DNA from: Sinonovacula constricta
Taxonomy: Eukaryota; Mollusca; Bivalvia; Cardiida; Solecurtidae
Direction: 5' to 3'
Assembly (NCBI GenBank): GCA_007844125.1
Contig: CM017569.1
Coordinates: 8,336,995-8,400,994, forward strand
Length of the DNA stretch: 64,000 nucleotides
The translations under genes and the position numbers were made by a program. Positions within the stretch are counted from its first letter, which is position 1, and each line of letters begins with the position of its first letter. Shown piece after piece: positions 1 to 64,000 of this stretch. A model generated the notes under the pieces. The model saw only the letters and a program-made list of their open reading frames with translations, did no database searches and was not told the DNA's origin.

Positions 1-1435
1 TAATTATTTTCAGATAATCTTTAATCCTTAGTCTGAAAGAAGAGAATCTTAAAGTCAGCATGTTTTGTTCTTGAAATAATAACCAGTTATGATAATTATA
101 GCGACATCCAGCTACTTTGGTGGAGGAAGACCCCAAACAAATGTCTAGGTAGAACCGCTTGTCAGCTGGAAGATATTCCCACATTAAGTTCTTCGACCCA
201 AACAGGACCTGAACCCATGCACAGTGAAGCTAAGCTGTCAGAGGACAGAAAAAATATAATCAACCAGCTTTCCAGTTACTGAAAATAGTACATTTAGTTT
301 ATTTGCAAAATAGTACATTTAGTTTATTTGCATTTACAGCTGTTGTTGTATATTTTAAAAGGTGTTGTTTTAGTTCTGTTATCATTTTTTTGGTTTAAAT
401 GTCATTCATTAAAGATGTCAAGGATTATAGTTCCATTATGTTGTGGATGCATTAAAATTTAACTTAATTTTCATGTTGTATGATAATGGGGGAAATTCGT
501 CACAATTTTGTGAGTTCATTCGACTGCTTGTGTGATTTGATCAAGGTGTATTGTGCATCGCTAAAAGAAATGAATTGGGATGGAATTGACATGAAGTTGA
601 AATAAAAGCTCCCTTGGTTAACTAAAGTGTAAAACATTTGCAAAAAAATAACTGGGTAAGTTTGTACTCATTCTCATTATTTTTAATATTCATTTGTCAA
701 TAAACAGTTTTAATGTTCATAAATCAATAAATACAATTTATAAAGGATAGATGTTATTCTTTTTTTTTCAATCCCACATTTTACAAACTGACTGCAGTGG
801 TCAACTACACCTATTCATAAGACGGAACCCTCCCGATGTTGACCAATACACAAACAGATGCAACCAACTGACAGCCTCATATAAATTCACACAGTATCAG
901 TAGTAAAACCATTCACTTACCACCAACATCAATCCATATCCAATTTATGTTATCCAGACCTCTTGTAAAGGTGAGATCAAATGGTATTGGAAATGAACAT
1001 GCAATTCAAATCTGTTGACATAGCAGAAAATCTATTAACTGAATTATTGGTGTCAAACCTTTCTTTCTAGCAAAATATTACTGCAAGGCGGTGCAAGATA
1101 CGTCCGTATATAGAACAATTTAAAACAAATTGCTGTGCACTCTGGTGCATTGCAGTATAGCAAAGGTTTGGACTGCACTCTGGGTTATTGCAAGAAAAAC
1201 TGAAATTACAGTAGAATAACATAAAAAATCTTTATCTGATAAACTGCTACGCACTGTTGTGCAATGCACTTTGGCAGGATTGTGGACGGCAATCTGGATA
1301 ATTGAAAAAAAAATATACAAAAATTTACACGAGAGTAATGGCATTTGTGCAGAAAGGGGCATTACTAAAAAATAAGAAAAGGAGAGTGACAGTTCTTGGG
1401 ACTGCATTCCATTTATTGAACATCTATCCACTATT
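1..1435. other. No gene recognised
   Basis: AT-rich sequence with no recognisable coding exon. Around 1130-1330 there are two loosely similar stretches built on a 'gtgcactctggtgcattgca'-like motif, probably decayed repeat sequence belonging to the repeat that follows. The short open frames here show no protein-like features. Confidence 0.5.
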
Positions 1436-3375
1436 AAGTTTCAAGTCAATAGCTTTGATAATGTAAAAGTACGAAAATTGAACTAAGGGTATAAACTCCG
1501 AAATCATGAAGTGTACAGTGAAGGTCCATATGCACTACACTTGGTGTAAATGAGATCTATCAACCTGCTAAGTTTCAAATCAATAGCTTTGATGACATAG
1601 GAGTTATGCTAGGGACAAGAAAATTAAACAAGAGGGCCATGATGGCCCTTAATCGCCCACCTGATGACACAGGCTTTTAGTAGGCTCAAATCTCGCATCA
1701 AGAAATAAGTTTTTTATTCAAGAAATCTTTGGTGAAAGATTGGACCATTAGTGTGGCTAGAATTTTACCAAGTAAGCCACTGAATCCACATGACTCACTT
1801 CAAATCATATGTAAGATTTCATACTGGCAAACATGCTGCTCAAGTTTGGTGAAGACTGGGCCATCAATGTAGCCTCTTAAAGTGTTTTTACAATGTTATT
1901 CTAAAATGTAACCTAGTGACCTACTTTTTGACCCCACAACGAACTTATCCAGGATTTCATGTAGACAAACATTCTGACCAAGTTTGATGAAGATTGGCCT
2001 ATAAATGTGGCCTCTAGTGTGTTCACAAGCTTTTTCTAAGATTTGACCTAGTGACCTTCTTTGTGACCCCACATGACCCAGTTGCGAACTCATCCAAGAT
2101 TTCATGCAGACAAACATTCTAAGTTTGGTGAATATTGGGCTCAAAAATGGGGCCTCTAGTGTGTTCACAAGCTTCTTCTAAGATTTGACCTAGTGACTTA
2201 CTTTATGACCCTACATGACCCAGTTGCGAACTCATCCAAGATTTCATGCAGACAAACATTCTGACTAAGTTTGGGCTATAAATGTGGTCTCTTAGTGTGT
2301 TCACAAGCTTTTTCTAAGATTTGACCTAGTGACCTACTTTGTGACCCAGTTGTGAACTCATACAAGATTTCATGCAAACATTCTAAGTTTGGTGAAGATT
2401 GGGCTATAAATGTGGTCTCTAGTGTGTTCACAAGCTTTGACCTAGTGACCTACTTTGTGACCCCATTACGAACTCAACCAAAATATCATGCAAACATTCT
2501 GACCAAGCTTGGTGAAGATTGGGCTATAAATGTGGTCTTTAGTGTGTTCACAAGTTTTTCCTAAAATTTGACCAAGTGACCCCAGATGACCCAATAATGA
2601 ACTCATCCAAGATTTCATGCCGACAATCATTCTGACCAAGTTTGATGAAGATTGGATAAAAATTGTGGCTTCTAGTGTGTTCACAAGCTAAAATGTTGAC
2701 GACGAACGAAGCGGTATCAAGAAAGCTCCCCTTGAGCACATTGTGCTCAGGTGAACTAACAAAGGGGCATAGCTAAAAATCATTAAGTACATATTTACGA
2801 TTCCTGTTCACTGCCTTTTGTCTCAATAAGACCTATCTATGTATAAAGTTGATAATGTAGGAGTTATGGTCCGGACAAGAAAATTAAGCAAAGGGCAATA
2901 ACTAAAAAATCATGATGGGCAGGGTGATGGTTCTTGTGCATGGCATTCGCCTAATTGAGATCTATCAACCTAGGAAGTTTCAAGCTTTGATAATGTAGAA
3001 GTAATGCTGGGGACAAGAAAATTAAATAAAGAAGCATAACTCTAAAATCATAAATAAAAGTATACAGTTCCTGTGCACTGCACTCTGTCTCAATAAGACT
3101 ATCTATGAATCAAATGTCAAGACAATAGCTTTGATAATGTAGGAGTTATGCTCAAGACAAACAAAGGGCAATAATTCCAACATCATGACATGCAATATGA
3201 TGGTTCTAAGGCACTGCATTTCGCCTCAATGAGGTCTATCCACCTATGAAGTTTCAAGTCAATAGCTTTGATAGTGTTGGAGTTATGCTCCAGACAAACA
3301 TCTGGATGCCACCCGCCTGCTATGGTTGATCCCATAATACTTCCTGTCTTCGGCGGGTGTATAAAAAGTAACTAA
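1436..3375. repeat. Degenerate tandem repeat (about 140-190 bp units) ending in a hairpin, split by a younger insertion
   Basis: A recurring block reads 'tttcaagtcaatagctttga', then 'aggagttatgctc', 'gacaagaaaattaa', 'aaagggcaataactc' and 'gagatctatcaacct'. Copies lie near 1440, 1570, 2980, 3110 and 3250. The array ends in a perfect 8-bp stem, CACCCGCC (3310-3317) with GGCGGGTG (3352-3359), which looks like an element terminus. The array is interrupted between 'gacaagaaaattaa' (about 1626) and 'aaaggggcatag' (2761) by the element at 1630-2759. Those two flanks rejoin into the normal unit seen at 2875-2910. Non-coding; its class is not determined. Confidence 0.6.
1630..2759. mobile_element. 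Non-autonomous repeat element with internal tandem core (pearl/Helentron-like style), copy A
   Basis: Starts with a near-palindrome GAGGGCCATGATGGCCC and ends with a TTGAGCACATTGTGCTCA hairpin followed by GGTGAACTAAC. Between them are about six imperfect copies of a 115-145 bp unit containing 'aactcatccaagatttcatg', 'tggtgaagattgggctataa' and 'cctctagtgtgttcacaagc'. The same termini and core recur in copy B (4706-5622), so this is a dispersed element and not a local satellite. Fixed ends around a variable tandem core recall bivalve 'pearl' elements; that assignment is inference. The short minus-strand frames across it are repeat artefacts. Confidence 0.65.
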
Positions 3376-3620
3376 ATAAGACCAAAGGCTAGAAATTAAC
3401 TTTTCTTTTATTTAAAACAAATACAATGACAATGTGACATGATTCTAATTACAGTACATGTGAACATGAGAAGCGTGATAAGCAAATGTATATAAAAAAA
3501 TTACAACACTCTCCAATAGTCCATAATAAGTGTTATCAAAATGTCCCAATTTTGTGACTGCAAACGTTATTCCTTTAAAAAACCCAATTATTTGCAAGCC
3601 AAAGTACTCTATCCAAAATG

Positions 3621-3626
3621 TTTATT
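3621..3626 (-). promoter_or_regulatory. Candidate poly(A) signal of SNRPG
   Basis: AATAAA on the minus strand, about 180 nt downstream of the SNRPG stop codon. A second possible signal lies near 3406-3411. The interval 3376-3803 is read as 3' UTR and flank; nothing else is visible in it. Confidence 0.45.
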
Positions 3627-3803
3627 CATCACTGGATACATTTTGCTGCCATAATGTGTAGACAACACCATAGTCCAATTCACTAACTGTAGGCTTTGCT
3701 TAAAAACAACAACCAGAATCTCCAGTTGTATTGGCATTGAAGTTACTTTCAGGTTCTTGTATGTTGAGATGAAGTGAGCTGCCTCTTTAAGTGTATTCCA
3801 CTA

Positions 3804-6800
3804 TCAGACCCGGTCCAATGCTTCCAGAATGATGATACTGTTGCCTCGAACAACCTGCTCAAGGAAAGTTAGATTAAATGTAATAAACTATTATTATAAT
3901 GTTGAAAACAATACTTGCTTTGTCATTAAATATGTATTTCTGCTTGAAGCATTTCCTACCAAGAATCTTAGTAATACAGAAAAGTCAGAAACAGATTCTA
4001 CTTGTCTCACTGTATGCCTGTCTTTACTGCTGTATCATAATATGGACACAAGACGATGCCAGACTTAGACATAGCCACAACATCTTGACAATTTGTACAT
4101 GTAAACCCTACAAGCAGGATAAATGTTAGAATAGTAATTATATTAACAACAAAGGCAAGTTTCCTAAAGATAATTCAATTAAAAACTTTCAGCAAACAAG
4201 ATGATGGCCCAGTATTATTAATGTTGGCTCAGAAATCTAGCAAACAACATCTCAAGGGGACTTTACAAGGTGTCCTTGAAGATGCAGCTCAAGCTGCCAA
4301 TTTATAACTCAGCTTTGGTTTGAGTCTCAGTTGGGACAATACTTTCATGTAGGGGAAAAACTTCCAGCTGTGGGGTGCTGGTAGATCAACATGACAGTTA
4401 CAGCAGGGGGTCTTCCTTGATTAGCAAGACCTGAATGTTGCCAAACGGACATTGTAAAAATTGCTCAATAAGAACGTACCACCATGCCAATGGCATGTTT
4501 CTCTCCAGTCTTGGTTTCCTCCACTGTCTCATCTATGACCAGGTTCATGAAAGGATCAAACCCCCGCAGGATCCCACTGACCTTTCGTCCTCCATTTAGC
4601 TTTACTGTAACAGTAATAGGGAATTATTTACTTACAAGTATAAACGCCTTAACATTACAGTTACTAATCTATCAGATTCTGGTTCATTTCAATCATATCT
4701 AATCACAAACAAGAGGGCCATGATGGCCCTTAATCTGAGGACACAGGCTTTTGTAGGCTCATATCTGGCATCAAGTCATAAGAGTTATTTACTTTAGAAA
4801 TCTTTGGTAAAGATTGGACCATTAGTGAGGCCACTGGGTTAATAACATTTTCTAGAATTTTACCTAGTGACCTACTGAATCCACATGACCAACATTAAAA
4901 TATATGTAAGATTTAATATGGGCAATCATTCTGGTCATGTTTGGTGAAGAATAGCCCATCAATGCAGCCTCTAAAAATTTTCACAAGGTTTTTCTAAAAT
5001 TCGACCTAATTACCTACTTTTTGACCACACTTGACCCAATAATACTCTCATCCAAATTTCATTCAGACAGTCTGATCAAGTTTATTGAAGATAGGGCTAT
5101 GAATGTGGCCTCTAGTGTGTTCACATTCTTTTTCTAAGTTTTGACCTAGTGACCTTTTTTTGACCCCACGTGACCCAATAACGTACTCGTCCAAGATTTT
5201 ATGCGGACAAACATTTTAACCAAGTTTGATGAAGATTGGCCTGTAAATGTGGCCTCTAGTTTGTTTACAAGCTTTTTTTTTAAATTTGACTTAGTGACCT
5301 ACTTTTTGAACCCATGTGACCCAATAACGAACTTATCCAAGATTTCATGCAGACAAACATTCTGACCAAGTTTGATGAAGATTGGCCTATAAATGTGGCC
5401 TTTAGTGTGTTCACAAGCCTTTTCTAAGATTTGACCTAGAGACCTACTTTTTGACCCAACGTAACCCAGTTACAAACTCATCTAAGATTTTATGCAGATA
5501 AACATTCAGTTTGACGAAGATTGGATAAAAAAAACTATGGCCTCTAGTGTGTTAAGAGCTTAAACGTCGGATGACGGACGAAGCGGTATCAAAAAAGTTC
5601 ACATTGAGCTCAGGTGAGCTGAAAAGCACAAGAAAGGTACATATCAAATATATGTTTGTTACAACAAATCAGATCATGAACATTAATCGTTTCTGTTTTA
5701 AGTAAGGGGATGGGATTAGCCAGCATTTTTGTCCATACTGCGAAGCAACATTTCTATCATTATAGCACAGGGGCACTTATGAGGTGCCCAGGGACTGAAC
5801 CGGCTGGTCCATTATACTGACACAGACGAGTCAGGCGTAATGCTGTCCCCTTAGCCCCGAGCCTTAGAAGGGAAGCCACTACTACCAACTTTAAAGTCTT
5901 TGGTATGACCCGGCCGGGGTTCGAACCCACGACCTCCTGATCAGCAAGCCGACGTTCTACCACTTGAGCTATTGCGGCCAGAGGTTTGTTTTAAGTATAT
6001 ATAAGTGATTAACTTAAGAACCCCAACAAGTGTCAGGTATGAATGGGGAAATGTCTTGGGAGGATGAGTGGTTTATTGGCTTGCTGTATGAAGCAACAAC
6101 TAAAAATGGCCCTGCTCACCTTACAAAAACATTTCTCAGTTGAAATTTTGCTCTCAGCTCAAATTTTGTCACCCAGGGACTTCTTACTAGGAAATACTTC
6201 AACAATTCCAATATGTCACAAATCATTAACCTGACAATGCTTATAGAGCTTCTCACTTATAAAACTATTCGCTTATAAAACGGGGCGCCACTACTTCACT
6301 TTGGAAATCGCCAGTTTCGGCTTTGACCCTTTAATAAGACAAGGCGAAAAAAAGACAAGAAAAGTCATGCTGTCTCAACGAAAGGGTTAATTGGTAAACA
6401 GGGACTGTAGTTTTCACATGTTGCGTGATGTGTTAAATCTCATCTGCATGAACATCCTGTAGTGCGTGGCGGCACGTCATTAATTTCTTTGATCTACGTC
6501 ACCAAGTCTGGCAAGACTGTTGACACTACACGATATATATTGGGGAACAGTGGACTGTCCTTGTGTACATGCTACCAATCAATAATTTCATTGAGAAATG
6601 TAATCGGCAGCTGCTTATAAAAACACATCGTTCACACCCTCACTGTCAAACTGTTCCTTAGATAAAACTGCTCCAATTGATATCACATTGACAACAGCTT
6701 ATCTCAGAGTCAGTCAACTTGACCTATGTAATGAGGCAAGTATACACAGAAACACCAAGTAAATTACAGCTTGGTGTATCTGGCTGACTGAAGTTGAAAG

Positions 6801-9800
6801 TTTGTTTCAGTTTTTAAGAACGGATAATAAGTCGTCAGGGCTTTCCCCAGGCAACTATGGCATACCGGCGCCGGAATGCCTTAATTTCTAAACTGTCATT
6901 TGCGGGACGCTTACAATCTGCCGGTATGCCATAAATCTTGGCCGGGATGCTTTCAAGATTCAATTAACAAGGTCAATAAACATGTCTAATTATGTAACTT
7001 TCAAGCTGATATCACGTGTTCTCCGATATTGTTAAGCGTCTGCTGATAAAGATCACTCTTTACAATATTTAATGAGCGTCTGCTGCATTCTATACAAAGA
7101 TGATGACGTCACTCCGTAAAAGTCTTCTCTGTACTAGGACGCAGGATTCACCCCTGTTTAGGGTAATTGTGCTTCCGCAAAATAGTTCCGCATAGGATTG
7201 ACGATATGTGAAAACGACTTCAAATATGCGTATACGATGTAAAGTTAACTGTATAATATCACTTAAAATGTATATCCGCATATTAAGTTTATTTACTTGT
7301 GACAAAAAGCAATTGTTAAGAGCAGGTCGATCTTTCTACTTTCACTTTCTCTAGTAGCGTAAGTGCACATGTCAGTAAGACAGGTGCGTACACATTGGCG
7401 TCTGCTGTGTATCAGAAGTCGGATACAATATTAAATGAGTGTCTGTTGAAAACTGAGAATCAACCAATTAAGAACAGATTATCTCGGCAGTTATGATGGA
7501 CGAAATGAGATTAAAGTCGGTATATTGTTCTTTGATTACCTGCTAACTGTGAAAAGGTGTGAGCGCTGATCAGATAAGAAAGTGGCAATTGATATTCTTA
7601 TCACTTTAATTAACAGGTGATTAAAGAAGTTTTATAACAAATTATACCCAAATAAAAAACTATATTACAGTAATTAATTAAAAGATTCCCACCCCAACCT
7701 CTATAAAATCTCATGTGTTGGGCTGCTATTGCCCACATCAACTGCAGACTGCGAGAGAGGCTTCTCTACACTGAAGCGGATCAAGACAGAACATAGAAAC
7801 AGCCTAAGCAACAAAGTGCTTAACAGTCTTCTGTCAATTTCTATAAATGGGCCTGCTATTGAGAAATTTGACTTCTCCACATGTGTTGAAGTGTGGCATG
7901 ATGGCAAAAGCAGAAGGTCTGCAATCTAGACCTGTCTATGTGGACTAATGTTAGATAATTTGCAGCAATTGTGGCCTGTTTTATTGACTGACTCTGTTAG
8001 TTTTGTGAAGTGTGCTTTAAAAATGTGCTGCATTCTAATAATACAATAAAAACTTAGAATACTATATTGCTTTGTGCTAAATATGTATTAATACATTTGT
8101 AAGATGCAACATATCAACCATGTAAATTTTGCGCGAATTTGCATGTCGCGCATAGGGTGCCAGGATGCCTTAAAAAATTTCTGTGGAAGGCCCTGGTCAT
8201 GTTTCATGCAGAACAAAGGGAAATGTATGTGAGACAGTTAATTGTTTACAGACATACGTCAAAGGCCAATTAAGGTAAATTATTGGGGATCGATAATGAT
8301 GAAGCGTTGGTTAATTGCATAACCACTTACAAGTTTTTGCTAGGTCACTAGATCCCGCCTATAAGACGAGTCCCACACTTTGAACCTAAATTTTGAGGAA
8401 AAATCCCCGTCTTATAAGTCAGAAAATATGGTAGTTATTGATATCTGATGAGCTGCTTAAAATAAGAGTCAAAACTAGGTAGTCATAACTAGGTAGTCAA
8501 ATTTTAAGCAAAATCTCGGCTGAGAAATGTTTCTGCATGTGGTGTTTAGTGCCTAAAAATATAATGTAAAAATGTACTTACATGCCAGTCTCTTTTCCAT
8601 ATATCTGAAACATGCCAAACAAAACAAGTGTAATAACTTAGAATATGATCAACTTAGTTATATTATTATCTTTACAAGTTAAAATAATCTCTGAGGCTCT
8701 GTTGACTACCATCTCAATAAAAAGAAAAATCCATTTTAAAAAGTGTATTATCAAGGCCAGAGATATTTTTCCAAGACAAACAGACATTGCTTAATAATTG
8801 GCATAACCGCCATCCTTATGAAATCCAAAGTAGCAGCTACTATCAGTTTTCAGCTGTTTACAAAGCCTAGTACAAAAAAACAACATTGTTTTTACTTTCA
8901 AGGAGACCTGGCCACACATAGTCACATTACTAATTGGCCATTAAAGGTGGTATCCCAAACTGTGAAATGATAATGAAGAAAATGTAAATAATGTATGGAT
9001 TACTTGAAAGGTCTGCCAAAAACGGCTTGTTGATTGTTATAGCTTTATTTTGGAGTTTCCTTATAAGACCAAAACATGGAACCAGTGGGATGAATGATGT
9101 CTGCATATTCAGCAGTTACCTCTTTCCAAAACTAGCTATATCAGCATGCATCACTGACTGGCTGTACTAAAGTATTAAGTGCTTATTAATGTGCACTACA
9201 GTATTGCAGCACTTCCACTATTTTTTTTATTAAAGTAAAGTCTTCCAAGTGTTGATTTTGGGAAGTCCCAGGTGCTTTTTTCGGAAGTCCCAGAGCAAGC
9301 ATACTACAAATGCAGAACCACCATAACATGTGTACATATGTGTGTGTGTCATATGTTCACCCTTGTTATTAACATATTTAATGTTTCATGTATATATTAA
9401 TATGAACCCTTTGGTGCTGTCTATATTGATGTAATGTATATTGCAAACCTTTATAAAGTAACTTTCATTTGTTATATGGTCTACAAAATGTGCTTATTTA
9501 ACTCATTGAGCCCTACAGCCAATAAACTAGTCCTCCCCTAGAGGCATTTTCGCAGTCATCCCCTACACCTGATGGGGGTCTTATCTGCACCTCATGCGTA
9601 AACATCTGGTGTAAGATATTGGGGGTGTATGTATACACGACACAATAAACATGTCATTTTGGATATACTCTAAAAGTAAATTTTTCGCATACTTGTAGCA
9701 CAGAAAGTGCTTTACACAACTGTGTAATTTTTAACATTGTAAGAAAAGAAATACTTCATAAAAGAGCGAAAATGACTGAAATCTGAAGAACAAGTAAGAT

Positions 9801-12800
9801 TAATAATACCAAAATTAACACATTTTAAATGATTAAAATAAAATATAATTGACCTCATCAAGTTTTTTAATGTTTATAACGTAAATAACACTGCTTTATA
9901 TAAAAAATTATATGAGTAACTTTTAAAACAGATTGATTTTGATTGAAAGTTGCGATTTACTGGCGGTATGAGAACATGGGTGCAAGTAGAAAATTTTGAA
10001 AAACCTGAACTTTTGGCTGGGGGCCTGTGGGCCGCTAGGGCCCCCAGTGGTCCAGGGCAATGCCCTGGCTAGGGGTCCAGGGGGCCGGAGGCCCCCGGAA
10101 ACTCCTGGTTTTTAGCACATTATACAAGACCTTGACAAGTCATTTTCTGATACAACAACCTGATTGTCTGATGGAAATATAGCAATATGTTATGCCCTAT
10201 TATTGAATATCAATGAATACTTGACAAAATAAATCCAGTTTCAACTTATATTTATTTTGAAACGTTCATATTTCTCTTTTACATGTACACATAAATGAAT
10301 GCTCTAATAAGTAAATACATTAACAAAACATTATTTATAGTGACACTTGTGATGACTAGAAGACTCATTTTTAAGTTGTTTTTTATGCATTTCTTCCCGC
10401 TTGACCCGTATTTGATGGTTTTGGCACAACACTCGCAGAAAGCTACACCCGCTATGACAGGCTTTTTCAGCCATTGTTCCCATTTGTCGCCAGCTGTGTC
10501 TACTTCAGATAACCATTCCCAACGCCACTTGTTCTTTGATCCTTTTTCTAATTCCTTGATGTCATACCCAGCGGGTAAAAACTTCATGTTCCTATATTAC
10601 TTACTTATTTGGACTTATTTACCCTCGCCGTTAATTATAAATTATTTGGCGAGCAAATTCCTATATTTTGTTTTCTATCTCTATTAATATCAATGTTGTT
10701 TACGTCCTCCATGTATGATAATTCGTCTGAAAGCGCTTATTTCATTGGACGGTTATAATAAGATAGCGAATCAAATTTGCTCTTACAATCAACACGTTTA
10801 TCGCGCCAACCGCATTTCAGAACGCGCTTTTTAATTGGGTTGCTATAATAAGACAGCCATTCTTTTAATTGGGTTGCTATAATAAGACAGCCAATCTTTA
10901 AGTTTGTGAAGTTCAGATAGCCGTGTTTGGTAATTTTCGGCACTGGCCGGTCTAGTCCGGCAAGCTCATTAACGAATCGTTATTTTCGTGAAATTTAAGT
11001 GTCAGTTGTCCGAAGTTGCATCGTACATCACACGGTAAAGTCCGTGAAAAGGTCGAAAACAAGCACATGCAAATTAATTCTTAAAATAGACAATTAGAAT
11101 GTTTACGTGGTTGAAATCGAAACGAACTTAATTTCAGAGCAGGAGTAGGTCTATACCCCCCCCCCCCCCCCCCCCCCCCCGAAAATCTCAACGGATTTGC
11201 ACGATTTGGGAAAATGGCCCTTGGCGTCCTGGAAAACCCGGAAGTACCGGCATATGCCGGAAAACTTGCACCCATGTGAGAAAATAACGCTCTTAAACTT
11301 CATTTGATTGAAAACTTCAGCGATTTCCAAGAGTTAGCTTTTGTGTTTTGATCTATTGATATTTGCAATTATCATATAATTATTGGATCTAACACAGGTA
11401 ATTCCACATATCCGCTGATACATATGCGTAAAAGTAAGAATTTTAAAGCTAACAGTAAGGCACATCGCCGTTTTTCTTTGTCTCGACATAATTAATGCAT
11501 TGTGTACACATCCGGGTTACATGAAATTCCAATACATGATGTAATGACCATTCTGATTGGCTGAAATTTGATGTATTAATTAATCATTTCAAAAGTGCAT
11601 TTCAAAAAGGATTTAAGCCGATAGATTTAGATTAAGATGACATCTGCATTTACGATACTGCGATGTACTTGATTGGCCGAGAACCGTAAATGTTTGAAAA
11701 CAGGATTTTCAACCAGCATGTATGATGCGCGCATAAAAGTAGCATTAGTCAGTAGTCTCGGGACGCATTAATGTGGCACTTGGAGCCAGACACAGGTAAA
11801 ATGCGACGCGATAAGGCGTCTCCCGGCATGATGGGACTGTTGAGTTAAAGTATTCAACTGTTTTTGTTACTTTCAAACATCTAAGTTTGCCATCTTGCTT
11901 TCATAATAAATAAGCTGTTAAATTAGACATCTTTAAGGGTTGACCTTGACAAATTGATATAAATGATCAGTCTTACTGATCCTGTTTATTAACATAGGAA
12001 TCGTTATTATTAACCGCTATCTGCTTTCAATTATAATTAAATACAAGTCAAAACTAAGCTGGCTTCAGTGCCTCAGCAACCTCAGACTTGCTTAACTTGA
12101 GCATCTAAGAAAAATCAATATCTAGAATACAGGCTGTGCCAGTTGGCAAAGCGTCTCAAATTTAAAAATTAATGGATGGAATTTATACCCATAAGCCTTT
12201 GATGGAAGTCTTTATTTTAAATGAAAATTTCAGGTTGAGTGATATAGGTGTAGCCTCGTAGGGCTAAATCCCTTCCAGTCACTTTGACATAGGTGGCCCA
12301 GATTCCTATCTGGGGTGACAGTATAAGGCCTGTGGTAACACCAATCACCAATGTTGTTTAAAAAAAACACGTTGACATACACCCTTGCTTATACCCAAAT
12401 ACTTGTTTCTATAAATGGGTAGCCCTTATCAGTATATTGTCATAAGGTGCATTGCAGTATAAGATTTTCTCACATGTTTTTTTTTTTTTTTCAGTGAATG
12501 TTGCACTAAACTAATATTAGCTTGACTTGAACCCCATTGTCCGACAACTGTCAGATTAAAGGTGGGTACAAAATAATACAAACGCCTGGTTGTGGTTTTT
12601 TCCCTAAGTCTAAGCTCACGGTGCAATTGAACATTTTTTCTTATTTGTTTGAAGTGTTTAGAATAAAGAATCCGTTTCGGTATTTACATAAAAAGTAATT
12701 TGACATCCTTAAAAGCGCTAAAAGATTGAACAATGTAATCTAGCCGAAACCAACCGCAAAAGGGTTGTACCTTTTCTTGTGTATCGTTTGTTAGGCAACG

Positions 12801-12887
12801 TACACTTAAAAATAATAAGCTTTTCATGAAGTTAAATGATGTAACCATAACATACTTTTTAAGTTCCGGAGGATGTGCCTTGCTCAT
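3804..12887 (-). CDS. SNRPG: Small nuclear ribonucleoprotein G (Sm protein G), four exons
   Basis: Exons on the minus strand: 12887-12856, 8604-8582, 4604-4480 and 3854-3804 (stop TGA at 3806-3804). Together they make 231 nt, or 76 residues plus stop, the same length as human SmG. The product starts [17 protein letters not shown] and ends in [11 protein letters not shown]. It contains the Sm1 motif ([20 protein letters not shown], residues about 20-39) and an Sm2 motif around residues 62-72 ([11 protein letters not shown]). SmG is one of seven proteins of the Sm ring assembled on U1, U2, U4 and U5 snRNA for pre-mRNA splicing. Donors are GTATGT, GTAAGT and GTACGT; all acceptors are CAG. Frames join exactly, with split codons AA|A and T|TA. 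The gene is divergent to DYNC2I2. Over 8.8 kb of intron carries SINE and hAT insertions, yet the reading frame is intact. Confidence 0.96.
4706..5622. mobile_element. Non-autonomous repeat element with internal tandem core, copy B
   Basis: Same opening (GAGGGCCATGATGGCCC) and same closing block (GACGGACGAAGCGGTATC, then GAGCTCAGGTGAGCT) as copy A at 1630-2759. The central units are again 'aacgaacttatccaagattt' and 'tgtggcctctagtgtgttca'. It lies in intron 2 of SNRPG just after exon 3's acceptor (in transcript terms, upstream of exon 3). The copies differ by many substitutions and in core length, so they are not recent duplicates of each other. Non-coding. Confidence 0.65.
5705..5986 (-). mobile_element. 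tRNA-derived SINE, minus strand, with target-site duplications
   Basis: Read on the minus strand, the head is tRNA-like: an A-box region AATAGCTCAAGTGGTAGAAC and a B-box GGTTCGAACCC, followed by a non-tRNA body shared with the copy at 49701-49973 (both contain GACTTnnnnGTAGTAGTGGCTTC and GGGGCACTT-like blocks). It is flanked by the 11-bp direct repeat TGTTTTAAGTA at 5694-5704 and 5987-5997, a clear sign of retroposition. It lies inside SNRPG intron 2 in the sense orientation. It is not a functional tRNA gene because the head lacks a clean acceptor stem end and is fused to a SINE body. Confidence 0.88.
5998..6835. other. Intronic sequence with no gene; possible old transposon end
   Basis: Part of SNRPG intron 2. 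No exon is recognised. 'cttataaaacgggg' near 6270 resembles in inverted sense 'ccccgtcttataag' near 8405-8418, which could be the decayed ends of an older DNA transposon enclosing the hAT derivative at 6836-8195. The interval is otherwise uninformative. Confidence 0.35.
6836..8195 (+). mobile_element. hAT-superfamily DNA transposon, internally deleted
   Basis: Terminal inverted repeats CAGGGCTTTCCCCAG (6836-6850) and, reading inward from the right end, CAGGGCCTTCCACAG (8195-8181) match at 13 of 15 positions. Subterminal sequences on both sides carry variants of GGCATnCCGG/GGATGCC. The interior keeps only the 3' end of a hAT transposase (see 7690-7929), so it is a deletion derivative of an autonomous element. 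The flanks show only a 5-bp imperfect duplication, GTCGT and GTCAT, so the insertion is probably old. It lies in SNRPG intron 2. Confidence 0.7.
7690..7929 (+). pseudogene. hAT transposase C-terminal dimerisation region (fragment)
   Basis: The open frame ends at 7929. It contains [20 protein letters not shown] followed by RNSL and a LLSISINGP block, the hallmark C-terminal hAT dimerisation segment ([20 protein letters not shown]). The N-terminal zinc finger and the DDE catalytic part are absent, as expected for a deleted element. The frame is open to its stop, but nothing suggests expression on its own. Family assignment rests on motif recognition. Confidence 0.75.
8605..9974. other. SNRPG intron 1, distal part: no gene seen
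   Basis: AT-rich intron sequence between microexon 2 of SNRPG and the transposon at 9975. No coding exon, tandem array or structured RNA is recognisable; a short GT microsatellite lies near 9339-9348. Confidence 0.4.
9975..11276 (-). mobile_element. hAT-like DNA transposon derivative with 13-bp TIRs and 6-bp target duplication
   Basis: The ends are perfect inverted repeats CATGGGTGCAAGT (9975-9987) and its complement (11264-11276). Both are directly flanked by TGAGAA (9969-9974 and 11277-11282), a 6-bp target-site duplication. The left subterminal region (10015-10105) is a GC-rich set of nested palindromes (GGGGGCC, GGCCCCC). The interior holds a 25-nt poly-C tract (11156-11180), a 33-34-bp tandem duplication around 10830-10900 and a minus-strand zinc-finger reading frame at 10587-10279. 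With no catalytic domain it is read as a non-autonomous derivative, in SNRPG intron 1. Confidence 0.68.
10279..10587 (-). pseudogene. Transposase N-terminal zinc-finger segment
   Basis: The minus-strand frame begins [17 protein letters not shown] and contains a tryptophan-rich block ([17 protein letters not shown]), then [20 protein letters not shown]. The last block resembles the Cys-x2-Cys half of the BED-like DNA-binding finger that precedes hAT transposase catalytic domains. After it the frame degenerates into hydrophobic AT-rich sequence, and no His pair is evident. It is interpreted as the first exon or N-terminus of a transposase kept inside a deleted element. A domesticated gene cannot be excluded but has no support here. 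Confidence 0.5.
11277..12855. other. SNRPG intron 1, proximal part: no gene seen
   Basis: AT-rich intron between the transposon and SNRPG exon 1. No exon or array is recognised. A 13-nt T tract lies at 12478-12490. Confidence 0.4.
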
Positions 12888-13336
12888 TGTGGATGATGTT
12901 GGATTTTACTAGGATTTCACAAATTTATTTTGTAAACAAAGATGGCGATGCCGGTGAATTGGTTCCCTGCTACCTGTTTAAAATTAATGCAACGCATCAA
13001 TTTTTGGGATCCAACCTCATGAACGTCTAACGGACGAAAAATCCAAGATCATCCAAATTTTGCTCAACAAATGTGTACACCAAAAATATTTTTGGTTTTT
13101 AAAATATTGCGTTGCACGTTATAAATTGGACGAAGACATTTCGCTTTCAGTGCTTTTGACCTACATTTAATATAGATTAAACATAATTTAATGCATCATT
13201 TACATATAATTATAGTCATACGCTGTTAGTTTATATTGGCACAATTATTTGGTGTAGTGTGTCCAGGAATGTTTGGTCTGTCTGTTCGTCGTCATCTAAA
13301 ATAAATTAATTCGCAGAGCTGAACCAACCTTTTAAA
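12888..13336. promoter_or_regulatory. Probable bidirectional promoter of SNRPG and DYNC2I2
   Basis: Only 449 bp separate the start codons of two divergently transcribed genes, leaving room for two 5' UTRs and one shared promoter. An AAAGATGGCGATG motif at 12938-12950 matches the core of the YY1-type element (AAnATGGCG) often found at TATA-less housekeeping promoters and close to start sites. No TATA box is convincingly placed. The YY1 match is inference; no transcription start can be mapped from sequence alone. Confidence 0.55.
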
Positions 13337-16300
13337 ATGTTTGTTGACGAGGCCCTTGAAGGCGTAAATTTCACATCTACTTGGAAAAAAGAAAGGTACA
13401 GCAATGGTCTTTCCTTAAAAAGTTATCCCACGGGTATGCGAATATTCAACCCTTGACTATTCGACCCTACTGCAGTAACCCTTCATTAATAAAATCGTTT
13501 GGGGTGTAGTGGATCACTAACGACATTTTCGCTGCATACGCATTAGAAACAAGTGTTTTCAAAATGCAGAATATGCATTTGCATTGCAAAATATGTCCTC
13601 TTTCCAAAAATGCTAACCATTTTAATCTCGAACGTATATATTTCCTTGCAAACGCTTCAGTTTTTGATATGTATCAATTTGGGTAGTTGCGGATCACTTT
13701 AGGGTAGAGCGGATCACGTGATAAACGTCACATAGGGATCGTCTTAAAGAACCTGAAACGATGTATTTGTCACAACAATTCATCTTTAATATGTTAATGG
13801 TATGTTTGATTTCAATGAAGCATACTCAGATCATATGGCTGCTCCCTCAAGTTGAGCCCCTTGTTTCCAGCAGCTGTCTGGTCTGCGTCTCTCTCATTCA
13901 CTATTTCGGTGTAACATCTGAACAAAGTATGGTAGTTTAAAAGTACACCATTATCACCCAAGAAAACTGCTGCTGCACGCACAGAACACACACACACACG
14001 CCCACACACACATACACACGAAGTCAATGGGGATGGAATATCAATATAAGACCAAATAACATTGAGTAAACTTTAATTGAAATCAGTGATTGGAATTAGA
14101 AGTTTTATTTTACAATGACTAAATCACATGCATTTTGTACTTTTTGTCAGGTCAATCATTAGTTTTCACAACAATCCTGGATTTTATTAGTATGAATTTA
14201 TTGGAATTTGAAAGGCGGGTAAGACAATGGGATGTGCAAGCAGTAAAACATTTGAAAAACAAACATGCATACAAGCTAACATAACAGATCTTAATAAGAA
14301 ATTTTCTGACCTATGGCTGCTTTATTTGCTTATTAGTACGAAATGTATGTGAAAGATAACAAGTATTTTTAATAACAAATAAGGCCAAATGCTTTAAGGG
14401 GTCTAGACACAGCTGGGTTTTTCTTTGATAAACATAATTTAAGTGCCATATATATTATCGATAGCATTTATAAATCAATTTGAAACCTTGTCCATTTAAT
14501 CATACCAGTTACATCCATACACCAGACATGAGTTGTGATATTTCCATAATTTTAATAATTTTAGGGGCAGTGCAAGACGTTAAGAGTTTTGATTGATACT
14601 GCATTTTCATTTAAAATAGTGTGCAACTCATGGGGCTAATCATTATTGTTTACCGACGATGCATGCGCATGCGCAATTTGATGAAACTTTAAGACCTTTT
14701 AATGGAATAAAGTCTACCAAAAATGTAAAGCAGTGTTCTCCAGAAGCACCGGCGGTATCGCCTGATACTTAAGAAATGAGCGCCGGCTACTTTCTCAAAA
14801 AAACAAACAAAAAATTTTCACCGAAAAAATAAAACGGTTTTGCAGAAACCGTTAATACATCGACAAAAGTATCGACGAAACACTTCCAAGATGTTATTGT
14901 TTTACTGCGCATCCGTTTGCGCAGGTTGGATGCAGACAGTACGTATGGTTTCCAAATGATGCCGAAATTCATAAACTGAGCATTCGTCTTTCTTCGACAT
15001 TTTCTGCCAAACTGGTAATGACAAAGTCGTGTGTATCCGTGAAAAATGCATATACAGTAGGCCTAAGCTATAAATAGATGTTTCGTCTGCATTCTTCGCA
15101 AAATATACGTATATTAGCCTCTGAAATGCCACCAAAAAGGAAATAAAAAATGAAATTCAAACAAATCAGAGAAAAATGTCAGATTTTTGGACGAAAGGTA
15201 ATATGTACACTTCGATATTGAATGATTGCATGCAGGTTATTTTCAGTTTTACTTCAATGAAATTATATTTTATACAAATAGCCATCATATCTATGCCGGC
15301 CATACCCCACCCATCCAGCAATACTGAAAATTTGAAATCGATCTTTTCCTTAAAATAAGTAACTAAAATCTGTCCCCACTTTTAAGAAAACAAATTAATT
15401 TGATGATTTTGAAAGTAAAGAATGATACTGTATAATTGAAGAAACATATACATGTACTTGGAGCAGAGAGTGTAGACCCCCAAATATATCACTTTTATTT
15501 CAAAAGTTGCTTAAAAACTTGCAGTATTTTACAATCAAATCAGGGTTATAAAACCTATTTAATCTCCAACCATCATCTTACTTTGCAGTATGATGTTATA
15601 GAATTCAGAGTTACAGTTACATGAGTTGACCAGGTTGTAACTGCGAACTTTGGTTTCTGATTTTATTTGTAATCACTTATACATTCTGCAAAATGGTCCT
15701 TTGAAGTGGTCAAATTCCAATTTGAATTTACAAAACTAAAACTTGTAATTAAAACTTGTCATTAAATTTCCAGGGACGGATTCTGAATGGAGTTGAGTTT
15801 GATGACTCTGATTTTTAAACTGTCATTTAATAAAAGTGATAAATTTTGAACAATGGTTTTGCTTTTGTATAAAAATGAAGCTTTTAAAAGACAACAATAT
15901 CGCTTTAAAATGCACCAAAATGCACCATTCTGCACCGTAAAAACAAAAGAATTTCAGGGAAAGGCCCTCGGCCCCCTAGCCGGAGGGGAAACTCTTCCCG
16001 CAGCCCCCCCTCGCCGCGAACCTGGCCGCTTTGCGGCTTGACATATGATAATGCAGCCTGCTACTTTAAAAAAATAGCCTGCTACTTTTTATTTTCTGGA
16101 GAACACTGGTAAAGACAAAGGCAAATCATTAAAAGCAAACCAAAACCTCTCCTCAACAATTTCCTATGAAATGATATAAAATGTACACCAAATGCCACTG
16201 ACTAGATCATATGTGAACACTAACTACTTAACATTTTGTAAATATTGCACAAATATAATTGTCACCGGTGCTTCATGTCTTGTTTACATGTAGATTGTAC

Positions 16301-19300
16301 TATAGTCCGTTTTGTTATTGTCCGTCTCGTTATTGTTAGATAGTTTGAGACATATAGTCTGTATGTCCTCCGTAAGGTCTGTGCATCTGTCTGGGTCTGT
16401 TCTGCGTGATGCACGATGTGGCGAAACTTGTAAAACCTGTTCTTGTCCTTCTGTATGTCTTCATATATGTTAATCGTGAGAGTGAGATTTTGTACGAGAG
16501 TTGGGAGTTTTCTTTTAAAATCTTAAAACCACATTCATTCATTCCACCCGCCTCTCACCATATGACAACAAATACTTAGTTGGTTTATACTGTTAGTTTT
16601 GCAATAAACTAATATAGTACCAGTTCTGTTTGGTAAGTTAAGTAGACCCATTATTTCAATTAGTGAAATGATGTATTATGTATTTAACTTGTATTGTTTG
16701 AATTGGTCTATTTTTACTTTGCAATGTGTGAATATTTGCATTGTTAAATGATGAATTGATATATTTTAGCCAACTATGGCAGTGTTTGATAAGTGTCTGT
16801 ATTATGGATATATTTTAAATTACAGGTTCTTGTGTATGTAATAAAATACTAAACCGTATACGGACTGGTCAAGTCAATTTGCCCACCACGACCCGTAACA
16901 TAATAATACGGATTGAACACTAAGAAAAGCCATGTATTTCAACATACATTAAACATTTTAGTACTTTTGAGATCAATTTTTGATACCTAAAAGAGGTTGC
17001 ATACCTTATGCAGTGTTAGTTGTAAACAGTTAACTTCATATATCACAAATATTTATCACAGCATATTAGGTGTATGATTTTAAGGGATTGTAAATGATAA
17101 ATAAAGCAGTGAATCTGTTTGGCATAAAACATGACAGGAACCAAGTCACAAATCTGTATATCTATGAGCAAACAAAAAAATTATTTCTTTAAACAGTTAT
17201 TCCTATTCTGGCCGAGAATTTGTAAATTGAGTTGCCCTTTTTTCTCTTCACCAGCCAAGAACTGCAGATTTTCCAATAGATACATTGTCTTTTTCGATGA
17301 GCAAAATAGCTCTCCGGACATGCACTGTCTTCCCAGGTGAAAGGAATTTCTTCTCGATGGTTTTGACATTTTTTACAGCCAGACTTAATCTTATTTCATA
17401 AAGCAGCCTTTTTATTTAGTTGTCTAAGCATTTTGTTTTAAAAAAAAAAGAGATGATAATGATAAGGAGAAGGACTATAGATATGCCAGTGTATATTGTT
17501 CAACCCCCCCCCCCCCATCTATGTCGAAACATTAAACATATCAAAAACAGTTATTTATATCACATCAAATTCATATTTTTCATACATAGATACATCATAT
17601 CATCAGCATTTTAAAGGTTATTCCAAAACTGGTACACCAAATGTAAGAATAATGAGACTGATTATGGTATCATGTCATAAATCCATAGGTTGTGGTATTA
17701 TATATATTATAAGATATTTCAAGTTGATACTGTCTCCATATGGCTGAAAAATTGTTTGTTGGATGCTTATATAATTTGTTACAATAGTGATATGATGGTG
17801 ATATGATGAGAATGATGATAGTAGTAATCATGATTAGCAGCTTATACTGATGGAGTTAAACACAGCTAACATAATTGCATAGAACGTCATAATGAGGATG
17901 ATGAAGTGGAACAAGAGGTGCACACCGACTAGAAATCCATGAAATAACTTAACTGAATAACATAGAATGGGTTAATAAGTTAGGGTGAAACTTTGCGATA
18001 TGTTTGACAGATCGTATTCATGTTCACTAATGAGACAGCCCCCTTAATTTAATGATCCGTAATACCCTAAAATATGTGCGTTCTCTTTTCAGCTCACTCA
18101 TCAATTAACACACGTCCAAAGAATAAACAATTTCTTGTGGTGTTAAAGGACATATACCCCCATCAATTGATGCCATTGGTTTAATCAATTACCCTATATT
18201 GCTGGAAAATACGCTGTTGATTTACACTTTCATTTTTGTGTTTTACCGCAGAAATGTCAACTTCCGGTTACCTCGGTTTCGTTACGCCATCATTTTCGGT
18301 TATCAAACACTGCTAGGCTGAAAATTTCACCGTGTAAATCCTATTGAGACATCTCTTTTTCTAATGATATGCTTTTTATTTGGTTTAATCAACAAAAGTA
18401 GTAAAAATATCAAGCTCAGATTTGGCTGATCCGCAATACCCTAAGATCTGCTACACCCCAAACAACTGTATTTAATAATTATAATAAGACAACCCAGAGT
18501 TTGCGTTAGTTAAAAGTTTAACTGTGTCCAAGGCAAGTAAAGGAAAAGTTGCGTCCCAGCCATAATTCACCAGCCACATTTTGGGGTATTTTTTGTGCTT
18601 TTTATATGTGAGTTTTAGTGTGACTGATCAATCGTATTGTAAAAAAATTTAAAAATGATTTCACTGTGGGAGACATTATGAACGCATGCTTTTTCGTTTT
18701 TGATATAATGATATAAACACATACCTCTATTGAGCACCATTGCATCTACCACCAGTTTGTAATATTTTTTGTAGATCATTAGAAGACGCTATTACACAGA
18801 CAGGAGCATTAGCTGTTTATGACCAGGCCGTCCAGTCTTACAAGTGTGTGGATGAAGGGGTAGGTTTGTGGGAGACCCATTGGCCAGGCCCTTAACTGGC
18901 TTCACAACATAAGCATCTAAATCATCATAAAATATGCGCTAAACTTACTACAAAACATTACATTTTCTGTGAATTATGTCATGAATAAAGTATTTCAGAT
19001 ATTTGTTTAAGTTCATCTGAAAGTTCTCTTCTAGCTAAATTTTTACATAATTTATACTAAGATCAAATTAGTATTTTAAGTATAATATTCTTAAGGTGGT
19101 ATCTGATATTTTACCTATATGACATATATGTAACCATATTTTACCTCTGTTTTATGTTTTGGAGAATTTTGGTATAATATATCCATTAACTTATAATTCA
19201 GTCTAAGTAAACACAATTTTAATCTTATGTCAGTTGTAAGACAGTACAAATTGAAAAAAAATCCTCAAGTAATAATGATTTAATTTAGATTGTTTAGTGT

Positions 19301-22300
19301 TAGATACCACCTTTTAACTCCACATATTTATTTCATTGTTTGTTGGACAGTCTCCATGCAGATTAACATAAAATAATTGAAAGAAACTTCTTTCAGGTCC
19401 AGACAGATGAAGAGACCAAGAAGAAACTACGTCTAGCAGAGGACCGCAGTGGGCATCTGGGGGAGTTCCTTCGCCGTATCGAGCCTTATGTTGTTAAACA
19501 GCTCAAGACAAATCTGAATAGCAGAGCTTTTGATGGTAACAAACACTAAAATTTGATAAAAAAAGACATGTGTCACCTGGCGGTACTACAATGTTTAGAT
19601 TTTATATGGAGAAGGATGTAGTAATCACAGAATCCACAATTTGCGATTTCAATTCTCTTTTATTTGCTCGGCAACTCGTTTGGCTTAATGTTTTTATTTC
19701 TACATAGTTCTGAACTCTCTCTTGTAATTTTCACTTTCTTTCCTTCCATCACTTATTATTCTCTTAAATTATAACTTTTCCTCCATGTCCTATCTCAATC
19801 CTTCTCTCTCTCCCCCCTGCATTTCTCTTCTCTTCTGCCTCTGATAACTGACTAACTGACTGACTTAAACTAGTTAAATGAGGGTCTACTTGCCCTGTTT
19901 ATGGCTTTTTCATGACCCCGCCATGTTGCCCATGCATGGCTTAAATTTTGCATTCCAAATATGTTGTCTAAAGTGAGCCCTACATAGTTTATGTACCCAT
20001 TTAAAAAAAGAATGGTTTGATTTTTGTAATCATTGACCTTAAGGGGGAGTGAGCTGGTAATGAGTGACTTCAACTCCCCAATTTATGGCTCGCTGCCTTG
20101 ACACTAGGGTCTAGTGATGTTGGTTTTCTGTATTGTTTACCATGAAAACAGGCTTACAGTTAGACTGCATGACAGCCCTCACACAATGCTGTTTTTCAGA
20201 TATTAAATAATATTCTAAACTTAAATTTTGGTTATTTTTTTTTGTAACATGTTTAACTTAAGAGCTGATTAAAACCATCATCAAGATATTAAATCATTGA
20301 AAACATAAAGTTTATCAATAATCATGTTTTTTCTTATGGATTATACAGCACAATTAGGCCAATCTGTTCATCTAATCTAACATCTGGTTGAGCAATTTTG
20401 AAACATCATGTGTTATATACCATAATTCCCACTTAAAGGTATATGTCTGTCAGGAACTAAGTGATATTTAAACATCCGTCGACAGCTGATGCCAAATTTG
20501 CTAGTACAGTTATGTGTGATGGGGTAGTCAGTTGTGCATGTTTGATCAGATATAGCTTTTATCAAATAGAGTAGTTAGTTGTGCCTGTGTGATCGGAAAC
20601 TGTAAGAACTACAGCATTGTTATTAATGTTCCCGCTTAGACAAATTATGTTGATAGTATTGAAAGCTAGTCTTTTCTTGTTTTTCTCTGCATTTTCTGGA
20701 CAGTTTGAAAAAAAGGAAATAAGGCTTGCCATTTATTTCAACAGCTTCAAAAGAGACAACAAAACTCCTGTTTAGCATGATTTGTGTGATTACAGAACTG
20801 TCCAAAGCAACAGATATAAACAATTATGGCTGACTTTATCATGTGTCTGGTTTTTGACACCACATTTACATGTATGAATATTTGCAGAAATCAATTTTGT
20901 GAAAATGGAAATATGCGACATATTTGTTATAAAAAACTTGGCTTTTCACTTTCTGATAGGTAACATACAATAAAATGTTACATTTAGCAAGGAATATGCC
21001 CATTTCTTTTTTACTTAAGTTAAGTGCATTGTTGTATGTCATGGCTAGGTATATTTAACTGCCTTTTTATTTTGTTGATCAGAGACATTGAGCCAGAGTC
21101 TGAAAGTGGGAAAATGTTCTATGACATTTGATCTGGCTTTAATATTGGATCTTAAAGCTGCCACATTTAAGGCTAAAAGAATTGGAGATTTGTTTGGCCA
21201 GCATTTTTTCCTAATATGGAAGTTTGTTTTTTATTTATTTTTACTTTTACCAAATGCTCGTAAAGGGTAGTCAAATAATCAGATATATCCAGCTATGTAT
21301 AAGAGTAAAAAAAATCAAATGTGACCAGACAAAAAAACTCAAGTTGGTAGAGTTGTCTAAACAAATGTTTATTTTTATTCCTAATGCTCCACAATGGTTT
21401 TAGATTTATTCTTAAAGTTAAAGTATTTTTTCTTGTCCCACAGCCATTTTAAAAATTTATTATTTTAGCCTCTATCATTCTTCAAAAACCAAGCACTATT
21501 CTTCTATTATTGTTTCTAAGCTGCATATACAGTGTCAATGATGTTTTCTGTCTAGATTACAACCTTGACTTAGATGATGATACTGCTGCTGTCACCTGTA
21601 TGCGATCCCTCCACAGCCCAGACCTTCTGGGCAAGTTCCAGGTGACCAGTCTGTCTTGGAACTCCACTGGATCTGTGATAGCTGCCTCGTATCCTTGCTG
21701 GTTTTTGATTCAACCAAATTAAACATTATAAAAAATTCATTTTTTTAACTTCTAGTCACATCCCCATAAGGATTTCCAGTAGCAGCAGCAGCAACACCAC
21801 CACCTCTACAACTACTATCACACCACCAAGAATGAGCAAAAGGGACTAGCATTACTATGACATAAACTTAACTAGTTTTTTGCCACAGTTGACATCATTG
21901 TTATATTATTAACTATTATATAAATAATAAATACAGTAACATTGCCTGATGAATCTTGCATGGCCACCTGTGCTCCTCATTGTTCTCCCATTTTTAGCCT
22001 TGACTGCTATCCTAGGTACGGCCACATGGAGCACGAGGATTGGTGCACGCACCGCACAGCCCTTTGTACCTGGAACCTGGACAGGGCAACTGTCAAGGAG
22101 GACAAGCCAGACACCAACATAGAGCTGCCAAGTTGTCTCATGTGTATCGCATTCCATCCTAAAAACCCAGCTATCATAGCTGGTGGAACTTTCAACGGTA
22201 TGGCTATTTGTGTTACTTGGTTTATGGGTTTTGTTTGTTGATAATAGTCTTATATGTGTGTGTGTATATATGTGCTTGAGTGTCTGTACATATTTGTATA

Positions 22301-25300
22301 AATATCTGCCACAAAAAAATTGCAAATTTTAATGTAAGGACACTATTAATTACTGTTTAAATCATTGTTGAAAAAAGGATACACAACTGCAGATAATACC
22401 TGGAGCTCATATTGATGTTTGGCTAACAAGTTACAGTAATTCAGGGCATACTTTCAGAACCTTTATTCATTTAAATGTGATGTCTGTTATTATACTGCCT
22501 CTTTGTAAAGCTTGATTCCAAATAACATGATGTGCCATTCTCCTGTTTTTGCTGTATCAGGTGAGGTAATGCTGTGGGACCTGAGCCGCGAGGACGACAT
22601 GCTGCTGGCGTCATCAGGGCTGGGTGATGATGCCCATCAGGAGCCCGTATCAAAGGTGTGCTGGATCACGGATGCTAAGGGCAAGAAGATCTATGTAAGT
22701 GCTACATGGTCCCTCATGCTGCCATCTTGTATCTGGTAGTGTCAAACATTGCTTACCTGCTCTAAACTATTTATTACTTTACTTCACTAAAATACTTATG
22801 TATAAAATGAAAGTTCTGTTATATACATACTCAATCTTCATGATTGCCTGTTTTCTACAATCTACCTATACATGAAAAAACAGTTCTATCTGCAATATAA
22901 CTGGTGCTATAGGCATGGGTATCTATTTATGTATTTATTAGATGGACTTACTTTAGGTTTGTTATTATCTGGTTTACAGACTTTTATTGTTATTAAGTGT
23001 AAATAGAGTAAGAAAATGTGTAATTAATTGATGGATTCAGCACATTGGCATGTAATATATACCAGTAATAATGTTACCTGTAGACAAAATACATTTACAT
23101 TTTTACAGTAATGTACATGATTTTATTTAAAACTTGTTACTTGTGCTTGATGTTATTTTACATCAAACATTAAATTACGATAAGAAAATATATTAATATA
23201 TTAGTGTACATGATGTGTCCATGTTTGTTTTTTATTAATTTAAAATATTAACCCATTCTTGAAAGTATATTCACTTTCTACATATTGATAAATGAATTAA
23301 ATATGTGTACATTGGTGAAATAAGCAGCACAGTTGATGAAACCATGTCATGTTATGTGATAAGGGTGTTTGAAAATGCTATTTACTGACTACAGTCCAGT
23401 TCAGATCATCCATATTTGTACAGTTGATGAAACCATGTCATGTTATGTGATAAGGGTGTTTGAAAATGCTATCTACTGACTACAGTCCAGTTCAGATCAT
23501 CCATATTTGTACAGTTGATGAAACCATGTCATGTTATGTGATAAGGGTGTTTGAAAATGCTATCTACTGACTACAGTCCAGTTCAGATCATCCATATTTG
23601 TACAGTTGATGAAACCATGTCATGTTATGTGATAAGGGTGTTTGAAAATGCTATCTACTGACTACAGTCCAGTTCAGATCATCCATATTCGTACAGTTGA
23701 TGAAACCATGTCATGTTATGTGATAAGGGTGTTTGAAAATGCTATCTACTGACTACAGTCCAGTTCAGATCATCCATGTTTGTACAGTTGATGAGCACCA
23801 GCAGTGATGGAAAGATTCTACAGTGGAAGATAGACAGGAAGGCACAGAAGCTGTTACTAAGGGATGGGTAAGACCACTTGATTACTATCATTAGAAGCAT
23901 TTCTTTGTTCATCATTTATAAAAGAATATCCTAAGGATTTTTTGTTAAACTTTGTGGGGAATTTGTCTTGTTTCACTCAACTGCTAGAGATGTGTGGACT
24001 TTGACCTTGCTTGTTAATAAGAAGCATGTAATAAAATTAACTGGTACTTTAAAATGTTTGCCTAACATTTCTCTTAACCACAAATTGTATGTTTAGACTA
24101 CTTATTGTATTTTATAGAATATAAATTAATTCAATAGACTAATGCACCTACTGAATTTTACTCAATATTACGATCCTAACCATTAGTAGGTAGAAGTAGT
24201 TGCTGATCATCTGGAGGGTGTAGCAAGTGTTACAGAGAGCCTAACATCTTGATGGTTGGTCACTAGGCTAGTGATATCTATGTCAGCAGTTTATCTATAC
24301 AATGAAATAACATTATTGTGTGCATGTCAGGTTTGTACTGATGACACAAAGCCTGCCACGGAAGATGAAGGTGAAGGGTGTGCGTGGAGACAAGGAGATG
24401 GGAGTCACCTGCATCTCCTACAATTGTGAGGATAAAGACATGTTCCTCATCGGCTCTGAGGCAGGGGCCATCTTCAAGTGTTCCATGAACCACCAAGGCC
24501 CGCCAGCAGGCAGTGAGTCTCTGACATTCATTGATATATAGTAGAATAATAAGATTTGGTTTGATCCATACTTTGCTTCAATAAGAAATACACAGCATAA
24601 TTTGTATGCAAGAAGCCCACTTGACTGTAATTTATGTACAGCATGTGACTAGCATGAAATTTTGCCTTAAATAGGGCAAAATCCAAATGCCTTGACAAAA
24701 TATTTTCGCTATGATTATTGTAAGGAGTAAGTAACAAATTACCAGACTATTAAATGGAACAAATTAATATGAGAATTGGCCATTTCTTGAAAAAATGTTT
24801 TCCACTGAATAATAGAATCACAGGAAATGTCTTCTATTATAAAATATTAAACAAAACCTATCCAGTTGAACATTGTTTTAGTAAAGAAGTCTTGATGTAA
24901 AAAGAGTAACCACATCATCTTTGTTATTTTTAGGTATTTTTTCTTGTCACTATGATGATTCTTTCTGTTAAATTTGTAAATATTTTATAAATTTAAGTAG
25001 CTGTCATTTTCAAAAAAATACTTTATTCCTATTATAAGCTACAAGTGTTTTTCTTTTATTTCTAAAGGAAAGAACCAACATATTGTGTCCCTTTGCAATA
25101 ATATACCATGCTATTTCAGGTAATATCCAGTCGTCAGTACCCCTGTGTTCACCTGTGACATTCACCTACCACCCCCAGCATGGACCTGTGTATGCTCTAG
25201 ACTGCTCCCCCTTCCACAGAAACGCATTCATCAGTGCAGGAATGGACCAGTGTATCAGAATATACAGTATCTTACAGGTCAGTGGCTGAATGGGCTATAT

Positions 25301-28300
25301 CATACTGTACAGTATCTTACAGGTCAGTGGCTTATTGAGCTATATCATACTGTACAGTATCTTACAGGTCAGTGGCTGACTGGGCTATATCATACTGTAC
25401 AGTATCTTACAGGTCAGAGGCTGACAGGGCTATATCATACTGTACAGTATCTTACAGGTCAGTGGCTGACTGAGCTATATCAGGCTGTACAGTATCTTAC
25501 AGGTCAGTGGCTGACTGGGCTATATCATACTGTACAGTATCTTACAGGTCAGTGGCTGACTGGGCTATATCATACTGTACAGTATCTTACAGGTCAGTGG
25601 CTAATTGAGCTATATCATACTGTACAGTATCTTACAGGCCAGTGGCTGACTGGGCTATAGCATACTGTACAATATCTTACAGGTCAGTGGCTGACAGGGC
25701 TATATTCCACTGTATAGTATCTTACAGGCCAGTGGCTGACTGGGCTATATCATACTGTACAGTATCTTACAGGCCAGTGACTAACTGAGCTATATCATAC
25801 TGTACAGTATCTTACAGGTCAGTGACTGACTGGGCTATATTCCACTGTACAGTATCTTACAGGCCAGTGACTAACTGAGCTATATCATACTGTACAGTAT
25901 CTTACAGGCCAGTGGCTGACTGGGCTATATTCCACTGTACAGTATCTTACAGGCCAGTGACTAACTGAGCTATATCATACTGTACAGTATCTTACAGGCC
26001 AGTGACTGACTGGGCTATATCATGCTGTACAGTATCTTACAGGCCAGTGACTAACTGAGCTATATCATACTGTACAGTATCTTACAGGCCAGTGACTAAC
26101 TGAGCTATATCATACTGTACAGTATCTTACAGGTCAGTGACTGACTGGGCTATATTCCACTGTACAGTATCTTACAGGCCAGTGACTAACTGAGCTATAT
26201 CATACTGTACAGTATCTTACAGGCCAGTGGCTGACTGGGCTATATTCCACTGTACAGTATCTTACAGGCCAGTGACTAACTGAGCTATATCATACTGTAC
26301 AGTATCTTACAGGTCAGTGACTGACTGGGCTATATTCCACTGTACAGTATCTTACAGGCCAGTGACTAACTGAGCTATATCATACTGTACAGTATCTTAC
26401 AGGCCTGTGGCTGACGGGGCTATATCATACTGTACAGTATCTTACAGGCCAGTGGCTGACTGGGCTATATCAGACTGTACAGTATCTTACAGGCCAGTGG
26501 CTGACTGAGCTATATCAAACAGTACAGTATCTTACAGGCCAGTGGCTGACTGGGATATATCATACTGTACAGTATCTTACAGGTCAGTGGCTGACTGGGC
26601 TATATCATACTGTACAGTATCTTACAGGTCAGTGGCTGACTGGGCTATATCAAACAGTACAGTATCTTACAGGCCAGTGGCTGACTGGGCTATATCATAC
26701 TGTACAGTATCTTACAGGTCAGAGGCTGACAGGGCTATATCATACTGTACAGTATCTTACAGGTCAGTGGCTGACTGGGCTATATCAAACAGTACAGTAT
26801 CTTACAGGCCAGTGGCTGACTGGGCTATATCATACTGTACAGTATCTTACAGGTCAGTGGCTGACTGGGCTATATCAAACAGTACAGTATCTTACAGGCC
26901 AGTGGCTGACTGGGCTATATCATACTGTACAGTATCTTACAGGTCAGTGGCTGACTGGGCTATATCAAACAGTACAGTATCTTACAGGCCAGTGGCTGAC
27001 GGGGCTATATCATACTGTACAGTATCTTACAGGCCAGTGGCTGACTGGGCTATATCATACTGTACAGTATCTTACAGGCCAGTGGCTGACAGGGCTATAT
27101 CATACTGTACAGTATCTTACAGGTCAGTGGCTGACAGGGCTATATCATACTGTACAGTATCTTACAGGTCAGTGGCTGACTGGGCTATATCTTACTGTAC
27201 AGTATCTTACAGGCCAGTGGCTGACTGGGCTATATCATACTGTACAGTATCTTACAGGCCAGTGGCTGACTGGGCTATATCATACTGTACAGTATCTTAC
27301 AGGTCAGTGGCTGACTGGGCTATATCAAACAGTACAGTATCTTACAGGCCAGTGGCTGACTGGGCTATATCATACTGTACAGTATCTTACAGGTCAGTGG
27401 CTGACAGGGCTATATCATACTGTACAGTATCTTACAGGTCAGTGGCTGACTGGGCTATATCAAACAGTACAGTATCTTACAGGCCAGTGGCTGACTGGGC
27501 TATATCATACTGTACAGTATCTTACAGGCCAGTGGCTGACTGGGATATATCATACTGTACAGTATCTTACAGGTCAGTGGCTGACTGGGCTATATCATAC
27601 TGTACAGTATCTTACAGGTCAGAGGCTGACAGGGCTATATCATACTGTACAGTATCTTACAGGCCAGTGGCTGACTGGGATATATCATACTGTACAGTAT
27701 CTTACAGGTCAGTGGCTGACTGGGCTATATCATACTGTACAGTATCTTACAGGTCAGTGGCTGACTGGGCTATATCAGGCTGTACAGTATCTTACAGGTC
27801 AGTGGCTGACTGGGCTATATCATACTGTACAGTATCTTACAGGTCAGTGGCTGACTGGGCTATATCACACTGTACAGTATCTTACAGGTCAGTGGCTAAT
27901 TGAGCTATATCATACTGTACAGTATCTTACAGGCCAGTGGCTGACTGGGCTATAGCATACTGTACAATATCTTACAGGTCAGTGGCTGACAGGGCTATAT
28001 TCCACTGTACAGTATCTTACAGGCCAGTGACTGACTGAGCTATATCATACTGTACAGTATCTTACAGGCCTGTGGCTGACGGGGCTATATCATACTGTAC
28101 AGTATCTTACAGGCCAGTGGCTGACTGGGCTATATCAGACTGTACAGTATCTTACAGGCCAGTGGCTGACTGAGCTATATCATACTGTACAGTATCTTAC
28201 AGGCCTGTGGCTGACGGGGCTATATCATACTGTACAGTATCTTACAGGCCAGTGACTGACTGAGCTATATCATACTGTACAGTATCTTACAGGCCTGTGG

Positions 28301-31300
28301 CTGACGGGGCTATATCATACTGTACAGTATCTTACAGGCCAGTGACTGACTGGGCTTTATCATACTGTGCAGTATCTTACAGGCCAGTGGCTGACTGGGC
28401 TATATCATACTGTACAGTATTTTACAGGCCAGTGGCTGACTGGGCTATATCATACTGTACAGTATCTTACAGGTCAGTGGCTGACTGAGCTATGTCATAC
28501 TGTACAGTATCTTACAGGCCTGTGGCTGACGGGGCTATATCATACTGTACAGTATCTTACAGGCCAGTGGCTGACTGGGCTTTATCATACTGTGCAGTAT
28601 CTTACAGGCCAGTGGCTGACTGGGCTATATCATACTGTACAGTATTTTACAGGCCAGTGGCTGACTGGGCTATATCATACTGTACAGTATCTTACAGGTC
28701 AGTGGCTGACTGAGCTATGTCATACTGTACAGTATCTTACAGGCCAGTGGCTGACTGGGCTATATCATACTGTACAGTATCTTACAGGTCAGTGGCTAAT
28801 TGAGCTATATCAGACTGTACAGTATCTTACAGGCCAGTGGCTGACTGGGCTATATCATACTGTACAGTATCTTACAGGTCAGTGGCTAATTGAGCTATAT
28901 CAGACTGTACAGTATCTTACAGGCCAGTGGCTGACTGAGCTATATCAGACTGTACAGTATCTTACAGGCCAGTGGCTGACTGGGCTATATCAGACTGTAC
29001 AGTATCTTACAGGCCAGTGGCTGACTGGGCTATATCAGACTGTACAGTATCTTACAGGCCAGTGGCTGACTGAGCTATATCAGACTGTACAGTATCTTAC
29101 AGGCCAGTGGCTGACTGGGCTATATCATACTGTACAGTATCTTACAGGTCAGTGGCTGACTGGGCTATATCATACTGTACAGTATCTTACAGGCCAGTGG
29201 CTGACTGAGCTATATCATACTGTACAGTATCTTACAGGTCAGTGGCTGACTGGGCTATATCAGGCTGTACAGTATCTTACAGGTCAGTGGCTAATTGAGC
29301 TATATCTGACTGTACAGTATCTGACAGGTCAGTGGCTAATTGAGCTATATCATACTGTACAGTATTTTACAGGTCAGTGACTGACAGGGCTATATTCCAC
29401 TGTACAGTATCTTACAGGTTAGTGGCTGACAGGGCTATATCATACTGTACAGTATCTTACAGGTCAGTGGCTAATTGAGCTATATCAGACTGTACAGTAT
29501 CTTACAGGTCAGTGGACAGGGCTATATCATACTGTACAATATCTTACAGGTCAGTGGCTAATTGAGCTATATCAGACTGTACAGTATCTTACAGGTCAGT
29601 GGCTGACTGGGCTATATCATACTGTACAGTATCTTACAGGTCCGTGTCTAATTGAGCTATATCGGGCTGTACAGTATTTTACAGGTCAGTGTCTAATTGA
29701 GCTATATCGGGCTGTACAGTATCTTACAGGTCAGTGTCTAATTGAGCTATATCAGGCTGTACAGTATCTTACAGGTCAGTGTCTAATTAAGCTATATTAG
29801 ACTGTACAATATCTTACAGGTCAGTGACTAATTGAGCTATATCAGACGGTACAGTATATTACAGGTCAGTGACTAATTGAGCTATATCAGACTGTACAGT
29901 ATCGTACAGGTCAGTGACTAATTGAGCTATATCAGGCTGTACAGTATCTTACAGGTCAGTGACTAATTGAGCTATATCAGACTTGACAGTATACTACAGA
30001 TTTGTGGCTAACTGAGCTGTAGCCGGCTGTATCTTAAATGACAGTAATACAGAAGTTATGGTCAAATTCCCCAAACAGGGGTAAGAGTTTGTAACATTTG
30101 TTTGATATGTGCTGTTACCACCTTTAAAATGTTTAGGGATTCTTTCTTGTATCTTTTAGCAGAATAGCCTTTAAAATATGCCCTTATTTTAAGTCAAAAG
30201 CTCATATAGACAAAACAATTACACAACATAATATATTGTTGTGTTCTTGTATAATATTATAAATTAATATTGTTATAATAATTTAACCAATTTCATGTTT
30301 ATTTTGTACACTATTAAGTAAAATATCAGACTCTCTCACACACAGCTGCCTGATCAGGGCTTTTCTGCACAATTAGTATTGTAGGTCAGAGTGTTAACTG
30401 GATACATGGAGACTAACATTGATTGTTTGATATATACTGTTTTGTCCATTACTTTTTTAATTAGCTGTGGGTATATGTTCAATGCCATATTCTTTCGTGC
30501 CATAAAGTATACAGTTTTCAACAGGTCATCAGCTTTTGTCACAACAGCTGCCAGGGACTTCTGCAATGAGTTTGTTATTTGTACAGTCACTTGTAATGTA
30601 TCTGACTTTTCTGAAAGTCTGTGCTTGCATTGTTGGTCATAAATGCATTTTCCTTTGTCTCAATGCAGAGTTGACAGCGCATTGATATTTGGTTGATAAC
30701 AAGGTCAAAATCTTTTACTAACCAATCTTTAAACTGTGGGTCTTTAATCCAGTTTTCCTGAAAATTTCTGGCATGAGACTTTTTCTTTTTTGCTGGGGTT
30801 GCCATTTTTCCAATATCAACAATGACATTCTGTATATACTACTGAGAGACTGATTCTGCAATGATTACACTTATTCTGCTATGCAGCTTTAAGTGATAAT
30901 ATTGCAACCAGCCAAGGTTGGTACTAACTACATAATTAAACTAGTAACCCAGAAATAAACAGATTTAGCTACGGCCACTTTTGGTTTCCAATCAGAATTT
31001 CATTGCATTATAAGATTTGATTATGCCATAAGCAAGAACACTGTGTTGACAAATGCTTGAATGTTACCAGTCAGTTAGTTAGTAAATCATTGTTTAGTCA
31101 CTTTAACAATAATCATACATGAACAGAACAGAGAAAATACAATGTCTTGACAAATGTTAGAATGTTACTTGTGCATTATCCAGGCCCAGCCAGTGTTAAC
31201 TATAGAGCCAGGTGAGGGTTATATCACCAGTGTCCAGTGGTCTCCAGTCCGAGCCTCAGTGTTTGCAGCAACTACCCAGTCAGGCCACCTCCTCATCTAT

Positions 31301-34300
31301 GATCTCAAAAATGGCCACACCATACCTGTTCACAAGATACAGGCATGTCCACAGAAAGATCCTGTATTCTCGTGTCAGTTCAACTCACAACAGTAAGTAA
31401 TCTTTTAATTTTATTATTTTTTGTTCTATTTGTGTGTGTTCTTCTATTACTTTCTGAAGAAAAGCTTGACATTCATACTTTAAAATCCAGATGGCCTTTT
31501 TGTGACATCAAACATGTGAATGCATGAAATGATCCATGTGTATACACATTTGTATGCAGTTGTACCCTTTTTTGTTGCAGAGATAAAAACAAATATCATA
31601 ACAAATGACAACAACAAAACAGTTTCATTTGTACATGTTAATATGAGGATCAAATAAAATATGCTGATGTTCATTGTTGTACACCTGTCAAAGATGGGTC
31701 ATATTTTGAGAACACCCATGGCGGACTGGGGGGGAGGGGGGGGGGGGGGGGCGTGCGGACAGGTGGCGTCCACAGTGATGTCTACTCTCTAAATCAAATG
31801 GTTGCTGTCCAATCTTCATGAAACTTGGGGATATGACTGGAACTCATTGTGCAAGCAAATGTCCCAAGAAAGCAGGCTTATCTGTATTGTGGCTTTGGTT
31901 GTGTGACCACTTGCATTAATAATGCTTGAACATCAGTGTGATAAAATTAAAAATGGTTCTTAAGAATGTAATCTATCTCACCAATATTTCAACTATTGCC
32001 TTTACTGCAGTATTACTCTTTCAAGTTAAATAAATCTAAATATTATATGCTCCATGTTGTGACACATTTCTACTTTGTAAATGTTTTAATGGTAATGGGA
32101 TGCAGAAAGCCAAATTGTTGACACCTTTTACATTTTACCAGTCCATGTTTGACTTTATGCATACATTTTATTAAAACTGTTTCTTGTAAAAATAATTACC
32201 TCTGGTTTTATTATAGTTCAAAAGGTTGCAAATTAAAATACCTTTTTTAAGGATTATGGACCCTAAAGAGAATTGTCAAGAAATTGATGGAGCCTTACTT
32301 TATAATAACTGTTGGCCAAAGTGGAAAATTCCAAAAGAACCTTTAAAACAGAAATACTCTAACAGACACTGACAGTTACACTGAACAGTGCAAATATGAT
32401 ACGACATAGATTATCGGATTGTACATTTTATAACAAAATCACTTCACAAACTTCTGTAATCACATACAGTAAAATTGCATTACTTCTTGTAATATTCTCA
32501 AAGTTTTGGCATCACTCTTTCTAGCACTCTTTTTGTATTATTAACACAATATTGCCCTTTTGTCTTCCTACAAGTAAATCTGTTCTGTAAACCATCTTCA
32601 CCCTCTCTGACATCTTAAGATATGATAATTTTTTCATTTTATCATCCACCAAGCATGCTTGCTGCATGTTCAGAGCTGCATTATTAGTCAAATATTTACG
32701 TCACAGTGGAAACCCCCCCACCCTCACGTGTCAAAAATTTACTTAAAAAAGATATAATGTACTGTTGAATGACATATTACCCAACATAAGTCAATATTTA
32801 CTGATTCATTAGGGTCATTCACGAATTAATTAATTGAACTTTCTATTTGAAACTGTAACAGCATACATACAGCATAGATCACATACTATGTATGTTCTTA
32901 GTATAAACAATTACACAATAATTATATGTTCTGTTTTAGTATACTGGCTGTGGGGAGTGCTTCGTGATATATATACATCTATATATGTTTTCTATATTCT
33001 TATAGGTTAATAGGACTGTTCTTTTGGCTGTGGGGTACACCAAGAGGTATATCCATATTTATAATACATATTTTGTATTAAGTTGTAGTCTATTGGCTGT
33101 GTGGTACACCATAGGATATAACTATATTTTCAATATGCGGTTCTGTATTTTATTATAGGCCCATTCTACTGGCTGTATGAGATACCAAGTGGTATTTCCA
33201 TATCTAAAATAAATATTTTGTGTTCCCTTGTAGGCCCAGTCTACTGGCTGTAGAGGAATCAACAGGCTATATCCACATCTACATTAATGCTATGTATTCT
33301 GTTGTAGGCCCAGTCTACTGGCTGTAGAGCAATCAACAGGCTATATCCATATCCACATTAATGCTATGTATTCTGTTGTAGGCCCAGTCCTCTGGCTGTA
33401 GGGGATGCCACAGGCTATATCCACATCTACATTAATGCTATGTATTCTGTTGTAGGCCCAGTCTACTGGCTGTTGGGGATTCAACAGGCTATTTCCATAT
33501 CCACATTAATGCTATGTATTCTGTTGTAGGCCCAGTCTACTGGCTGTTGGGGATTCAACAGGCTATATCCATATCCACATTAATGCTATGTATTCTGTTG
33601 TAGGCCCAGTTTACTGGCTGTAGAGCAATCAACAGGCTATATCCACATCTACATTAATGCTATGTATTCTGTTGTAGGCCCAGTTTACTGGCTGTAGAAC
33701 AATCAACAGGCTATATCCACATCTACATTAATGCTATGTATTCTGTTGTAGGCCCAGTTTACTGGCTGTAGAGCAATCAACAGGCTATATCCATATCCAC
33801 ATTAATGCTATGTATTCTGTTGTAGGCCCAGTCTACTGGCTGTAGGGGATTCAACAGGCTATATCCATATCCACATTAATGCTATGTATTCTGTTGTAGG
33901 CCCAGTCTACTGGCTGTTGGGGATTCAACAGGCTATTTCCATATCCACATTAATGCTATGTATTCTGTTGTAGGCCCAGTCTACTGGCTGTTGGGGATTC
34001 AACAGGCTATATCCATATCCACATTAATGCTATGTATTCTGCTGTAGGCCCAGTCTACTGGCTGTTGGGGATTCAACAGGCTATATCCATATCCACATTA
34101 ATGCTATGTATTCTGTTATAGGCCCAGTCTACTGGCTGTTGGGGATTCAACAGGCTATATCCATATCCATATTAATGCTATGTATTCTGCTGTAGGCCCA
34201 GTCTACTGGCTGTTGGGGATTCAACAGGCTATATCCATATCAACATTAATGCTATGTATTCTGCTGTAGGCCTAGTCTACTGGCTGTTGGGGATTCAACA

Positions 34301-35139
34301 GGCTATATCCATATCCACATTAATGCTATGTATTCTGTTGTAGGCCCAGTCTACTCTCTGTAGGAAATAATACAGGATATATTCACATCTACATTAATGC
34401 TATGTATTCTGTTGTAGGCCTAGTCTACTGTCTGTAGGGGATGCCACAGGCTATATCCACATCTACATTAATGCTATGTATTCTGTTGTAGGCCCAGCCT
34501 ACTGTCTGTAGGGGATGCCACAGGCTATATCCACATCTACATTAATGCTATGTATTCTGTTGTAGGCCCAGTCTACTGTCTGTAGGGGATGCCACAGGCT
34601 ATATCCACATCTACATTAATGCTATGTACTCTGTTGTAGGCCCAGTCTACTGTCTGTAGGGGATGCCACAGGCTATATCCACATCTACATTAATGCTATG
34701 TATTCTGTTGTAGGCCCAGTCTACTGTCTGTAGGGGATGCCACAGGCTATATCCACATCTACATTAATGCTATGTATTCTGTTGTAGGCCCAGTCTACTG
34801 TCTGTAGGGGATGCCACAGGCTATATCCACATCTACATTAATGCTATGTATTCTGTTGTAGGCCCAGTTTACTGGCTGTAGGGGATGCCACAGGCTATAT
34901 CCACATCTACATTAATGTTACGTATTCTGTTACAGGCCCAGTCTACTGGCTGTGGGGGATGCCACAGGCTATATCCATATCCACATTAATGCTATGTATT
35001 CTGTTGTAGGCCCAGTCTACTGTCTGTAGGGGATGCCACAGGCTATATCCACATCTACAAGCTCAGCAGCAACTTGCGAGCACCTGCCACAAAGGAGCTG
35101 GAGTACATTGGCAATCTAGTCACAGTAACACAAGAGTGA
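13337..35139 (+). CDS. DYNC2I2: Cytoplasmic dynein 2 intermediate chain 2 (WD repeat-containing protein 34), eleven exons
   Basis: Coding exons: 13337-13395, 18775-18859, 19397-19535, 21556-21688, 22016-22197, 22561-22694, 23788-23867, 24331-24512, 25120-25277, 31184-31392, 35010-35139. The sum is 1491 nt, 496 aa; human WDR34 is 536 aa. Frames join exactly, with GT donors and AG acceptors. Key blocks: MFVDEALEGV at the start; a VQTDEE segment (residues 49-54) at the place of human VQTE, probably the light-chain-binding region; FLRRIEPYVVKQL; then seven WD40 blades from about residue 105 (VTSLSWNSTGSVIAASYG, GGTFNGEVMLWDLSR, SSDGKILQWK, PVYALDCSPFHRNAFISAG, SVQWSPVRASVFAA, FSCQFNSQQPSLLSVGDATG). 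It partners DYNC2I1 in the dynein-2 motor that drives retrograde intraflagellar transport in cilia. The N-terminus is 59 coding nt in exon 1, 5.4 kb upstream of exon 2. Exon 7 appears one residue shorter than the human alignment at its start. Tandem arrays abut exons 7, 9 and 11. Confidence 0.95.
13986..14020. repeat. CA-type microsatellite
   Basis: Imperfect (CA)n run, 'acacacacacacacg' and 'cacacacacatacacac', in DYNC2I2 intron 1. It accounts for the Val/Cys-rich minus-strand open frame there, which is not a gene. Confidence 0.8.
14731..16108. mobile_element. Non-autonomous hAT-type DNA transposon
   Basis: Perfect 15-bp terminal inverted repeats CAGTGTTCTCCAGAA (14731-14745) and TTCTGGAGAACACTG (16094-16108), flanked by direct GTAAAG at 14725-14730 and 16109-16114 (6-bp target duplication). 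CAGTG termini are characteristic of hAT elements. Subterminal regions share 'gccggctacttt' (14782) and 'gcctgctacttt' (16046, 16076). A GC-rich block at 15957-16035 stands out from the AT-rich interior. No transposase motif is seen in any frame. It lies in DYNC2I2 intron 1. Confidence 0.75.
16115..18774. other. DYNC2I2 intron 1, distal part: no gene seen
   Basis: AT-rich, with a 13-nt poly-C run at 17504-17516 and the right-hand inverted motifs described for 13497-18463. No coding exon is recognised; open frames at 17131-17369 overlap on both strands without recognisable domains. Confidence 0.4.
19536..21555. other. DYNC2I2 intron 3: no gene seen
   Basis: Intron between exons 3 and 4. It is AT-rich, with pyrimidine-rich tracts around 19690-19850. 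No array, transposon end or exon is recognised. Confidence 0.4.
23329..23783 (+). repeat. Five-copy 91-bp tandem array spanning the exon 7 acceptor of DYNC2I2
   Basis: Units begin with ACAGTTGATGA at 23329, 23420, 23511, 23602 and 23693, each exactly 91 bp apart and almost identical. A sixth ACAGTTGATGA at 23784 is the real 3' splice site: CAG then exon 7 TTGATGAGC. Every unit therefore carries a copy of the acceptor (tttgtacag) plus about 7 nt of the exon start, with 83-84 nt of intron. Units differ only by rare substitutions (e.g. 'tttact' against 'tctact' in copy 1, 'attcgt' in the last), so the expansion is recent. 91 is not a multiple of 3. Confidence 0.92.
25263..30034 (+). repeat. About 105-copy 45-bp tandem array spanning the exon 9 donor of DYNC2I2
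   Basis: The unit consists of the last 15 nt of exon 9 (TACAGTATCTTACAG), then the first 30 nt of intron 9 (GTCAGTGGCTGA...). The first unit contains the genuine donor at 25277/25278. The 45-bp period is kept almost without indel over 4.7 kb; one 42-bp unit lies near 29505. Units vary mainly at the donor second base (CAG|GTCAGT or CAG|GCCAGT), at GGCTGA/GACTAA and at CATAC/CAGAC/TTCCAC. A five-unit (225-bp) higher-order duplication is seen at 28356 against 28581. Unit junctions create a perfect 14-bp palindrome, ATACTGTACAGTAT. Copies decay after about 29650. Because 45 is a multiple of 3, two frames stay open for hundreds of codons; those are not genes. Confidence 0.95.
30354..30805 (-). pseudogene. 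hAT/ZMYM-like transposase N-terminal fragment
   Basis: The minus-strand frame begins MATPAKKKKSHARNFQENW and continues with KDWLVKDFDLVINQISMRCQ, then LCIETKENAF. This is the 'FQENW...W...C.LC' opening of zinc-finger hAT-type transposases related to ZNF862/ZMYM-like proteins. A frame change near 30590 leads to TNSLQKSLAAVVTKADDLLK and a hydrophilic stretch, then a stop at 30354. No terminal inverted repeats were found around it. It lies antisense in DYNC2I2 intron 9, just after the 45-bp array, and is broken. Confidence 0.5.
31393..32939. other. DYNC2I2 intron 10, proximal part: no gene; poly-G tract
   Basis: AT-rich intron. An interrupted poly-G run occupies 31728-31751 (7 G, one A, 16 G), a potential quadruplex and a sequencing trouble spot. 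It is followed by 'ttcatgaaacttgggg', of the type seen in molluscan dispersed repeats. No exon is recognised. Confidence 0.45.
32940..35009 (+). repeat. 74-bp tandem array spanning the exon 11 acceptor of DYNC2I2
   Basis: The unit is the first 49 nt of the last exon (GCCCAGTCTACTG... to CACATCTAC) plus the last 25 nt of intron 10 (ATTAATGCTATG...TTGTAG). From 33234 to the real exon at 35010 is 1776 bp, exactly 24 units. Upstream are about four decayed copies beginning at 32940, 33006, 33089 and 33159 with spacings of 66, 83, 70 and 75 bp. Units nearest the exon are most like it (TCTGTAGGGGATGCCACAGG); middle units share a TTGGGGATTCAACAGG variant. Each copy has a usable TAG acceptor. 74 is not a multiple of 3, and read-through into a second unit meets an in-frame TAG. 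Confidence 0.94.
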
Positions 35140-35660
35140 CTATGCTAGTGGGCCAAATATAGACTGCACATTTGAGATATTATATAGAGTTTTAACAGTC
35201 TGGAATGTCTTTTTTAATTTCTTGTTTTTTTTTATGTACTGACTTTTTACAAAAAAAAGTGTCAGTGTGGTTTGGTTACATTTTATTTTCTGTAGTGCCA
35301 GGTAGTGTATCAGATTCATGTAAAGAACACCTTTATCAGGGTGTAAAGCATTGAATATCCTTTAATATACCAGGCATCATGTAACATCCCCCACAATGAT
35401 TATACTAGGTTGTAAATTTTGACTTTTCTAATTAACCTGAAATCAAATGTTTGTCTCTTTATGTGAACTTCTGGAACTCTTTGGCTGAAATGATCATGGC
35501 TATCATTGCTATTGAAAAAGTTTTCATGCTAGGTTTTCATGAATTGATATCAATCTGTGATATTCATATTATCTAATTTATTATGTGTATATATAAAAAA
35601 TAAAGGTCATAATATCATTAGTTAGCTTTTGTTTTGTGCCATTATAAAAAAATAAAAGAT
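35140..35660 (+). promoter_or_regulatory. DYNC2I2 3' UTR with poly(A) signals
   Basis: After the stop codon TGA at 35137-35139 there are AATAAA hexamers at 35599-35604 and 35651-35656, placing the likely cleavage site near 35620-35680. Confidence 0.55.
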
Positions 35661-35975
35661 TATCGAGACTGTCTTGCTTGACTGTAATGATGGTGTAGAT
35701 GATGAAGATTTTGTTAATGATCATGAACTACTTCATCAATTTCAACATGTTCTTTCATATCACACAGCATTGGAAATGTGTAGAAATATAAAATACATTT
35801 ATTATTTTTTCTAAAAGCAATCATGAACATTGTCTGTCTCTACATATCTGCAAATGTTTATGTGCACTGCCATATTAGAAAACACGGAAATAATGTCAAC
35901 ATCATCCATTTTCTGAGCGTCATTTTCCCACCATTTACTGAACATCAATTAGCATGATATTATGGCACTCATATT

Positions 35976-36265
35976 TTACATTGCAGCCCAGTGGTGCGCA
36001 TTCATCCACTCACTTAATTGCCTCTCCGTTTCTCCAAAGTAGATGACTGATCCACACTTTGCACAGTTTATTCCATATACAACATTCTGCTGTTTACAAT
36101 TCATCTTATTTGACATGCCAAAATCTTTCTGTTCAGTGTTGTTTTTTACTGGGTTACTCCACATAACGCTACACTTGCAATTGGCTCTGCAGGGAAAAGC
36201 ATCACTACAAACAGCACGATTTGTCTTGAGACAGAAATTAGAAGAAGACAGTCATTTATTTTTAT
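35976..36265 (-). pseudogene. Penelope-like element GIY-YIG endonuclease fragment
   Basis: The minus-strand frame reads CKQQNVVYGINCAKCGSVIY, then FGETERQLSE and NAHH. This matches the GIY-YIG nuclease tail of Penelope-like retroelements (NVVY-I-C--C, Y-GET, R---H). A cysteine-rich stretch (FPCRANCKCS) precedes it, as usual in these proteins. No reverse transcriptase part is recognisable upstream, so this is a truncated relic. The key Tyr/Gly pattern is degraded (VIYFGET for YVGET). Confidence 0.6.
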
Positions 36266-36486
36266 AATACATGTATTGATCATTATTTATCCAGCTAGTT
36301 TTTGGGTAAGTCTGAGAACATAATATTATCAGACAGGAACAACAGAAAAATGATATTTATAGATCTGTAGATAGAACGCACAAAGACATGTGACATGCTA
36401 TTTTTTTATGCCACTGGTATAATTTGTAAGAAAGAATCAAATAATAGTTAAAACAATATATGCTATTAGTTCATTTATGGTTTATA

Positions 36487-39400
36487 CAGGCAGTCCAGTG
36501 TTCCTAGTTTTTCCTAGTTTTTCCTAGTTTTTTCTAGCTTTTTGAAATGGTTCCTACTTTTTCCTAGTTTTTTCAAAACGTTCCTAGTATTCCTACTTTT
36601 TAAGAAATAAGGGAGATATTTTTTTGATAGTGACAGAATTTAATTTTTAAGTGTGTTTTTTCTAAGATATTTTGCAGGATTCATACAGAAGCTGATATGT
36701 TGACATGTTCCCTAGCTGACAGTGCAGCCTGGTGTCACAAGCCTGCTAACCTATGACAACTGGTAAGCTTTAAACAAAAATAGTACATACAAAACCTATT
36801 GCTCTTTTCATAACCAAATGTTGTAAGGGAATGAATATTTATTAAAACAATACCATTTGAATGTTGTGTGCTAGATGTTGTATGTGTTATATATACAATG
36901 TATTACCCAATGATGCTTTGCTGAGGGGTGCAAGGTTGTTACCAAATACTTAGAAATATTGTAAGACATTAACCTAATGTATATCTCTTCTTTCTGAATC
37001 AGTAAAACAAATTTGTTAAGAAATATCTTTAGCTCTAAAAAGTCAGAAATTAAAAAATCACATTTTTATTTTATTTGTATAATTGTCAATTCCATTTTCC
37101 ATTAACAAGAAAAACAATATTGTTTCCTTTTTAGAAATTCTTTCTTAATTATTTTATATATGGTAACAACCTTTCGTTTTGCTTTGCTTTTATCAGTATT
37201 ATGGCTTCTAGCAAATGCTTGTAAAATGCTTGTAGCTGAAGCAGAGCTATCTATGGATTAGACTAACCACTCATTAGATCTATTTTGTTCATTAATCATT
37301 CTTCTAACACAATATTTTTTTGAAGAAGAATATCCTATATCGGTATCAATCTTTTCTCCAATAGCATCATGTATTGTTTGCAATACCAACATAATGTCAT
37401 TAATTGCCTTTAAGTCAAAGACTAGGGCCTCATTTCAAAATAGATCTATTGATGCATGCGTGTGGATGTTGCATGTTGGTGCATGGGATTCTCACTCTTT
37501 TCAGAAACCCTGTAGATGCAATAGATGTGTGTAACTAATATTAACCATGCCTAATGGAAAGACTCGATTTAACCCTGCTTGGTTTGACAAGCTTGACAAT
37601 AATGGCCACTGTCTGTCAGAATTGTGTAAAATAGACACTAGAAACTGCTTTGTAGTTTTTTGCTTTGTGTGTAGCAAAAGCATATCCTGTTCCAACTCTG
37701 GCCTTGCTCAATTAGTTGGTCATGCAGATAGTATGAAACACAGGCAGGCTATGAAAGTGTGCAAAGATAAGAGCCAACCACTGTTGTTTAAATCTTTAAC
37801 ACCTGGAACCAGTCAGCAAGGAGGTGGGGATCCTGAAAAAGAAATTGCATTTTTGAAACCATTAACAGTGTCTGATCAAATAACAAAAGCAGAAGCATTG
37901 TGGGCAATGCAGGTTGCCTCTTTTGGATACTCCTATAGGTCATGTGATGGTATTGGAGAACTGTTCAAACTGATGTTCCCTGGATCTTACGCTGACCAGT
38001 CCACAATGAGCAAATCAAAAATGTCATATTTGAGATCAGATGGGCTTCAAAGAATATACAAATGTCAAAATGCCCATTTACAATTCAGTTTGATGAAACA
38101 GGCAATGCCCAGGACAAGAAGCTATGTGATGTGCTAATTAGATTTTGGAACGAACAAAAGGGAGAAATTAGTACTATGTTTCTTAAAAGTCTAATGTTTG
38201 GCCATGCGAAAGGAGAAACAGTAAGTAATGCACTAATAGAAACCTTGTGTGAAAAAGACTATGAATTGCCCTTACAACAACTGGTGGCATTGGGGTGTGA
38301 TAGGCCAAATGTAAACAAAACGATATGGAAAAAAACATTGATAGCCACAAGAAATCATTAGGTTTGGCTGGGCTTACTCCCTTTGTACCATGTACTCTTC
38401 ATGTTGTACACAATTCATTCAGGAAAGGCCTTGATGCTTATGGAGAAGATGCTGAACAGCTGGCAGTGAACATTTTTCAATAGTTCAAGTCTCACATCAG
38501 CCAACGTGAGGACTATGGTTTGACATTTGAGGAGCTTGGCTTTGAAGAGGAAATGTTTGTCAGACATGTACAGTGTCGTTGGCTAACACTTGTTCAGCAC
38601 TTGAGAGACTGTTGAAGCATTGGGATGCAGTGTACCAGTATTTTGTCAAGGATCTGCCGAAGAGAAGCAAAGAACAAAACACAAGTGCGCAACTGAAGAA
38701 GAATACCAGGTACATGAGAATATGTCAGTTTCTGTCTGGAAAAGAGGACAAGGCCCAAGTCCAGTTCTTGGTGGGTGTGGGGCCACTGTTTGAGCCAGTT
38801 CTGAAACAATTTCAGAAGCAGAAACCCCTCATACATCTCCTCTACTCTGAGACTTCTGATCTGCTGAAAACTATCATGCTGAGATTTCTCAAGTATGATG
38901 TTGTTGGTGAGAAAAGTGGAAGGAAATTAGAAACAATTGATGTATATGACAGCAGGAACCTGATGAGTGTTGAAAGTGTGGAAATTGGAGGAGATACTCA
39001 AAAGACATTGTCAAACCTTGACACTGGAAAGCAGAAGATACAGAGGACCAAAATGCTAAAATTCTACCAGGCAGTTGCACATTTTCTGCAAACTAGGCTC
39101 CCACTGAAGGATGCTGTAGTACGATCTGTGCAGTGTCTCCACCCTGAAGTCAGAGATCAAGAAAGAGCCCAAAATCTGATGAGGGAGTTGTGCATGGTCT
39201 TGCCAAACATCAATGCTGCTGATATCTCCAAGATAACTGATGAATGGAAAATGTACAGATCGGAGGAAATTCCTGCTGATAAGATCTTCAAAGAAAACAA
39301 GTTGATAAGAATTGACCACTTTTGGAACTATGTTTTGAACATTAAGAATGCCAATGGTGACCCTAAATATCCCAGTCTCAAAGCAGTTGTTCTCACATGT

Positions 39401-40603
39401 CTGTGCCTGTCTCATGGAAATGCTGATGTGGAATGGAGCTTATCTGTAAGTAAGAAACTTATCACAGCAGAACAATCCCTTCTCACAGAAGAATCCATAA
39501 ATGGACTAAGAAGTACAAGAGATGCAGTGTCACTGTATAGGACAATTGCTGATGTTCCTGTCACAAAGGACTTGCTTAGCAGTGTCAGGAATGCTCATAA
39601 GAAATACCAAGAAAGAATGGAAGCTCAAAAGAGAGAGTTCTCCTGCTTGACAATCAATGGAAAGAAGAGGCCCTGCAAAAAGAAATGGAAGTCAAAGCTT
39701 GTGAGGAGAACAAAGAAAAGAAGAGAAAACTTGATGATAAGGAGCGGCACGTGAAGAAAAGTGAAATTGAGCTGAAGGCTGACATGGAAAGGGCCAATCA
39801 GATATTTGACGAAGCAAACAAGAGACTCTTGGCAGCAATAAAAGACAAAGACTTCAAAGAGTTGAGCATTGCACAAGGTCTTCTTGATATTGCAAAAACA
39901 CATCTTGAAAAAATCACTGTTGCGATGAACAAATGTGTGGATGAGAAGGAATGACATTGGAAAGAAACTGGATAAGAATGATTGATGCATTTATGAAGAG
40001 GAAGTAAAAGGATGTATTTGTGTCAGCTTTAATTGGTAAAATGGAGAATTGCTATGTAGCTTGCTTTGACTTTTCTCCCTACAGTAGATAGACCCTGCAT
40101 ATATTTGTTTAGACTACCTGATGTATATTGCTTTGCATGTTGCTCTCATACTCACAATACTGTGTTGTTATCTCAAATGGCATTGTTTTAACAGGTGTGT
40201 TTCATTGCATATTTCATACCGGTGTTATATTGTTTCATAATATAAAACTATTAATATTCTGTAGTTACCCCATGTATATGAATGTTTAACATTATATTAA
40301 CACATAACAACTGTTTGTTTAATATGTTTATTGCTTTTTAATAAATAAAAAAACATTTCAGATTGCTGTATGACACTGAGCTGAGCACCTGTCAAAGCTA
40401 AGAACTGGTCAGCAAATCAGCTTCTGTGTCTGAATATTGTGGTAATGCTTTAAAGACTGAATAAAGAAGGTAGTTATAGAACTTTTTTTATTCCTAGTAT
40501 TTTGCAATAATTCCTACTTTTTTCCTACTTTTTTCCTAGTTTTCCGTGGTGACAGTTCCTAGTTTGTTCCTAGTTTTTTTAAAATGACCTGCTGGACAGC
40601 CTG
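36487..40603 (+). mobile_element. 4.1-kb hAT-type DNA transposon carrying a broken transposase
   Basis: Ends CAGGCAGTCCAG (36487-36498) and CTGGACAGCCTG (40592-40603) form 12-bp inverted repeats with one mismatch. They are flanked by TTTATA (36481-36486) and TCTATA (40604-40609), a 6-bp duplication with one change. Both subterminal zones are filled with the iterated motif TTCCTAGTTTTT/TTCCTACTTTTT in the same direct orientation (36500-36600 and 40490-40580), likely transposase-binding repeats. A single transposase gene (37547-39954) fills the middle. Confidence 0.75.
37547..39954 (+). pseudogene. hAT-superfamily transposase, disrupted by frameshifts
   Basis: Pieces in order: 37547-about 38060 (BED-like finger FCFVCSKS...VGHADSMKH); 38062-38340 (FDETGNAQDKKLCDVL and LVALGCDRPNVNKT, resembling the catalytic Asp regions of this family); 38340-38600 (GLAGLTPFVPCTLHVVHNSF, an in-frame TAG at 38481, CRWLTL); 38600-39680 (ALERLLKHWDAVYQYF, then the C-terminal dimerisation zone YPSLKAVVLTCLCLSHGNAD, VEWSLSVSKKL); and 39685-39954, a Lys/Glu-rich coiled-coil tail. 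Frame changes near 38060, 38340, 38600 and 39680 and one stop break it. The remaining 393-codon frame shows the decay is fairly recent. Inactive as it stands. Confidence 0.75.
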
Positions 40604-40609
40604 TCTATA

Positions 40610-42344
40610 CAACAGTTGTTAGATTTGAAGTGTTTAAGATAAAGAACAGTGAGCCATTTCTTTAGACCATGCACAAGTAAGTCACAGACAGAGTAGTTTA
40701 AGATATACACTCAACATATTTTCTAACAGTTCACTTTTTGTCTTCTCAATTTTGGCCAGAATATAAGACCCCTGCATGAGAGAGAATAGATACATTGACA
40801 CCTTAGTTCAAAAGATTGCATACCAGGCTTCTCTGGCTGTTGGAGCATATTAGCTGTGCTTCTTTGCTCATAAAAGAAGCAAGAGACAGCAAAGAATGAT
40901 CTGACAGTTACATGTATTTGGTTCGACATAGCAAATGGTACAAATGAGTATGGTAAACTTCCTGCAACAACTTACGGTTACAGTACTGTGCCATTTCCCT
41001 GTACCAGACCATGTTAGGGTACATGTCTAGAACTATTACAACAACATCAGCTGGGGCTTAGCTACAGGAGAGATAATGACAGCTAATAATGATTGACAAA
41101 GCCTTCAGAATGATATCTTCATAGGCTGCACCATCTCTGTTATTCGTTTTGTCATGAACTTGATCCTTAATACAGCAAAGCAACAGACCAATAGACATCC
41201 AAAGGAATTTGCTTCCATGCTGCTAACACAGTTTTTATGAATGACATAACCTCCACATAAAGTCAGAACCATGCTTGGTTGGATCTCCATGTATTTGATG
41301 ACCTGGTGACATGAGATAGAGTTTCAAATAAGTCAAATAGCCGCATCATAAGGAGAGGAATGGTCACAACTGCACTGTCTATACAGCAGGGGAATATAAC
41401 GCCACTGTCAGATTAAATGCATTTGCAAGTGGTTTGATTCAATCTTAAATGACATGTCAAACATTAATCTACACACAGGTAGAAATGGCCTACATGCCAT
41501 TTGCAAAACAGACCTCTCAGGAAAGTGCAAGACATTGCTATATTAACATGGGCTTTACCATATTTGATTTGGCCAATGACGGTATACATGATGTCACACT
41601 ATATCAGGGGAGGATCTCAAAAGAACTATTAACAAAAGCTTAGAAGGCTGGATAGGAGTTTCACAGAGCTTCACTAGTTGCAGATTTTATGGACACATCA
41701 TGCAATTACAACTACCCCTGTCATCACTGACAGAGAAATTAAAGGTTGCAGACAGCACAGAGATCATTTTGTGGAAAGTGAGAGCTAAACAGCGTGTCAT
41801 GATCTTACTCACCATTCCATAGGAGAAAAGATATGACATCGAAATGAGACCAAGAAGCTTATCAACAGAGACCTCTAGACATTCTGCACAAGCAGGGAGG
41901 AAAGACCTGACTTTACCCGTAATGAAGCTGGTTTCTGTGGGTTCCTCATCAACGTGCATGGAGGACGTTCATCACCATTGGCATTGCTTAAAAGAAGATT
42001 TTTTTTCAGCTTATCACTTTAGACAGGCAGCTGAGAGATCGAGCTCTGGAGCAATAGAAAACACGATAGCTGGAGGCCTTTTACTGAGGGGTGAGTACAA
42101 TCACCTCTACTGGTGTGCCATCCATGCGAGGGGAGGGTCCAGGAATATAAAGATTGAAACCTTCTGGTCAGACCTAATAATACTAATTGAGCTTATGCGA
42201 AACTGACATACTTTGCCATCATTCTAGACAATGAATGGCCCTAAACCCAAAGGTTACTGCGGAGGTCAACTACCAATGATGGCGAGAGGTCACCAACCTT
42301 TTGTTTTGAAAATCGGTTAGCATTTCACCTTGGAGAAGAGATGT
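40610..42344. other. No gene recognised
   Basis: Between the hAT element and the LINE insertion. Short open frames on both strands (e.g. 41449-41643, 41844-42206) carry no recognisable domains. No tandem array was seen. Confidence 0.4.
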
Positions 42345-42357
42345 TTGACCTACTTTA
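42345..42357. repeat. Target-site duplication of LINE copy 1 (3' side of element)
   Basis: TTGACCTACTTTA, repeated exactly at 48013-48025. The perfect 13-bp match defines both ends of the retrotransposon. Confidence 0.88.
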
Positions 42358-42689
42358 TTTTATTTATTTATTTATTTATTTGGGTTTTACGGCACACCGA
42401 CACTTAACAGGTCATACGGCGCCGAATACAAAGTTAAATGTGAATAGAGCGTAATCAGGTTAAAACCAAACTACACATGTAAAATATAGAAAAATATAAA
42501 AACTATCAAGGTAAAAAAATAAATTATAATTGAAAACAGGTCAACACATAAAACGGGTTAAAAGTAGGACGATTGGTAAATAACCAGTTTAAAAGTTAAT
42601 AAATTTTTAAGAATACTAATCTCGTTCAAGAAGCAAACAAGTTTAGAATCCGACACTGTCCTAAATAGTTCGTACATGTTATGGACATT

Positions 42690-45600
42690 AAAATACTTCG
42701 ACCGTATGTGGTCTGTGTCGATACACTGTAATAAGATATGGCTGACTGTCAGTGGTTCCTGTCAAGAAACACATACAGGTTGAACTTATCTTTTTAAAAG
42801 ATATGAAGGAGTTAACCTGGTATGTCCAATGCGACAGCGGGTAAGAGCTACGTCTTCTTGTCGACTTTCTCTGCAAGCAGAGACATTGGCACCGACGTTA
42901 GGTTTAATTACCTGTAATTTGTTACAAACAATACTGTCCCAACTTGTTTGCCACTCGGTTAAAATATGTCGGTAAATAAGTGGTTTAAAATCAGTGTGTG
43001 GGATACAAAGATCTGTCTCAGTGAGGGCTGAGGCAGATTTTGCGTCCCTGTCAGCATCTTCATTTCCTCGGATGCCTACATGACTAGGAAGCCAACAGAA
43101 GGAGATTTCGTTAGTGTCGAATAAATTTTGAAGTTTGATCTGAACAGTGCGAACATGTGGATTTGAATAATTCAGTGAATTTATGCTTTGCAATACAGTT
43201 AATGAGTCTGAAAATATAATATATTTTTCACCGTAATGTTCTGAAATGAAATCAAGGCTTAGATTTATAGCCTGGATTTCAGTGGTGAAGATAGACGAGT
43301 TGTTAGGAAGTCTTTGTTTAATGCAGTTGCTATTACTTACGGAAGCACAGCCAACATGAGTGTCTTTGAACCATCAGTATATATATATGAAGGTGATCAG
43401 AGTACTTGTCAAGGAGTTCGAGAAATTCAGATCGTAAAATCAAAGGATCTGTGTTCGACTTTTTATTTTTACAGAGTTCTAAATTCACATAAGGAGAACG
43501 GAGTTGCCATGGTGGATGTTCAATTGTGGGGTTTTCGGAAATGTTTTCGAGTTTTATACCTGATGTGTTTATGCTATCTTTAAGCCTTAAACCAAGAGGT
43601 CTGAGGGCTTTAGGTGATCGATCATAAAGCTCCTCATGTTTAGGGTTGAAAACACAATTAAACGTTGTGTTATCGGGGTTAGACGCTAGTTTAATTATGT
43701 ACTGCAAAAAAAAGTTTCACGCGACGCAAGAATAATGATGGTTAATTGGCTTCAACGTAAAGGCTCTGCACTGGTGAGGTCCTGAACGCTCCTAGAGCTA
43801 GACGAAGTCCCTGGTTGTGAACGACGTCCAGCATCTGGAGATAGGACCTCCTGGCAGAACCATAGACTATGCTTCCGTATCTAATTTAGACCGAATTAGG
43901 GAACGGTACAGAAGTAACAATGTTTTCCTATCGGCTCCCCAGTTTGTATGGGATAAATATTTAAGCAAGTTAAGAGCATTGAGACATTTCTTCTTGATGT
44001 AATTGATATGTAGAAGAAAAGTCAGTTTCCTGTCAAAAATGACTCCAAGAAACTTAGTTTCCTGTACGACGGGAATGAGAACGTTATTTAAAAACAATTC
44101 GGGGTCAACATGAAGACCACGTTTCTGACAGAAATGTATAGTTGGGTTTGGTTGGAGAAAATTTAAAACCGTTGGTGTTGCTCCATTTTTGCAACTTATT
44201 AAGACATTGTTGTAATTGTCTTTCAATTGTGCTCATATTTTTAGAGCGGTAACAAATAACGAAATCGTGAACAGTCAACCCCTTTATGAAGGGTTTTTAC
44301 ATTATTATTTATTTTTATGTTAAAAAGGGTAACAGATAGAATACTAACCTGGGGGACACCCTGTTCCTGTTTATGAACAGATGACAGGGTGGACCCAATC
44401 TTGACCTGAAAATTTCTGTCAGAAAGGAAGCTGTCAATAAGAATTGGTAAACGACCCCTGAGACCAAGGTCACCTAAATCTTTTAAAATCCCATGTTTCC
44501 AAGCCGTGTCATAAGCCTTTTCAAGATCGAAAAATACAGCTACAAGGTGTTCCTTCTTGATGACGGCATCACGAATGAGTGTTTCTAAACGAACAAGATG
44601 ATCGACTGCGCTACGTTGGTGTCTGAATCTACTTTGATATTCTAAAGTTAAGTTGTTGGCTTCAAGATACCAGACAAGTCTATTATTGATAATTCTATTA
44701 GTTCTTAGGTTTTACAAATACAGCTCGTCAAAGCAATAGGTCTATAGCTTTGAGGATCTGTCGGGTCCTTACCTTGTTTATGAAGTGGAATAATGAAGGC
44801 ATTTTTCCAAGAATCGGGAACTTTACCGGATATCCAAATTTCATTAAATATTGACAGAAGTATGTTTAGAGATCGAATTGGTAAATGTTTTAAGAATTGA
44901 TACGGTATGTCGTCTGGACCAGCAGCGGTATCATGCGATTTATTAAGAGCATCCTTAAGCTCTTTCAAGGAAAAGGATTGATTGTAGGTTTCGTTATTAT
45001 TAGATTTAAAATTAACCTTTTCCCTTTCAGCAGAGTGTTTAAAGGTTTGAAATTGAGACGTGTAGTTGGCCGATGACGAATCTTTGGCAAAATTTTCAGC
45101 CAGTGTGTTCGAAATGTTTTGTTTATCTGTTATTACGGTGCGATTTGTTTTAAGGTAGTTAACAGTTGAATATAATAGTTTACCGCTAATCTTTTTAATA
45201 GCAGACCAAACGTTTTTGATGGAAGTCTTGCCATTTATTTTTGAAACATATTTTTGCCAAGATGATCGTTTGTCATGTTTAATAGTCCGGCGACTTTGAG
45301 CCCGTTCTTTTTTAAGGTTATTAAGATTTGTATCGGTAGGTCGAACATTAAATTGCTTCCCATGCCGCCCTACGTTTACGATTCGATTTTTTACACTCTT
45401 CATTAAACCAAGGCTTATTATGTTTTGATTTAGTCGAGGTATACACCTTTCTGCAAAAGTGTTTGAAAATGCGACAATTTTGTCATCTACATTTTCTATT
45501 AAAGTTGCGACAAGTTCTGCAGAACATAGTGCTGAGAACAGGTCCCAGTTTGCTCTGTCCAATTTCCGAGCGAGAATTATCGTCGCCTATTGGCGAAGTA

Positions 45601-46267
45601 CAGTTTGTAAGGATTATAGGAAAGTGATCACTTCCACAAAGGTCATCAGTGTACATCCCTAAGTGTAATCTAAATATGCAGAGGGGTGACACAATGTTAG
45701 GTCTAACGATGAATAATGTCCAGTTGCGGGGTGCAAGTATGTTGGCTTTTTATTATTAAACAGACAAATGTCAGTTATGGGCAATAAAGTTTTCTATCGT
45801 CTTGCCCATATTATTAAAGTCACAACATCCCCATAGCGGGTTATGACCATTGTAGTCTCCAACGAAGTATAGATGGAGTAGGCAACTGGTTAATAAGATT
45901 ATCTAAATCATCTTTAGATACATTTGAATTCGGTGGAAGATAGACAGAGCAAATAGTTACAACTTTATGTAGGGTTTACACGAATAGCAACAGCTTGTAT
46001 GTTTGTGTCAAGTTCGACTTGAGAGTGTGGCAATTTGGAGTTGACAATTATTGTCCATCCTCCAGATGCCCTCTCGCAAGCTGTATGTATATGATGATAA
46101 CAAGTATAACCCTTAAAATTGAATTTATCAGAGTCTTTAAGAAAGATTTCCTGAAGACAAAGCACAGCAGGATTTAGTGTAGATAATAGTATGAGTATTT
46201 CATTGTAACTGGCCATAAGACCTCGACAGTTCCACTGAATGATTCTATTATTCATGGGATTATTCAA
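42690..46267 (-). pseudogene. LINE ORF2: endonuclease - reverse transcriptase - RNase H, frameshifted
   Basis: The endonuclease starts at 46267 with IIQWNCRGLMAS and LCLQE; the SDHFPI motif lies near 45630. The reverse transcriptase spans about 45000-43800, with SYRPIALTS, AVFFDLEKAYDTAW and FLGVIFDRKL. The YxDD catalytic box near 44260 is disrupted: the frame shifts there and the Asp pair is not readable in a single frame. RNase H lies at about 43300-42800 (IIFSDSLTVLQSI, FCWLPSHVGIRGNEDADRDA). The end has a C-x2-C / H / C pattern around 42780-42700. Frame changes near 45960, 45690, 45560, 44700 and 44260 make it inactive. ORF2 begins 16 nt after ORF1 ends. Confidence 0.85.
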
Positions 46268-46282
46268 CTTAATTCTTGTAGA

Positions 46283-47430
46283 CTATGTTTTAGGTGCTTT
46301 TACAGGTGACCTTGGTGGTTTTTTAGTGTCCGATGGAGACTCCATTAGACACTCGAATTTGTTTTGATGGGTGTTTATCACCCGAGTGTTTGGAGCAGTG
46401 GGAGGACTTTGTCCTCTCCTCTGCCCCGAAAGACCAGGTGTCTCCTTAGAGGAGACCTGGTCCTTGACTGCAGGCTTGTTTTGTGCCTTTGCGTTATTCC
46501 TCACAGAATGACTTGAAGAGGAGGTGTTTTTGGATTGAGGGAGAAGTCTGAGTTTCAGAAGATTCCGATACCTTGTATTTAAAAGGGGATGTTGATTTTG
46601 TCTGCAGTTTGGTCGCCAGTCGGGACCTCATACTAGGTGAAATTGTCCTTGTGTTCTGAGATGCTTTTTTTTATTGCTGAGGCATATATTGCGCCTCTAG
46701 CAGGAGTTGCCTTGTCTTTTGCCAACTTCCTGGCTTCTTGAAAGGAGATGTTATTTGTGTACTTTATATTTTTAGTACTTCCTTTTCCAGTTTCCAGGCA
46801 GAGCAATCCCTGGATTTGGTCTCATGTGGTCCAGAACAATTAACACATTTAAGTGGGTTGAGACATACGTCTTCCTTGTGCTGGGCGGACACTTCACCGC
46901 AACCTGGGCAATGGTCGTCGTCCTTGCACTGGGACTCGTGGTGGCCAAACTCCTGACAATGAAAACACCTAAGTGGATTTGGAATGTACACCTGCACTTT
47001 CACATTAAGGTAACCGACCTAATAGAAGTAGGGAGTGATGGGTTGGCGAAGTTAAAACAAAAGTGTTTGTCGGAACTCGCCGGCCGTCTCTCAATAATGA
47101 TATCCTGCGGACACCACGCACCTCCTGTGACGTGAGTTCCCCGAGGATATCCTCCTCAGAGACACCAGCAAGGTCAGGGCATCGAATGACTCCTTTTGAC
47201 GAGTTCAGAGAAGAGTGGGGGTAGGTTTTTACTTTTAAGGAACAGAAGTCAGTTAGTTTAAGTAGTTTATCGGAGTAGGTTTTGCGATCTGTTTCGATTA
47301 GTAAGCAGTCGTTTTTTAGTTTTTTGACTGATACTACACTGCCAATAAGACCTTTGATGGATTTTTCTATGACAAAAGGGGATACTTTAGTTATCGGCTT
47401 TTTCTCGGTCGATTTCGTTCCATGAGAGTT
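46283..47430 (-). pseudogene. LINE ORF1: gag-like nucleocapsid protein, frameshifted
   Basis: The N-terminal part (about 47420-47030) reads PITKVSPFVIEKSIKGLIG, FCSLKVKTYPHSSLN and GVIRCPDLAGVSEEDILGEL, an RRM-like region seen in gag-type ORF1 proteins. A frameshift near 47030 leads to VQVYIPNPLRCFHCQEFGHH and two or three zinc knuckles (C-x2-C-x4-H-x4-C type; CVNCSGPHETKSRDC). A Pro/Ser-rich basic tail ends at 46283. The same protein, more decayed, is present in the copy at 61.4-64 kb. The true start codon cannot be fixed. Confidence 0.78.
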
Positions 47431-48012
47431 TAATATAATAACTCAGCATCCTGGCTCACCACCGACCGCGGAGCCCAACAAGGGGGCGTCTTTTGGGAGT
47501 GGATCTCCGACCTCCCAACGCCAGTGATACCAGGATGCGATACTCTGACATAAAATACACAATAAAGCATACAAAATGCTAGATTGATCAGTTAAGGGGT
47601 TGTCGACCGGCAGCTGGGATATAGTTAATAGGGGAAAACATAAGAGAATGAGTTTACGGAACACGGTATATTTGAGGAAGAAAAAGAAGAAAAGGAGTGG
47701 AAAGTCGGTGGCAAGAAAGTGGGACGAAAGGGAGTAAAAGATAACCCAGCACCGGCCGAGAGGTAAGCCGATTTGGGATACAGTACCAGCACCCTGCCCG
47801 TCTACCCCACAACTTAGGGCCAAAGTAGTGTGTTGGTAAATGTCGACTTATGCGCTAATATCCTGACAAAGGACCTCAACCACCAGGATCCCCTCGTCGT
47901 AGAGATACAGGGTCGCAACCCACGGTAAACAGGTGGGCTACCTTTGGAGGGTTCCTACCCCGCTACAGGTAGCGGCAGCCGGAGAATTCTAAGGCCCCTA
48001 CCAGCAGGGTCG

Positions 48013-48025
48013 TTGACCTACTTTA
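48013..48025. repeat. Target-site duplication of LINE copy 1 (5' side of element)
   Basis: TTGACCTACTTTA, identical to 42345-42357. Confidence 0.88.
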
Positions 48026-48815
48026 AAATGGGACTGGTAAAATCCATGTCACATAATAAAGGACATTCACAGAGACTGGAGCATACAACAGCAATAGCAT
48101 ACAAATATGTTGCATCAATTATGCATCAGTATGAGGCTACAACTGCTTTTTTGGATGAGCAGACATGTTCTTGACATATTTTGATTTTGTTATTTTTAGT
48201 TTTAGAGTTTATTAATTATTAATTATATTACACAGTGCTCGTAGAATATGATGAACATAAGATAAAAAGTATACACTTGATTGTAGATCATTTTACTATT
48301 TGTGTTAGATGACTGATTAGAAATTATGGTGAGTTCTAGCCTAAAAGTAATATAAACAGCAGTTTCGCAAACTTGCCTCAGGCAGTACTACACCTTTTGT
48401 TGACTTACTCATTGACACCCAGCATATAACTAAAGTACAGTAAAAACTCCAAAATCTGGCTTTAATTGGGACAGCCAAAAATGTCCGGATTGTAGAAGAT
48501 TCTGGATTGTAGAACATTGTTACTTTTGATATATTGTGATCCTATTAATCATGTTTATACTTGGTATCGCTACGTTATACAACTACGATTATTAATCTTT
48601 TTGACAAGTCAGTTTGAAAATATACTAAGTGAATTAAACATGGCAAACATGGTTGTTTAAGATGTACATTTGACTTACAAATTTGATCCAATTTTCCATT
48701 TTTTTAATTCACTTCATATGTCTCTAGTTATAATGTGCTAGCAATCAACACTCGGATTACACGACGGATTACAGAGTGCAATTAAAACAGGGCACACACT
48801 AAAGGTCATAGAAAT

Positions 48816-49139
48816 TCAACCGGATTGTTTACATAAGAAAAAAAGAAAAATAAGGACCGAAAAGCAAAGGGTTCCGGTATGTAGAACATTCGATAAACAG
48901 CGTCTACTGTAGCTGGACACTGGATCAATATTGAGCAAAGAACCTGAGTGACGCTTCCACATCAATTGGACATGCCTGGTAGTGACATCTTTGATATACA
49001 TAGTCAGGATTGGCAATATCTTCCAAATGTCAGCCAAAGAGTTTCTGGTAATTCCATGAAAAGCGCTCTTCAGTTTGACAAAGGAGAAATAAAGCGGCTT
49101 GTTAGCGGGGATGTACTTCTTCAGCAGCTTGATGCACAA
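48816..49139 (-). pseudogene. Possible LINE reverse-transcriptase fragment
   Basis: The minus-strand frame contains NKPLYFSFVKLKSAFHGITR, then NSLADIWKI. It resembles the 'KPLYxxFVDxxKAFDxxxRxxLW' block of LINE reverse transcriptases, but the catalytic Asp is replaced (KLKSAFH for DLKSAFD). About 1.4 kb upstream on the same strand, near 50520, a WNVKNIGS-like stretch recalls the start of a LINE endonuclease domain. Both may be parts of one old minus-strand LINE cut by the SINE at 49701. Weak evidence. Confidence 0.3.
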
Positions 49140-49689
49140 GATGAAGATGACATCAGTAGAACCGCTTCATAAAGCCTAACGACACTGAGTTGTTGACAAT
49201 CATTTTGTGAATGAAGTGGTTAAAGATTAAGCTCTCCCGTATCGTTAGAATTCGTGTCGTGGCTGAAAAGGGACATCTGCCTCCTGTCTCACAATTCTAA
49301 TCGCTCCTCACCATCGACTTTCACCGTCTCAATACGAGGATGACAAGACCGAAGCGCCACAAATATGTCAGTGTTCAACTTGTAGGCTGTAGGTTGGTTG
49401 GCAAGCTAATCTCAACGCCTTGCGGCCTGGCGTATTGTTTATCCACGTTTTATTTATATTTTCATCCCTAGAGCGTGCTCACAGTCATCATTACTGATAC
49501 ATTTCTCGTTCATAATGTCAAGTTTTCTTTTATCGATCTGTTTGGCAAGCGTAAAGATAATTGCCTCATTGGGCAGATGTTGGCTAACGTTTACTTCACG
49601 ACCTCATTCTTGGCAAACCTGACAAAATGTAACGCCTGGTTGATTTTGACGTTGGCCAACTTTGCTAAATTGATCTTGCTAACTTTAGG

Positions 49690-49700
49690 CATGACTGACC
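49690..49700. repeat. Target-site duplication of the SINE (left)
   Basis: CATGACTGACC, repeated exactly at 49974-49984. Confidence 0.85.
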
Positions 49701-49973
49701 GGCCGCGATAGCTCAAGTGGTAGAGCGTCGGCTTGCGGATCGGAGAGGTCGCGGGTTCAAACCCCGGCCGGGTCAAACCAAAGACTTGGTAGTAGTGGCT
49801 TCCCTCCTAACGCTCGGGGCTAAGGGGACATCATTACGCCTGAGTCATCAGTGTTAGTATAATGGACCGGCCGGGCTCAGTCACCTCAAAAGTGCCCCTG
49901 TGCTATATGATAGAAATGTAGAAATGTCGCTGCACAGTATCGGCATAAATGCCGGCAAATCCATCCATCTATC
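49701..49973 (+). mobile_element. tRNA-derived SINE, plus strand, with target-site duplications
   Basis: The tRNA-like head GGCCGCGATAGCTCAAGTGG...GAGCG (A-box) and GGGTTCAAACCCC (B-box at about 49753-49765) supply an internal pol III promoter. The body matches the minus-strand copy at 5705-5986. The element ends in an (ATCC)n-like tail (CATCCATCTATC). A perfect 11-bp duplication (49690-49700 and 49974-49984) confirms retroposition. The first ~75 nt resemble a tRNA, but the sequence continues into a SINE body, so it is not annotated as a tRNA gene. Confidence 0.9.
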
Positions 49974-50460
49974 CATGACTGACCTTTAACTTGATCACAC
50001 TTATAACCCAATTTTCCTGCTTCCACATATACACTCCGATTGGTGGTGTTTCGGAGAGGTCACACATCGCAGAGGCTACTCCTAAGAAAGTCGTCCTGAA
50101 TATAGACAACACATCTTCTACTACCTTCACAGAATCGATGCCAAAAGCAGCAGCTGGGCATTTACTTAATAAACTGATTTGTTGAAATTCTTACGGAAGA
50201 GAAATTCGTCGTTATGTGTTGTTGGTTGCTAGCGCAGTATGGTTCTAGCAGTGACACTAAGTCGTTTGCCCGAGCAACTCTTGAATACTCCCATAGTATT
50301 TATGAAGCATAACATCGCTGGCTTGAAGGCCTTCTGGCTTTTAAAAGCTTGGAATTTGGTGCAGATAATGAGATTAAGGTAATGACTACTTTGTCAATGA
50401 CAAACATGTAACTCATCAATATTTTTCTTCCCACTCCAATAACCCACTTGTGCTCCTTCC

Positions 50461-50830
50461 CACCGCAGAAGTTCACTTTTCAGCACTTCACTTCCAATGT
50501 TTTTCACGTTCCACATGACAACCTTGAACTTTGTTGCTCACTGGATTTGCCGTGATGGACTGATCTGAACACTCTACTGTTCCTATGCTCGGCCAGGGAG
50601 CCTCGCCGTTATCCTTGTAGGGGAGATTTATCCTCCAATCATGTGGTGATTGGTCATCAACATCCACCTGTCTGTGACATCTTATGCCACAAAAACCATG
50701 CTCTTGTCAAGTTTGAAGCAGCTCGAAACTCCGAAGAATTGTGTGCAGGGGTGTGTGTCTGAAAACGGATACAGACCGCTGCCAATGGCAGGCCCTACGG
50801 CAACTGTGGTTTAGTACCACCCCACTGCTA
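50461..50830 (-). other. Moderately complex repeat-like sequence, possibly LINE 5' region
   Basis: Higher GC than its surroundings. On the minus strand the stretch around 50530-50490 reads VMWNVKNIGS, reminiscent of a LINE endonuclease start ('WNVRT'). No continuous frame supports it. Listed only as a candidate. Confidence 0.2.
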
Positions 50831-53385
50831 AATGCAGTAAAGGTTTCCTTTCTTGGTTCAAAAGGTTAATTTAATTTACAATTAACACATTTTGTGTATT
50901 TCTTCTAAACAAAATAATACCCCTCTCTCTTCTAAACACTATGCGGACATAATTTTTCAATGACGTCAATACTTTTGCCATAACTTAAAACGTCAGCGCT
51001 TGGACATTTCTTATTCAAACAGATCGGTTTTCTTTTCATTGCTTGCATTGAGAAACCAATCAGGAAGTACGAGGTTAGAGCTCTGTAAAACCGGTTTAAG
51101 CACCCCAGTCGGTCCATGTAGCCGACTGAGCGTTCCAAGGCGGTAACTGTCCAGTTTGCTCATTTTGTTAAATGACTCCTCACAGATTTGTTCCTACTGC
51201 CACAATTGGCCTTCATGTAAATACTGTTGACCCCTTGCTTTTTTCAAATTTTGGTATATGTTGCAATGCTCATAGAAGCAAGAAAGCTATACCAGTGCCA
51301 TTTTGAATAGGTAAATAAGAAATGGTCCTATCAAAATTTTCACAGATATTTAAATTTTATCTACCTGCAGACCAAGGCAGACAAGGTAAATGTAAATGTG
51401 ACAAAAAACGTGGGCGTGAAATCGGCTCATCCCCAAGGTGGTGCCGAAGCTGTGACCTATTTCTGCCAAAAACCGCATTTTATAACCATTGATAAACATT
51501 AGTATAAGCTTCATAACGCAAATCACTGGTAACGCCCACAACTCTCTCTGAATAACAGCTTGCTGCCATTATCCGCCAAAAGCTATATAGTTATTAGAAA
51601 ATTATCAGCTCGTCTTAGTGCGGTTGTAAATTTGCTTTAATTATATTCCATTAAGACACGTACAAGAATGGTCTGGTTAAATTTTAAATGGACTTACATT
51701 TTAAAGGGAGCCTTCCGGTCTTTGACATTTTCACCTAACTAAATATGTAAATGCAATCGTAGTCTGTGTAGAAAACAATATAAGAATATATGACAAAGTC
51801 CTATGAGTATTGCAACATATACCAAACTCCGAAAAGGCACAGAACAAAGGTATTTCACATGCAAGCCAAGCGAAAAGTAAGAACAAATCTGTGATGTGTC
51901 ATTTAAGGAAAAGAGCAAACCCGACAGTTACCGCCTTGGAACGGTCAGTCGGCAATATGGACCGACTGAGGTGCTTAAACCGGTTTTACAGAGCTCTAAC
52001 CTCGCACTTCCTGACGAGTTTCTCAAATGCAAGCAACGAAAAGAAAACGATCTATTTGAAAACAAAATGTGCATGCGCTGATATTTTCTATACGTTATTA
52101 CGAAAGTAGTGACGTCATCGAAAAATAATGTCCGCATAGTGTTCAGAAAAGGAATATGGTATTATTTCGATTTGAAAAACAACACAAAAATGGTTGACCA
52201 CAAATAAAATTAACTTTCTGAATCATGAACAGACATGACCAGAGACGAATAAATGGTTGTAGCATCCTGTTCATGTGAAGATGGAATTGAAGAACCAAAG
52301 TACAATGTCCATCAAATGAAATACACGTTAACAATCCTTATAGGATGAATTGAATATGACAACATAGATTACATGCACGGGGAGATTTTTTACGACCGCC
52401 ACACTGCACAAGTAACATTGTTGTGATCATGAATAAGAATATATGACAAAGTCCTATGAGTATTGCAACATATACCAAACTCCGAAAAGGCACAGAACAA
52501 AGGTATTACACATGCAAGCCAAGCGAAAAGTAAGAACAAATCTGTGATGTGTCATTTAAGGAAAAGAACAAACCCGACAGTTACCGCCTTGGAACGGTCA
52601 GTCGGCAATATGGACCGACTGGGGTGCTTAAAGGTGTCCATTTCATATTTTGGACAATATATGCAACCCTGAATACTTTTTATGTGTGTACGTGTTTTTT
52701 GAAGGGGATTACTGGAAGGTTGTTCTTCCGTCTGGTAATAATCTAGTCTAAGGCTTTTTCTGTTAAAGTTTTGCGTTCGAAATACCATGGGAACCAGTGC
52801 ACCCACTTCTTTCGTTATGATCTGAAATTTGCAGAAGTTTTTGTTGATATTTTAGACATTGGTTAAAGGGAGATATTTATCGATAGGGAGCGGATGGGTG
52901 TATTCGTTAGCCATCGGATAACACCATAGTTTACATCACATCCAAGTTACAATACATGTAAAACGGATACACTAAAGGCTTAACACTACACTATCAATAA
53001 ATAAAGTAACTATATGTGAAATAAACCAACACACTAATAAGAACAAGTTTAAATAAATCACAAAGCACAAATATGTGGTTAAACAGAAATTTACAGTTTG
53101 GACCAAAAGGAATTTTCCTTAAACAACCAAATAAATAAGTTACCCAACAGAAATGCTGCTCTTTCACGGCCTGCATTTATTCAAAAAGTAAAGCATAACA
53201 CTCCAACCGTCATTACAAACATGTGATTCCTATCTAAGCTATGCTGCACATCTATCTATTTTAATACTAAGAAAACAGACCACTTACCTTTTAGTTACAT
53301 TATATTAGCATCCTGATAATCAGCATTGACGTCCATGTCGATGTTAAGCAGAAAATTCAATCTTGCTTATTTATAAACCAGGTTT

Positions 53386-53610
53386 AAGCACCACAGTCGG
53401 TTCCTTTGCCGACTGACCGTCCCAAGGCGATAACTGATGTTAAGCACCACAGTCGGTTCCTTTGCCGACTGACCGTCCCAAGGTGATAACTGATGTTAAG
53501 CACCACAGTCGGTTCCTTTGCCGACTGACCGTCCCAATGCGATAACTGATGTTAAGCACCACAGTCGGTTCCTTTGCTGACTGACCGTCCCAAGGCGATA
53601 ACTGATGTTA
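53386..53610. repeat. Four-copy 56-bp tandem repeat with internal hairpin
   Basis: The unit starts AAGCACCACAGTCGG and ends GATAACTGATGTT; starts lie near 53386, 53442, 53498 and 53554, 56 bp apart. Each unit holds the inverted pair CAGTCGG...CCGACTG. It derives from the 'gcaccccagtcggtccat' segment of the surrounding repeat family. Confidence 0.85.
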
Positions 53611-54443
53611 TCTATGTTGTCATTTAATTCATCCTATAAGGATTGTTACGAGACTTCCTTTGATGGACATTGAACTTTGCTTCTTCAATTCCATCTTCAC
53701 ATGAACAGGATGCTACAACCATTTATACATCTCTGGTCATGTTTGTTCATGATTCAGAAAGTTAATTTTATTTATAGTCAGCCATTTTTGTGTAGTTTTT
53801 CAAATCGAAATAATACCATATTCTTTTCTAAACAATATGTGGACAATATTTTTCAATGACGTCACTACTTTCGTCATAATGTTTGGAAAATATCAGCGCA
53901 TGGTCATTTTGTTTTCAAATATATCGTTTTTCTTTTCATTGCTGGCATTTGAGAAACTCGTCAGGAAGTGCGAGGTTAGAGCTCTTTAAAACCGGTTTAA
54001 GCACCCCATTCGGTACATATTGCCGACTGACCGTTCCAAGGCGGTAACTGTCGGGTTTGCTATTTTCGTTTAATGACTCATCACAAATTTGTTCTTACTT
54101 TTCGCTTGGCTTGCATGCATATTAACTACCTTTGTTCTGTGCCTTTTTTGTGTGTCTCGTCTCTGTGTTTTTGTAACATTAACCTGTTTGCCTTTGTCTG
54201 GATGTAGATTAGATTTAAATATCAGTTAACCTTTTGATAGGACCTTTTCTTATTTCCCTATTTGAAAGAATTGATATTATGAGTGATTTAAACAAGTTGT
54301 ACTGTCTTGTAAATAAGCTTGTGCTCAAAATCGCCCTTGCATAAATTTATGTATGAGTACCTGAAGAAATTATGCACAAACACCACCCAAATGAGGTCAG
54401 AATTTATTAAATGTATTTAAAAAACTGTCGGATACCATCTTTA

Positions 54444-54461
54444 AGGGGGGGGGGGGGGGGG
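54444..54461 (+). repeat. Poly-G tract
   Basis: 18 consecutive G at the junction between two diverged repeat blocks. Confidence 0.9.
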
Positions 54462-55160
54462 TATTATTTTTATTAGAACAACTACACAACATAGAGATTG
54501 TCAAATTCGAATCAAGAAAAAAACACCAGAAGAGAAGTATAAATGATTGTAGCATTATGTTTATGGGTAGAAGGAATTAAAGTACCAATATATAAGGTAT
54601 TGATGTCAAAAGAAAATATGGGTAACAATCATGATATCGACAACTGAGATAACATGCATGGTGGAGTTTTTATGACCACCACACTGCAGAAGTACCACAT
54701 GCCATCCTAATCCTTCGGCTTGTGTATTCGGTAACTACAATGACCACCTTTGTTATAAATATAACATTTCTTAGACGGCCTATTATTCGTGTTTGCCTTT
54801 TTGAAGATTGTGTATTAATGTATTACCTACACACAGTTGTGTTTTATGTTCCTGTTTCATTGTCTTTGTAGAAAATCCTAAATCTTTGTAGCGTGTATTT
54901 CAACAAACAGCTGACGTTGTGCTGTAATTACAGCTTCTTACTAACTAAACACCCAGCCATTATGTCGCAACTATTTTGTTTCTTTCATCAAGAAACTTAA
55001 TTTAAATAGTTGTTTTCCATGAAAAAAAACTACAGTATGGATTCGATAAGCTTCCACTTTTTGAATTTAGTGAAAACAGCTTTTGACATCATGAATCGTG
55101 CGACTTTAAAAGTTATTGTCCTGTGAGTAATTGTCATGTAAGGAACATGCCGATATCAAG

Positions 55161-55274
55161 TTTGTAGCCAGGTGATAGGGAGAAAATGTGTAATCTGTTC
55201 AGTAAGCTTGGTCTGTATAGCATTTGCATTGAAAGCGAAGGGTCCCGGATTCGAGACTCGAACTGGCTGCACAG
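55161..55274 (+). repeat. Possible second SINE-like family, copy 1
   Basis: Shares 'tttgtagccaggtgataggg', 'agaaaatgtgtaatc' and a closing 'actggctgcac' with 55778-55886. Between them a tRNA-like segment ends in GGATTCGAGACTC, similar to a pol III B-box. Diverged; no target-site duplication identified. Confidence 0.4.
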
Positions 55275-55777
55275 TTAATTATCTAGCTCTTTTTCAGAGA
55301 AGTGGAAAAATAACGGTCATCACTTTTTTGCCTAGTTTCAAATCTGGTTGCATAAACTAATATTTTTGTTATATTTATTTTTTATTCATTAGAAATATAA
55401 ACTAATTAAAATGTATTAACATTACCATGTGTTCTTGGATTTAAAGGTTTTGACATTTTTGAGAAAAAAGTACTAATGACCAAGTCATGACAAGCAACAC
55501 AAAGCAATGCACTTTTTAAATTATATCTTTGCAGTTTATAGGAAAAAATACTTTAATAATACAATTTATGCAATCCGATTTGAATCTTAGCACAAAAATG
55601 TAATGGTCCTTATTTTTTCCCCCTATTTTTTTCCAGTTATATGACAAAGGGCTATCTATGTTAACGTAAATGACCCATGGTTGTTACGGTACAAGTGCTT
55701 GGATGGGTGGGTGGGGGGATGGGGGCTAGCAAGTTTTGTCTTGGAAATCGAGGACGAATTTCAAGTTGCTTGGTGTG

Positions 55778-55886
55778 TTTGTAGCCGGGTGATAGGGAGA
55801 AAATGTGTAATCGGTCCGGTTACCACATTCGGTTGGACATTCGCCCAGTAAGAGGTCCTGGGTTCAAATTTCGGACTGGCTGCACA
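55778..55886 (+). repeat. Possible second SINE-like family, copy 2
   Basis: Counterpart of 55161-55274, with a clearer tRNA-like middle (GGTCCGGTTACCACATTCGG and a B-box-like GGGTTCAAATTTC). Confidence 0.4.
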
Positions 55887-56740
55887 TTTTACTCACTAAG
55901 TTACAGTTTGCTGTTTTAGAATACGTAATCATAGTAATTATATTGTCACGTGACTATTTAGTTACGTCAACTTACTAAAGTAGTAATTACATATAGCAAC
56001 TAAAAACGATCATGCCTTTTAGTTAAGACGAAAACACTGAATACAACAAAAGCCTAGTATTTTGCCATAGGAGTGCTGGGGAAGTGTAAAGGTGTGAATA
56101 ATCATATGCTGTTAACTAAAGTTTTCTAGTCTTAAAATGGGCTGTTTTGTTCGCCTCAGCACGGACTGCTTAAAGTGACCTATTAAAATGACCGTCGTCA
56201 ACAACTGCCACATTTTCGTACGATCTTCTCGAAACTTTGTCATAGTGATTGTCTTTATAAACTCTCAGACAAGTTCGAATCTGGGTTAAACAAAATAGGT
56301 CACTTTGTCAATTCCGGAAAAAAACACATTCTAGTATCTACATTTCTTGCCCGATCCTTACGAAACGTAGTTAGAATGGGTGCCTTTTTGAATTTTAGAC
56401 GAGTTTAAATCTTGGTTATCTGGACTTCTAAAAAACAACTTTCGGCTATTTTATGAGTGTATCCACGTCAGACCCATCTTCATATAAATGACCGAATCGG
56501 CGTGAAGCATAACTCAACCAGGACAACCAAGTGTACAAGCAAGCATTCAGGGACTAAATCTGGAAGATGATACTAACAATATTTTACGGCATTCTTAAAG
56601 CCGGAAATGTTGTGCGGAATTTATTATATAGCATGTTCTTATAGCAAATAATGGCCATAGCAATACCAAACCGAAAAAGGTCAACGTTGGTCACAAATGT
56701 GAATAAAACTGGAGACAGTTCTTTCTACATATGAGTTGTT

Positions 56741-57967
56741 TTATAAGTATTCCTCCAAAATATAAGGTTTAGTGAAAAGACGCAACGCTTCGTATGGATA
56801 GAAAGGGACTCGAACATCAGTTTTGACAATATTCACAATGTTTTGAAATTCGACATTGCAGACATATTTTTCTTTACCGTACAAATCCATACGCATATCA
56901 ACGCCTTCTGCATTGACAGATGTCTTGAAGTTATACCCGTCCGTCAGCTTAGGGATAAAATACACAACATCCGGTTTCCTGATGACAATTCAGCGTACCG
57001 TTTTTGCCGTCGAATATAATGAGAGTTCGAGTGTTGTGCGATTCTTTCTTAATCAGTTTGCAAAGAATCCATAAAACAAAACCTCAAACATTTTCATTTT
57101 CAAAATCGTAAATTTCCGAATCCCTCATATCCTTGAAAAAGTTATCAATGCAATGAACACAAAGCTTTCGAAGTGTACCCTACCATAAATTCGTTCTCCT
57201 GGTTTGTTGTACTTCTTCCATATATAAAACCTTTCAATCCAGCCGTTCTGTCAGATAAGGCGTATCTGAAAAACGGCTGCAAAATGTTTATTGCTCTCTG
57301 TATCATATTCGAATATTAAAATTCTCGGAGCACTTTGAAAGTGTTTTAATCAGTTCGAGTAGTATTTTGCGGACAATAGCCGGATCTTCATTGCTAGATG
57401 CTACATCAAGCCACATGATTCTGCAACTATAACAATCGATGTAAAATTCCAATGGTTTCATCTTGTTATAGTCGGTCCACGTGCTAAATGTAGTTATGCC
57501 CTTTGAGTGTATACCCTTCTCTGTAATCAATGTGCTATTCGTTCTGCCGATGCACGAGGATTTAGGTGCTTCATTATTCGCATAACTTCGCTTCATTTCA
57601 CAGCTAGCCCATGATCATTTACCATTTTTTCCACATGGTTCGATAACCTACACAGCCCCACTTACATTCATCTCACGTTTACTAGATTTACTATATCGTT
57701 AACTGGAGGGTATTGTCGATGGCGTCGCCGTAGAATTAACGTGTGTAATATTCGCTTTTAAATGACCATTACTTAGTCTAATATTGTGGTGACAGAAGAG
57801 AAAAGGACGATTTTTGCAAACGTCAGCCCTTCTGTAAAATATATTTTGATCAGTTCATTTCTAGTCAAATAATTTCCGGAATGTGGAAGATGTGACGGCA
57901 CTTCACTCTCTACGTATGGAAATGTATGTGTCTCTGAAATCAACGCGATGAGCACGATATTTGACAT
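56741..57967 (-). pseudogene. Integrase-like (DDE, rve-type) transposon protein, broken
   Basis: Minus-strand pieces in order: 57967-57773, YLTRNELIKIYFTEGLTFAK, the N-terminal HTH-like block of a family of integrase-core proteins common in bivalves and fish; 57596-57303, DYNKMKPLEFYID, then RIMWLDVASSNEDP, matching 'YDKLKPxGFxI...RxxWLxVxxSNxDP' of the catalytic core; about 57225, FIYGRSTTNQ followed by a Glu, the family's '(Y)GxSTxNQRIE' block; about 57130, FFKDMRDSEIYDFENE; and 56965-56741, a C-terminal conserved tail (YFIPKLTDGYNFKT, CNVEFQNIVNIVK). Frames change between most pieces and a stop interrupts near 57035, so it is a pseudogene. The family call is from memory of motifs; no element ends were found. 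Confidence 0.65.
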
Positions 57968-60900
57968 GCTTACAGCTTGAAAAATTGTTAAAAAACTTCG
58001 TCTTTCCTAGCGATGTTAAAATGGACGAACATTACAATAACTACTAAGAAATAAGTAATAACAAACAAGCAATAATTGGTAGATAATAACAAATAAGTAA
58101 TAACAAGTCACAAAAGGTCCCTCCAGGGCTTCCGTACCACCTACTGTCAAATCTCTAGGTAGTTTCAGCTTGATGCCCGTTTTTCCTGCCTCAGGCCAGC
58201 TGCTTGGTGGTATCTTTAGCAAATTTGCGTAAGACTTAAAAGCATTTAAGGAAAAAGCATTTGTTATGATAGTCCGAGCAAGAAAAGAATTAATACTGAG
58301 CAATTTCAATTGAGTCATACAAACACAAAGCAGACATTGGCCACTAAAATGCGCTTACTATACAGACATACCTTAACTCAAATACATTCAACACACTGTG
58401 CTTCAATATTTACCAGACGTGAGTAACGTATGTTTTATGTGATATTAATCATAAAACAGCCAAAATTACTTTTACAGTCTATATTTTCTTTGGTATGGCA
58501 AACATGTATGCCAGATCCGTATTTGAAAGTTTGTTCTGAAGTTTTTTGTGTGTAAAGATTGAAGACTCTTTACATAAAGTAGATTTTCACAAGGACATAA
58601 CTGCAAGTTCTAGGCGATGATTTTTGTCCTGCTGAGGTCACGTTGACGATCTAACGATTACTACTCAGTAACATGTAACGGGCGCGATAAATACTAAAAG
58701 TACTTAATGAGATAAGTTCGAAGTCACATTGTATGGTTTTGAAGAAAGATCGGATTTCAACGGTTTCTTTCAGTGCCAAGGAGAAGAAATCTCATCAATC
58801 GTCAACAACCGTATGATGTGCTTCAACAAAGAGTAAGTCAATCGCTGAAAACAGAAACGTAGACAACATCATGGAACGAGCTGTTAACTGGTAGAATACA
58901 AATCTTGTCTCTCAATCAATTTTAAGGCATGAATAAATCAGCGTGATATATTACCACGATTGCCTTGGCATCTTCCTCTTTATATGATTGTCACAACAAC
59001 ATTGGAGTCACTGGAGAGACCCATCAATCAAAAGCTAAGAAAAGAGAGAGAAGACAAAGCAGATATGACACAAAGAAAATATTTTCTGGTATCCCATTTG
59101 TGAAAGCGGGACATAATACAGCCACCTCATATATATGTTTATGTTTTTATACACTACTCGACATCACGGGATATGAGAGCAATTTTCGGCTGATGTTTCT
59201 ACAAACACAATACCTGACATTGTGGTGTGGTCAGCATCCTGCTGGCGGGAAAGTCACCATGACTAAATCGACTGAGACCCGGGATAATGTATTTGAGGAG
59301 GTATATGAAAGGAAAAGCTCTAGGTATGTGAATCAACTGGACCATGCAAACAGAAATGGTCCAGTGCGTGACTATTCTCTAAGGAGATTTTAGCAAGAGT
59401 ATCCTAGCCTGAACAGTATGAAGACAAGTTCAGATATTGGAGATTCTCGGTAACAAGAAAAGATCAACCACTAAGCAGCTGTCAGAGGCAACAGAACTGG
59501 AATCATGTTGGCTTTGCTGCCGCAGAGGTGAACTTACCTGGAGATTAGACAAAAGGTGATAGTACTTGTACTCGCACTGTCCAACATGTCGTATGATGTA
59601 GGGACAAACGGTTGATACGTCCCACCAGTTCAGGCTATTCACGTCACTCTCCAATTCTCATCAAGACTTAAGAAGCAGTGTGAATCAATAAATTGTAGTG
59701 TTCCTTATAAAGTTGTTGAAATGACAACTTTAGGTACAGTTGAAACATCCATGCGCATGTATTTGTACAGGGTAACTATTTTGATATTATATAATGTAGT
59801 AAATCAATTGAGTTCTGCGGAAATGAAAATAGTAGGATAGAATTAATTAGCGTTTCAGTTTAAATCGATTGTATTAATATAATCAGGAGACAAAATGACG
59901 ATAACAATACAATACAAACTTTACTCATTCTCAGTTCGATGTATTTGCTTCTTATATTTGTAACAAATTGTAACAACAATACCTTCGAAAAGCTATATAC
60001 CGACACTTCATAATACGTATTGATTCTATGGGAGCTCACACTGGCCTACATATAGGGCTTCTTTGCTTATAATAGATGCCTGTATGAACCCCGTATTGTA
60101 CTGGCACCACTAATCCAAATTCAGCACCAAATTCTTCCAAGCAACCCAGCATACATTATTTAGGAGGTCTGACTATGCTGGATGCGAAAAGCCGCTTTTG
60201 TGACGCAGGCAATTTCCCCCCTTATAAGTCTAGGGGAGAAAATCGCGTTTGCAATCTTTTTCTTCTGCGCAATTGCTCAGCAAATACATGATGGGCATGC
60301 GAAAACTTGGCATTAAAACAAAGTACTGACTTCCCCAGGGATACAGGAAATTGTTTCGCGACAGCTCGCCCCTAGCCAGCTCTGGAAGCGCATTTACGCA
60401 GGCGCTTTTCCCATTATAAGGAACATTAGAAAACATGGGATTGAAGTAAATGTACCTGAACTGCTATGGCAACGCAATATATCAATTGGTGTAACACGAG
60501 TCACCATAACAGCTCCCCCTATTCCCCGCACACAGCAGACTTTTAGACTGGCTGAGACTACCGGCATCTCAAAAATGCCTCGGATCGGAAAAGGGTGAGC
60601 CCGTGGCTTGTAGTGGCTTACCGTGGGTACAACGGTTGTCTTGGTATATCTGAAATAAGTAATTGTTGTAATGTTTTAATTGTACGAGGTCATATTATCA
60701 TTGTGGACCCTGTTTTGTTGTTGTTGTTGTTTTGGATAATTTTAAAAGTTTCCAGTGCAGTCGTTCTGAGACGTCTGGTTGTCTGTCCTGAAATAGATAA
60801 CAGAATGTCATAGCTAGAGATTCAGTAATCATATTTAAGATATATTTCTAGCATTTTCTCACCTTGTCATCGTTTTCCCCACAACAATTCCATGTTAAAG

Positions 60901-61304
60901 GGCAAAAGTTGAAGTTCGATGTGATTAAATAATGATAAAGGGTGAGTTTGCCTGATTTACAAAGTAAATGCCAATACTTTTCAAAGCAGTTAGTTATCAT
61001 GATGCTTTTTGACAGAGAAATGGTGTGTTCATGATATTTGAGCTGGAAAATTATTTGAACACTTAGTAATTTGACTTCAGACATGAAATAATTGAACTAT
61101 CCAGATTAGAAGACATGTCTAGCTTTCTGGTCTTACTGTCAAAGCAACTTTATGGAACTCGTCTGGATTTGTCTTCATTAGGTTGTGTTGTCACTTCAAG
61201 AACTGATTTGACAAATTTCGGATCTTTATGGGAGAAAAAACAAGGTATTATCATCTGTCTGCATGGTTATAAAGACGGCTACCTTCAACAAACTTAAAAA
61301 TATT

Positions 61305-61311
<7 letters not shown>
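57968..61311. other. No gene recognised
   Basis: Open frames on both strands, the longest at 58965-59393 (+, 142 codons), have no domain that can be named and no clear splice context. 60180-60600 is less AT-rich but also not interpretable. No tandem arrays or transposon ends were identified. Confidence 0.4.

Positions 61312-61374
<63 letters not shown>
61312..61374. repeat. (TA)n microsatellite
   Basis: About 31 TA units immediately upstream of the second LINE copy. It may have been the insertion site, which would hide the target-site duplication. Confidence 0.95.
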
Positions 61375-61989
61375 CGATTATCAAAGAAATTCACGGCCCT
61401 GCCGGAAGGGGCATAGAATTCTCCGGCTGCCGCTACCTGCTGTAGCGGGGTAAAAACCCAAAGGTAGCCGACCTGTTTGCCGTGGGTGGCAACCCTCTAT
61501 CTCTGTGACGAGGGGATCCTTGTGGTTGAGGCCTTTGTTGGCTTGTCAGGATAAGACATAAGTCAGCACTGGTCAACCACTACTTTGGCCCTTAGTTGCG
61601 GGGTAGATGGGCGGTTATATTGGTCCGGTACAACAAATCGGCTGGCCGCGTTGTTTATAGATTGCTACTATTCCCTATTGTACACTACCTACTTCCTCCT
61701 ACTATCCACTCTAATTTCTGCTTTTTCCTTTATTGAATACCGTGTAACGCAACCCCTCCCTCTAATGGTCTCCTTTTACTTATAATCTAATAGAAAAACC
61801 GACTATACGGATCAATCTGGCATCATTTACTTTTTGTATTTCGTATCAGAGTATAGCATTCTGATATCACTGGCGTTGGGAGTTCGGATACCCACTCCAT
61901 GTCAACAGTCCCCTTGTTGGGCTCCGAGGCGGGTGGTGACCCTGAGTGCCGAAATTTTAATTAAATTCACATTGATCGCAAACGCAAAT

Positions 61990-62865
61990 ATTTTGACCCT
62001 ATTCCAACAATTTCTTCAGAAGACTCTGATGCCGACACTGCATCGTCAAATTCAAATTTTCCACGTTTTCTTGTCCAGTCACTCGAAAAAAATCCAATCA
62101 CCAAAATTTCACCTTTTGTTATCTAAAAGTTAATTAAAGGCCTAATTGGAACAGTTGAAACTGTCAAGAAAATAAAAAAGACTGATTCCTAATTAAAACA
62201 AATAGAAAACCTCTTTCTGATAAAATGCTGATACTTAATGAATTTTGTTCACTTAAAGTAAAAACTTTCCCACACAATTCCCTTAACTTTTCGAAAGGTG
62301 TCATCCGTTGCCCTGATCTTTCTGGACTTTCAGAGGAAGAGATCCTGATAGAACTCCCACCACAAGGTGTGAGTGGTGTCAGGAGGATCTCCTTTAATAA
62401 GAATGTCGGATACCTACAAACACTTCAGTACTTACATTCAATAATCCCAAACTTCCACCATCAATCAAAGGCTATCTTATCGTCGAAAATTCAGATTATA
62501 TATCCCAAATCCTTTACGTTGCTTTGACTGTCAAATATTTGGCCATCACGAGTCTAGCTGTACAAACAATATCATCTGCGGACGATGCAGTGAACTAGCC
62601 CACGCCCTAAACGTTAAGTGTGAAGTGTCCAAATTGCTCTGGGCCACACAAAAGTAGGTCCAAAGACTGCCCAACATGGACATTTGAGAAAGAAGTACTC
62701 AAAATTAAATACACCCGTAATATCTCATTTCCGGGGGCACGTAAGTTAACTAAAGAGAAATATACTTCCATTTCTTCAAAAACAACTCACGCTGCAATTG
62801 CACAATTTCACACTTCCGTTTACCAAGACAGTTCAACGCAGTATGAAATACCATCAGTTGATTAA
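61990..62865 (+). pseudogene. LINE ORF1 (gag-like), decayed
   Basis: Pieces: PITKISPFVI (about 62096), FCSLKVKTFPHNSLN followed by GVIRCPDLSGLSEEEIL (62240-62350), then VRRISF, and zinc knuckles ending in CPNCSGPHKSRSKDCPTW (62620-62680). Same layout as 46283-47430, with extra frameshifts and stops. Confidence 0.7.
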
Positions 62866-62899
62866 GTATCTGGACAAGTCATAATCCTACAAAATTCAA

Positions 62900-63580
62900 A
62901 ACTGCAGTCTTCTGAAGCAAATCAAACAACCCCACCAAAAACCAACTTCTACACAATCTTCTAAACCTTCCCGGGAGAAGAGAGTTGGCCGGACCAACTC
63001 TCTCAATAGATTTGATTGTCTGATGGAGACAGAAAATGAAACATTGACTTTAAAGGTTATTCTATTTACCATCACATTCATACAATGTTTGATAGGGCGT
63101 CATCGACAATACTTGTCAGCTCCAAACTGTCCCATTCAAAGATTAACCTTAATACTGATTTACAGGCTGTTGCCATTCGTTTAACAGTCCATAAATTCAT
63201 TACAGTTTGCTCTGTTTATCTTCCACCTAACTCAGATATATCAAAGGCAAAGTTAGATGATTTAATAAATCAGTTACGTCCCCCTTTCATTCTTGTAGGG
63301 GACTTTAATGGACATAACCCATTATGGTGATGTCCTGATTATAACAATAAATGGGTAAAACGTTAGAAGACTTTATATCCCAAAATGATATGTGCCTTAT
63401 GAATAATAAAAAAGCAACTTACTTACATCCTGCTACAGTGTATTATTCATTCTTTCGTTTTGTCATCCTTCTATATATCTTGATTATTGTTGGGATGTAC
63501 ATGATTTGTGTGGAAGTGATCACTTTCCAGTAATTTTAAACAACGAAACTGTAAACCCTAAGCGACAGTTATACCTCCTG
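62900..63580 (+). pseudogene. LINE ORF2 endonuclease domain, decayed
   Basis: SSKLSHSKINLNTDLQAVAI, VCSVYLPPNSD and FILVGDFNGHNPLW (63120-63330) are the AP-endonuclease core, with the Asp/Asn of GDFNGHN intact. SDHFPV follows at about 63510 in another frame. In copy 1 the corresponding GDFNGHN is lost to a frameshift, so the two copies decayed independently. Confidence 0.75.
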
Positions 63581-64000
63581 GAGGATGAACATAGCAAATT
63601 GGGAATTTTTCTCAATGTTTTGTACCTGAAGAATTGACTACTTCAACATTTGAGAATGCTGATGATAAAATACATTCATTCTCAACAATTCTTCATAGTA
63701 AAGCAGGAAAGTGTATACATAAGACCACGACAAAATCAAAGCGTAACAAACATAGTTTAAATGATGAATGCAAAAAAATCCATTAGAAAACGTAGAGCGG
63801 CACTTAAGAAATTTGAATATTCGTCCTACTACTGCTAATTAAAACAATGTCAAACATGAAGGGAAAAAGAATAGGCGAATCATTAAAGAAGCCAAAAGAA
63901 CATCCTTGCTGAAATTTGTTTCTGGTATAACCAGTAAAACTTCAGTCAAAAATGTCTGGTCAGCCATAAGGGAAATTAGCGGTAAATCTTCAGTCACAGT

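What the first reader, a model, noticed from the sequence alone, without database searches (positions are those of the whole stretch)
23329..35009. Three independent minisatellites in one gene, each built from a splice junction
Seen directly: in DYNC2I2 the acceptor of exon 7 (91-bp unit, 5 copies), the donor of exon 9 (45-bp unit, about 105 copies) and the acceptor of exon 11 (74-bp unit, 24 copies plus older ones) have each been amplified. In all three the unit crosses the exon-intron boundary and the outermost copy is the functional splice site. Unit sequences are unrelated, so these are three separate events. Inference: duplications across a boundary stay neutral because one intact junction always remains, or something about this locus (splice-coupled R-loops, transcription-associated breaks, template switching) makes junctions prone to expansion. 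I know of no described class of splice-junction minisatellites.
Basis: partly seen in the sequence, partly recalled or inferred. Interest (0 to 1): 0.9.

Follow-up and report, generated by a model that had tools for sequence, protein, structure and literature searches.

The report
Three minisatellites grown from splice junctions
In one cilium gene (DYNC2I2) of what is likely a bivalve mollusc, three unrelated stretches of repeated DNA each copy a piece that crosses an exon-intron boundary (about 5, 105 and 25 copies), which would leave the message intact only if the cell splices at the one copy touching the exon, as is predicted here but untested in RNA.

Summary
Confirmed. The 11-exon DYNC2I2 (WDR34) gene holds three sequence-unrelated arrays: exon 7 acceptor (91 bp, 5 copies), exon 9 donor (45 bp, 105 copies), exon 11 acceptor (74 bp, 25 near-identical + 4 decayed). 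Each unit crosses the junction, with 7, 15 and 50 exonic nt. They are the gene's only large arrays; that the outermost copy is the functional one follows from geometry. New here: (i) the coding copy of exon 11 is identical to array copies 24, 26 and 27 but differs at 7 positions from its neighbour 29, implying array-exon exchange, including one amino-acid state; (ii) 53 of 105 exon 9 units carry AG|GT, a potential dual splice site, in a hairpin-forming unit; (iii) the most decayed copies of arrays 2 and 3 lie away from the exon. Best reading: junction-anchored minisatellites, likely tolerated because exon definition would pick the exon-proximal copy. Single cases are in print (human CBS 844ins68, IFI6, UBC), so the kind is known; three in one gene is a new variant. 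Random placement gives about 7e-4 for all three, but post hoc, and no genome-wide test or RNA was available.

The parts
13337..13395 (+). DYNC2I2 coding exon 1 (MFVDEALEGVNFTSTWKKE-)
   Evidence: pattern found, sequence read, in frame
18775..22694 (+). DYNC2I2 exons 2-6 (18775-18859, 19397-19535, 21556-21688, 22016-22197, 22561-22694); no junction array
   Evidence: junction-duplication scan
23329..23794 (+). Array 1: 91-bp unit, 5 copies + 11-nt partial copy (ACAGTTGATGA), covering the acceptor of exon 7; exonic part TTGATGA (7 nt)
23788..23867 (+). exon 7; its acceptor is the last (partial) copy of array 1; each of the 5 upstream copies used instead gives a premature stop at codon 253
24331..24512 (+). 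exon 8
25120..25277 (+). exon 9; donor CAG|GTCAGT lies in copy 1 of array 2; reading past it meets a TGA inside copy 1 (...YSILQVSG*), so later donors (copies 2, 3, 5 computed) end the protein at 387 aa
25263..30029 (+). Array 2: 45-bp quasi-palindromic unit, 105 copies + a decayed 106th; 15 nt exonic + 30 nt intronic; AG in 105/105, GT donor in 53/105, GC in 52/105
31184..31392 (+). exon 10
32922..33218 (+). four decayed copies of the 74-bp unit at the distal (5') end of array 3
   Evidence: three of the four lie outside the masked core and were found again by an HMM (E 3e-10 and 1.4e-4)
33219..35059 (+). Array 3: 74-bp unit, 24 full copies + the functional terminal copy; 50 nt exonic + 24 nt intronic
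35010..35139 (+). exon 11 (last coding exon, ends with the stop codon); its first 50 nt are array unit

Best explanation
Three separate tandem duplications that crossed exon-intron boundaries of DYNC2I2 appear to have grown into minisatellites inside the introns, and they are likely tolerated because exon definition would select only the copy next to the exon. Shown in sequence: each array extends only into the intron; only the exon-adjacent copy is contiguous with the rest of its exon; the tested uses of other copies bring an early stop (arrays 1 and 2) or an altered C-terminus (array 3); the exon-adjacent copy of exon 11 is identical to non-neighbouring array copies but not to its neighbour. 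Inferred: that identity reflects exchange between array and exon; purifying selection keeps the terminal copy intact, so it would act as a lasting master unit, close enough in sequence to keep re-seeding the array by slippage or unequal exchange, while distal copies decay; an ordinary intronic array has no such protected unit. In array 2 the hairpin-forming unit probably also helped amplification. Because exchange reaches coding DNA, the array can probably also write into the protein.
For: Frame: 5 of 5 upstream exon 7 acceptors stop at codon 253; for exon 9 the stop lies inside copy 1 itself, and the three later donors computed (copies 2, 3, 5 of 104) give it; 24 of 24 upstream exon 11 acceptors change the tail. 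Anchoring: in array 3 the four most diverged copies (17-25 differences from the functional one) are the four farthest from the exon; Spearman -0.70 over 28 copies (copies are not independent). In array 2 the 8 copies next to exon 9 differ from consensus at 0-3 positions, the last 8 of 105 at 6-8. Exchange: the functional copy equals copies 24, 26 and 27 over 65 columns but differs at 7 from neighbour 29 and 2 from 28; its serine codon is shared with copies 21-27, whereas 17 of 24 other copies and 11 of 12 relatives have alanine. The 18 residues of exon 11 overlapped by the array depart from the six closest relatives at 5 of 10 columns invariant among them, against 10 of 228 elsewhere (Fisher P 1e-4); as a window it ranks 2 of 459, tied with the overlapping next window (12 relatives aligned, picked by hand from the 120 listed). 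Precedent for the exon-proximal choice, and a proposal of conversion from the duplicate into the exon: CBS 844ins68 (PMC2630376, abstract and passages). Array 2 hairpin: DNA z -3.4 (GT form) and -5.0 (GC form) for two units.
Against: No RNA: use of any copy is untested. 46 of 105 exon 9 units, the functional one included, carry the same 12-nt donor context, and it is the gene's best donor by consensus count, so position alone would have to decide. Predicted RNA structure does not single out the real donor: accessibility rank 26 of 53 GT copies. Array 2 shows only a weak trend over its whole length (rho 0.17, P 0.08); array 1 has too few variants to show one. Of the five exon 11 departures, three are in 24 of 24 array copies, one in 12 and the serine in 7, so most of the change may predate the visible array; against all 12 relatives the excess is not significant (1 of 4 invariant columns against 4 of 132, P 0.14; residues unseen in relatives 1 of 18 against 35 of 450, P 1.0). 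The direction of the alanine/serine exchange is unknown. Splice signals are not uniformly kept in array 2 (52 of 105 units are GC). Chance placement is not excluded, since the gene was chosen after the fact.
Confidence: 0.6

Rival explanations
1. Chance: minisatellites are common in this genome and start at random; in one gene among thousands three of them happen to span junctions. (This concerns how they arose and does not exclude the tolerance part of the best explanation.)
For: A single random 45-91 bp segment spans a junction here with probability 0.06-0.12, product 7e-4 for three; with many genes and post hoc choice some such gene is expected if genes with three arrays are not rare. The units share no detectable sequence.
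Against: The gene has no large purely intronic array although introns are about 90% of its collapsed length; other tandem rows in it are short (periods up to 20 bp, about 2-5 copies, besides a poly-G run and sub-patterns of the arrays).
Confidence: 0.4
2. Array 2 is a ladder of recursive (dual-specific) splice sites: its AG|GT units would let the intron be removed in steps of 45-bp multiples with no trace in the mRNA.
For: AG precedes the donor position in 105 of 105 units and AG|GT is kept in 53; a branch-point-like word (CTGAC, CTAAC or CTAAT; motif recalled) is present in 102 of 105 units. AGGT dual sites in tandem repeats are used in human UBC (PMC10809524).
Against: Pyrimidine content before the AG is somewhat lower than at the gene's 10 real acceptors (mean 0.57 against 0.63, real range 0.53-0.76); 52 of 105 units have GC; the hairpin covers the site. 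No RNA.
Confidence: 0.12
3. Array 3 supplies alternative last-exon acceptors and so C-terminal isoforms.
For: 24 of 24 upstream acceptors would keep the 16 overlapped codons open and end in one of two lengths, 484 aa (15 copies) or 502 aa (9 copies); in a last exon such stops would escape nonsense-mediated decay (general knowledge). Variable sites among copies sit at third codon positions in 12 of 21 cases (P 0.0026), synonymous alleles 14 against 8 expected (P 0.008); the four decayed copies differ from consensus at 19, 7 and 24 first, second and third positions.
Against: The third-position excess rests on singletons: 6 of 13 sites when the minor allele is in two or more copies, 4 of 10 at four or more. 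No transcript evidence.
Confidence: 0.1
4. Something about splice junctions (co-transcriptional structure, breaks, AG/GT microhomology) raises the rate of tandem duplication there.
For: Three of three large arrays of the gene are at junctions; the array 2 unit is a strong quasi-palindrome and commoner units have stronger hairpins (rho -0.32, P 0.027, units not independent).
Against: Arrays 1 and 3 have no hairpin signal (z +1.3 and -0.5); no shared motif; 16 of 19 junctions tested show no clear duplication.
Confidence: 0.12
5. Assembly artefact.
For: No reads could be examined.
Against: Array 2 holds 48 distinct unit types in a structured order (a run of 5 consecutive units repeated at lag 7; in 300 permuted orders the longest run was 2 or 3), and decayed copies grade into unique flanks; a stuttered assembly would not be expected to give this.
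Confidence: 0.05

Closest known systems
[quoted passage not shown] PMC2630376, abstract and passages seen; the passage says splice 'donor' sites, while the work it cites is titled as 3' splice site selection)
   Same: duplication across the start of an exon; the copy next to the rest of the exon is used and normal mRNA results; gene conversion from the duplicate into the exon proposed
   Different: two copies, not 25; one junction; a human polymorphism
Human IFI6 (6-16) minisatellite that supplies multiple splice donors (Turri 1995; only the citation and a descriptive sentence in PMC4526556 seen; the paper is not held)
   Same: minisatellite at an exon's donor, with several units offering donors
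   Different: two of its downstream units are said to be used in real transcripts; here later units would bring a stop
UBC / dual-specific splice site tandem arrays (PMC10809524, abstract, Results and Discussion read)
   Same: tandem array with AGGT in many units; unit length a multiple of 3
   Different: UBC units are coding and kept or removed by splicing; here the units hold in-frame stops
CBS 31-bp VNTR (only a reference title seen, in PMC2630376; that it spans exon 13/intron 13 is recalled)
   Same: VNTR at a donor junction (recalled)
   Different: one array, fewer copies (recalled)
Intron gain by tandem duplication of AG/GY proto-splice sites (PMC2891723, passages seen)
   Same: tandem duplication creates donor-acceptor sets
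   Different: here the arrays lie in introns between exons that match relatives; whether these intron positions are old was not tested
Intronic minisatellites near alternative splicing (C. elegans CeRep25B, PMC4039745, abstract seen; earthworm metallothionein intron 1, PMC12783039, passages seen)
   Same: intronic minisatellites, linked to splicing in the worm
   Different: nothing I saw says that their units contain the gene's own splice junction

Membership tests
Junction-duplication alleles of the CBS 844ins68 type | duplicated segment contains intron end, AG and exon start | tested here: met
   arrays 1 and 3
Junction-duplication alleles of the CBS 844ins68 type | copy next to the rest of the exon is used in mRNA | not testable with these tools
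   no RNA; an intact frame demands it
Junction-duplication alleles of the CBS 844ins68 type | sequence exchange between duplicate and functional exon (proposed for CBS) | tested here: met
   array 3: functional copy identical to copies 24, 26, 27, 7 differences from neighbour 29; direction unknown; not testable for array 1
Multiple-donor minisatellite (IFI6 type) | repeat unit contains the donor and many units offer one | tested here: met
   53 GT and 52 GC among 105 units
Multiple-donor minisatellite (IFI6 type) | several units used as donors in transcripts | not testable with these tools
   later copies would give an early stop
Dual-specific splice site (UBC-type) tandem array | AGGT in every unit | tested here: not met
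   53 of 105 units
Dual-specific splice site (UBC-type) tandem array | units spliced to one another | not testable with these tools
   no RNA or lariat data
Minisatellite | head-to-tail units of tens of bases with variant copies | tested here: met
   91-98% matches, 0% indels

The most novel reading that the evidence does not exclude
Splice junctions seed a distinct class of minisatellite: purifying selection on the exon-adjacent copy preserves a master unit that keeps the array alive and in turn receives sequence from it, so an intronic repeat rewrites the edge of a coding exon; such arrays would be found genome-wide in this lineage above the number expected by chance.
Probability: 0.22. Interest if true: 0.8.

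Novelty: new variant of a known kind. Interest (0 to 1): 0.55.

Why it matters
It extends isolated human cases (CBS 844ins68, IFI6) to three independent arrays in one gene with up to 105 near-identical splice-site copies, giving a natural test of how the spliceosome picks one site among many alike (exon definition against first-come or recursive choice). It also points to a route by which a non-coding repeat could change a conserved protein through exchange with the exon edge. If junction arrays exceed chance genome-wide, repeat birth would be linked to gene structure.

Tried and rejected
Unmasked real donor: RNA accessibility of the functional exon 9 donor is middling (rank 26 of 53 GT copies; its hairpin is 17th weakest of 105); rejected. 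Hairpin covariation: pairing slightly above shuffles (P 0.02) among related units, not used as evidence of selection. Common motif or common origin of the units: none found. More exon sequence hidden in the exon 7 unit: no (P 0.25 and 0.28). Hidden duplications at other junctions: of 19 tested, the 16 without an array give P 0.022-0.95 (lowest the exon 3 donor at 19536, about what 16 tests would give, not followed); exon 1's donor was not tested. Filtering of all array variants through the functional copy: the exonic part of array 2 has fewer common variants (0 of 15 against 12 of 30 sites at six or more copies, P 0.004), but array 3 shows the reverse (10 of 50 exonic against 0 of 24 intronic at four or more, P 0.025) and array 2 has GC in half its units; not pressed. 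Array 2 sequence in other organisms: one hit, a low-complexity 314-aa protein (46% over 36%), set aside as unrelated (residues 1-300 of one open frame, only the 7,995 candidates sharing most words scored). Units elsewhere in the window: only the decayed array 3 copies; three weaker hits had E 0.086-0.92. Genome-wide test in this species: not possible; the genome search did not complete.
Full report
Gene and arrays. The plus strand holds a complete 11-exon DYNC2I2 (WDR34) coding sequence, 13337-35139, 496 aa. It matches human WDR34 in the PDB (E 1.1e-113) and mollusc proteins, the closest named being Dreissena polymorpha at 71%, so the organism is likely a bivalve. Exon numbers 7, 9 and 11 in the finding are right. 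TRF finds three large arrays in the gene, and a more permissive run over 18000-35400 adds only short rows.

Anatomy. Array 1: five 91-bp copies and an 11-nt partial copy ending inside exon 7; only 7 nt are exonic. Array 2: 105 copies of a 45-bp unit starting with the last 15 nt of exon 9, then a decayed 106th left out of the counts. Array 3: 24 copies of a 74-bp unit plus the terminal copy that forms the first 50 nt of exon 11, preceded by four decayed copies from 32922. Of 19 junctions tested (all but exon 1's donor), 16 carry no clear duplicate nearby; the three array junctions score 69, 90 and 115 against a maximum of 33 in 400 random control placements.

Independence and chance. The units are not detectably related (five of six comparisons P above 0.1, one P 0.04). 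If each array began as a random segment of its unit length in the collapsed gene, the chance that all three span one of 20 junctions is about 7e-4. This is post hoc for one gene. Neutrality of an intact outer copy does not by itself predict enrichment, since purely intronic arrays should be at least as neutral and introns are about 90% of the sequence.

Why they are survivable. In array 1 each of the 5 upstream acceptors brings a stop at codon 253. In array 2 a stop lies inside copy 1, so later donors read into it (copies 2, 3 and 5 computed). In array 3 all 24 upstream acceptors replace the C-terminal tail. The usable copy in each case is the one giving the shortest exon, which is what exon definition would choose (inference from general knowledge). 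The same outcome is reported for the two-copy human case CBS 844ins68 (PMC2630376, passages).

Array and exon exchange. The functional copy of exon 11 is identical to copies 24, 26 and 27 over 65 columns but differs from adjacent copies 28 and 29 at 2 and 7 positions. Its serine codon is shared with copies 21-27, while the other 17 of 24 copies and 11 of 12 relatives have alanine. I read this as exchange between coding and non-coding copies; direction is unknown. The 18 residues overlapped by the array form one of the two top windows of 459 for lineage-specific divergence (the two overlap), with 5 of 10 columns invariant among the six closest relatives changed, against 10 of 228 elsewhere (P 1e-4); against all 12 relatives the excess is not significant. 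Three of the five changes are in 24 of 24 array copies, so they may predate the visible array.

Polarity. In array 3 the four most diverged copies are the farthest from the exon. In array 2 the last eight copies are the most diverged and the first eight differ little from consensus, with only a weak trend over the whole length. I infer that selection on the exon-adjacent copy provides a protected master unit.

Array 2 specials. AG is present in 105 of 105 units, GT in 53 and GC in 52; the GC units lie in the interior (copies 9-88), with both ends all GT. The unit is a quasi-palindrome folding better than shuffles (single GT unit as RNA P 0.014), and GC units fold more strongly than GT units (mean -16.9 against -12.3 kcal/mol). 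Splicing from unit to unit as in human UBC (PMC10809524) is possible but untested.

Place among known things. Junction-spanning repeats are in print as single cases (CBS 844ins68, IFI6, UBC). The literature searches listed no gene with several junction minisatellites and no survey of them; I saw only the listed titles and abstract starts (1 of 1, 15 of 15, 15 of 8,140, 15 of 57, 15 of 1,419, 20 of 35, 4 of 4 and 10 of 394), and the library holds open-licence papers only. I rate this a new variant of a known kind.

Noticed in passing
33219-35009: Each of 24 upstream exon 11 acceptors would keep the overlapped codons open and end in one of two alternative tails (484 or 502 aa), stops that a last exon would hide from nonsense-mediated decay.
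   Followed up: partly
25263-30029: The 45-bp unit is a quasi-palindrome; GC-donor units form stronger hairpins and occupy only the interior of the array (copies 9-88).
   Followed up: partly
53384-53610: A further 56-bp x 4.1 minisatellite outside the gene; not checked against any exon boundary.
   Followed up: no
1940-5507: Tandem repeats of 116-146 bp in two places (1940-2558 and 4923-5507) with similar unit sequences.
   Followed up: no
7678-7929: hAT transposase C-terminal dimerisation fragment (PF05699, E 1.5e-9).
   Followed up: no
42786-46282: Minus-strand pieces of a likely non-LTR retrotransposon (RNase H PF00075, E 4.7e-9 at 42789-43373; 44708-45586 has no Pfam match); an endonuclease-like piece at 63040-63330 on the plus strand (PF14529, E 2.6e-8).
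   Followed up: no
37535-39754: Plus-strand open frames (200 and 402 aa) without a Pfam match, downstream of DYNC2I2.
   Followed up: no
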